Below, one piece after another: positions 1 to 30,325 of a stretch of 30,325 bases of DNA. The notes beneath the pieces were generated by a model. That model ran no database searches, had not been told where the DNA came from, and saw only the letters and a list, made by a program, of their open reading frames with translations. A program made the translations under genes and the position numbers. Source of the DNA: a virus. The DNA is taken from positions 1-30,325 of the IMG/VR virus record IMGVR_UViG_3300042866_000811; one strand, written 5' to 3'. Within the stretch, counting starts at the first letter, position 1. Every line of letters begins with the position of its first letter.

Positions 1-27
1 CGCAACCGCTAGTTCGTTCTCGGTCAT
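1..27 (-). CDS. 5' end of a late gene cut by the window edge
   Basis: Only the first nine codons (MTENELAVA) are present. The ATG lies at the complement of 25-27 and has an AAAGG-type ribosome binding site about eight bases upstream. It follows the 132-codon gene in the same direction, so it probably belongs to the same late unit. Nothing can be said about its function. Confidence 0.5.
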
Positions 28-74
28 TCACGTACCTTTCGGTTCCTGGCGTACCCGGCCAGTCGGGTTAAACA

Positions 75-473
75 TTAGTTAACAGATTTAAGTTCGGGTG
101 TCCAATAGCTCATCCCGCCCGCCCAGATGCGGCACGGATGCTCAACAGCCGCCGGGTTAAGCCACTCAACGCCGGGGCCACCTTGAGCCAGCACAGCAGG
201 ATCGTGGCCCTGCGACGCATAGTCTTCTGGCAGCGGATCAGGACGCGGGCCTGCGATCTGCGTCAGGCGCACGTTCACATGGTAGCGGTTGTCCATGACG
301 GCGGGCGTGATGATCTCGCCATCGGGGCCAACAACAGCCGGGGTGACAACCACGGGGCCGATTTCGTCAATGTAGCAGCCGTTGGGGAGGTCATCATAGG
401 TGAGGCTGACGATGGCAGCCCACGCATCCCATGTGGCTTTGTCGGCGGCGCGGTACATGAGGTCGTTGCCCAT
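75..473 (-). CDS. Hypothetical late protein, next to tail protein
   Basis: I do not recognise this 132-residue protein. It is acidic and has no membrane segment or signal peptide. Its middle contains a repeated phrase (VVVTPAVVGPDG, then EIITPAVMDN). The ATG overlaps the stop of the tail/adhesin gene (TAATG), and GAGGA lies about eight bases upstream, which fixes the start. The position directly after the tail protein suggests a tail accessory or assembly factor. That is inference from position only. Confidence 0.75.
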   Translation of the reverse strand: MGNDLMYRAADKATWDAWAAIVSLTYDDLPNGCYIDEIGPVVVTPAVVGPDGEIITPAVMDNRYHVNVRLTQIAGPRPDPLPEDYASQGHDPAVLAQGGPGVEWLNPAAVEHPCRIWAGGMSYWTPELKSVN

Positions 474-2506
474 TATGCAGTCCTCGCTTGAAGTTCGGCG
501 TTAGTCAGGCGGCGCGGTATGTAAGTGATCTGGCGGATGTGGCCGTTCATATAAAGAACATCCGCAACATTTCCTAGGCCAAGCTTAGATACGCTCGGGA
601 CAGTTCCCGAGGTGTCTGTTCCGGTAATAGCGCCATTGGCGGCTCCGGCAAAATCATTCAACTTGTACGAAAACGCATTTTTGAACGCCACATTATTAGT
701 CACAGTCGTGAATGGTATTGCAACCTGAATCGTGGTAGCAAATGTCACAAAAATAGTTTCCGCCGTTGGGTTGCGGCGCACTCCCATAAAATTGCTTACC
801 GTGCCATCATTGAGAGCTGCGGCGTAGTTAATAGAACCTAACCCAATATAATCGGCAGACACAACCAATGCGCCTTCCGTCGCGTTATACGGAAACTGGC
901 TCGTTGCCACGCTGGCAACGTCGGCGTTGCGGGTTACAGAAGCGGCAGCCGTGGGGATATAGGAGGTGGCGAAGGCTCCGGCTTCAAGCTGTGCGTTGCT
1001 CACAGTTCCTGTAACCGTAAGTGTCAGCGTTCCAGCGGTTGGTGTAAAAGTGAGTGTTACGCGGTTAGGGTATACACCCGTTCCAACCAATGGTCCGGCA
1101 CTTGATGCGCCAGAAAGCGTGACAGTTCCGGTTCCGTAAAACGACAGTGTATGTGCTGTTGCCGTAACAGTGACACTTTGCGTTGAAAGTGTCGCGCTGT
1201 TTAACAACAAATTCGTCCGCTGCTCCTCCACCAGCAGCCCACAGGCCGCCAGTGTTGACGGGTCGTAGTCAAGGCGGGGGCCATAGGCGGCGGCAGCACT
1301 AGGTGCCGCGCCAAAGTTAGGTGTGTAAGGGTCAAGGCTTGCGCTGTCGGAGAGTTGCGCGCCCCATGCGTAGACGGCATCACCGGATGTTACAATGCGA
1401 ATGCCTGGTGTTCTAGTTCCCGCCGTTGGCGTCAGTGTGGTGCTAAACCTTTGCCAGTCCGCAGTTACCGCCGCAGTAACATAGGTCGTGCCGTCTACAG
1501 TGATCTCCACAGTGCCCGTGCCCGTTTTGCGGCGAAGCCAGATAGAGAATGTGTACGGGCTGGCAAGAAGGCTTAAAGACGCCAGCAGCGTGCCGTTGCC
1601 TGCCGTGGCTGCTACGTCAATGGAGTTGGCAGATCCATTTGGCGCGGCGACAGCAACTTGCGTATCGGTGGTGTTGGTGTTGGTCCAACCCGTAGTCAAA
1701 AGTTCCGAGAACCCCAACAGGTTCTTCGGCGTGCTGGGGTTATAGTACGGATACGCGGAGGCGTTGGCTTGCATCCCGCCAAGGTCGGAGCGGTAGAGGT
1801 GTGCGCCCCATGCGTAGACTTCATCGCCGCTGGTTACAATGCGGATGCCCGCGTTCTTCGTGCCAGCCGTCGGAGTCTGCGTGACAGTGTAAAGCACCCA
1901 ATCATTGGTAATCGTGACGGTTGTGTATGTTCCGTTGTCGGCAGCAATCTGAATGTTGCCCGTCCCGGTTTTGCGGCGCAGCCACACGCCAAAAACATAC
2001 GGTGCAGCAGCAGCAGTGTAGGACTGCAAAACCGTGCCGTTAGCACCTGACGCCGCAATAGTGTCTGCGGTAGTCGTGCCATTCGGTGCTGCAATTGAAT
2101 TTGCAGCCACCGTTGCAGACGTTTTCGTCCAGCTAGAAGTGTCTAGTTGCTCACTTGCCAGCAGCAGATTATGCTGTGCCCACTTGATGTAGCCGTCACT
2201 GTCCGTCACGGTGGCAAGAGAACCGCGCGAAAAAGTAATCGGACCGCCTTGCGCCAGAAAAGGAGTTCCGCCGTATTCCATCTGGGTGTTCCTTGGAGAT
2301 GTCCGAACCAGCGCATTACCCTGCACCCCTCCGGCCGTGAAATCGGTAGCGTAACCAGACGGCTCAGAACCTAGCAAGTATGCTGCCGCTGTTTCTGTAT
2401 TAAGCTGACCAGACGACAACATCATCACGCCATAGCTGGCCTGGTAATAGTCTATGTACCGTTTGATACGGATTTCGCCGTCGAAGCCAGCAGGAGAGCG
2501 GATCAT
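473..2506 (-). CDS. Tail/adhesin protein with repeated carbohydrate-binding-like modules
   Basis: A 677-residue virion protein that probably binds the host surface. After an N-terminal segment (about 1-110, likely virion-anchoring) come two similar beta-rich modules at about 113-240 and 262-390. Each starts with NLL and a serine-rich strand, contains FxxWLRRKTGTG, then TPTAGT, IRIVTSGD and YAWGA. A shorter, divergent third copy lies at about 432-520 and ends in AQLEAG-FATSYIPT. The last 150 residues look like a concanavalin A/LamG-type beta sandwich. Similar arrays occur in phage tail fibre and tailspike proteins, where they bind polysaccharide. I see no clear enzymatic motif. The ATG overlaps the TGA of the upstream gene. 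The 132-codon gene follows with a TAATG overlap. Confidence 0.8.
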   Translation of the reverse strand: MIRSPAGFDGEIRIKRYIDYYQASYGVMMLSSGQLNTETAAAYLLGSEPSGYATDFTAGGVQGNALVRTSPRNTQMEYGGTPFLAQGGPITFSRGSLATVTDSDGYIKWAQHNLLLASEQLDTSSWTKTSATVAANSIAAPNGTTTADTIAASGANGTVLQSYTAAAAPYVFGVWLRRKTGTGNIQIAADNGTYTTVTITNDWVLYTVTQTPTAGTKNAGIRIVTSGDEVYAWGAHLYRSDLGGMQANASAYPYYNPSTPKNLLGFSELLTTGWTNTNTTDTQVAVAAPNGSANSIDVAATAGNGTLLASLSLLASPYTFSIWLRRKTGTGTVEITVDGTTYVTAAVTADWQRFSTTLTPTAGTRTPGIRIVTSGDAVYAWGAQLSDSASLDPYTPNFGAAPSAAAAYGPRLDYDPSTLAACGLLVEEQRTNLLLNSATLSTQSVTVTATAHTLSFYGTGTVTLSGASSAGPLVGTGVYPNRVTLTFTPTAGTLTLTVTGTVSNAQLEAGAFATSYIPTAAASVTRNADVASVATSQFPYNATEGALVVSADYIGLGSINYAAALNDGTVSNFMGVRRNPTAETIFVTFATTIQVAIPFTTVTNNVAFKNAFSYKLNDFAGAANGAITGTDTSGTVPSVSKLGLGNVADVLYMNGHIRQITYIPRRLTNAELQARTA

Positions 2507-2778
2507 GCGTAATACGACACGTTGAGTGTTGCAGAAGCAAGCTGCTCGATAAATCGGATAGCCTTGAGGTCGCCGTCGTAGGACAGCGACACGCCCGTGG
2601 CCAGCGGCATCCCGACCGAGGCGGTTGGCGCCGTGCCGTCGTCGCGCCAGCGAACAGCTTGCGTATCAGCCACAATCAGCGCCAAATTGGCCCCAACTGG
2701 AACGGTCAGTGCCGTTGATGCAGACAAGCCGACGATCTGCTGGTAACCCAGACACTGCGTGGTGGTCTTCAAACCCAT
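2503..2778 (-). CDS. Small beta-rich phage structural protein, unknown role
   Basis: A 91-residue protein with alternating hydrophobic/polar strands and the phrases LTVPVGANLALIVAD and VRWRDDG. It has no cysteine-rich or membrane region. Proteins of this look recur beside tail and portal genes in phage genomes and may be virion components, but I know no defined function. It lies 11 bases after the DUF5856-like gene and overlaps the tail gene start by four bases, so it is part of the same late unit. Confidence 0.75.
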   Translation of the reverse strand: MGLKTTTQCLGYQQIVGLSASTALTVPVGANLALIVADTQAVRWRDDGTAPTASVGMPLATGVSLSYDGDLKAIRFIEQLASATLNVSYYA

Positions 2779-2789
2779 GGTGCGCGTCC

Positions 2790-3155
2790 TTATGCGAGAA
2801 ACTTGAGCTTATAAATGGTTGTATAGTACAACCCGACGATCTCGTCGATGACGTTCTGAAGCGGCGTGCAGTCCTTGTCTACGACCTTATACCGCACGTC
2901 TTCGATTTCTGTTGCCTGACGCTCCAGAAACTCCAGCACGTTGTTCGACTTGTCGGCTGACATGAGCATGACCGGCCCGATCAGGCCGTACTTGCCCTGG
3001 TACATCTCCGCGAACTTGTCGGCCAAGTCGATAATCTCGTCGTAGAACCCGCCGAGTGCCTGATGCTTGGCATAGGACCGCGTGTTAAGGTGCGCCGAGT
3101 GCGTCACGTCGCGCGCAAGGAACAGCATACCTAGAAACTTGTCGCAACTGCTCAT
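2790..3155 (-). CDS. DUF5856-like helical phage protein
   Basis: A 121-residue, predominantly helical protein. The run ARDVTHSAHLNTRSYAKHQ followed by FYDEIIDLAD and a second acidic helix (FLERQATEIEDVRY) resembles the DUF5856 family of phage proteins. The spacing of His and acidic residues recalls ferritin-like/Dps folds. The family match is from memory, and metal binding is inference. The ATG overlaps the portal stop by four bases (ATGA), indicating translational coupling. Its place just after the portal gene suggests a virion or head-assembly role, unproven. Confidence 0.7.
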   Translation of the reverse strand: MSSCDKFLGMLFLARDVTHSAHLNTRSYAKHQALGGFYDEIIDLADKFAEMYQGKYGLIGPVMLMSADKSNNVLEFLERQATEIEDVRYKVVDKDCTPLQNVIDEIVGLYYTTIYKLKFLA

Positions 3156-5332
3156 GCGTTCATATCTCCGATTGGCCCTACAGGCCCGTTTGTTCCTGCG
3201 GGCAGTTCTGGCATACCGACGGACCCGCGCGGGCCTTCTGTTTCAGCCGTCAAGGGACGACCGTTCGAGATGTCGCCCGTCTCAATGGCCGCCGCAATGG
3301 TGCCCATGACGATGTCCTGTATCTGGTCAGGCGTCATGGCCTGCTGCACAGCGCTGATGCGCTTGGTCTCGGCGTCATACGCCTTGATCTGCATCTCCTG
3401 CGCTTCCATGGAGTTCTGGATGTTCTCAATCAGGCCCATGGTCTGGTTGAGCTGCTGGGTCAGTGCCTCAATCATCTGCTCGGCAGACTGGAGTTCCGGC
3501 GACTTGTCGTCCTGTGCCAGCACCTTCGGATCAATGATCTTCTTGAAGCGGGCCGCCATCTCCTGCGCGCCCGGCCAGTCCATGTTCTTGATGAACAGGT
3601 CGCCCGCCACCTGCCACAACTGCGGGCTGGTCTGAAGGATGTTGGCCATGGCCTCGACGGCCTCTTGGCGCTTGGTCAAGTAGCTCGGGCCAGTGGTGAT
3701 GACGACGTCGTAGGTGCCGACCGTCGGGTTGTAGATCTTCTCGATGACGTTGCCAGCAGCGTCCATGATTGGCTTGACCGGCTCGGGCTGCTGCGGGTTG
3801 ATCTTAGCCATGCCGACCTCACCGTCAACGCCGATGATGCGCGCGATGCGCTCGGTGTCGTAGATCTTGGGGATCATGTCCACAAGCTGGCGGGTGATGT
3901 GGCGGATGGCGCGGCCGAGGTTGTCAACGTAGTGGTAGGTGCCCGTGTCGCCTTCCTGCACGCGGGCCATGATGGCCTTGCCAGAGCGTTCGTTGCCCTG
4001 CTGGCCGAGGCTGGCGTTGTACTGGCCGGTCGTAGACTTGATGTCCTCCGCGGCGCCCATCTTGGCCTGGATGAGACCCGTCTGCGCCATTGGCGGCTGA
4101 GAACGCTGCGGAAGGGGCAGGATATTTCCCGCGCCGTCGGTCACATCCGGGTTCACTTCGAGGTACGGCCAGTTGGTCGTGTTGGCCGTCTTCCACTGCA
4201 TCTCGTAGCCTTCAAACTGGCCGCCGTAGCCAATGAAGGGGGCCTTGGGCGCCAAGGCCAGCATCTCGGCCTCTTGGCTGGTCCAGTAGTTGTACATGCG
4301 CTGCGCGTCCTTGGCGTTGCGCACAAGGCCCGACACGAACAGCCGTCCGTCTACCTCAAACTCGTTGCCGACGACCCGCACGACCGGGATGTACTTGCCG
4401 ATCCACTCGCGCTCGTCCAGCACCTCGTAGCCGTTGGTCTTGACCCACATGACCTTGCGGCGGTCAACGGTGCGGGTGCGCACCGGCTGGCCAAACATGG
4501 CCTTGAGCTGCCCATCCTGCACCGTCCCGTTGAAGGCCGTCACGTTGCCGGGGTACAGGTTCAGCTTAGCCTTCTGGTGGTCAATGTAGAAGTATTCCGC
4601 GATGCGGACGGTGTTCTGACTGATCCATTGGCTTAGTGACTGGTCGCCAATGCCCTGCGCCATGATGGACGTGATGGGTGCGGCGTCGGGAAACATCCGC
4701 TCAAACTCTTCCTTGAGCAGGTCTTCCGTGATGAAGCACCACTTGGCGTCGGACCCGCACGGGTCTTGGATCGTCGGGTCCATGTAGACGCTGAACGAGT
4801 TGCGGATGCGGCCGATGCGCAGATCCTGGTCGAAGCTGTCCTCGCGGGCGTACTCGGTCAGGATGCGGATGTAGCCCTCGCCGTAGGTCACCTGGTTGTC
4901 GCAGGCGGTATCGTAGGCCACGTCGGCGTCCGACATATACTCAATGTGCCGGATGATGCCGTCGAAGACCTCGGCCACTGCCACGTCGGCGTTGTCGTCA
5001 GCCGGGATCACCTTGCCGCTGGGCCTGTTCTGCCGTTGCTGGTTGGTGACCTGCCGGACGTGCTGCGGCAGCTTGTTGATGGTCAGGCAGGGGCGCGCGT
5101 TGATCGTCTGACCTTGCACGGAGCCGCGGGTCGCCAGCACGTCGGCTGGCCACTGCCACTGGTTGTCGGGCGAGCCCGCCATGAAGCGCAGGTCGTCCAG
5201 TTCGTCCTCGCGGCTTTCGCCCAAGGCAGAAATGGCCATGGTAAAGCGCGACCGCATGGTCGCAAGCATGTCGCTCTTGTCCGTACCGCCGTTGGCGACC
5301 TTAGCCGCGCCCTTCAGACCATCGTCAGCCAT
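3152..5332 (-). CDS. Portal protein, P22-type
   Basis: A 726-residue portal protein, the dodecameric ring at the capsid vertex through which terminase pumps DNA. The N-terminal part (about 25-220) shows the P22-type portal pattern: a helix with EDELDDLRFMAG, WPADV, then LTINKLPQHVRQVTNQQRQN, DxAYDTACDNQVTYGEGYIRI and SFSVYMDPTIQDPCGSDAKWCF. The middle contains GQYNASLGQQGNERSGKAIMARVQEG, also typical of these portals. The last about 130 residues are glutamine-rich helix (the barrel/crown region in P22-like portals) and end in a Gly/Pro-rich tail. Length fits the P22 family. The ATG directly abuts the stop of the preceding basic protein, and the gene lies in the terminase cluster. Confidence 0.93.
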   Translation of the reverse strand: MADDGLKGAAKVANGGTDKSDMLATMRSRFTMAISALGESREDELDDLRFMAGSPDNQWQWPADVLATRGSVQGQTINARPCLTINKLPQHVRQVTNQQRQNRPSGKVIPADDNADVAVAEVFDGIIRHIEYMSDADVAYDTACDNQVTYGEGYIRILTEYAREDSFDQDLRIGRIRNSFSVYMDPTIQDPCGSDAKWCFITEDLLKEEFERMFPDAAPITSIMAQGIGDQSLSQWISQNTVRIAEYFYIDHQKAKLNLYPGNVTAFNGTVQDGQLKAMFGQPVRTRTVDRRKVMWVKTNGYEVLDEREWIGKYIPVVRVVGNEFEVDGRLFVSGLVRNAKDAQRMYNYWTSQEAEMLALAPKAPFIGYGGQFEGYEMQWKTANTTNWPYLEVNPDVTDGAGNILPLPQRSQPPMAQTGLIQAKMGAAEDIKSTTGQYNASLGQQGNERSGKAIMARVQEGDTGTYHYVDNLGRAIRHITRQLVDMIPKIYDTERIARIIGVDGEVGMAKINPQQPEPVKPIMDAAGNVIEKIYNPTVGTYDVVITTGPSYLTKRQEAVEAMANILQTSPQLWQVAGDLFIKNMDWPGAQEMAARFKKIIDPKVLAQDDKSPELQSAEQMIEALTQQLNQTMGLIENIQNSMEAQEMQIKAYDAETKRISAVQQAMTPDQIQDIVMGTIAAAIETGDISNGRPLTAETEGPRGSVGMPELPAGTNGPVGPIGDMNA

Positions 5333-5944
5333 TTACCGCCCGCCGCCTCTGCGTCCGGCACCCACGTCGCCGCGCGACGGGTTTGATGCACGTGTGCCGC
5401 CGGTCGAGCGGCTTGCGCCGCCGGTCGAACGGCTTGCGCTGCTTGCGCCGCCCGTGCTGCGAGAGGGACCAGCCACGCCGCTCTTTTCCTGCGATATGCG
5501 CTGTTGACGCTGATACGCCGTTTCAGGCGTCTTATAGGCCGTACCGGACTTGGTCACGGTCGAGCCAGTCGTCTTGCCAGTGGTAAAACCCGTTGTGTTG
5601 CCCGTTGCGCGGTTGACCGCCATGCGGGCGGGCGCTGCGGCTTTGACAGGCGTAATGCGCTCAGAAACGGTCGTGCGGACAACCTGCGCGGGCTTGGGTT
5701 TGGCTTTGGGCACGGGCGCGGCTTGCTGCTTAAGCTTGGCCAACTGCTGCCTGCTGTACTCGTCCATGCGCAGGCCAACGGGCTTTACAGGCCCAATCGG
5801 CTTGTTGTACTTTATGCCGAAGGGGCCAAAACCGCCCGACAATTTGCTCTTTGGCTGCGTACTTCCCTGAAAGTCGCCTTTGTAGTCGGCGGTGTTGGGG
5901 ATTTGACCGCGGTCTGATTTATACGCAACGCTACGTTTAGCCAT
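5333..5944 (-). CDS. Basic low-complexity protein upstream of portal
   Basis: A 203-residue basic protein rich in Ser, Thr, Gly, Pro, Lys and Arg, probably largely disordered. The middle has short runs of the type TTGFTTGKTTGSTVTKSGT. The C-terminus is built from ASRSTGG heptads and ends in GAGRRGGGR. No enzymatic motif is visible. It sits between the small lysine-rich proteins and the portal gene; its stop codon abuts the portal ATG. A DNA- or capsid-associated scaffold-like role is possible but unsupported by homology. Confidence 0.7.
   Translation of the reverse strand: MAKRSVAYKSDRGQIPNTADYKGDFQGSTQPKSKLSGGFGPFGIKYNKPIGPVKPVGLRMDEYSRQQLAKLKQQAAPVPKAKPKPAQVVRTTVSERITPVKAAAPARMAVNRATGNTTGFTTGKTTGSTVTKSGTAYKTPETAYQRQQRISQEKSGVAGPSRSTGGASSASRSTGGASRSTGGTRASNPSRGDVGAGRRGGGR
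5396..5437 (-). repeat. 21-bp tandem repeat coding ASRSTGG
   Basis: Two adjacent 21-bp units (5396-5416 and 5417-5437) differ at one base. They encode the heptapeptide repeat near the C-terminus of the basic protein. A degraded third copy follows. This is consistent with growth of the disordered tail by slippage. Confidence 0.8.
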
Positions 5945-5945
5945 C

Positions 5946-6086
5946 TTATTTGCCCTTTTTGCCCTGCGCCTTGCGCTTCATCGCGTAAGCGATGGCTACA
6001 GACTGCTTTGCGGGTTTGCCCGCATCCATTTCGGTCTTGATATTCTTGCGGAACGCGCCCTTGGAGGCTGACTTGACCAGCGGCAT
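5946..6086 (-). CDS. 46-residue lysine-rich phage protein
   Basis: A short gene encoding a protein that starts MPLVKSASKGAFRKNIKTEM and continues DAGKPAKQSVAIAYAMKRK before a Lys/Gly-rich end. Proteins with this pattern (K-x-x-FxxNIKTEMxAGKPxKQxxAIAY) are very common small proteins in tailed phages; their function is unknown to me. The ribosome binding site AAAGGA lies eight to nine bases upstream of the ATG. The gene starts one base after the upstream stop and ends one base before the next gene. Confidence 0.8.
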   Translation of the reverse strand: MPLVKSASKGAFRKNIKTEMDAGKPAKQSVAIAYAMKRKAQGKKGK

Positions 6087-6087
6087 G

Positions 6088-6300
6088 TCACTTGTCCTTT
6101 CTGGAGCCCTTGACGCGCTTCATGCCGGGCAGTCCGCCGTAGCTGGACAGCGACCGCTGCGCGGTTTTGGCTGATTTCTTGAAGTCGGCGGCCGTCGGAG
6201 CGCCCTTGGAGCCAACTTTTCGCATCTTTTCGCCTGATCCGGCGGCAATGCGGGCGCGTTTGGCGTGAATTGCAGCGTAAAGTCCGGGTTTCTTGGCCAT
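6088..6300 (-). CDS. Small basic phage protein
   Basis: A 70-residue basic protein beginning MAKKPGLYAAIHAKRARIAAGSGEKMRKVG. This opening (KKPGLYANIxAKRxRIAAGSGExMRKxG) recurs in small phage proteins found near terminase and portal genes. Function unknown; the charge suggests DNA or nucleoprotein contact. It is one of three consecutive short basic genes with one-base gaps, clearly a co-translated set. Confidence 0.78.
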   Translation of the reverse strand: MAKKPGLYAAIHAKRARIAAGSGEKMRKVGSKGAPTAADFKKSAKTAQRSLSSYGGLPGMKRVKGSRKDK

Positions 6301-6301
6301 T

Positions 6302-6559
6302 TCAGCACTTCCACCGTCTCATTGAGGCTTTCGCCCGTTCTGCGTTCTTTGACTTGGCGACTACGCCGCCCATCCGGGCACAAAACGAGGCCTTCCGGCC
6401 CTTGTCCGCAGCCGTCTTGGGGGTCGGAGCGGGCGGCTTCAGCTTGCTGCCCGTCGCCTTGTTGTACTTGGCACGTCCCTTGGCCGTCAGCCCAGCGCCC
6501 TTGCTGACGGGCAGCTTCTCGCCACGGCCTACAGCCAGAGAGACGCTCTTGCGGGCCAT
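6302..6559 (-). CDS. DUF6321-like small basic phage protein
   Basis: An 85-residue basic protein. The segment GLTAKGRAKYNKATGSKLKPPAP followed by GRKASFCARMGGVV and a Lys/Arg-rich end matches, from memory, the DUF6321 phage family. Its biochemical role is not known. It sits among other short basic proteins between terminase and portal, one base from each neighbour. Confidence 0.8.
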   Translation of the reverse strand: MARKSVSLAVGRGEKLPVSKGAGLTAKGRAKYNKATGSKLKPPAPTPKTAADKGRKASFCARMGGVVAKSKNAERAKASMRRWKC

Positions 6560-6560
6560 G

Positions 6561-6992
6561 TTACAGGCAGTGGATGACGGAGAAGTTCAGCACCAACGCA
6601 TCGCTGGGCGAGGTAGAGCCCACAAGATTACGCACGGCGATGATTGCGGAGCCGGATGCCAAGCTGGTGACGTAGGCAGTATACTGCCCCGGCGTCGTTG
6701 CGCCTGCGCCGATGTTGACGATCAGGGTGTCTCGGGTGCTAATCAAGCTGTTGGTCAGCGTAAACGCCACGACGTCATTGGCCGGGATCGTTGCGTTGTT
6801 CATCGTAATCTGGCCAGCCGACTTGTTCAGCGTCACGCCCGTGGACTTGCTGGTCAACTGCGTGACCGTGCCCTGCGCGGCGGCGGTGTAGCCGATCTCG
6901 TCGGTGGCGTAGATGTCAACGCCGCTGATGAGGTCGGCGCCGGAAATGTCCTGATCGCTGTACGCTACGCCAATCGGTTTGGTATTGCCCAT
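6561..6992 (-). CDS. Beta-rich virion-associated protein, unknown role
   Basis: A 143-residue protein (MGNTKPIGVAYSDQD...) dominated by alternating beta strands. The final SDALVLNFSVIHCL resembles small phage structural proteins. I chose the ATG at 6992 because AGGA lies eight bases upstream and the start falls two bases beyond the terminase stop. A TTG six codons further upstream would overlap terminase and has no advantage. It could be a head decoration or head-completion protein, from position and fold character only. Confidence 0.75.
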   Translation of the reverse strand: MGNTKPIGVAYSDQDISGADLISGVDIYATDEIGYTAAAQGTVTQLTSKSTGVTLNKSAGQITMNNATIPANDVVAFTLTNSLISTRDTLIVNIGAGATTPGQYTAYVTSLASGSAIIAVRNLVGSTSPSDALVLNFSVIHCL

Positions 6993-6994
6993 TG

Positions 6995-8521
6995 CTATGA
7001 TCCTAGCCAAGAGGTTGAAATGCTGGCCTGACCATAAGCCTTGCGCGGCGTCCTGTCAACGCGCTCGCCTCTGGAGGCCACGGGGAACGCGAATGTAACG
7101 GCTATCGCGTCCGCGGCGTCGGGGCTTGCGAGCCCACGGGCTTTCATCTCCTTCTTGCCTTCGAGGAAGATCGTGCCCTTGCTGTCCGGCTTCATCAGCG
7201 GCGAGATCAGGTCCGTCTTCAGCACCCGGTCGGGTGGGATCGACGCGGTCTTCAGCCATTCCCGCATGGCTCCCCACATCTCGGCCCGCTTGTTGCCGTA
7301 CATGACCGGCTTGCTGCTCTTGGTCCCAAAGTTCACCCCCTTGACCTTGTACCGCTGCTCCTTGAGCCGGTCCACGACCCCTGCGCCCAGCCCGCCCTCA
7401 TCAATCACCACCATCGTCGGCTGGAACTCCTCCATCGCCTCGATGACGCGGCCGACTACCTCCATGGTGTCGTCACCGCGGTAGCGCTTGATTGCCACGA
7501 TGTCCCGGCCTTGCCGTACCGCAATAACTGTAGCGTCGGCACCGAAGCGTGCCGGGTCCACGCCGAGGACCACTGGAGCCGAGGCGTCCTTATGGCGGGG
7601 TCGCTCCATGGCGTCGTCGACGAGATGGATCGGGATGAACTGGTCATCTCCAGCCGAGGGAAACTCACCGTAGACCTCAACATGCGCCTGAACGCTGTCA
7701 GGCCCGTATTCGAGGATGATCTGCTCATAGACCGCCTTGTCCGTCCCTTCGACCGTGCGGGCGTCCACGGTCTTGTTGCGCCAGAAGTCCCGCTTGGCGT
7801 TGAACGCCTCGTAGAAGTAGCCCGTGTTGCGGCGGGGGTTGGAGAACGCCATCCAGAAGCGGTGCGGCGTGTTCTCGGTGAAGAAGCCCGCGGCCACCTG
7901 CCAGATGCTGTCGGAGATGCCCGAGGCTTCGTCGAACACCAGCAGCACACCATCAAAGTTGTGCACGCCCGCGTAGGCGTCCGGGTTCTCCTCCGACCAC
8001 AGCCGTCCCTCGACGCCCCAGTAGCGCGTGCCCTTCTTCAGGTCGCGCTCGACCAGCTCGGCCAGCCACTTGGCGGGCATGACGCGGGTAGCCGAGACCT
8101 CGAACCAGTGGCTGTTCAACGCGAGCGCCAGCCACTTGGTGATTTCGGCCCAGGTGATCGACCGGAGCTGCGTCTCGGAGTTGGCCGACACGATGGTGCT
8201 GGACCCGATCCGGGTCGTCAGCATCCAGATCACGAGCCACGAGACGAGGGCCGACTTGCCGATGCCGCGGCCGGAAGACACGGCCATGCGGAACACGTCG
8301 AAGTCGATCTTGCCGCCGTTGGAGCGGATGTGCTCGGCCAGATCGCGCAACACCTCGCGCTGCCACTTGCGCGGGCCCGCGAAGTGCTCCAGCGGCGTGC
8401 CGGGCTGCCCCCACGGGAACAGGTACATCACGAACTTGAGCGGGTCGTCCTTGAGCGACGGCGCCCACAGGGACGCCATCAGGCTCTGCTCGTCCTCAGC
8501 GCTGTAGCGCGTGGTCTGCAC
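6995..8521 (-). CDS. terL: Terminase large subunit (packaging ATPase/nuclease)
   Basis: A 508-residue motor that pumps DNA through the portal and cuts it. ATPase domain: Walker A SSGRGIGKSA at 82-91, Walker B LLVFDE at 193-198, and a coupling-motif-like region (FSNPRRNTG) at about 226-234. RNase H-like nuclease domain: D322 in GVDPARFGADAT, D374 in VVIDEGG, and the acidic pair in SPDAADAI at about 466-473, as expected for the three metal-binding acidic sites. The start is GTG: AGAGGAG lies seven bases upstream, and the gene then overlaps the small terminase by 26 bases. Length is normal for the family. Confidence 0.95.
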   Translation of the reverse strand: MQTTRYSAEDEQSLMASLWAPSLKDDPLKFVMYLFPWGQPGTPLEHFAGPRKWQREVLRDLAEHIRSNGGKIDFDVFRMAVSSGRGIGKSALVSWLVIWMLTTRIGSSTIVSANSETQLRSITWAEITKWLALALNSHWFEVSATRVMPAKWLAELVERDLKKGTRYWGVEGRLWSEENPDAYAGVHNFDGVLLVFDEASGISDSIWQVAAGFFTENTPHRFWMAFSNPRRNTGYFYEAFNAKRDFWRNKTVDARTVEGTDKAVYEQIILEYGPDSVQAHVEVYGEFPSAGDDQFIPIHLVDDAMERPRHKDASAPVVLGVDPARFGADATVIAVRQGRDIVAIKRYRGDDTMEVVGRVIEAMEEFQPTMVVIDEGGLGAGVVDRLKEQRYKVKGVNFGTKSSKPVMYGNKRAEMWGAMREWLKTASIPPDRVLKTDLISPLMKPDSKGTIFLEGKKEMKARGLASPDAADAIAVTFAFPVASRGERVDRTPRKAYGQASISTSWLGS

Positions 8522-8936
8522 GTGGCAGCTCCTCTGTCAGGTCCGTGGCGACGATGTCGATCACCCGACGCTGCGCCTCCTCCAACGCCGCCGTGATGCT
8601 GATCTTCTGCTCGATGCTGACCTCGACCGCCTGCTTGGCTACCCACCCGTGAGCGTAGCGCAGCATCTCGGTCGCCGCCTTGGCGTCGCCCGCCTCGGCA
8701 GCGGCGTACAGGGTGGTGGCCATGGCGCGCTCGCCGTCGGCGCGGCCCTTCTGTTCGGCGTACTCCGCGATGGGGTCCATCTGGCAGAGCTTGCGGTACT
8801 CGACCGGCGTCATGCCAGCGGCGAGTGCTAGGCTGTCGCCCTTGAGCCCCAGCTTGGCAGCCGCGTAGATCGCCTCCAGACGCGCCTCGGTGGCGGTCAG
8901 CGGACGCGGGTCATAAGGCAGCGACTGGAATGTCAT
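8496..8936 (-). CDS. terS: Terminase small subunit
   Basis: A 146-residue DNA-recognition subunit of the packaging machine. The N-terminal half has a helix-turn-helix-like stretch (AIYAAAKLGLKGDSLALAAGMTPVEYRKLCQMDP), followed by a long alanine-rich helical part (MATTLYAAAEAGDAKAATEMLRYAHGWV), which would form the oligomerisation core. It lies directly before terL and overlaps it. I use the ATG at 8936. The frame stays open for another 57 codons upstream, but that part is low-complexity (GEGGGRARRGCCCRG) and unlike the family. No clear Shine-Dalgarno precedes the ATG. Confidence 0.85.
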   Translation of the reverse strand: MTFQSLPYDPRPLTATEARLEAIYAAAKLGLKGDSLALAAGMTPVEYRKLCQMDPIAEYAEQKGRADGERAMATTLYAAAEAGDAKAATEMLRYAHGWVAKQAVEVSIEQKISITAALEEAQRRVIDIVATDLTEELPRADHALQR

Positions 8937-8971
8937 GACGTCAAGATAGCGCGGGTCGGCTGTTTGAGCAA
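8936..8971 (-). promoter_or_regulatory. Possible promoter giving a leaderless terS message
   Basis: On the minus strand TTGCTC (complement of 8966-8971), a 17-base spacer and TATCTT (complement of 8943-8948) stand six bases before the terS ATG. Transcription would begin at or next to the A of the ATG. The -10 is fair, the -35 weak (three of six). Confidence 0.25.
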
Positions 8972-9302
8972 GCGTCAAGTATTTTGTTGTGAGCGGGGTG
9001 AAAAAATAAAAAAGTTTCTGCGGTCCTTGGCCACGGCAACAGCAGCCGCGCCTGGCCCTGCCCCCCCCCTCCCCTCTGAGCACTCGCAGCAAAATGCTGC
9101 AATGCAAACTGAATGAACGTTCAGTCAGTCGCCAGGCGCGGGTGGCGCTCGACTAGCTGCGGCAAGAGGGTGCGGGCGGCTGTGTGCTATGGCCCTTTTG
9201 CCCTACGCAAACCAGGCGGGAAATGCAACTAGATGGAATGGGCAAAAGGGGCAACGCCCGAAAAACTACCGGGTATAATAAAATCAATGAGTTAGCGCGG
9301 CG

Positions 9303-9329
9303 ATGGGCAAGATGGGCAAAATGGGCAAT
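9303..9329 (+). repeat. Three tandem 9-bp iterons (ATGGGCAAN)
   Basis: ATGGGCAAG, ATGGGCAAA and ATGGGCAAT follow each other with no gap. Further related copies are an isolated ATGGGCAAAA at 9238-9247 and a partial ATGGGA at 9328-9333. Repeats of this kind serve as binding arrays for an initiator, terminase or repressor. Confidence 0.75.
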
Positions 9330-9422
9330 GGGATTTTACATCGCCCCCCTGAATCGCTGCACTGCAACATAAAGACTTCCTTATGTAGTACAAATAAAAA
9401 TCCATAGCATAGTAAATTAAAG

Positions 9423-9440
9423 ATTACCCATATTACCCAT
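9423..9440 (-). repeat. Two tandem 9-bp iterons in opposite orientation
   Basis: ATTACCCAT occurs twice head to tail. On the minus strand it reads ATGGGTAAT twice, one base different from the ATGGGCAAT unit of the other cluster. The 93 bases between the clusters include a very AT-rich stretch (about 9366-9422) with a small ACATAA/TTATGT hairpin. Read as TTACCCATA, each unit matches seven of nine bases of the DnaA box TTATCCACA. Confidence 0.75.
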
Positions 9441-9523
9441 ACGCCGATGGCATAATGCTATCTCTGCATCGCGGCGCTGCCCATTGCAGCACCCAAACGC
9501 CACCCCACCAGCACCCCAAAACA

Positions 9524-9549
9524 AAACGGGCGGCAATTGCCGCCCGTTT
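9524..9549 (-). terminator. Intrinsic terminator, 26-bp perfect palindrome
   Basis: The arms AAACGGGCGGCAA and TTGCCGCCCGTTT are perfect complements. On the minus strand the hairpin runs into TTTTGTTTTGG, a usable U-tract. It lies 43 bases beyond the stop of the small minus-strand gene (9592-9732), so it most likely ends that transcript. Confidence 0.7.
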
Positions 9550-9554
9550 GCTTA

Positions 9555-9572
9555 CTACGCCATATGGCGTAG
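9555..9572. repeat. 18-bp perfect palindrome
   Basis: CTACGCCAT/ATGGCGTAG is a perfect inverted repeat between the stop of the small minus-strand gene and the terminator. It could be an RNA-stabilising hairpin or a protein-binding site. Confidence 0.6.
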
Positions 9573-9591
9573 CACGTCCTTCTATGCGGCG

Positions 9592-9732
9592 TCAATAGAC
9601 CCGTTTCAGCTTTTTGAACTCCACGGCGTAGCCATTATTGACATACAGTGGAATAATCTGAAAGCGATGCTGGTTGGCGCCAATCCAGTTAGCCATTGCG
9701 TGCGAGGTCTTGAAGCGCTTTGTGGTCCACAT
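9592..9732 (-). CDS. 46-residue basic protein, lone early-type gene
   Basis: The protein begins MWTTKRFKTSHAMANWIGAN and ends EFKKLKRVY; it is basic and aromatic. I do not recognise a family. It has all parts of a working gene: AGGA about eight to eleven bases before the ATG, a good minus-strand promoter (TTGACA, 18-base spacer, TATTGT) just upstream, and a strong terminator downstream. It is transcribed away from the early plus-strand operon and shares a control region with it, a position often used by phage regulators or host-takeover proteins. A regulatory role is inference. Confidence 0.65.
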   Translation of the reverse strand: MWTTKRFKTSHAMANWIGANQHRFQIIPLYVNNGYAVEFKKLKRVY

Positions 9733-9767
9733 GGTCCGTTTCCTTGTGTTGTGTTGACAATACGTGG

Positions 9768-9797
9768 ACAATAGCAGAAAAGAAAATGTGGTGTCAA
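9768..9797 (-). promoter_or_regulatory. Promoter for the small minus-strand gene
   Basis: TTGACA (complement of 9792-9797), an 18-base spacer and TATTGT (complement of 9768-9773, four of six consensus bases). The transcript would start about 30 bases before the ATG at 9732. Confidence 0.6.
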
Positions 9798-9810
9798 CAA
9801 ATATTTGTTG
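9795..9810. promoter_or_regulatory. Candidate operator between divergent promoters
   Basis: The 16-bp perfect palindrome CAACAAATATTTGTTG lies between, and touches, the -35 boxes of the two divergent promoters. A protein bound here could control both. Imperfect outer arms (TGTCAA at 9792, TTGACA at 9811) extend the symmetry. Confidence 0.55.
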
Positions 9811-9839
9811 TTGACATTGTGTGAGCAGTTCACTATTCT
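9811..9839 (+). promoter_or_regulatory. Sigma-70-type early promoter
   Basis: Perfect -35 TTGACA (9811-9816), 17-base spacer, -10 TATTCT (9834-9839, four of six). The start point near 9846 leaves a short leader with AAGGGA before the ATG at 9866. It would drive the plus-strand early genes. Confidence 0.75.
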
Positions 9840-9865
9840 ACGTCCATCAACAAGGGAATACGGAA

Positions 9866-10009
9866 ATGGAAACGACGATCACGACACGGGCCGGAAACAA
9901 GATCACAGGCATCTTCAAGCCCTACAGCGAAGATGCCGACACGGTCCAAGTGACCAAAGGCAAGTGGAAGGGAAAGCATCTGGTCATCAAGAAAGCGGAC
10001 CGCGCCTAG
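9866..10009 (+). CDS. 47-residue early protein
   Basis: A short basic protein (METTITTRAGNKITGIFKPY...KGKWKGKHLVIKKADRA) of unknown function. The two lysine-rich beta-like segments suggest nucleic-acid contact, but this is inference. The first gene after the strong early promoter; AAGGGA lies eight bases before the ATG. The open frame extends back to 9821, but that part overlaps the promoter and is not translated. The TAG stop sits in the loop of a perfect 9-bp hairpin. Confidence 0.7.
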   Translation: METTITTRAGNKITGIFKPYSEDADTVQVTKGKWKGKHLVIKKADRA

Positions 10010-10018
10010 GGCGCGGTC
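9998..10018 (+). repeat. 9-bp hairpin with the stop codon as loop
   Basis: GACCGCGCC and GGCGCGGTC pair perfectly around the TAG stop of the 47-residue protein. There is no U-tract, so it is not a standard terminator. It may slow ribosomes or protect the RNA 3' end. Confidence 0.55.
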
Positions 10019-10024
10019 TAGCAG

Positions 10025-10045
10025 GCGGCCGCCATGCGCGGCCGC
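10025..10045. repeat. GC-rich hairpin after first early gene
   Basis: Two GCGGCCGC palindromes flank CATGC and can form an 8-bp stem. A small ACTAG/CTAGT inverted repeat follows at about 10048. No T-run follows, so full termination is doubtful; attenuation is possible. Confidence 0.5.
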
Positions 10046-10088
10046 TCACTAGTCCCTAGTCTAAACTCAACCAAAAGATGAAACTGCT

Positions 10089-10670
10089 ATGCTAATCGCT
10101 ACTGACATTCTCAAGGCCGCGCTGCTTTGTGCTTCGCAGGAAGAGAGCCGCTACTACCTTCGCGGCGTGCACCTGAGCACCACGGGGCACCTGGTGACCA
10201 CGGACGGGCACCGCATGTTCGTCGCCAAGCTGACTGAAGCCCCCGCGGCCGACGTCATCATCCCGCTTGATATGGTCAAGGCCGCGCTCAAGCTGGCGCC
10301 GAAGAAGGCCGCCACAATCGAGCTGAACGGCAACACACTCGGCGGCGTTGTGTTCACGCCCGTGGATGGCACGTTTCCCGATTGGCGCCGCGTCGTGCCG
10401 ACGGGCGAGGAACTGCCGTCCGGCAAGCCTGACGACGCGCCTGGCGCGGTTCATTTCAACCATGCCTTCATTGGTGACATGGCAAAGATGGCCGCCATCC
10501 TATGCGGCAAGGCCGATACAGCGCAATCCATGCTGCACCCTGTCAGCGCGAGCCATCCTTGCCTAGTCACGTTTGGTGACCGTGCCGATTGTTTCGCGGT
10601 TCTCATGCCATTGCGCCGCAAGATCAACCTCAGCGCGCCCCTCACGCGCAACGTCGTCATGGCAGGCTGA
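10089..10670 (+). CDS. Two-domain sliding-clamp-like protein (DnaN family)
   Basis: A 193-residue protein that probably tethers the phage polymerase to DNA. It shows DnaN landmarks in the right order: RYYLRGVHLSTTGHLVTTDGHRMF (21-44), matching the domain II signature YYLNG...LVATDGHRL; VDGTFPDWRRVVP (92-104), matching the (V/I)xGRFPDYRRVLP signature at the end of domain II; and CFAVLMPLR (168-176), resembling the YVVMPMRL C-terminus of the bacterial clamp. Domain I is absent, so the protein is about half the usual 366 residues, and domain III is short. A two-domain clamp would need three copies for a six-domain ring, as in PCNA; that is inference. The ribosome binding site is weak. Confidence 0.7.
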   Translation: MLIATDILKAALLCASQEESRYYLRGVHLSTTGHLVTTDGHRMFVAKLTEAPAADVIIPLDMVKAALKLAPKKAATIELNGNTLGGVVFTPVDGTFPDWRRVVPTGEELPSGKPDDAPGAVHFNHAFIGDMAKMAAILCGKADTAQSMLHPVSASHPCLVTFGDRADCFAVLMPLRRKINLSAPLTRNVVMAG

Positions 10671-10680
10671 CAACTAAAGC

Positions 10681-10710
10681 TTGACGGGCGGCGCCTGCCG
10701 CCCGTATACT
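10681..10710 (+). promoter_or_regulatory. Promoter overlapping a terminator-like hairpin
   Basis: TTGACG (10681-10686), 18-base spacer and TATACT (10705-10710) form a plausible promoter for the next gene. The spacer is itself a hairpin with arms ACGGGCGGC (10684-10692) and GCCGCCCGT (10697-10705), identical to the arms of the terminator at 9524-9549. The element could both end the clamp transcript and start a new one. Confidence 0.5.
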
Positions 10711-10743
10711 TTCCACACAATGTCAACTAAGGGAAACGCTACA

Positions 10744-11112
10744 ATGTCTAACATTTACGAACAACATGCCGCCGCATTCCGCGATGTTTCGGCCTTCGTC
10801 GTCACCTATAACGGCGACCGCGTCGCCACGGTCGCGCTCAAGTTTCCGCGTGATGGCGCCGGGCGCTTGTATGCCTACGTTCACTGGCACGGCGTCGAAA
10901 AGGTGCGGGGCTTTGCCGCTGGCGGCGGTTATGACAAGCGCACGGCCGCATGTGCCGCCGCCGCCCGCAAGCTGCCGCCGCAATTGCCCGCAGGTTATGA
11001 CGCCGCTGGCGACGTCTACGGCCGTTTTGTTGACGGATTGACCCGCGACGGCGGCCGGTCTTGGGAGGACGTCCTTCGGGACGCCGGGTTTAAGGTATTG
11101 CAGGCGGTGTGA
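10744..11112 (+). CDS. Conserved early phage protein, unknown function
   Basis: A 122-residue protein (MSNIYEQHAAAFRDVSAFVV...). The segments VAxVALKFPRDGAGRLYAYVHWHG and FAAGGGYDKRTAACAAAARKL resemble small proteins seen in many phages and plasmids, without a known activity. I chose the ATG at 10744 because AAGGGA lies upstream of it. An ATG eight codons earlier has no ribosome binding site. It is followed two bases later by a tiny membrane protein gene. Confidence 0.75.
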   Translation: MSNIYEQHAAAFRDVSAFVVTYNGDRVATVALKFPRDGAGRLYAYVHWHGVEKVRGFAAGGGYDKRTAACAAAARKLPPQLPAGYDAAGDVYGRFVDGLTRDGGRSWEDVLRDAGFKVLQAV

Positions 11113-11114
11113 CC

Positions 11115-11210
11115 ATGACCAACACACTGTACCTTGCCGCGCAGCTCGCCAAGGTCGCCCTGCTGTGCGCCGCGGCCTACGCATTCACCTATACCATCAT
11201 GCTATTCTAG
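11115..11210 (+). CDS. 31-residue single-pass membrane peptide
   Basis: MTNTLYLAAQLAKVALLCAA followed by AYAFTYTIMLF: almost entirely hydrophobic after the first residues, long enough for one membrane span. It begins two bases after the previous stop and ends 11 bases before the next ATG, fitting exactly into the operon. The function is unknown. Confidence 0.5.
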   Translation: MTNTLYLAAQLAKVALLCAAAYAFTYTIMLF

Positions 11211-11221
11211 GAGGGAAACAA

Positions 11222-11533
11222 ATGTCTTATCTCTATGTGCCCGTGACCATTGGCGTTTACCGCGATGGCGTTCACTTGACCGATTTCGCTTGTGAAGCCC
11301 GCGTCGAGTATGAGCTGCCAGACGGGCCGTCTGGCGTGCTCGACTGGGATGCGACGGGCTTTTACTTTACGGGCCAATACCTTGGTAAACCAATCCACCA
11401 CGAAATAGGATCGACCGACCCGCTTTGGAAGGATCTGTACGACCACATGGACCGCGAGTGGATCCACGATCAAGCGCGCGAAGCACTGGCACGCGATGGC
11501 ATCTGCAATCTGTACATGGACCCGGACCTATGA
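11222..11533 (+). CDS. Hypothetical early protein, 103 residues
   Basis: An acidic soluble protein (MSYLYVPVTIGVYRDGVHLTDF...) with a beta-rich first half and a helical second half (LWKDLYDHMDREWIHDQAREAL). I do not recognise a family. AGGAGGGA stands eight bases before the ATG and decides the start. The stop overlaps the start of the next gene (ATGA). Confidence 0.75.
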   Translation: MSYLYVPVTIGVYRDGVHLTDFACEARVEYELPDGPSGVLDWDATGFYFTGQYLGKPIHHEIGSTDPLWKDLYDHMDREWIHDQAREALARDGICNLYMDPDL

Positions 11534-11709
11534 CGCGGCCGATGTACGACGCCCGCGGCCTGGCGCCGGACCCGGAGCGGCTCGCGGAGGCGCACCACGT
11601 GCGCCGCGACCCGGCCACTGATGAAGTATCGTGGCCGCCGTCGCGCATGGCGGCCGTGCTGCGTGAACTCAAACTGATAGATGAAAAGGACCTCGACCAT
11701 GACACATGA
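11530..11709 (+). CDS. Hypothetical early protein, 59 residues
   Basis: A small charged protein (MTRPMYDARGLAPDPERLAEAH...). The ATG overlaps the preceding stop (ATGA), and its end overlaps the next gene by 11 bases. This packing supports real translation although no family is recognised. Confidence 0.6.
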   Translation: MTRPMYDARGLAPDPERLAEAHHVRRDPATDEVSWPPSRMAAVLRELKLIDEKDLDHDT

Positions 11710-11950
11710 TTTCACTTACCTCAACCAGCTCGGCGTCGTCGATTTGCTCGACCGTGCGCACCGCGGCAACTGGACCGGCCCCGAGGCGCACATGATACGC
11801 GCGCTTGCCGAACGGCTGGAGGAGCACCTTGACGCCGTCGCGGATTACGACGCCGTCAATGACGCCCTCATGGAGGCCAACCAGCGCGCCGATAGCTGGC
11901 GCGAGGAAGCGCAGGCGGTACAGCGCCAGCTCGATCAGGTGCGCGGATGA
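11699..11950 (+). CDS. Coiled-coil early protein, 83 residues
   Basis: The protein begins MTHDFTYLNQLGVVDLLDRA. From about residue 30 on it is one charged helix (IRALAERLEEHLDAVADY, then EANQRADSWREEAQAVQRQL) that should form a coiled coil. Function unknown. AAGGA lies about 11 bases upstream of the ATG. The stop overlaps the next start (ATGA). Confidence 0.65.
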   Translation: MTHDFTYLNQLGVVDLLDRAHRGNWTGPEAHMIRALAERLEEHLDAVADYDAVNDALMEANQRADSWREEAQAVQRQLDQVRG

Positions 11951-12153
11951 CGCCAGACCGGGCGTATTGGGCGGGCCATTGCAGCGCGTTTGACGACGCG
12001 ACCCTGTTGCGCTTCCTTGTGGCCGTGGAGGCCAGCCGCAGCCGCTACGACGCGGCCCTTGAGGCTGCGCAAGCGGAGGCAGAGCGCCGCAATCTGGTAA
12101 AAGAAAAGGCCCCCGTCACCGGGGGCCAAGCAATAGGGAGGAAACAGCCTTGA
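11947..12153 (+). CDS. Hypothetical early protein, 68 residues
   Basis: A mainly helical protein (MTPDRAYWAGHCSAFDDATL, then a helix of charged and alanine residues). No family recognised. It starts on an ATGA overlap and its TGA overlaps the TTG start of the DnaA-like gene. The end of its coding region carries a perfect hairpin that looks like a terminator for the opposite strand. Confidence 0.65.
   Translation: MTPDRAYWAGHCSAFDDATLLRFLVAVEASRSRYDAALEAAQAEAERRNLVKEKAPVTGGQAIGRKQP
12098..12127 (-). terminator. Terminator facing antisense transcription
   Basis: Arms GGCCCCCG (12108-12115) and CGGGGGCC (12120-12127) with a 4-base loop. Only on the minus strand is the hairpin followed by a U-tract (TTTTCTTTTACC, complement of 12096-12107). 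It would stop minus-strand transcripts that run past the primase-helicase gene into the early genes. Confidence 0.6.
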
Positions 12154-12614
12154 CGTATCACGACGTGCCACTGGACGCAATAGAGATTGAACGGCGCCTG
12201 CGCGCCTACCTCGACGACCTGGTGCAGCTCGCGGGCGGCCCCGTGACGGTCTGGCGCGCGGCCCGCATGGCTATGGAGCACCTGCGGCGAGCGGCCAACG
12301 CGCCCGATAGCGAGCCCGTGACGCTGCCGACGACACATCCCGAGGCCATCGTGCAGGCCGTGGCGGCCGCGCATGGCCTCACGGTCGACGACCTGCGCGG
12401 CCCGGCGCGGACGCGGTATATCAGCACCGCGCGCCACCACGCGGCGTGGGAACTGCGCCTACGGCGGCCTGACCTGCCGCTGGACAAGATCGCGGCTTGG
12501 CTGAACCGGCGCGACCATGCAACGATGATCCACAGCTTGAAGACGTTCCGCAAACTGCGCGCAAGCGGCCAATACGACGAAGAGCGCGCCCTTGTGGAGC
12601 GCGCCCTGTCATGA
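12150..12614 (+). CDS. DnaA domain IV-like DNA-binding protein
   Basis: A 154-residue protein whose C-terminal half matches the DNA-binding domain of the replication initiator DnaA. IVQAVAAAHGLTVDDLRG (67-84) corresponds to the start of domain IV, ARTRYISTARHHAAWELR (86-103) to the basic loop and next helix, and RRDHATMIHSLKTF (120-133) to the recognition helix normally reading GRDHTTVLHA. One threonine that contacts the DnaA box is Ala here. The ATPase domains are missing; the first 60 residues are an unrelated helical part. It starts at TTG, with GGGAGGA upstream and an overlap with the preceding stop (TTGA). It may bind a phage origin or regulate its own operon. Confidence 0.8.
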   Translation: MTYHDVPLDAIEIERRLRAYLDDLVQLAGGPVTVWRAARMAMEHLRRAANAPDSEPVTLPTTHPEAIVQAVAAAHGLTVDDLRGPARTRYISTARHHAAWELRLRRPDLPLDKIAAWLNRRDHATMIHSLKTFRKLRASGQYDEERALVERALS

Positions 12615-12670
12615 TCATGCTGGTGGCCTTGGTGCTGGCGGCCCTTGTGGCCGCCTGGCTCGACCTCTAA
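12611..12670 (+). CDS. Possible 19-residue hydrophobic peptide
   Basis: MIMLVALVLAALVAAWLDL, a pure membrane-spanning sequence. The ATG overlaps the stop of the DnaA-like gene (ATGA). Its TAA overlaps, on the other strand, the TAG of the converging primase-helicase gene. The exact fit is suggestive, but a chance frame cannot be excluded at this length. Confidence 0.35.
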   Translation: MIMLVALVLAALVAAWLDL

Positions 12671-14973
12671 CCCTTCACCACTGTAAGCCCCGGACCTGCG
12701 GCGTGCTCGACCATGCGCCGCAGGTCGCTCTTTGAGTAGGTGCGCGTCATGTCCTCGCGCGCCCAGATGTTTTTCTTGGTCTGATACTCGGCCGACTTGA
12801 CGGCGCCGAGGTCGATCCAGCCCGCTTCCTTGAGACCATGCAACAGCGCTGCCTGGGGCACCTTGACGCCACCGGGCGCGCCCTGCTGGAGCTGGTTGCA
12901 GATCTTGTGGAATGGTGACGCAATGACGCCCGCGGCGAACTCGGGCGACGGCTTGTGCACCTGCTCGATGACGTAACTCTCCGCCATGCTGCGGCCCGTC
13001 TCGATGAGGCGCGTCCGGTAGTCCGTCCACGGCGGCATGGCCGCAGGATTGAACGCCGACACATCGCGGTCGAGCAGCCAACGGCCCACGGCCTGGAGCC
13101 CACCCTGCTTCTTGTACCACGCCCACAGCGCCACCGCGTCCGCCTTCTCCATGCGCGGCGCGTGCGACCACAGGCAGAACCAGCGCCGGTCCTGCGTCGG
13201 CAGCGACAGCGGCACGGGATCGTTGGTGAACGCCAGCACAAACAGGCGGTTGACCATGTCGTAAGGGTGCAGGCCCTTGCGCTCGATGGTCAGCGTATCG
13301 GGCGGCGCCGCGATGATCGGCTTGAGCTTGTTCGACAGCGAGCGGCGCTGGGCAGCCTCGGGCTCCTTCAGCTCGTTCAGGATCAGGATCTCGCTCTCTA
13401 AGGCATAGCCCCAGCGCGAGTTGATGCCGTCCGCGTCCACCAGCCCGCGGTTGCGCAGGTCGGGCCCGCACACGGACCAGATGAACGGGAACCAGAACGT
13501 ATCCTTGCCGCAGCCCTCGTCGCCGCCATGCAGCACGGCGTGATTGATCTTCACCTCCGGGTGCTGGAGCTTGTAGGCCATGACGTCGAAGACGTGCTCG
13601 CGCTCGACTTGGTCGGGGATCAGCAGCTCGGCATGGGCCAGCCACGGCGTGACGTCACCCGGCGCGACGCCGGACAGGTCCGGCCGCGCGTTGATCCAGC
13701 GGTTGCCGTAGACCTCGCTGTCCTTGGCGACTAGGACGCTCTCGCCCGCAGCGTAGGTCAGCCCGCGCAGCACACGCGCCCCCGCCCCTTGGCGGTTCTC
13801 GTCGTAACAGACGGACGCCTCGACCTTGCGTTGCGTGTGGATCGACTTGCAATCGACGTGTCTAAACACGGCGTTGAACGCGCCGCGCGTCATCTCCCGC
13901 CGGTCGATCATGTCGAAATAGGCGTCGTCCTCGACGATGTACGCGAAGCGGCTGAACCACTCGCGCTTGGTCAGGCGGCCCAGCTCCTTGCGGTCAACCT
14001 CGGCGATGACCTCGGCAGCCGCATCAGGGAACGCCTCGGTCGGCTGGATCGTCGCGGCCACCATGGCCATGCGCTCGGCCACCAGCTCCTCGCGGAAGCC
14101 CGCCTGCACCGTCGGCCCGCTCTGCTCGGCCACCCATGCAAGGAAGGCGTTGCTGTCGAGGTGCTCGCAGTGGGAGTGGTAGCAGCAGAACGCCCGGTTG
14201 ACGGGCGAGTAACGGCCCTCGATCTGGCCGTCCGTATGCGCGGCATGGTTCGGGCAGACGACGCCGCACCAGCCCTCGCGGTTGACCTGGGAGAGCACCA
14301 GCCCCTGCTCGGAGAGCCACTTGAGCACGCTGTCGGAGCCCGTGTCGCGCAGGCGGATCACCTGCGGCCCGGCACTGTCGGCGGGTGCTGGCGTGACGTC
14401 CAGCCCCTCGCAGATCTGCGCCAGCGTGTACTCGCGCTCAGGGTGGAACTCGACCAGCCGCGCGGGGAACAGGTCACGCCCCGGCTTGAGGTTGGGCGAG
14501 CCTGGCAGGCGGCAGTTGCGCACCGCGTTGGTGGCGCCGGGGTCCGTGTAGCCTGCGGCCGCAATGGCAGTGATGGCCGCGACGAACTCAGCCTTGGTCG
14601 GCTGCTCCTTGAAGGCGTAGCCCCACTGGCAGTTGCCGGGCGACGTCTCGACGATCCACGTCGGTGGCACGGGCGGCACCTTGGACTTGGTGCCGATGTC
14701 GTCCAGCATCATGAACAGGACGAACTCGCAGTTGGCCGCCGAAGCCGACGGCTTGCCGTCGAAACGATCGATGATGAACGAGCCCGTATTGATGAACCAG
14801 CTCTCGCCGTCCCTGCGCGCCCGTGACGGCAGGAAGGCGGGCCATGTGAACTTGAGGGTGCCGTCGCGGTGCGTGACTTGCTGCCCGTCATACATGACGG
14901 GCTTCTGGCGCACGATCAGGGCTGTTTCGCCGTCCGGCGCAAGGCCGGTTAGGTATTCTAGAAGGTCTGACAT
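12667..14973 (-). CDS. Primase-helicase (RepB-like primase, DUF5906-type ATPase)
   Basis: A 768-residue replication enzyme that probably lays primers and unwinds DNA. The N-terminal part (about 60-190) resembles the archaeo-eukaryotic/RepB primase fold: FVLFMMLDDIG (84-94), WIVETSPGNCQWGYAFKE (106-123) and NAVRNCRLPGSPNLKPG (149-165). A Cys/His cluster follows (WCGVVCPNH near 235-243, FCCYHSHCEH near 262-271) and may bind zinc. The C-terminal ATPase has Walker A GGDEGCGKDT (483-492), a Walker B-like ILILNE (529-534) and an arginine-rich QDRRWFCLW, the arrangement of DUF5906/SF3-like phage helicases. An AAGAGGAAAC site precedes the ATG. It is the last gene of the minus-strand replication operon. 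Confidence 0.85.
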   Translation of the reverse strand: MSDLLEYLTGLAPDGETALIVRQKPVMYDGQQVTHRDGTLKFTWPAFLPSRARRDGESWFINTGSFIIDRFDGKPSASAANCEFVLFMMLDDIGTKSKVPPVPPTWIVETSPGNCQWGYAFKEQPTKAEFVAAITAIAAAGYTDPGATNAVRNCRLPGSPNLKPGRDLFPARLVEFHPEREYTLAQICEGLDVTPAPADSAGPQVIRLRDTGSDSVLKWLSEQGLVLSQVNREGWCGVVCPNHAAHTDGQIEGRYSPVNRAFCCYHSHCEHLDSNAFLAWVAEQSGPTVQAGFREELVAERMAMVAATIQPTEAFPDAAAEVIAEVDRKELGRLTKREWFSRFAYIVEDDAYFDMIDRREMTRGAFNAVFRHVDCKSIHTQRKVEASVCYDENRQGAGARVLRGLTYAAGESVLVAKDSEVYGNRWINARPDLSGVAPGDVTPWLAHAELLIPDQVEREHVFDVMAYKLQHPEVKINHAVLHGGDEGCGKDTFWFPFIWSVCGPDLRNRGLVDADGINSRWGYALESEILILNELKEPEAAQRRSLSNKLKPIIAAPPDTLTIERKGLHPYDMVNRLFVLAFTNDPVPLSLPTQDRRWFCLWSHAPRMEKADAVALWAWYKKQGGLQAVGRWLLDRDVSAFNPAAMPPWTDYRTRLIETGRSMAESYVIEQVHKPSPEFAAGVIASPFHKICNQLQQGAPGGVKVPQAALLHGLKEAGWIDLGAVKSAEYQTKKNIWAREDMTRTYSKSDLRRMVEHAAGPGLTVVKG

Positions 14974-14991
14974 TGTTTCCTCTTGTCGTCG

Positions 14992-15345
14992 TTACTTCAG
15001 TGTGCGGAACGCGATTGCGTTGTTGACCGTTCTCACCCGCGACCGCACGCGGTTGCCGTCATTGCCGGACTTGACAATCCAGCCCTTGGCCGTTTTGCCG
15101 ACGATCACGCCGACGTGATTGCGCCAGACGACGATGGCGCCGATCCGCGCCCGCGTCGGGCGTCCGACCTTGGCCCAGTTCCGCGCGCGCCACAGATCCT
15201 TGCGATGCGGCATTCCGAAATAGTGCGCCAGATAGCAGCCGCACCAGCGTGACGGACAGCCCCTCGGCTGGCCGGGCTCGCGGGCCTCGACGCTGGCGGT
15301 GGAGATCAGCAGCGCGGCCAGAGCCGCAAGCAGTACGTTCTTCAT
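14992..15345 (-). CDS. Exported CHAP/NlpC-like cysteine hydrolase
   Basis: A 117-residue protein with an N-terminal signal peptide (MKNVLLAALAALLISTASVEA, probable cleavage after 21). The mature part has SRWCGCYL (C35) as likely nucleophile, RNHVGVIVG (H77) and SGNDGN (94-98), the order seen in CHAP/NlpC-P60 papain-like amidases and peptidases acting on peptidoglycan. The pattern WCG...ARNWA...GAIVVWxxHVG...SGNDGNxVRxR is one I associate with alphaproteobacterial proteins. Its location between primase and polymerase genes is unusual for a lysin. It might remodel the cell wall early in infection or block superinfection. Activity and role are inferred. Confidence 0.7.
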   Translation of the reverse strand: MKNVLLAALAALLISTASVEAREPGQPRGCPSRWCGCYLAHYFGMPHRKDLWRARNWAKVGRPTRARIGAIVVWRNHVGVIVGKTAKGWIVKSGNDGNRVRSRVRTVNNAIAFRTLK

Positions 15346-15353
15346 GGTTCACC

Positions 15354-17330
15354 TCATGCCTTACCGTAACGAGCAAGCACTTTGCCGCTGGCACCCAAAG
15401 GAAGCCCTTCAGCCCAAGCGGGAGGGGTGACCATAACAGCCTGCATCGCGGCTGCCAATTCCGCTGATTTTTCTGTATCAACCTCGGCTACAATTTCGTC
15501 GTGCACGTGCAGCACGACCTCGACGCCCGCGGCGTCCAGACCGCGCAGCGCCTCGCGCAGGATGTCGTTGGCGGTGGCCTGCACGATGTTCTCGCAGGCA
15601 AGCCCGCGCCAGAGCCGCGCCCGTGGCCACTCCTTGGCATCCGCTGCGGGCTTCCACGACGCCTTGGCGTAGGACACGCCGTCCTCCTCGAACCGCGCGT
15701 AGGGGTAGCATAGCACGCGGCCCGACGGCAGCGCGTACCACAGATGATCGCCCTGCTTCATGTACTGGACGCGGCCCGCCTTGAACACCTCGCCGGGGTT
15801 GCGGATAGCGCGAGTGTACGCCTGCTCCAGATCGGCCCAGAACGGCACGGCCCACGGGTTGGCGCGGCGCCACAGATCGACCGTGCGCCTCGCCTCGCTC
15901 TCGGGCATGTGGACGCCGTAGACGCGGCCCATGGCGTTGAACGCCCCCACGCCGCCGCCGAACCCGCAGGCCAGCACGGCCACCTTGCCAAGCTGCCGCT
16001 GCTCGTCAGTGACGGCCGTCTCCTCGACGTTGAACATGCGCGAGGCAACGGCAACGTAGATGTCGCGGCCCTCGCGGAACACGTCCAGCGTCTCCTCGCC
16101 GTCCATCGACAGCCACGGCGTGACGCGGGCCTCGATCTGGGCATAGTCGAACACGGCGAAGACCTTGCCCTCGGCCGGGATCAACGCCGGACGCAGCATG
16201 GACTTCAGCACGTCGGTGACGCGCTTGCCGAACTCGGGCACGATCTGGTGCCCGCGCACGAGCGCCTGGCGGGCTAGTTCAGGCTCTTTGGCGCATTTTC
16301 GCGGGAAGTTGTGGACTTGGAGACCATAACTTGATGCGCGGCCCGTAGCGCTTCCCCCAGCAAACACAAACGCACCCCGGACGCGACTGTCGATATCATC
16401 TGAGAGCGATGCAGCTCGCTCAAACTTCGCCACCGACGATGCCCAGAGATCGTCCGCGCACTGCACCACCTCATGGACTTCCGGGGGTACTTCATCAGGG
16501 TTCTCCATCGCCAGCAGGTTGGACCGCACCGTCTTGTCGATGCTAGCCTTTTGTACGCCGTCCTTCCAGACCATCATCATGGCCCGCGCCTGCGGCCCGA
16601 CGCGCTCCAGCACCCACTCGCGCATCCGCGGGCTGCGCACGCTGGTGAGCCCCGTGATCTCGCGGAAGATCGTCTCGATCTCCTCCTGCTCGGCGGCGGC
16701 ATACTTGACGGCGGCCTGCGCCAGCGGGCGGTCGAGGCGCACGCCGCGGTCGTTGATGCGCTCGTTGACGTGGTAGTCGAGCAGCTCCTCGTCGGTCAGC
16801 CCGCGCATGGCCTTGGAGAAGGCCCGCATGGCGCGCACGTCCTGCTCGCAGTACTCGATCATCTCCTGCATCAGCCCGGCGTCCTCGCGGAACGTGCCGT
16901 TGGCCTGCGGGATGGACAGCGCGCGCACCAGCGCCGCACCGCGGTGATCCTTGCGCATCCCTGCGCCCGCGAAGCGGCCCACGTCCTCCAGGCTGCCCGG
17001 CGCGCAGTTGGCACGGGCCTGCGCCGCGGTGCAGTAGAACTGCGTCAGCGCAGGCTCGGGCACGCCGTGGTCGGGACAGATGACGTACCAGAAGATCAGC
17101 CGCTCGAAGGCGGCGTTGTGGGCGCGGATCTGTGCGCCAGAAAGAATTGCCGCCGAAACTTTCTGTGGAAAAGACTGGTCGAAGGTCCACGTCTGCACGT
17201 CCTCGCCGTCGAAGGCGTAGGACATGCAGAGCACTTGTGTGGAGATGTCTTGCGCGTAGTTGTACACGCCCCGGCTCGGCAGATCGCAGCGCGAGCGGGT
17301 CTCGAAGTCAAGCCAGAGGGTTGTCTTCAT
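15354..17330 (-). CDS. polA: Family A DNA polymerase with 3'-5' exonuclease
   Basis: A 658-residue replicative polymerase of the Pol I family. The exonuclease domain shows LDFETR (D8, E10), HNAAFE and EQDVRA (D164). The polymerase domain has motif A VFDYAQIEAR (D395), motif B R445-x3-K449 in QRQLGKVAVLACGFGGG, and motif C LHVHDEIV (H610, D611, E612). Aligning motif B with E. coli R754/K758 puts Leu at position 762 and Phe at 766. No 5' nuclease domain is present, as usual in phages. The ATG at 17330 follows GAGGT at eight bases and overlaps the PAPS-reductase-like gene by 23 bases. Nine more codons upstream are open but lack a site. Confidence 0.93.
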   Translation of the reverse strand: MKTTLWLDFETRSRCDLPSRGVYNYAQDISTQVLCMSYAFDGEDVQTWTFDQSFPQKVSAAILSGAQIRAHNAAFERLIFWYVICPDHGVPEPALTQFYCTAAQARANCAPGSLEDVGRFAGAGMRKDHRGAALVRALSIPQANGTFREDAGLMQEMIEYCEQDVRAMRAFSKAMRGLTDEELLDYHVNERINDRGVRLDRPLAQAAVKYAAAEQEEIETIFREITGLTSVRSPRMREWVLERVGPQARAMMMVWKDGVQKASIDKTVRSNLLAMENPDEVPPEVHEVVQCADDLWASSVAKFERAASLSDDIDSRVRGAFVFAGGSATGRASSYGLQVHNFPRKCAKEPELARQALVRGHQIVPEFGKRVTDVLKSMLRPALIPAEGKVFAVFDYAQIEARVTPWLSMDGEETLDVFREGRDIYVAVASRMFNVEETAVTDEQRQLGKVAVLACGFGGGVGAFNAMGRVYGVHMPESEARRTVDLWRRANPWAVPFWADLEQAYTRAIRNPGEVFKAGRVQYMKQGDHLWYALPSGRVLCYPYARFEEDGVSYAKASWKPAADAKEWPRARLWRGLACENIVQATANDILREALRGLDAAGVEVVLHVHDEIVAEVDTEKSAELAAAMQAVMVTPPAWAEGLPLGASGKVLARYGKA

Positions 17331-18225
17331 CGGAGAACACCTCGCAGCTTTCTTCACAACCGGCGCCTACATCAAAATCGGGGTCGAACACGGCAGCCTC
17401 ATCGTGTGCCGGAACAAACGTGTCTTTCTTGCGTTCATATTCCGCAAACAAATCCGCCACACTCATGTTGCCGCGGAAAAATGTGCGGTGGTAATCCGGC
17501 CCTATCGGGCGTTCACGGGTTGCAGGGTCTTTAAGAAACTCCGGGCCAACCTTGCCATATTGCGCCTCCATCTGGCGCGGAAAATCGTAGTGTTCCGGGT
17601 GTTCCGCAATGATGGTCAGGTGCTTGCGCAGCGACTTTTTCCAACACCACTTGCAGTTGCCCTGATAACCCTTGAGTTCAAGCCGAAATGGTTGCGCGGT
17701 CCACCAACTATTGATCTTGGGTTTGGTCATCGGGTGTTCTTTAAGAAGCGGGTAGATGATGCGGCGCTGCTGTGCGGCGGCCGACATCCGATCCGCCTCA
17801 TCGGCGCGGATACCAATGGCTAGGTCGTAAGATCCATTGGCCCAACCGACAGCCCGCGCGTATGCCTCAATGGGTTTCTGTTTCAGGTTGCGGGTGCAGT
17901 CTTTGAATTTCTGATTAGGAATGCCATACTTGCGGATTGCGTCTTCAAACGGTGCGCCGTTCCGCGCGGCGGTGTCAAAAGTCACAACTTTGTAGCCTGG
18001 CGAGCGGCGTTCGCCGTGGTACTGCACCGCTTCAATCCAGACCGTACCAAAACCAAAATGTTCGTCACAGCGCCGCACAAACTCTAATGTCTGCTCATTT
18101 TCTTGCCCGGTGTTTGCGAAGACAACCAGAATGTCGTCGTAACGATCCCGCCAGTTCTGAAGTATCCACCAAGTCATGTAGGCGGATGTTTCACCGCCCG
18201 AAAAGCTGATAAGCAGTCGGTTCAT
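17308..18225 (-). CDS. PAPS-reductase-like PP-loop protein
   Basis: A 305-residue member of the adenine nucleotide alpha-hydrolase superfamily. The PP-loop SFSGGETSA is at 7-15, followed by VVFANTGQENEQTLEFV (34-50), as in PAPS reductases, which sense ATP or sulfonucleotide. Cysteines C110 (KDCTRN), C191/C194 (GNCKWCWKK) and C290/C294 could hold an iron-sulfur cluster, as in the DNA phosphorothioation protein DndC. The substrate is unknown. Phage versions are often annotated as PAPS reductase but probably serve nucleotide, tRNA or DNA chemistry. It lies upstream of and overlaps PolA. The leader ACAAGAGGAAACGATG is nearly identical to that of the primase gene. Confidence 0.75.
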   Translation of the reverse strand: MNRLLISFSGGETSAYMTWWILQNWRDRYDDILVVFANTGQENEQTLEFVRRCDEHFGFGTVWIEAVQYHGERRSPGYKVVTFDTAARNGAPFEDAIRKYGIPNQKFKDCTRNLKQKPIEAYARAVGWANGSYDLAIGIRADEADRMSAAAQQRRIIYPLLKEHPMTKPKINSWWTAQPFRLELKGYQGNCKWCWKKSLRKHLTIIAEHPEHYDFPRQMEAQYGKVGPEFLKDPATRERPIGPDYHRTFFRGNMSVADLFAEYERKKDTFVPAHDEAAVFDPDFDVGAGCEESCEVFSDEDNPLA

Positions 18226-18250
18226 CGTTTCCTCTTGTACTGAAGTGGTC

Positions 18251-18280
18251 GGGGCGCGGCCCCAGCAGAAACCGCGCCCC
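18251..18280 (-). repeat. 9-bp stem-loop in the replication operon
   Basis: GGGGCGCGG (18251-18259) and CCGCGCCCC (18272-18280) pair around a 12-base loop in the gap between the 212-residue gene and the PP-loop gene. There is no T-run after it, so it may be an attenuator or an RNA-processing or stabilising element. Confidence 0.5.
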
Positions 18281-18287
18281 TCGCCCG

Positions 18288-18926
18288 TTAGGCGCTGCGA
18301 CGGCGGCGGGTGGGGGCATCCACCGGCGCTTCGCTTGCGGGCTTCTCTTCGGCCTGACCATCAAGGCTCAACCAATTCACGACCTCGAACACGGGCGTAA
18401 AGATGCGCCCGTAGGACTTGTGGGTGTAGTGGTCCTTCTTCAGCTTCACCGCGGGCACCGGCTTGGCCTGATCGGCCTCGACCTGCGCCGCAATGTCAAG
18501 GGCCAGCTTCTGCACGGCACGCTTGCCGCCGACGCTGGTCACGCTGTAGCGCACCTCAAGCCCCTCGTCCTCACCGGACATGCACTTGAGGCTCATGCCG
18601 ACCTGAAGCTCCCAGCCGCGCTTGGCCTGCGGCGGCGCGGGGTCCACTTCGGGCAGCGGCTCGTTGACCGGCACCATCTTCTCGGCCAGCACCTCGCCAT
18701 CGCCCCAGGCGATGTAGCCGTGCACGAACGAGAACGGATTGACGGCCCAGGTGCTGCCCTCCTCGACCTCGGTCTGGTCAGCGCCGAACACCCAGTGTCC
18801 GGTCTTGTCCATCTTGAGGATTGCCACGCCATCGGCACCACCGACGCTCGCATCAAGCGAGCGCAGTGCCTGCGACAGGTTCTGGACGGAGGGAAGGTTG
18901 GCCTTCGCAAAGGTAATCGCGTTCAT
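18288..18926 (-). CDS. Conserved phage replication-module protein, unknown function
   Basis: A 212-residue protein (MNAITFAKANLPSVQNLSQA...). The centre, ILKMDKTGHWVFGADQTEVEEGSTWAVNPFSFVHGYIAWG, and later LKCMSGEDEGLEVRYSVTSVGG recur, from memory, in phage proteins next to PolA and PD-(D/E)XK nuclease genes. No catalytic motif is evident. The acidic, proline-rich C-terminus (AEEKPASEAPVDAPT) resembles tails of single-strand DNA-binding proteins, so that role is possible but unproven. AGGA eight bases before the ATG at 18926 decides the start; the frame is open 34 codons further upstream. Confidence 0.75.
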   Translation of the reverse strand: MNAITFAKANLPSVQNLSQALRSLDASVGGADGVAILKMDKTGHWVFGADQTEVEEGSTWAVNPFSFVHGYIAWGDGEVLAEKMVPVNEPLPEVDPAPPQAKRGWELQVGMSLKCMSGEDEGLEVRYSVTSVGGKRAVQKLALDIAAQVEADQAKPVPAVKLKKDHYTHKSYGRIFTPVFEVVNWLSLDGQAEEKPASEAPVDAPTRRRRSA

Positions 18927-18939
18927 CTTATTGTCCTTT

Positions 18940-20064
18940 CTAGACAAGTTTACCAAGGGCAGCAGCGAGATGCTTGCCGACCTGCAACGACGCCGGGCGC
19001 GGATCATCCGCGGGTGCCAGCGTGTCACCCGATGAGACGGCGGTGATGAGCCCTTCCGGCATGGCGATCTTGTGCTTCTTCAGCACCTTCTCGACCTGCG
19101 CCGGGCTCTTCAGCTCCGTCAATTCCTCAGCACTACAGCCTGCTTCGGCAAGGGCTGTCAATGCCGTCTGTTCGTTCACCCACTGGCGCGTCGCCCGCTT
19201 GGGCACCAGCTTCCAGCCGGGCAGCTCGACGCCCGCCTCCAGCAGTTCGACGGCCATCTCGCGGGCGTCCCTGATCCAGCCCTCCAGCAGGTCGATGCTG
19301 GCCAAGGCTTCCGAAAGCCGAAAGATGTTGACCGCCTTGATGTTCTCGCGCTTGGCGCGCTCAACGGCGCCGTTGACCAGCGGGCAGATCGACTTGGCAG
19401 CGCACCAGCGGCAGTGGTCGCCAGTCGCCAGCGGCGCGTCCGGCCGCTGCGCGGTCTTGACGGCCATGATCAGCTCGGCCTCGAAGCGGCGCACCCGGTC
19501 GAGGTCCGTCACCCAGCGCCGCACATGCGGCGGCTGCACGATGATCACCTCGACCGTCTCGACGCCCTCGAAGGCCCAGCGTGTCGCCTCGGTGCGAAGT
19601 GCGGCAGCCGTGTAGAAGAGCGCCTGCGGGTTCTCTTCAGCCTCGACAGGCACGCCGTCGCCAAACTTCCAGTCCAGCAGGATACCGCGATTGCCAATCC
19701 GGCCAACAAGATCGGCGGAACCAAAAACACCAGGGAGAGCGTCACCAAAGCCCACCACCTGCTCGACCGCGTATTCCAACTGCCCATCCGGGTCGATCTC
19801 ATCCAGCACCGCCAGCGCGGGCAGCAGCTTGCGCTCCAGCCGGTCCTCCGTCAACTCGATGCCGTTGTACATCAGCCCAAGGAACGTTTCGGGCCTCCTG
19901 TTCGTCTCCAGAATGGTTGAAATGACGGTGTGCAACAGCGTGCCCTCGTCGGCGTAGCTGCTGGACGGCTTGGGCGGCACCTGCTGCACAAGCGCGACGC
20001 TGCCGGGGCACGCGATGACGCGCTTGGCGGTCGAACCGCCGACGATGTTAGAGTGTTGGGCCAT
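18940..20064 (-). CDS. PD-(D/E)XK nuclease, Cas4/AddB-like with Fe-S cysteines (DUF2800-like)
   Basis: A 374-residue RecB-type nuclease that probably resects DNA in phage replication or recombination. Motifs in order: EGTLLH (40-45), GSADLV (D118), LLDWKFG (D131, K133), and NPQALFY (Q147), the QxxxY-type motif IV. Three cysteines in CRWCAAKSIC (218-227, spacing C-x2-C-x5-C) plus a distant N-terminal cysteine (C19) give the four-cysteine layout that binds a 4Fe-4S cluster in Cas4 and AddB. The overall form matches phage DUF2800 proteins. The C-terminal 130 residues are helical and unassigned. The ATG overlaps the stop of the preceding gene (TAATG). Confidence 0.85.
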   Translation of the reverse strand: MAQHSNIVGGSTAKRVIACPGSVALVQQVPPKPSSSYADEGTLLHTVISTILETNRRPETFLGLMYNGIELTEDRLERKLLPALAVLDEIDPDGQLEYAVEQVVGFGDALPGVFGSADLVGRIGNRGILLDWKFGDGVPVEAEENPQALFYTAAALRTEATRWAFEGVETVEVIIVQPPHVRRWVTDLDRVRRFEAELIMAVKTAQRPDAPLATGDHCRWCAAKSICPLVNGAVERAKRENIKAVNIFRLSEALASIDLLEGWIRDAREMAVELLEAGVELPGWKLVPKRATRQWVNEQTALTALAEAGCSAEELTELKSPAQVEKVLKKHKIAMPEGLITAVSSGDTLAPADDPRPASLQVGKHLAAALGKLV

Positions 20065-20306
20065 TACGGAATATCCCTCGCATTCATCATCACATCAGCA
20101 AGAATGTATGCCTGGTCGGCAATCGCTTCTGTGTGCTTCTCTTCTAACCACACATCGTCAACACCCAAAGACGGGTTTGAAGAATATGTTACGGATATAA
20201 GAGTTTGCATAGCTTTCGCCGCAAAATAATCCCTTAGCGTCATGTTAGACGCGGGAACGCATTCAGAATGAATTACCCTAAGACCGTCCGCAGATATTTT
20301 AGTCAT
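20064..20306 (-). CDS. Small conserved phage protein, 80 residues
   Basis: The protein begins MTKISADGLRVIHSECVPAS and contains MTLRDYFAAKAMQ and AIADQAYILADVMMNARD. The TLRDYFAAxAM / AYxxADxMLxAR pattern is common in short early proteins of tailed phages; its function is unknown. The ATG at 20306 is chosen for GGAG nine bases upstream; the open frame continues 36 codons back into the promoter region. It is the first gene of the minus-strand replication operon. Confidence 0.75.
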   Translation of the reverse strand: MTKISADGLRVIHSECVPASNMTLRDYFAAKAMQTLISVTYSSNPSLGVDDVWLEEKHTEAIADQAYILADVMMNARDIP

Positions 20307-20337
20307 GGCGTCATCTCCTCTATTGTGTTGAACCCCA

Positions 20338-20366
20338 CCGTTACAGATTTCTTGTTGACCTGTCAA
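20338..20366 (-). promoter_or_regulatory. Candidate promoter of the replication operon
   Basis: A perfect TTGACA (complement of 20361-20366) with a 17-base spacer to a poor -10 (TAACGG). Back to back with it stands TTGACC (20355-20360) on the plus strand, giving the inverted repeat TTGACCTGTCAA. The weak -10 suggests an activator, or that the inverted repeat is primarily an operator. Confidence 0.4.
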
Positions 20367-20389
20367 GCATTGTTTGTTAAGGCTTCCGC

Positions 20390-21118
20390 ATGATCCATTA
20401 TCACGGACTGCCAATTACACCCGCAACCGCTGCGGCCAAGGCTATAGAAGCTGGCCATGCGTTCATCAGTTTTGCCCATAAAGATCAGTTGGGCGTCGCC
20501 GTCGAATTGTGCCAGTCGTTTGCCATTGACAACGGCGCGTTCTCGGCGTGGCGCGGCGGCAACGCAGTGACGGACTGGTCGGGCTATTATGCGTGGGCCG
20601 AACAGTGTCGGCGTGTTCCGTCGTGCGATTTTGCCGTAATCCCTGATGTTATTGATGGCAACGAAGACGCCAACGATGCGTTGCTGGATGAGTGGCCGTT
20701 GCCGCTGTGGTTTGGCGCGCCGGTCTGGCACATGCACGAAACGCTGGACCGCTTGGAGCGCCTTGCACTGCAATATCCGCGGGTCTGTGTGGGCAGTTCG
20801 GGTCATTTCGCCGTCGTAGGCACGCCGAGTTGGCGCGTGCGTATGGGTGACGCTATGCGTGTGGTTTGCGACCGCGAAGGCCGCCCATTAGTGAAACTGC
20901 ACGGCCTACGAATGCTCAATCCTCGCGTATTTACGCGGTTCCCGTTTGCATCAGCGGACAGCACAAATATCGGCCGCAACGTCGGTATCGACAAGAATTG
21001 GTCAAAGGGGCACTACCTGCCCCCGACAAAAGAGGCACGGGCGCAGGTCATGCGCCAGCGCATAGAAGCCCACAACGCCCCCGCACAATTTAACTTTGAG
21101 GAAGACCTATGCTTATAG
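20390..21118 (+). CDS. DpdA/TGT-like base-exchange protein
   Basis: A 242-residue protein that looks like a compact TIM-barrel transglycosylase. FAIDNGAFSAW (44-54), CDFAVIPDVIDG (79-90), PVWHMHE (111-117), VCVGSSG (132-138), LVKLHGLRMLNPRVF (167-181) and FPFASADSTNIGRN (184-197) follow the order of tRNA-guanine transglycosylases and the phage DNA enzyme DpdA, which swaps guanine for a 7-deazaguanine. D47, D86 and D190 are candidate active-site acids. It lacks the CxCxxC zinc site of classical TGT and is shorter. The assignment is supported by the next gene, a queuosine-precursor-type transporter. AAGG stands seven bases before the ATG. Confidence 0.65.
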   Translation: MIHYHGLPITPATAAAKAIEAGHAFISFAHKDQLGVAVELCQSFAIDNGAFSAWRGGNAVTDWSGYYAWAEQCRRVPSCDFAVIPDVIDGNEDANDALLDEWPLPLWFGAPVWHMHETLDRLERLALQYPRVCVGSSGHFAVVGTPSWRVRMGDAMRVVCDREGRPLVKLHGLRMLNPRVFTRFPFASADSTNIGRNVGIDKNWSKGHYLPPTKEARAQVMRQRIEAHNAPAQFNFEEDLCL

Positions 21119-21582
21119 TTGCCGTCGCCGCATACGCCGCCGCCATTGTCGCTGCCAACTTGTCTGTGGCTGCTTTTGGTCCTGCCATCTCGCCCGTAAA
21201 TGCTTTTCTGTTCATTGGGTTTGACCTAGCTCTACGCGACTGGCTGCATATCCGGTTGAAAGCCTGGCAGATGCTGACGTTGATCGTTGCTGCTGGCGCG
21301 TTATCATATGGTCTTAACCCCGCCGCGGGTATCATCGCGGTTGCTTCTACGACTGCTTTTGTCGCCGCCGCCGTCGTCGATTGGGGCGTGTTTGCCGCCG
21401 TTAAAGGTTCATGGTTAAAGCGGTCCAACACGTCCAACGTAGCCGCGGCAGCCGTTGACAGTCTAGTATTTCCAACTCTCGCGTTTGGCGCGCTGATGCC
21501 GCACATCGTGGCCATGCAGTTCGTCGCCAAAGTGCTCGGAGGCGCGCTGTGGACATGGGCGCTCAACAATGCGCGAAAGTGA
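21109..21582 (+). CDS. VUT/YhhQ-like queuosine-precursor transporter
   Basis: A 157-residue integral membrane protein with about five or six hydrophobic segments. AANLSVAAFGPAISPVNAFL (15-34), GFDLALRDWLH (37-47) and LKRSNTSNVAAAAVDSLVF (103-121) are hallmarks of the VUT family, whose E. coli member YhhQ imports preQ0 and preQ1. It would supply a 7-deazaguanine base to the phage. The gene overlaps the DpdA-like gene by 10 bases, with GAGGA seven bases before the ATG, so the two are translated together. It is shorter than bacterial VUT proteins (about 220 residues), as I would expect for a compact phage version. Confidence 0.8.
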   Translation: MLIVAVAAYAAAIVAANLSVAAFGPAISPVNAFLFIGFDLALRDWLHIRLKAWQMLTLIVAAGALSYGLNPAAGIIAVASTTAFVAAAVVDWGVFAAVKGSWLKRSNTSNVAAAAVDSLVFPTLAFGALMPHIVAMQFVAKVLGGALWTWALNNARK

Positions 21583-21862
21583 GATCGAGAAGCACTTCGT
21601 CTGGACGGTGCAGCGCATGGGCGGGACGGCCTACAAGTTCAAGTCGCCCAACCACCGCGGCGTGGCCGACCGCATCGCCTGTCTGCCGGACGGCTCGACG
21701 TGGTTCGTCGAGCTGAAGGCACCCGGAGGGCGGCCATCCCCGCTCCAGAAGCTCTTCGCGGCCCGCATGAAAGAACTCGGACAGAACTACACGATACTAT
21801 GGTCAAAGACGGAGATAGACGAATGGCGCGCATCCTTGTTGCCTGCGAATACTCAGGTGTAG
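21569..21862 (+). CDS. VRR-NUC domain nuclease
   Basis: A 97-residue, single-domain nuclease of the VRR-NUC family (PD-(D/E)XK fold). E7 in SEIEKHF, GVADRI (D34), WFVELKAPGG (E48, K50) and SPLQKLFAARMKELG match the family from start to end. Phage versions are often found near SNF2 helicases and act on branched DNA. It overlaps the transporter by 14 bases and the methylase gene by 40. No obvious ribosome binding site, so translation is probably coupled. Confidence 0.88.
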   Translation: MRESEIEKHFVWTVQRMGGTAYKFKSPNHRGVADRIACLPDGSTWFVELKAPGGRPSPLQKLFAARMKELGQNYTILWSKTEIDEWRASLLPANTQV

Positions 21863-22374
21863 TCCGGCGGGCGTTCCGCGCCCGTGGACACGACGCATGG
21901 TCCTGCGACCTGCTTCCGGCGGAAGACGGTTCGCCGCACCATTATCAGCACGACGTTTCTACAATCCTCAACGACGGCTGGGACTTGATGATAGCCCATC
22001 CACCTTGCACGCATCTCGCCGTTTCCGGCGCGCGTTGGTTCAAGGACAAGCAGGCGGAACAGGTTGCGGCGCTGGACTTTGTTAGACGCTTGTTAGACGC
22101 ACCTGTTGAGCGCATCGCGCTGGAGAACCCGATTAGCGTCATCAGCAGCCGCATCCGCAAGCCCGATCAGGTCATCCAGCCGTGGCAATACGGCCATGGC
22201 GAAACCAAGGCGACCTGCCTGTGGCTCAAGAACCTGCCAAAACTGACGCCGACAAACGTCGTTGACGGCCGCGAAGCGCGCGTCCACAAGATGCCTCCCA
22301 GCCCAAACCGCTGGAAAGAGCGCAGCCGCACCTACAAAGGCATCGCTGCGGCGATGGCAGAACAATGGAGTTAA
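21823..22374 (+). CDS. Small cytosine-C5-methyltransferase-like protein
   Basis: A 183-residue protein with the core signals of DNA cytosine methylases: ACEYSGVVRRAFRARGHDAW (7-26, AdoMet-binding motif I), DLMIAHPPCTHLAVSG (54-69, motif IV with the Pro-Cys catalytic pair) and IALENPISV (98-106, ENP of motif VI). The large target-recognition domain of host enzymes is missing; about 80 residues (KATCLWLKNLP and on) take its place. Such compact phage proteins are widespread. They may methylate phage DNA against restriction, but activity is not shown. GGAG nine bases upstream supports the ATG at 21823. Confidence 0.75.
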   Translation: MARILVACEYSGVVRRAFRARGHDAWSCDLLPAEDGSPHHYQHDVSTILNDGWDLMIAHPPCTHLAVSGARWFKDKQAEQVAALDFVRRLLDAPVERIALENPISVISSRIRKPDQVIQPWQYGHGETKATCLWLKNLPKLTPTNVVDGREARVHKMPPSPNRWKERSRTYKGIAAAMAEQWS

Positions 22375-23690
22375 GACCATACCAGAACGACGCGGTGACG
22401 TTCCTGTTCGAGCGTGACCGCGCCATGATCTTGGCCCCTGTGGGCGCGGGCAAGACGGCCATCACGTTGCGGGCCATGGCCGAGATGAAGCGCGACGGCC
22501 ACGCCAAGCGGTGGCTGGTCGTGGCGCCCAAGCGCGTCTGCACCGACGTGTGGCCGGTCGAGGTCAAGAAGTGGGCGCCCAATCTGACCATGGCGGTCGC
22601 CATCGGCAACGCGGCGCAGCGCAAGGCGGCGTTCGCGGCCAAGGTGAACATCGTCGTGTTCAACTACGACAACCTCGACAAGATGCCCGAGGGTGACTTC
22701 GACGGCATCGTCTTCGACGAGCTGACCCGGCTCAAGAACCCGTCCGGCCTGCGTTTCAAGGCGCTGGTCAAGGTGCTGGACCGCTTCAAGATCCGCTGGG
22801 GCCTGACCGGCTCGTTCACGTCCAACGGGCTGGAGGACGTGTTCGGCCAATGCAAGGTGGTCGATGAGAAGCTGCTGGGCCGCACCAAGGGGGCCTTCAT
22901 GCAGCAGTACTTCGTCTGCATCAACCGCGACTTTGGCGAGTGGATGCCGCGCCGCGGTGCGCTGGAGCAGGTGATGACCCGCATCCGCCCGGCGACGTTC
23001 GTGCTGGAGCCCGGCGTCTACAAGGACAAGCTGCCGCCGTGCCATGTCGTCGAGATGCGCTGCGACATGCCCGACCGCGAGCCATACGAGAAGATGAAGA
23101 AGGAATTCGTCTGGCAGGACATCACCGCCCTGTCGGCCGCTGCCGTCACGACCAAGCTCCAGCAGATGGCCAGCGGCTGGGTCTACGATAGCGTCTCGAC
23201 GGCGTCCGACACTGCGGGCCAGTTCAAGGTCACCAAGGCGGCGCACTGGTTCTCGACGCACCGCTTCGACCTGCTGGACGAGGTGCTGGAGGGCAACCAA
23301 CGGGCCAATACGCTGATCGTCTACAACTTCATCGAGGAGCTGGCGGAACTGAAGCGCCGCTATCCTGGGCGGCTGTGGACGCTGGACGACGGCTCCGACG
23401 TGATCGAGCGCTGGAACGCGGGCAAGATCCCGCTGCTGGCGGTCCACCCCAAGTCGGCGGGCCACGGCCTCAACCTGCAACATGGTGGCCACCACCTGGT
23501 GTTCCTGTCGCTACCGTGGTCGCTGGAACTCTACGAGCAGGTCGTCGGCCGTCTGCACCGCAGCGGGCAGGAGCGCGACGTGTGGGTCTACGTCCTGCTG
23601 ACGAACAAGACCATCGACGAGCGCATCTGGGCGGCCCTTGCCGACAAGCGCGCCATATCGGACATCGCACTGGAGGAGTTGAAGGGATGA
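22365..23690 (+). CDS. SNF2-family helicase
   Basis: A 441-residue superfamily 2 ATPase. Motifs: Q-like LRPYQ (3-7), Walker A APVGAGKT (24-31), motif Ia VVAPKRV, motif II FDELTRLKN (D118, E119), motif III GLTGS, and in the second RecA domain KSAGHGLNLQ (motif V) and QVVGRLHRSGQ (motif VI, arginine finger). This is the compact SNF2/DEXH form common in phages, next to VRR-NUC nucleases. It probably remodels or unwinds DNA in replication or recombination. The ATG overlaps the methylase stop by 10 bases, and its stop overlaps the next start (ATGA). Confidence 0.93.
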   Translation: MELRPYQNDAVTFLFERDRAMILAPVGAGKTAITLRAMAEMKRDGHAKRWLVVAPKRVCTDVWPVEVKKWAPNLTMAVAIGNAAQRKAAFAAKVNIVVFNYDNLDKMPEGDFDGIVFDELTRLKNPSGLRFKALVKVLDRFKIRWGLTGSFTSNGLEDVFGQCKVVDEKLLGRTKGAFMQQYFVCINRDFGEWMPRRGALEQVMTRIRPATFVLEPGVYKDKLPPCHVVEMRCDMPDREPYEKMKKEFVWQDITALSAAAVTTKLQQMASGWVYDSVSTASDTAGQFKVTKAAHWFSTHRFDLLDEVLEGNQRANTLIVYNFIEELAELKRRYPGRLWTLDDGSDVIERWNAGKIPLLAVHPKSAGHGLNLQHGGHHLVFLSLPWSLELYEQVVGRLHRSGQERDVWVYVLLTNKTIDERIWAALADKRAISDIALEELKG

Positions 23691-23884
23691 GTTGGAATTG
23701 GCACGATTTGAACGTGGTTCTGGCGATGCGTGACGAGCATCAGGTCAAGGCCATGCTGGACGAGGAGGTCGAGGTCCACAAGCGCCCGACCTACGCGGTG
23801 CGCATCCACCAGCGCTACACGACGCTGCGCGCGGCGCGCGAACGCAGGGAAATTCTCGCCGCACTCTCAGGAGACAAGCCGTGA
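23687..23884 (+). CDS. Hypothetical protein, 65 residues
   Basis: A charged, helical small protein (MSWNWHDLNVVLAMRDEHQV...). I do not recognise a family. It starts on an ATGA overlap with the helicase stop, with GGAGG and AAGGG upstream, and ends on a GTGA overlap with the next gene. It is therefore likely a real member of the operon. Confidence 0.65.
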   Translation: MSWNWHDLNVVLAMRDEHQVKAMLDEEVEVHKRPTYAVRIHQRYTTLRAARERREILAALSGDKP

Positions 23885-24165
23885 GCGATTTTGTGGCCAA
23901 ACTGCGCGCCCGCACAAGGCCGGAAATATGCGATTGCGCCATAGGCATTCATCTGGCCGATGGCAGCGAACCCGATGAAGACTGCGTAAAGGCTGCCGAC
24001 ACCATCACCCGCCTCACCGTAGACAACGAACGGCTCCGTGCGGCATTGAAGGTCGCGCACAAGTATGTGCTGGTCCAATCGTGCGAGCTATCTCTTATGC
24101 CCGAAGACGCGGCAAGAGACCTTGCTATTATTGATGAAGCGTTAGAGGAGGGTTGTAATGATTGA
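23881..24165 (+). CDS. Hypothetical protein, 94 residues
   Basis: The protein starts at GTG (AGGAG eight bases upstream, overlap with the preceding TGA). It contains a central helix AADTITRLTVDNERLRAALKVA (about 38-59), typical of small phage proteins with a short coiled coil, and two cysteines early (CDC). Function unknown. Confidence 0.65.
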   Translation: MSDFVAKLRARTRPEICDCAIGIHLADGSEPDEDCVKAADTITRLTVDNERLRAALKVAHKYVLVQSCELSLMPEDAARDLAIIDEALEEGCND

Positions 24166-24499
24166 ACTTGGTAAGCAGTACAGGACGGAAGACGGATGCG
24201 AAGTCCGTATCTATGCGCTGGACGCAGGTGGTCAAACTCCTGTTCACGGGGCGATTAAAAGAAACGGCTTATGGATTGTAACCTCGTGGTCAAAAGAAGG
24301 CCGCTGGAGCATCAGCAACTCCGAAAACAACCTCATTGAGGTGAAGCCCCGCATCCAACGTGAGTTCTGGGTGAATGTGTACCCTGATCGCTTACAGACC
24401 CATTATACCGAAAAGAGCAAAGCTGACTTCTGCGCCGTACCGCACCGCATCGCCTGTGTGAAGGTGATCATTGATTGCGAGGAGGGGGAGGGACTGTGA
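24158..24499 (+). CDS. Hypothetical protein, 113 residues
   Basis: A beta-rich protein: MIELGKQYRTEDGCEVRIYA, HGAIKRNGLWIVTSWSKEG and FWVNVYPDRL are likely strands. The general pattern resembles small phage proteins of unknown function that begin with a short SH3-like barrel. AGGAGG six to seven bases before the ATG is strong. It overlaps the previous gene by eight bases and the next by four (GTGA). Confidence 0.65.
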   Translation: MIELGKQYRTEDGCEVRIYALDAGGQTPVHGAIKRNGLWIVTSWSKEGRWSISNSENNLIEVKPRIQREFWVNVYPDRLQTHYTEKSKADFCAVPHRIACVKVIIDCEEGEGL

Positions 24500-24720
24500 T
24501 CAAGGATGAGCAGATCCCGGATAAGGTCACGCAAAGAGTGAAGGCGCTTGTGATCAAGATGAGGTTCCTTGGAACGCCAATCCGTGACTTTGAGGCGCGT
24601 GAGATTGCTGCCGCAGTCATCAATGCGTGGCCGGGGGTCGTAGATCACCCAGAAACGGTTATTTCGCCGCGCTGCCTGTGGCTCTCCCTGACACAGGAGA
24701 ACAACAATGCTGACGGTTGA
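24496..24720 (+). CDS. Small paralogous protein A, 74 residues
   Basis: It starts at GTG (MIKDEQIPDKVTQRVKALVI...), with GGAGGGGGAGGG upstream and a GTGA overlap. It contains IPDKV...REIAAAVINAWPG and ends WLSLTQENNNADG. The next gene encodes a relative with the same skeleton (IPYEV...LAVAMLNAWPR...LILTQENNNGGD). Function unknown. The pair is clearly a tandem duplication. Confidence 0.65.
   Translation: MIKDEQIPDKVTQRVKALVIKMRFLGTPIRDFEAREIAAAVINAWPGVVDHPETVISPRCLWLSLTQENNNADG
24687..24709 (+). repeat. 23-bp direct repeat, copy 1 (copy 2 at 24886-24908)
   Basis: The two copies are identical and span the last codons of one gene, the AGGAG ribosome binding site, and the ATG of the next. They sit at the 3' ends of the two paralogous genes and mark the duplication boundary. 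A second match, TCAATGCGTGGCCG, lies inside both genes. Confidence 0.8.
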
Positions 24721-24919
24721 TAAAATTCCTTACGAGGTAAAACGCGCCATGCGTGTGGCTTGGGCAAAAAGAAAAAACAGTGATGCTCCTGAGAAGGTTA
24801 TGGCTGATCTTGCTGTTGCTATGCTCAATGCGTGGCCGCGAATGGAAATCCACACTGACGGCACTGAGGACTGGATTGAACTGATCCTGACACAGGAGAA
24901 CAACAATGGCGGCGATTGA
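24707..24919 (+). CDS. Small paralogous protein B, 70 residues
   Basis: Protein MLTVDKIPYEVKRAMRVAWA..., a relative of the preceding 74-residue protein, with the shared IPxxV, AVxxxNAWP and LTQENNN segments. The AGGAG site nine bases before the ATG lies in the 23-bp repeat. The function is unknown. The stop overlaps the start of the cysteine-rich gene by 14 bases. Confidence 0.65.
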   Translation: MLTVDKIPYEVKRAMRVAWAKRKNSDAPEKVMADLAVAMLNAWPRMEIHTDGTEDWIELILTQENNNGGD

Positions 24920-25112
24920 TCACACCTCGTGCGGCCCGTGCGCCAACGTACTTTGCAGTCAGTACGGCTGTCAGAGGCAGCGGAAAGTTATTGCTGACTA
25001 TCTGCACCCGCATTACTCAGCGGTGATCGTGCCACAAGGCTGCATCTGCCCGCCCACAAGTGAACAGACCTGTATGAACCCAAAATGCCCGAGGAGGTTG
25101 CCCCGCACATGA
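24906..25112 (+). CDS. Cysteine-rich small protein, probable zinc binder
   Basis: A 68-residue protein with eight cysteines in two groups of four: C9, C12, C17, C22 and C46, C48, C56, C61. The CPxC-like and CxC spacings suggest one or two zinc-binding knuckles. I do not recognise a family. The ATG has the same AGGAG site as the preceding gene. The stop overlaps the next ATG (ATGA). Confidence 0.6.
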   Translation: MAAIDHTSCGPCANVLCSQYGCQRQRKVIADYLHPHYSAVIVPQGCICPPTSEQTCMNPKCPRRLPRT

Positions 25113-25345
25113 GGCGTTTCCGTCGCATACCTATCCCCTGGCGCGCGCACCCGCTGGTGCGCCGTCTGTACGCGGAGATGAACCATCAGCAAATCGGCGT
25201 CACCGACATGGCCGAGCGGACGGGCATCTCAAGGCACACGTTCAAGGGCTGGCGAACGCGGCACTGCCCCCGCGTTGCGGAACTGGAGGCATGCTATAAC
25301 GTCCTTGGAATGAAACTGACCGTAAAGGTGGTGGAAGATGAATGA
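25109..25345 (+). CDS. Helix-turn-helix (XRE-like) protein
   Basis: A 78-residue basic protein. IGVTDMAERTGISRHTFKGWRTRHCPRVAELEACYNVLGMKL (about 30-71) fits an XRE/Cro-type helix-turn-helix, with the second helix at MAERTG and the recognition helix at SRHTFKGW. It is probably a transcription regulator of the phage. I chose the ATG at 25109 (ATGA overlap, GGAGG 11 bases upstream). An ATG at 25085 in the same frame lacks a site. Confidence 0.75.
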   Translation: MRRFRRIPIPWRAHPLVRRLYAEMNHQQIGVTDMAERTGISRHTFKGWRTRHCPRVAELEACYNVLGMKLTVKVVEDE

Positions 25346-25610
25346 CATTCTAGACGAACGCGAGAAGACCCACGGCGACTACCACCGGGTGGCCATGATG
25401 GCCCAGGAACTGAAGGACGCCATGCGCCGCGGCAAGAACTGGAGGACGCTTGACGACACCCAGCGCGAGACGCTGGAGCTGATCGCCAGCAAGATCGGCC
25501 GCATCCTGTCAGGCAACCCGCATGAGGTCGATCACTGGCGTGACATCGCGGGATACGCCACGCTGATTGAGCGGTGGCTCACCCGCGATGGTGAAGCGCC
25601 TACTTCTTGA
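25338..25610 (+). CDS. DUF6378-like phage protein
   Basis: A 90-residue helical protein. EREKTHGDYHRVAMMAQELKDAMR (7-30), then LELIASKIGRILSGNPHEVDHWRDIAGYATL (46-76), follow the DUF6378 pattern: E-R-xxTHGDY, KIxRIxxGxP, DxWxDIAGYA. The His/Asp layout recalls MazG-like nucleotide pyrophosphohydrolases; catalysis is unproven. It is the last gene of the plus-strand operon and overlaps the converging holin-like gene by 11 bases. Confidence 0.8.
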   Translation: MNDILDEREKTHGDYHRVAMMAQELKDAMRRGKNWRTLDDTQRETLELIASKIGRILSGNPHEVDHWRDIAGYATLIERWLTRDGEAPTS

Positions 25611-25767
25611 GCGCGCTGTTGATGCCGTCGCGGATCGTAGCGCCCAGCGCTGCGGTCACGGCGAGCTGCACTGCCGCCTGGAGCGTGATGTCGCCCACAA
25701 GGTAGGACGCTGCGGCGCCGATGACGGTGACGCCTGCGAGGATGTAGGTCTTGTAGCCCTTGAGCAT
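25600..25767 (-). CDS. Small membrane protein, holin candidate
   Basis: A 55-residue protein (MLKGYKTYILAGVTVIGAAA...) with one or two hydrophobic stretches (about 8-24 and 29-44) and a basic end (SALKK). It follows the endopeptidase gene by five bases, the usual place for a holin, which makes holes for the endolysin. AGGGG nine bases upstream sets the start at 25767; the open frame extends 30 codons further but into the endolysin gene. Confidence 0.65.
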   Translation of the reverse strand: MLKGYKTYILAGVTVIGAAASYLVGDITLQAAVQLAVTAALGATIRDGINSALKK

Positions 25768-25772
25768 GTCAG

Positions 25773-26189
25773 TTACCCCTTCTTGGTGCCGGGATACTGG
25801 ACCCACGGCAGTTGAAAATGTGGACCGTCCTTGAACGTCTTCCAGTCGCCGCCCCACTCCAGCAGCACGCCTTCCTTCTTGGCGGCTGCCTTCATGCGCT
25901 TGGCCAGCTTGTCGTACAACGGCCAGTCCCAGCGCACCGCGCCCTTGATCGTGCAGGCCAGATCGACGGCGTGAGAGTAGCCGTTGGCGGCAGGGATGTG
26001 ACGCGAGCGCAGCGTCTTGCTGGCACCCTTAGCCTTGAGGATCTTCTGCTCCTCCAGCGTGCGCACGCCGCAGGTGACGACGAAGCCCGTGTCGGCCTCG
26101 GCCCAGTCTTCAGCGCAACGCAGCACGACGCGCACCAGGTCGGGGTGGACGCCCTTGAGCTTGGCGAAGGACGCGCTGTTCAGCTTCAT
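25773..26189 (-). CDS. Endolysin, M15-family peptidase
   Basis: A 138-residue VanY/L-alanyl-D-glutamate-type endopeptidase that cuts peptidoglycan cross-bridges at lysis. Motifs: SRHIPAANGYSHAVDLA (62-78, zinc ligands H64 and/or H73 and D76), LLEWGGDW (E111 and D115, catalytic region) and DGPHFQLP (H124, third ligand). It has no signal peptide, so release should depend on a holin. The insertion between SRH and HAVD is longer than in the T5 enzyme but fits phage relatives. It overlaps the upstream membrane-protein gene by four bases. Confidence 0.9.
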   Translation of the reverse strand: MKLNSASFAKLKGVHPDLVRVVLRCAEDWAEADTGFVVTCGVRTLEEQKILKAKGASKTLRSRHIPAANGYSHAVDLACTIKGAVRWDWPLYDKLAKRMKAAAKKEGVLLEWGGDWKTFKDGPHFQLPWVQYPGTKKG

Positions 26190-26428
26190 TTCCTCAAAGC
26201 CTCCTCGATGCTGTCTAGCTTCGCCATGATCGCGCGGCTCGTCTCGCGGATCTCCTTGATCTCACGGTCGTGCGCCAGCCGCGCCGTGTTCGTCTCAGCT
26301 TGCAGCACCGCGATAGCCGTGTCGTGTTTCTGCTGCTGCCGGTAGATGACCCACACGAACGCAGCCACGGGCATGATGACCCACTGCATGATAGCGTTCA
26401 ACACCTTCAGCGTCTGATCGTCAAGCAC
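26186..26428 (-). CDS. Membrane-anchored coiled-coil lysis protein
   Basis: An 80-residue protein with one membrane helix (about 12-29, IMQWVIMPVAAFVWVIY) followed by a coiled coil to the end (AVLQAETNTARLAHDREIKE...). This topology matches small phage lysis accessories (a holin or Rz/spanin-like protein). It starts at GTG, with GAGGTGAC upstream, six bases after the ejection-protein gene. It directly precedes the endolysin, which supports a lysis role; the exact type is not certain. Confidence 0.7.
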   Translation of the reverse strand: MLDDQTLKVLNAIMQWVIMPVAAFVWVIYRQQQKHDTAIAVLQAETNTARLAHDREIKEIRETSRAIMAKLDSIEEALRK

Positions 26429-26434
26429 GGCACG

Positions 26435-28255
26435 TCACCTCGACATCGCGTTGCGGTTTTCCTGGTTGTTCATCTGGTTCGGCGCCGTTACGACAGGCGC
26501 GCGCTTGACAGCGCGGCTGATCGGGCCGGACGGCCTGCGCTGCGCGGGCGCACGCTGGGCAGACCGGCGCATGGCAGTCTCCAGTGCTGCGGCGGCCTTG
26601 TCAGCGTCCAGAAACTCAGACGCAATTTCTACCGCCAACTTCTCGTTAATCTTTCCTTCCAGACGGTCAATGATGACGTTGGCAATCGTAGCCAAACGGT
26701 TCAGCAGGTTGAGCCGCTCAGCCTTGCCAGCAGGCATGGCGAGGTCGGGCGCGGCCTCTCGGCCCATCTGCGCCAGTTCCTTGACGCGCTGGTCGCGCGA
26801 CAGATCCATTAGCACGCGGTCCACGTTGGCCTTCTGCGCCGGTGACAGAATGTCGGTCAGCTTCTCGTAGGTCGGGCCACCTTTGAGCGCCTGCTTGATG
26901 GTGCGCGGAGCTTCGCGCACCGCACCAGCAAACACGGACGCCCGCTGGCCGCCTTCCGGCACCGGGGCTTCCAGCTTCTCGCGGAGGTACTTGCCGACGT
27001 CCATTTGATTGATCGGCTTGGAGCCCTTCTTGAAAGCTGCCTGCGCTTCCTTCATCGAAGGAATGGCCGCAGTCAGATCATCCTTGATTTGGGTCAGTTC
27101 GCCCTTGATGAACTTGTTGTCTTCCTTGGCGATGGCCGACTTGAGGCCATCGATTGTCGAGGCCACTTCCTTGGCGTTGGTGCGCGGCACGAGGATCGGG
27201 TTGCCTTCTTCGTCCACGCCCGGCTTGACCAATCCTTTGCGGATGCGGCGCATTTCGACCAGCAGCGGCTGGTTGCCCGGGTTTTTGCGAATGGTGTCGT
27301 CGATGAGGCCCAGCACGGGCGTCGTGTCCACGACATCGCCCGCCATTTCGGCAGCGGTGAACAGCGGTTCTGACCGCGCTTCGCGCACACGTTCAGCGCG
27401 CGCCCGCGCTTCCGGCGTGCGCTCAATAGCACGAAGCTGGCTGACGCGCCCTGCTTCCTGCACGTCCTTCAGCGCCAGCGCCTCAGTCGGCAGTTTCTTC
27501 GCGGCCTGTTCGCCCACGGCAGCAACGCGGGGCAAGCCGACATCGGCAGTAGCCTGCGCAAAGGTCGGCCGAACGCCGGGAATGATCTCGGCTTCCGGCG
27601 CGCGGGCAGCCGCCAGCAGCGCGCTGCCGCGGCCCTCCGCGAGGTCCGTGTAGAAGGCCGTCTTGGGGTCGATGATGTCGCGGGCTTTCTGAACGGCAGC
27701 GCGCGCGGCTGTACCTGCGGTTTTGGCCCCCGGAACCTTGACGGGTGCCGCCGACATGACGACCTGCATCATGTTCATCACGTCAGGCTTGGGCAGCCCC
27801 GTCTGGCCGGAAATCCAGTCCGCGCCCTTGTCCATGTTCTCGGCAACAAAACCCAGCGCCTGCTTGGCGAGGTTGTTCTGGTAGGACGGCGTTTCAGTTA
27901 CGCCGGTCATGCGACCGACAGGTGCCGACACCGCGCCCAGCACGCGCGCCTGGCTGGCGGCAACATCTTCCGCACTCTGGCCGGTCACCGCGCCCGCGAT
28001 GCGCTGGAACGGGTAGGCCACCATGGCCGCCATGCCAGGCACGCTCTCCGCAATGATGTCAGCCGTCGAGGCCGCGCCACGCAGCACCTGCTGGCCGAAA
28101 GTTTCAGGTTCAGGCGCGGTAGGCGCAGGGGCAGAAGGCGCTGCCATTGCGCCCACGTCATAACCCTTGGCCTTCAGCTTATCCAGAAGCTGGCGCTTGG
28201 TTGTGCCCTCGGGAACGTTCTTGATGACGGTGCCGTCAGGAAGCCGCACATCCAT
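26435..28255 (-). CDS. Large internal virion/ejection protein
   Basis: A 606-residue protein. MDVRLPDGTVIKNVPEGTTKRQLLDKLKAKG (1-31) is an N-terminal module shared by several podovirus internal proteins. A long helical, alanine-rich body follows, with likely amphipathic stretches (about 60-120) and no enzymatic motif that I can see. The C-terminus is basic and rich in Arg/Pro (PAQRRPSGPISRAVKRAP). It is likely ejected with DNA, or forms the core around the portal; this is by position and composition. The gene follows two other putative ejection genes and precedes lysis. Confidence 0.7.
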   Translation of the reverse strand: MDVRLPDGTVIKNVPEGTTKRQLLDKLKAKGYDVGAMAAPSAPAPTAPEPETFGQQVLRGAASTADIIAESVPGMAAMVAYPFQRIAGAVTGQSAEDVAASQARVLGAVSAPVGRMTGVTETPSYQNNLAKQALGFVAENMDKGADWISGQTGLPKPDVMNMMQVVMSAAPVKVPGAKTAGTAARAAVQKARDIIDPKTAFYTDLAEGRGSALLAAARAPEAEIIPGVRPTFAQATADVGLPRVAAVGEQAAKKLPTEALALKDVQEAGRVSQLRAIERTPEARARAERVREARSEPLFTAAEMAGDVVDTTPVLGLIDDTIRKNPGNQPLLVEMRRIRKGLVKPGVDEEGNPILVPRTNAKEVASTIDGLKSAIAKEDNKFIKGELTQIKDDLTAAIPSMKEAQAAFKKGSKPINQMDVGKYLREKLEAPVPEGGQRASVFAGAVREAPRTIKQALKGGPTYEKLTDILSPAQKANVDRVLMDLSRDQRVKELAQMGREAAPDLAMPAGKAERLNLLNRLATIANVIIDRLEGKINEKLAVEIASEFLDADKAAAALETAMRRSAQRAPAQRRPSGPISRAVKRAPVVTAPNQMNNQENRNAMSR

Positions 28256-28257
28256 GG

Positions 28258-29361
28258 TCAGCCACCCAGATCGTTGAAGTCAATGACATCGCCGCCCGCA
28301 GCAGCGCCACCGTCGCCAGCATATTCAAACTGGTTCTTGTACTTTTTGAACAGGCGAACAATCTCGTCTGCGGCCGCCCGCTTGATGTTTGCTGGCACGT
28401 TGGGATTGGCTAGATTACCTGCGGCGTCCTTGTACGACTGCACGTCGTAGTTGGACTGCGGGCCTTCAAATCGCGGCACCATCTTCAACGCTAAGTCAGC
28501 AATGGGAGCTAGCCGCGCAATTGCCGCCGATTTTTCAGTTCCATATGAAAACACAGCCGCCGCAGTATCAAAAAGATTGCTGAGATAGCCGCCTGTCGCG
28601 GAGTCTATCAAGCCGCCCGGTACCATAGCACGTTCAATTTCAGAAACAGCAAGCCCCAAGTCCTTGATGCGCTTTTCGTCAGCTAGCCGCTTCTTAGTCT
28701 CTTCCGCCTTTTCAGCGGTGGGTTTAGGTTGCAGCACTTGCGGCGGGGCCTCAACGTCAATTGGCCCCTCGCCTGCGGGTGCGCCAGCCGTAGCAGGCAC
28801 AAGCTCGCCAGTTTTTTTGTTGAGGATAAAGATGCCCTGCGCGGTTTCGACCGTTGCGTAATCTCCTGCCGCTGGACGGCTTGCTTCGGCAGCCTCGCGG
28901 GCTGCATTGGCGCGCGACACTTCCAACTGCCCGCGTTGAATGCCCAGCGTGCCCTCTTGGTACGGCGTCAATATGCGGTCGAGAACCGCGCGGCCAGCTT
29001 CATCCTTGGCCAGTTCAGCCTCAAGAATAGCCTTGCGAGTGGCCGTATCGGGGATACCCTTGAGCCGAGTGATAAATGGCGCAAACGTGTCGCGGACTTC
29101 GGCTGGCATTAGCGACGTAGCGCGGTCAAGCCCAATGTCGCTAGCGTCGGAATAGGCCGCCAAAACCGACGGCAGCATGGCCTCAGCGGCGGCTGCTTCC
29201 TGCTCCTTCTGAGCCGCCTGCGCCTGCTCGGCCCGCGCCTGTTCGATCTTGTAGATGTTCTCCATGCCCGCCGTGCGCGTCTGCATCATGGCGTTCACGT
29301 CCGGCAGGCGCGGCTGCGCCATCTGGTTGCCAGAGAGGATAATATTCGGGTTGGTGACCAT
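28258..29361 (-). CDS. Virion internal protein, helical
   Basis: A 367-residue protein. The first 60 residues include an Ala/Gln-rich coil (EQARAEQAQAAQKEQEAAAAE). The C-terminal third contains GGLIDSATGGYLSNLFDTA, PIADLALKMVPRFEGPQSNYDVQSYKDAAGNLANPNVP, which I recall from phage virion proteins in this genomic position. It is likely a structural or ejected component. AAGGAG nine bases before the ATG gives a clear start. Between two similar late genes with gaps of 2 and 12 bases. Confidence 0.7.
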   Translation of the reverse strand: MVTNPNIILSGNQMAQPRLPDVNAMMQTRTAGMENIYKIEQARAEQAQAAQKEQEAAAAEAMLPSVLAAYSDASDIGLDRATSLMPAEVRDTFAPFITRLKGIPDTATRKAILEAELAKDEAGRAVLDRILTPYQEGTLGIQRGQLEVSRANAAREAAEASRPAAGDYATVETAQGIFILNKKTGELVPATAGAPAGEGPIDVEAPPQVLQPKPTAEKAEETKKRLADEKRIKDLGLAVSEIERAMVPGGLIDSATGGYLSNLFDTAAAVFSYGTEKSAAIARLAPIADLALKMVPRFEGPQSNYDVQSYKDAAGNLANPNVPANIKRAAADEIVRLFKKYKNQFEYAGDGGAAAGGDVIDFNDLGG

Positions 29362-29373
29362 GACAGACGCTCC

Positions 29374-30129
29374 TTACGCGCGCTGGCCGGGCGAGGCAAA
29401 GCCCATGGCGCTATTTGTAGGCGTGATGGCGCGGAGATAGTTCTGGTACGGCAACCCAGCCTGATACTGGCCGTAGGCTGTTGCAGCATCAGACGCCAAA
29501 CCCGCAACGTTGCCCAGCGTGTTCGTGAATGCGTTGGCCCGCCCCATGGTGCCCGCCGACCGAATGTCGCCCAGCGATGTCGTCAGCCCGCCAACGGTAG
29601 CCGCCGTCGATCCGACGTTCGCCGCCTGGCCCGACGCTGCCGCCTGACCAAGCCCAATCTGGTACTCCAGCGGCTGCAACTTGGCTTGGCGTTCTGTCAG
29701 ATACCGCTGGAAGGCGTTCTGGTATTCCTGGCTGGCTGCGTCCTGCCCAAACCGCGTGATGTCCTTGAGCGTGCCACCGGACTGCAAGATCCCACGGGAG
29801 GCCGCAGACCGCTCCAGAGCCTTGAGGCCCTCGGACATGCGGAACTGGTAGCCGGGGTCGGCCTGGAACTGGTCCATGCCAAACGGCGTGTACTGCGATG
29901 CGGTTGCGTAGTCGGCCAGCGCGTTGACGCCGGTCTGGCGAAACGGCTCCTGTAGCCCGATCTGCCGCTCCAGCGCGCGCTCCTGCTGCGCAATGGTGGC
30001 CTTGGTGGCCCTTCTTTGCGACTTGGCTGCCGACTTGGCGGCGTCCGACTGCGATTTGCCGCCGAGTATAGATGCGCCTGCGCCAAGCGCGGCAGCGCCC
30101 AGAATGGCTGTGCCAGTAGCTATTGCCAT
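29374..30129 (-). CDS. DNA transfer/ejection-like protein
   Basis: A 251-residue protein with an N-terminal glycine zipper-like hydrophobic stretch (about 7-24, AILGAAALGAGASILGG), a Lys/Gln-rich helix, and FQADPGYQFRMSEGLKALERSAASRGILQSGGTLKDITRFGQ, a pattern found in phage DNA transfer or tail-associated proteins. The rest is Ala/Gly-rich. The hydrophobic N-terminus could insert into the host membrane. The ATG lies inside the end of the acetyltransferase gene (10-base overlap). Confidence 0.75.
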   Translation of the reverse strand: MAIATGTAILGAAALGAGASILGGKSQSDAAKSAAKSQRRATKATIAQQERALERQIGLQEPFRQTGVNALADYATASQYTPFGMDQFQADPGYQFRMSEGLKALERSAASRGILQSGGTLKDITRFGQDAASQEYQNAFQRYLTERQAKLQPLEYQIGLGQAAASGQAANVGSTAATVGGLTTSLGDIRSAGTMGRANAFTNTLGNVAGLASDAATAYGQYQAGLPYQNYLRAITPTNSAMGFASPGQRA

Positions 30130-30325
30130 GACTGAACCCCTTTCATGTAGGTGTGCTCCATGGGCTGAAAGCCAGCACGCTTGTAAAATCTATCCATCTT
30201 GCCCACGCGGCTGTCTGCCAATGCAATCATAAACACGGCGCTTGCGCCCTTATCTTTAGCCCAAGTCTGCACGTTCTGGAAGAGCTTTTCGCCCGCGCCA
30301 CTGCCGCGCGCTTCTGGGTTCAGCC
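30120..30325 (-). CDS. GNAT acetyltransferase, 3' part only
   Basis: About 67 C-terminal residues are visible; the start is outside the window. LNPEARGSGAGEKLFQNVQTWAKDKGASAV carries the acetyl-CoA-binding R-x-x-G-x-G/A-type loop of the GNAT fold, and MDRFYKRAGFQPMEHTYMKGV is its typical end (FYxxxGF). GNAT genes beside virion genes are frequent in phages; the target is unknown. It belongs to the same late unit as the ejection genes. Confidence 0.8.
   Translation of the reverse strand, partial: LNPEARGSGAGEKLFQNVQTWAKDKGASAVFMIALADSRVGKMDRFYKRAGFQPMEHTYMKGVQSWQ

Follow-up and report, generated by a model that had tools for sequence, protein, structure and literature searches.

Opposed 9-bp iterons in a family of P22-like freshwater phages: a probable replication origin and its candidate primase-helicase reader

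The opposed 9-bp repeats lying between the packaging and early genes of the viral sequence analyzed here very probably form an iteron replication origin, one that would be read by a self-initiating phage SF3 primase-helicase through its C-terminal winged helix; this reading draws on sequence comparison. The repeats cluster in the same architecture throughout a family of relatives, and their base sequence covaries with one short segment of the primase-helicase. Among the three functions that an earlier note on this DNA had offered for the repeats (replication origin, packaging start, and regulator array), the origin is well supported, with repeats present at the same locus in relatives.

The window is an entire IMG/VR record of 30,325 bases, and since its relatives measure 37-40 kb, it is probably a fragment. 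Its minus-strand arm carries terS, terL, and the portal gene; its right arm carries early genes together with those for a sliding-clamp-like fragment (PF02767), a DnaA-domain-IV protein (PF08299), the primase-helicase (12667-14973, minus strand), and a family A polymerase, PolA (15354-17357). The small terminase subunit gene terS (8496-8936, minus strand), which overlaps terL, was called by position, and its product had no family match in Pfam or PHROGs. The 193-aa sliding-clamp-like protein (10089-10670) matches DNA polymerase III beta in its central domain only (PF02767), and it also matches phrog_3007, which is annotated as RusA-like. Approximately 165 loci were collected by searches with TerL, the DnaA-like protein, and the primase-helicase. 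A complete 38.8-kb relative, MW202483, has a TerL 78.5% identical to that of the window and the same layout; it possesses coat, portal, and tail genes, with P22-like coat and portal among the annotations. The family consists of freshwater, P22-like phages; a scan of bacterial genomes for a host returned seven metagenome-bin contigs and nothing else.

The earlier note had described three repeat units facing two on the other strand, and these lie exactly where it placed them. Three head-to-tail iterons (ATGGGCAAN, with units ATGGGCAAG, ATGGGCAAA, and ATGGGCAAT) occupy 9303-9329 on the plus strand as the terS-side array, and a tandem pair of ATGGGTAAT occupies 9423-9440 on the minus strand. Further single copies and an inverted pair, claimed for 9191-9252, were both located: an outer single iteron, ATGGGCAAA, at 9238-9246 on the plus strand (8-bp ATGGGCAA at 9238-9245), and an inverted pair spanning 9194-9249, in which CCTTTTGCCC (9194-9203) faces GGGCAAAAGG (9240-9249). 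The very AT-rich stretch reported between the opposed units is also real, with 70-78% AT at 9360-9419 in a genome of about 60% GC; the tract as a whole (9360-9422, 70-78% AT) directly adjoins the tandem pair and is a candidate duplex-unwinding element. The placement of the region between packaging and early genes holds as well, with terS (minus strand) on one side and early genes on the other.

The clustering of the repeats exceeds chance. ATGGGYAA occurs nine times in 30 kb, against 1.55 expected, and six of the nine copies fall inside 9238-9440. The 485-bp interval 9108-9592 holds six exact copies; dinucleotide shuffles average 0.10, and none of 5,000 reached six. A motif-agnostic statistic was likewise reached in 0 of 300 shuffles. 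The tandem pair at 9423-9440 is the most conserved element of the window's clade, its ACCCATATTACCCAT core being found, with few errors, in 18 of the 18 genomes examined, but several clade members (L004-L008) have few exact copies left besides this core pair, which counts against the origin reading. The tandem pair is followed by a conserved block at 9441-9459 (ACGCCGATGGCATAATGCT), possibly a site of priming, which reads AGCCGATGGCATAAGGCTTT in a large part of the clade and has AGCC/GGCT arms. GC-skew extremes lay off the repeat site in the window and in two complete relatives, the measure being uninformative.

The intergenic regions of relatives, which the earlier note had named as a test, contain the repeats, in a sequence specific to each clade. 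Clustered 9-mers occur between terS and the early genes in most of the approximately 165 loci, and about 50 relatives have 5-17 copies of their clade's own 9-mer there, usually at a 9-bp pitch. The iteron sequences by clade include TTRCCCAT, TTGTCCACA, TGACCCAAA, TGACTCACA, and TTGCCAAT, and further clades have TGACCCACA, TAGCCTAAA, CTGCCGAA, GTTTACAT, and others. Across 51 representatives, 251 exact copies were counted in 51 kb of origin sequence, compared with 8 in the other 653 kb, for a roughly 400-fold difference in density, and the commonest spacing was that of same-strand neighbors exactly 9 bp apart (126 pairs). In 32 of 51 relatives the dominant strand flips across the AT maximum, and every one of the 51 measured has an AT-rich 50-mer (68-90% AT) within its arrays or next to them. 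The 9303-9329 array of the window sits on the side with the majority strand in the family pattern. Because clustering, 9-bp spacing, and the strand switch recur among the relatives, opposed iterons around AT-rich DNA are a family trait. These statistics leave out L083, L091, L099, L154, L166, and similar loci, whose best 9-mers are simple tandem arrays. Short G+C-rich tandem arrays were observed between or beside the iterons in L009 (approximately 1190-1280, GGCAGCCGGGCGATC repeats), L083, L091, L154, and L166.

The primase-helicase was scanned for iteron-tracking positions over all 768 residues, with no region chosen beforehand and about 60 relatives compared; per-column divergence was contrasted between different-iteron and same-iteron pairs matched by overall identity. 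The strongest 12-residue window was 722-733 (LGAVKSAEYQTK, encoded at 12775-12810 on the minus strand), with a score of 0.21, and the top columns included 726, 729, 731, 732, 725, and 722. This score was reached in 0 of 500 pair-label shuffles (maximum, 0.118) and 0 of 300 genome-label shuffles (maximum, 0.176), and the segment ranked first in six of six identity ranges. A second, weaker iteron-tracking region, residues 607-622 in the C-terminal part of the helicase, outranked it when the sequences were realigned and a wider range of identities was admitted (0.135, 0/300). When near pairs were drawn with each genome used once, those whose iterons differ diverged by 0.40 in segment 720-735 and by 0.148 in the remainder of the protein; for pairs sharing their iterons, the values were 0.125 and 0.085. 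L145 and L158, for example, are 97% identical overall, and they differ in their iterons and in 25% of the segment. In a tree that excludes the winged-helix domain and was built from residues 1-700, TTGTCCACA iterons and a KSR wing occur together in separate clades, beside relatives with other iterons and other wings. L024, for instance, combines the wing KSREFD with TTGTCCACA, and L048 combines the wing ASGDFQ with TGACCCAAA. CAC-type iterons went with Lys726 in six independent pairs, with none against and one tie (P = 0.031), a small test of a trait picked after the table had been seen, so that the P value is only supportive; Lys726 also accompanies non-CAC iterons in the window's clade.

The repeats and a single short loop of this protein change in step, and the primase-helicase is therefore named as the most likely reader of the iterons and residues 722-733 as the proposed specificity determinant. 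It is the covariation that points to an initiator encoded in cis whose specificity fits the iterons. Of the candidate readers put forward by the earlier note (a DnaA-like protein, primase, and TerS), only the primase-helicase is favored by this evidence. Two other replication genes put through the same scan gave 11/300 and 22/300, values read as weak linkage effects, and PolA gave no signal, with 189 of 300 shuffles scoring as high.

The same scan bears on the packaging-start option, under which the repeats would be a pac site read by TerS. The repeats do adjoin terS, and the relatives carry P22-like virion genes. However, shuffles scored as high as the real data in 56 of 300 cases for TerS and 170 of 300 for TerL, and because the divergence of neither protein follows that of the iterons, a packaging start is disfavored. 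The pac site of P22 lies inside the small terminase gene, which also counts against a pac reading of these repeats; we regard that reading as extremely improbable.

In the primase-helicase, a RepB_primase part (PF16793, E = 1.5e-5) and an SF3 DUF5906 helicase part (PF19263, E = 1.6e-9) are followed by the predicted C-terminal winged helix. The best solved relative of the helicase part is the C-terminal region (CTR) of NrS-1 phage polymerase (6k9c/6lrb, E = 5e-8), 6k9c having been identified as that polymerase through PMC7102993. The model of the whole protein was poor (pLDDT, 54.5), and the C-terminal domain (residues 662-757, encoded at 12703-12990 on the minus strand) was therefore modeled alone. 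From 57 natural sequences, AlphaFold2 predicted an order of H-E-H-H-E-wing-E with a core pLDDT of 84-92, a predicted winged helix in which the specificity segment corresponds to the hairpin between the last two strands, i.e., the wing. A Foldseek search of the PDB with this domain returned mostly winged-helix proteins in the first ranks, none of them significant (best E, 0.27), and a PDB sequence search with it gave no meaningful match.

The window also encodes a 154-aa protein consisting of DnaA domain IV only (12150-12614, plus strand; PF08299, E = 1.1e-12), and the iterons could in principle be variant DnaA boxes bound by it, or by host DnaA in the TTGTCCACA clades. Besides the presence of this domain, the repeats themselves lend some weight to that idea: TTACCCATA agrees with TTATCCACA at seven of nine positions and is DnaA-box-like, and TTGTCCACA, a typical DnaA box, is found in some relatives as many as 16 times when one mismatch is allowed. 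PF08299 is nevertheless missing from many of the records that have iterons, among them the long records L048 (37.1 kb), L077 (37.7 kb), and L032 (36.5 kb). Within the window's clade, the DnaA helix varies (RDHATMIHS, TDHTTAHHS, and TNHATALHS) while the iterons and the wing stay fixed. Near matches to the canonical DnaA box number four in the window, against 2.35 expected, and form no cluster, and the iterons of many relatives, such as GTTTACAT and CAATTTGAC, resemble no DnaA box. The DnaA-domain-IV protein had been the first hypothesis for the reader and was dropped on account of its absence from many relatives, its drifting helix, and the lack of a box cluster. It is probably not the reader, and DnaA boxes are a very unlikely explanation of the repeats. 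Stand-alone DnaA domain IV proteins without an AAA+ domain are common among the relatives (L011, L019, L056, L060, L089, L095, L102, L105, and others) and diverge quickly in the recognition helix; as a guess, they might compete with host DnaA. Clades without this gene have in its place, beside the primase, a gene for a conserved 63- to 71-aa protein (PLTYTEHYYIxLGYxxExG), a conceivable DNA binder, seen in L025 (6057-6260), L048 (6630-6845), L032, L035, and L047 (minus strand).

Signals flanking the repeats bear on the regulator-array option, under which they would be operators autoregulating the early or terminase genes. In two relatives from other clades, L025 and L048, a TTGACA-TACAAT promoter directly follows the last iterons, so the repeats could additionally allow the initiator to repress its own expression. 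In the window, by contrast, divergent sigma-70-like promoters (9797-9768 on the minus strand and 9811-9839 on the plus strand) have their own palindrome, CAACAAATATTTGTTG, between them at 9795-9810. Because these promoter-like sites (9768-9839) and the promoter-centered palindrome are about 330-400 bp away, an operator array is disfavored; the covariation of the iteron sequence with a replication protein also argues against it, and we judge it highly unlikely. The palindrome at 9795-9810 is itself a likely operator, possibly for a Cro/C1-like protein encoded at 25085-25345. An intrinsic-terminator-like hairpin on the minus strand (9524-9549) lies between the minus-strand gene and the origin, which this predicted terminator would shield from minus-strand transcription; Rfam matches at 9515-9597 scored far under the gathering thresholds. 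Read along the minus strand, this hairpin comes after a perfect 18-bp palindrome, CTAC-(10 bp)-GTAG, located at 9555-9572 and usually followed by CACGTC. A palindrome is present at the same place in L002, L004, L006-L009, L011, L012, L019, L020, L091, L093-L096, and L099; its inner 10 bp occur in at least eight versions among relatives, perfectly palindromic in all except L005 (0.89).

In the proposed mechanism, the primase-helicase would bind the iterons via its C-terminal winged helix, the wing (residues 722-733) being the part that reads the bases, and would assemble as rings on both opposed arrays. The assembled protein would then open the AT tract, unwind the DNA outward, and supply primers to PolA. 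We infer physical binding, ring assembly, melting, and a start of synthesis at the repeats, whereas the repeats themselves, their architecture across the family, and the covariation with the wing are shown by computation. A broader and more tentative interpretation, somewhat less probable than its converse, is that this P22-like freshwater phage family repeatedly switches origin specificity, the short wing and all iterons changing together according to a readable residue-to-base code. Examples of such residue-base correspondence are Lys726 with CAC, Ala with CAA, and Met with ACTA. The driver of switching would perhaps be the gain from not sharing origins with coinfecting relatives or satellites. 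Matched iterons and wings form a natural series, a ready-made set for studying how initiators recognize origins and how their specificity shifts, and the repeats offer a simple route to locating the origin in many contigs of uncultured phages that belong to this family.

Several known systems resemble the proposed origin in part. Bacterial oriC likewise has 9-bp sites beside an AT-rich unwinding region, and TTGTCCACA of some relatives is identical to the DnaA box; unlike in oriC, the iteron sequence varies by clade and covaries with the primase-helicase wing. In PICI satellites, origins consist of two iteron sets around an AT-rich region, and their describers stated that no other known bacterial replicon is so organized (PMC6092414); the SaPI Rep protein, an initiator helicase in some cases fused to primase, recognizes its iterons by a C-terminal domain (PMC7581432). 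The window's proposed origin shares the two iteron sets flanking AT-rich DNA, and its proposed initiator is a helicase with a C-terminal domain as the iteron reader. However, PICI/SaPI origins lie directly 3' of rep, whereas the origin here (9.2-9.44 kb) is about 3.2 kb from the 3' end of the primase-helicase gene at 12667, and the carrier is a tailed phage rather than a satellite, with terL and portal in the window and coat in relatives. Because of these virion genes and this distance, the element is not a PICI. The P4 alpha protein combines an SF3 helicase and a primase with a winged helix at its C terminus that binds the origin (PMC4234260), and the window's protein similarly has an SF3/D5-like helicase fused to a primase. 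The primase of P4 alpha is of the TOPRIM type, whereas that of the window matches RepB_primase, of the AEP type, and neither sequence nor fold comparison detected similarity between the P4 origin-binding domain and the window's C-terminal domain; because the primase type differs and homology is not detectable, the protein is not a P4 alpha protein. The PrimPol-helicase NrS-1 polymerase is the closest solved structure for the helicase part; a novel fold of its tail domain and only two genomic copies of its 8-nt recognition sequence have been reported (PMC7102993). The best reading is a mode of action like that of PICI/SaPI Rep and P4 alpha operating in P22-like phages, and, judged from the papers searched, carriage by P22-like phages, 9-bp head-to-tail iterons, and a matched series of iterons and wings are new.

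Follow-up and report, generated by a model that had tools for sequence, protein, structure and literature searches.

A DpdA-like protein and a compact VUT-family membrane protein encoded by overlapping bacteriophage genes: a probable minimal cassette for 7-deazaguanine DNA modification

Two overlapping genes of a virus probably constitute a minimal 7-deazaguanine DNA-modification cassette equipped with its own importer, a reading to which we assign a probability of about 0.7. They lie in the IMG/VR record IMGVR_UViG_3300042866_000811 (positions 1-30,325, possibly a genome fragment), the whole 30,325-nucleotide stretch being hereafter called the window. The upstream gene (20390..21118, + strand) encodes a 242-residue DpdA-like protein with a predicted TGT fold, a putative guanine/7-deazaguanine base-exchange enzyme, while the downstream gene (21109..21582, + strand) encodes a compact 157-residue membrane protein of the VUT family (Vut_1, phrog_4899), a putative importer of preQ0, preQ1 or queuine. 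The reading is carried by the families and folds of the two proteins, the recurrent tight coupling of their genes, the exchange of VUT for QueD or QueE at related loci, and the homology of the enzyme to a protein of a phage with modified DNA.

Both open reading frames were found where the preliminary description had placed them, with the 10 bases 21109..21118 (+ strand) in common, an arrangement that may provide translational coupling. The same description had called the genes fused in an operon; they are overlapping neighbours encoding two separate proteins, with no fusion. A Megablast search with bases 1-24000 of the window returned a match to the portal gene only, and a scan for promoters and terminators gave a result near chance level.

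Results

The upstream gene encodes a DpdA-like protein of the phage 7-11 type

The 242-residue protein matches phrog_887, annotated as queuine tRNA-ribosyltransferase (E = 2.4e-70), a family that also contains gp032 of Salmonella phage 7-11 (34% identity, E = 2e-36). Profile comparison by hhalign of the DpdA-like family with gp032 gave a probability of 99.95 of 100. Since gp032 is the sole gene annotated as queuine tRNA-ribosyltransferase in the 7-11 record, it is presumably the gene called DpdA in PMC6884629. The window protein matched zero Pfam or NCBIfam models, and neither the TGT (PF01702) nor the DpdA (PF23859) family of Pfam, under neither of which it is filed. The Pfam search of gp032 likewise matched no family, which indicates that the Pfam TGT and DpdA models do not cover this phrog_887 subgroup. 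Other sequence comparisons gave little: PDB searches with each of the two window proteins alone returned nothing useful, a PDB search with alignment A1 returned one match at E = 1.2, and hhalign gave a probability of only 0.4 of 100 for the DpdA-like family against 12 cellular TGTs. Alignment A1 compared with the PF23859-type protein of locus L078 reached 0.65 of 100, which is not significant; this latter protein is placed in the DpdA superfamily by its own Pfam match and not by the alignment.

A structure model of the 242-residue protein (pLDDT 80.6), checked for a fold other than that of TGT, came out with the TGT fold. In the VIA structure comparison, 49 of the 50 rows shown were TGTs and one was Cap10 (Z 13.1-15.5); a Z of 8 was reached by 774 of 1000 chains, with no other fold among the 50 rows shown. 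Foldseek ranked other TIM barrels alongside 1j2b (rank 4), and among 30 viral structural matches with E ≤ 0.001, nine were named queuine or queuosine tRNA-ribosyltransferase and most of the rest were unnamed. Family membership, modelled fold and homology to the 7-11 protein thus bear out the earlier assignment as TGT/DpdA-like.

Two motifs suggest how the enzyme may work. The stretch D47-N48-G49-A50-F51 (20528..20542, + strand) is invariant in 21/21 aligned homologues and, by analogy, would occupy the position of DSGGF(Q), which we take to be the TGT catalytic motif; a second DpdA-like family carries DNG(A/G)F in all 12 of its aligned members. Within S188-A189-D190-S191 (20951..20962, + strand), residues S188, D190 and S191 are invariant in the same 21 homologues, and D190, which aligns with the invariant D174 of the second family, is a candidate nucleophile aspartate. 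The acidic residues D47 and D190 are therefore both invariant among these homologues, with putative TGT-like catalytic roles. Inspection by eye of the 242-residue sequence revealed no CxCxxC, presumably the zinc motif of tRNA TGT.

Both genes look to be under purifying selection. The DpdA-like gene compared with its homologue at locus L006 gave dN 0.022 and dS 1.11 (dN/dS about 0.02), and the VUT gene compared with that of locus L090 gave dN 0.20 and dS 1.65, synonymous sites being near saturation in each comparison.

The downstream gene encodes a compact VUT-family protein

The 157-residue protein scored 38 bits against Pfam Vut_1 (PF02592; gathering cut-off 27.2), and 20.3 bits against TIGR00697, the queuosine precursor transporter equivalog, whose curated cut-off is 50.95; having missed the latter, it is filed as a member of the Vut_1 superfamily and not as that equivalog. 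Its model (pLDDT 94.5) contains six long helices, which are predicted to span the membrane. The top 11 rows of the VIA comparison were ECF S-components or CbiM/metal-type ECF parts, at Z 8.4-10.8, a level that the tool treats as undecided for helical proteins. Comparison of profiles with cellular Vut_1 proteins gave a probability of 96.3 of 100 and, together with the Pfam score and the six helices, upholds the VUT-family assignment. The imported substrate would most likely be preQ0, with preQ1 or queuine possible. A scan for relatives of the Opt-719 VUT found none.

The DpdA-VUT pairing recurs

The proposed coupling of enzyme and transporter proved to be recurrent. A transporter search (best 80 of 84) yielded 80 viral loci, every one of which has a TGT/DpdA-like gene on the same strand within 231 bp of VUT; these partners belong to four families and occur in two gene orders, and what all 80 loci have in common is adjacency, not the exact 10-bp overlap. 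These loci are closely related to the query: clustering by VUT identity leaves 22 groups at an 80% threshold and 6 at 60%. In a second, overlapping sample, VUT and a DpdA-like gene again occurred together in 80/80 loci, 79 times within 300 bp. The pair was also present in 8 of the 10 isolate-phage records opened out of 21 with VUT, including Escherichia phage LHE71, recorded on E. coli K-12.

The best 80 relatives were retained in every search, the other searches having 487, at least 552 and 83 relatives (the last reduced to 79 distinct loci). In the search with at least 552 relatives, 55 of the 80 loci (L236-L290) were newly cut, some from contigs already sampled, and some contigs recur between samples; L002-L004, for instance, almost duplicate the window phage. 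VUT status requires 18 changes on a quickly built tree of 205 enzymes, made after leaving out duplicates, short matches and those partner-less loci in which either flank measured under 900 bases; 55 of its 201 inner branches are starred, and long-branch warnings were raised.

The two genes also occur apart. A mEp021-like lineage, represented by 27 viral contigs and two E. coli phage records, carries VUT; no gene resembling DpdA turned up in the 3-5 kb examined, and Pfam DpdA was absent from the two whole E. coli phage records of this type. The second DpdA-like family had no partner in the available flanking DNA at 25 of 34 loci and was found with VUT at five, the same five being recovered with a rebuilt, wider VUT model; three of these (L315, L316 and L318) are contigs also present in the transporter-search sample.

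VUT, QueD and QueE appear to occupy an exchangeable position

Around the window-type enzyme, a pathway gene was present within 2 kb at 78 of 80 viral loci (best 80). The partner classes were V at 44 loci, VF at 13, D at 11, F at 9, E at one and none at two, that is, VUT at 57, QueD at 11, QueE at one and only a QueF-L-like gene at nine. VUT was never found together with QueD or QueE at these 80 loci, which we read as an exchangeable precursor-supply slot. Among 50 records searched, QueC was matched in none, QueE in one and PTPS/QueD in three, all four matches being in VUT-less records. The window itself, as a possible fragment, gave no match to Pfam QueC, nor to QueD, QueE or the small QueF-L-like family when searched with profiles built from relatives; to this extent, the earlier statement that no synthesis genes are visible stands for QueC, QueD and QueE. 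A PP-loop gene annotated as PAPS reductase (17308-18225) was considered as a QueC stand-in and rejected, as it matches PAPS_reduct instead of QueC, to which the record gave no match.

The 79-residue family phrog_37496 was assessed as an ordinary QueF and rejected: 0/21 members match Pfam QueF, and its links by hhalign to bacterial QueF (E = 0.0013, probability 18.7 of 100) and to archaeal QueF-L 5jyx (E = 0.02) are weak. We call this family, tentatively, QueF-L-like.

Other neighbours in the window are far less conserved than the DpdA-VUT pairing. Within 3 kb at 80 loci, many with cut flanks, we counted VRR-NUC at 22, a helicase at 22, phrog_757 at three and the PP-loop gene at one. The cytosine-methylase-like gene downstream is real (phrog_757, 'DNA methyltransferase', E = 2.7e-73); the suggestion that it adds a second layer of protection was not supported, and it was rejected as part of the module, given its presence within 3 kb of VUT in only 3/80 loci. 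In the mEp021-like lineage, which has no detected DpdA, phrog_757 comes after VUT at 25 of 27 loci.

The five bacterial hosts of VUT-bearing loci encode QueC

QueC is encoded (E = 4e-66 or better) by each of the five bacterial genomes in which VUT+DpdA loci lie; in three of these, another and stronger match to Vut_1 is present elsewhere. Across 49 bacterial genomes drawn from the 79 enzyme loci, QueC was matched in 48 and clearly in 47, the exceptions being G047, with weak and partial matches, and G016, with none. The idea that VUT replaces a missing host synthesis was rejected on the five QueC-bearing hosts, and the earlier proposal that the phage skips synthesis was not supported in this strong form. 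These results fit an import that supplements the host's own synthesis in the hosts checked; import as the sole source of precursor is unproven.

Discussion

In the proposed mechanism, the infected cell would carry the VUT protein in its inner membrane, where it would enlarge the cell pool of a 7-deazaguanine base. The DpdA-like protein would remove guanines from the phage DNA and insert this base in their place, thereby hiding the DNA from restriction enzymes; that DNA rather than tRNA is the target, and that protection follows, are predictions. VUT would fill the supply slot in which related phages appear to put QueD or QueE for more synthesis, and the tiny QueF-L-like protein that accompanies the enzyme in some of them may convert preQ0. 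Import would add to, and not replace, synthesis by the hosts checked.

The same pair could act on host or phage tRNA, the TGT-like protein changing queuosine or related bases and VUT supplying the base, thereby tuning translation during infection. The fold is the same as that of tRNA TGT, and E. coli YhhQ is described as serving tRNA queuosine (PMC5372724). We nevertheless consider this unlikely, given the zinc motif missing by eye, the grouping of the enzyme with the presumed published DpdA of 7-11, a phage reported to have modified DNA, and the presence of an own TGT in 13/13 host genomes checked.

That the partners of VUT come from four DpdA-like families and two gene orders, that its status changes repeatedly on the quick enzyme tree and that QueD or QueE replaces it at related loci makes it quite improbable that the two genes are neighbouring morons co-inherited without joint function, VUT having another role such as superinfection exclusion. 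Such a history would agree with the retention of VUT by mEp021-like phages lacking a detected DpdA, and with the bacterial genomes, where the enzyme has no detected partner within 700 bp at 43 of its 79 loci. A counter-defence role of the TGT-like protein against deazaguanine-modified-protein systems (type IV CBASS), in place of DNA modification, is suggested by the top VIA row, a Cap10-CdnD complex (9ntn_B, Z 15.5), Cap10 being, we assume, TGT-like. The archaeosine TGT row scores 14.9, a difference of less than 1 that amounts to a tie, and partnership with QueD, QueE and VUT speaks for a supply of base, for which counter-defence has no obvious need; we hold this role to be very improbable.

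The cassette reading is best compared with phage 7-11, the model of a singleton DpdA (Hutinet et al. 2019, PMC6884629). Its enzyme is homologous, and the phage is likewise described as having no preQ0 synthesis genes; it differs in lacking VUT and in carrying only traces of dADG, whereas the window enzyme is coupled to a transporter. According to that paper, 7-11 DNA carries dADG though DpdA is its only such gene, with about 0.02% of G modified. So low a level suggests that the phrog_887-type enzyme may be weak. Our own profiles found no VUT, QueD, QueE or QueF-L-like gene in 7-11. To our knowledge, 7-11 is the one measured case of this DpdA type alone.

Phage-borne transporters of this kind have precedents. 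The que-tgt cluster of Pantoea phage Vid5 (2018, PMC6266253) includes a Vut_1 preQ0/preQ1 transporter, and its authors proposed preQ0 salvage; it differs from the window pair, an enzyme and a compact phage VUT only, in also encoding FolE, QueD, QueE and Gat-QueC, and its transporter most resembles a bacterial VUT protein. The haloviruses HCTV-1 and HCTV-16 carry YhhQ beside a 7-deazaguanine pathway and differ in that this preQ0/G+ pathway is their own (PMC8651126). The YhhQ/QPTR queuosine-precursor transporters (COG1738) are described as Vut_1 proteins with six membrane helices (PMC5372724, PMC11130926), whereas the window protein is compact, with 157 residues, falls under the TIGR00697 cut-off and is a putative transporter. 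In the full-pathway phages CAjan, Rosebush and 9g, DpdA likewise puts 7-deazaguanine into phage DNA; these phages encode preQ0 synthesis (PMC6884629), whereas the window record gave no match to QueC, nor to QueD or QueE with our profiles. The 2019 survey counted DpdA without synthesis genes as the largest phage group (76 phages), called the modification status of DpdA-only phages hard to predict, and reported phage YhhQ without correlation to any specific group. Phage preQ0 transporters and uptake were thus already in print in 2018 and 2019, as these sources indicate, and we make no claim, within a literature of open-licence PMC papers, that the DpdA-VUT pairing is unpublished.

More tentatively, and with less than even confidence, phages may carry plug-in cassettes for DNA hypermodification, each made up of two or three small genes and combining any of several DpdA-like enzymes with one exchangeable supply gene (VUT, QueD or QueE) and, optionally, a QueF-L-like converter of about 80 residues. 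With VUT in the slot, the extent and kind of modification would depend on bases scavenged outside the cell, and protection would vary with their release by neighbouring microbes.

The cassette reading predicts a higher level of modification where phages have DpdA and a supply gene than where they have this DpdA on its own, which isolates recorded on E. coli K-12, such as LHE71, make testable. If the modification depends on an imported base, the protection of phage DNA would be an environmental trait and not a purely genetic one. The occurrence of the pairing in many bacterial viruses suggests a compact means of disguising viral DNA.

The gene pair encodes a TGT/DpdA-like protein and a Vut_1-family protein

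Two plus-strand ORFs read from the sequence of the window, an IMG/VR virus record of 30,325 bases that is possibly a fragment, have 10 bases in common: a DpdA-like ORF of 242 aa (20390-21118) and a VUT ORF of 157 aa (21109-21582). Their G+C contents are 58.0% and 57.2%, respectively, against 61.8% in bases 1-19000, and at sequence level both genes look to be under purifying selection. The window also encodes a PP-loop 'PAPS reductase'-like protein of 305 aa (17308-18225, minus strand; phrog_424, PF01507). In loci L124 and L154 the second gene upstream of the DpdA-like gene is a relative of it, and such a gene lies less than 3 kb from VUT in just 1 of 80 loci.

The 242-aa enzyme matched phrog_887, 'queuine tRNA-ribosyltransferase' (E 2.4e-70), and no Pfam or NCBIfam model. 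With a structure model built from 21 homologues (pLDDT 80.6), Foldseek returned several TIM barrels among solved structures alongside archaeosine TGT (rank 4), and re-examination of its best 1000 by VIA-align gave 49 TGTs and one Cap10 among the 50 rows listed (Z 13.1-15.5). Nine of 30 viral structural matches (E up to 0.001) were named queuine/queuosine tRNA-ribosyltransferase, most others being unnamed. Asp47 (in DNGAF) and Asp190, which we take to be the putative positions of the TGT catalytic aspartates, are invariant in 21/21 family sequences. Since profile comparison of the family with 12 cellular TGTs yielded no match, the evidence for kinship to TGT is the fold, the motifs and the phage relatives. 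First among the VIA rows is a deazaguanine-modified Cap10-CdnD complex (9ntn_B, Z 15.5), in a tie with archaeosine TGT.

The 157-aa protein scored over the Vut_1 cut-off in Pfam, matched phrog_4899, and matched TIGR00697 under its cut-off. Its model has six helices (pLDDT 94.5), and profile comparison of phage VUT with five cellular Vut_1 proteins gave a probability of 96.3 of 100, the match covering the C-terminal half. Among its VIA rows, the best 11 were ECF S-components and CbiM/metal-type ECF parts, a likeness that is suggestive only, because Z values of 8.4-10.8 are below the level advised by the tool for helical proteins. The model is slightly closer to ECF S-components (RibU, BioY, PanT) than to other solved membrane proteins, and the Vut_1 family may consist of solitary relatives of S-components. 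The Vut_1 matches uphold the VUT call of the preliminary description, as the VIA rows and the homology to phage 7-11 gp032 do its TGT/DpdA-like call.

By sequence comparison, gp032 of Salmonella phage 7-11 is the decisive relative of the enzyme (34% identity, E 2e-36; hhalign probability 99.95 of 100); both belong to one PHROG, and gp032 likewise has no Pfam match. Excerpts of Hutinet et al. 2019 (PMC6884629) describe 7-11 as a DpdA-only phage with dADG in its DNA, at 50 per million nucleotides or about 0.02% of G. Going by the record annotation, we infer that gp032 is the DpdA of that study. Profiles for VUT, QueD, QueE and the QueF-L-like protein found none of these in 7-11, which by these profiles has a homologous DpdA type without VUT, whereas the window has both enzyme and VUT.

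The DpdA-VUT pairing recurs

Searching viral contigs with the VUT of the window yielded 80 loci (best 80 of 84 relatives), which fall into 22 clusters when VUT identity is set at 80% and into 6 at 60%. A same-strand TGT/DpdA-like gene lies beside VUT in 80/80, the profile hits being no more than 231 bp apart, enzyme-first in 77 and transporter-first in 3. It is of the window type by blastp in 73; the remaining seven have another TGT/DpdA-like gene in that place: a 425-aa type in three (two complete, L058:163-1437 and L060:1739-3013, directly upstream of VUT, and one cut), a phrog_15826-type enzyme in three (one scanned) and an enzyme matching Pfam DpdA in one. The scanned 425-aa protein (L058) has a TGT-like stretch just under cut-off, then DUF6884. 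The phrog_15826 family shares its motif order with the window family (profile probability 87 of 100, E 4e-6). In a second, overlapping viral sample (best 80 of at least 552), 80/80 had a DpdA-like neighbour, 79 within 300 bp. Of 21 VUT records from named isolates we opened 10; phrog_887 adjoins VUT in eight of these, enzyme-first in Acinetobacter phage AB3P2 and VUT-first in the other seven. Nucleoside 2-deoxyribosyltransferase-like genes lie close upstream of the DpdA-like and VUT genes at L078:4882-5274 (PF05014) and L081:4809-5180 (similar start, by eye); their products could handle free modified base.

Partners of the enzyme alternate

Viral contigs searched with the window-type enzyme gave 80 loci (best 80 of 487). 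Within 2 kb, 44 had VUT alone, 13 VUT with the small QueF-L-like protein, 11 QueD, 9 the QueF-L-like protein alone, 1 QueE (L096; phrog_2076, E 2.8e-26) and 2 none of these partners; VUT occurred together with QueD or QueE in 0 of the 80. Curated models confirmed QueD in loci L121 and L320 and in the records of L121, L141 and L153. Around the second, phrog_15826-type family (34 loci), we found VUT in 5, three of them contigs already in the 80-locus VUT sample, QueD in 2 and the QueF-L-like protein in 5 (three with VUT); all three were absent from the locus DNA in 25/34. Of 50 records (45 carrying VUT; many are fragments), none matched QueC, 1 matched QueE and 3 matched PTPS/QueD; all four hits fell in VUT-less records. 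A quick tree of 205 enzymes requires 18 changes of VUT status, 3 of the QueD label and 8 of the QueF-L-like-only label. Reading together the partners around both families, the record counts and the tree changes, we see one slot, filled by differing means of raising precursor supply.

The QueF-L-like protein (phrog_37496, about 79 aa) is a candidate minimal QueF-L, judged from its sequence. Cys12-Pro13, Glu34 and Glu49 are invariant in 21/21 and resemble the QueF Cys/Glu pattern; the best PDB match is archaeal QueF-L (archaeosine synthase; 5jyx, E 0.02), and hhalign against bacterial QueF gave E 0.0013 at a probability of 18.7 of 100. No such protein was found in the window by profile. The overall pattern is C-P, E, F/W/Y-H-E, H-x-x-V, and this phrog, whose function is not annotated, stands beside two different DpdA-like families (L022, L157, L205, L316-L318 and others).

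Import as a probable additional supply

Bacterial genomes provided 79 distinct loci (best 80 of 83 enzyme relatives). Beside the enzyme were VUT in 5, QueD in 4 and the QueF-L-like protein in 28 (one also with VUT), with none of these partners within 700 bp in 43/79. QueC was matched in 48 of 49 such genomes searched, one match being weak. The preliminary description had proposed that the phage imports its precursor and skips synthesis. This strong form is not supported: all five genomes with VUT-bearing loci encode QueC (E 4e-66 or better), and three have another, stronger Vut_1 match; VUT is therefore better regarded as adding to the supply than as its sole source. Host links are loose for two of the five loci because they lie on short MAG contigs.

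An mEp021-like lineage also carries a divergent phage VUT (in 27 viral contigs and the records of 2 E. coli phages; L308, L314, L349-L375). The 3-5 kb around it showed no DpdA-like gene, and neither whole E. coli phage record had a Pfam DpdA match. There phrog_757 lies just downstream of VUT in 25/27 contigs. A DUF6378 protein precedes VUT in both isolate records.

Phage-borne preQ0/preQ1 transport and salvage were proposed for Vid5 in 2018 (PMC6266253, in part). In excerpts of Hutinet et al. 2019, host preQ0 or uptake is considered possible for DpdA-only phages, and YhhQ homologues of phages show no correlation with any group (PMC6884629). A figure legend from 2020 names transporters for preQ0 and for preQ0/preQ1 in phage gene clusters (PMC7472734), two haloviruses, HCTV-1 and HCTV-16, carry YhhQ (PMC8651126, in part), and the import route reappears in a paper from 2025. 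As far as the searched open-licence PMC papers tell, what is new is that DpdA and VUT are tightly paired with no synthesis genes, that this pairing recurs with several DpdA families, and that VUT is exchanged with QueD/QueE.

We consider it probable (roughly 70%) that the gene pair is a cassette for modifying DNA with 7-deazaguanine, supplied by import. Whether DpdA-only phages are modified, and what limits them, becomes a directly testable question with E. coli K-12 phage.
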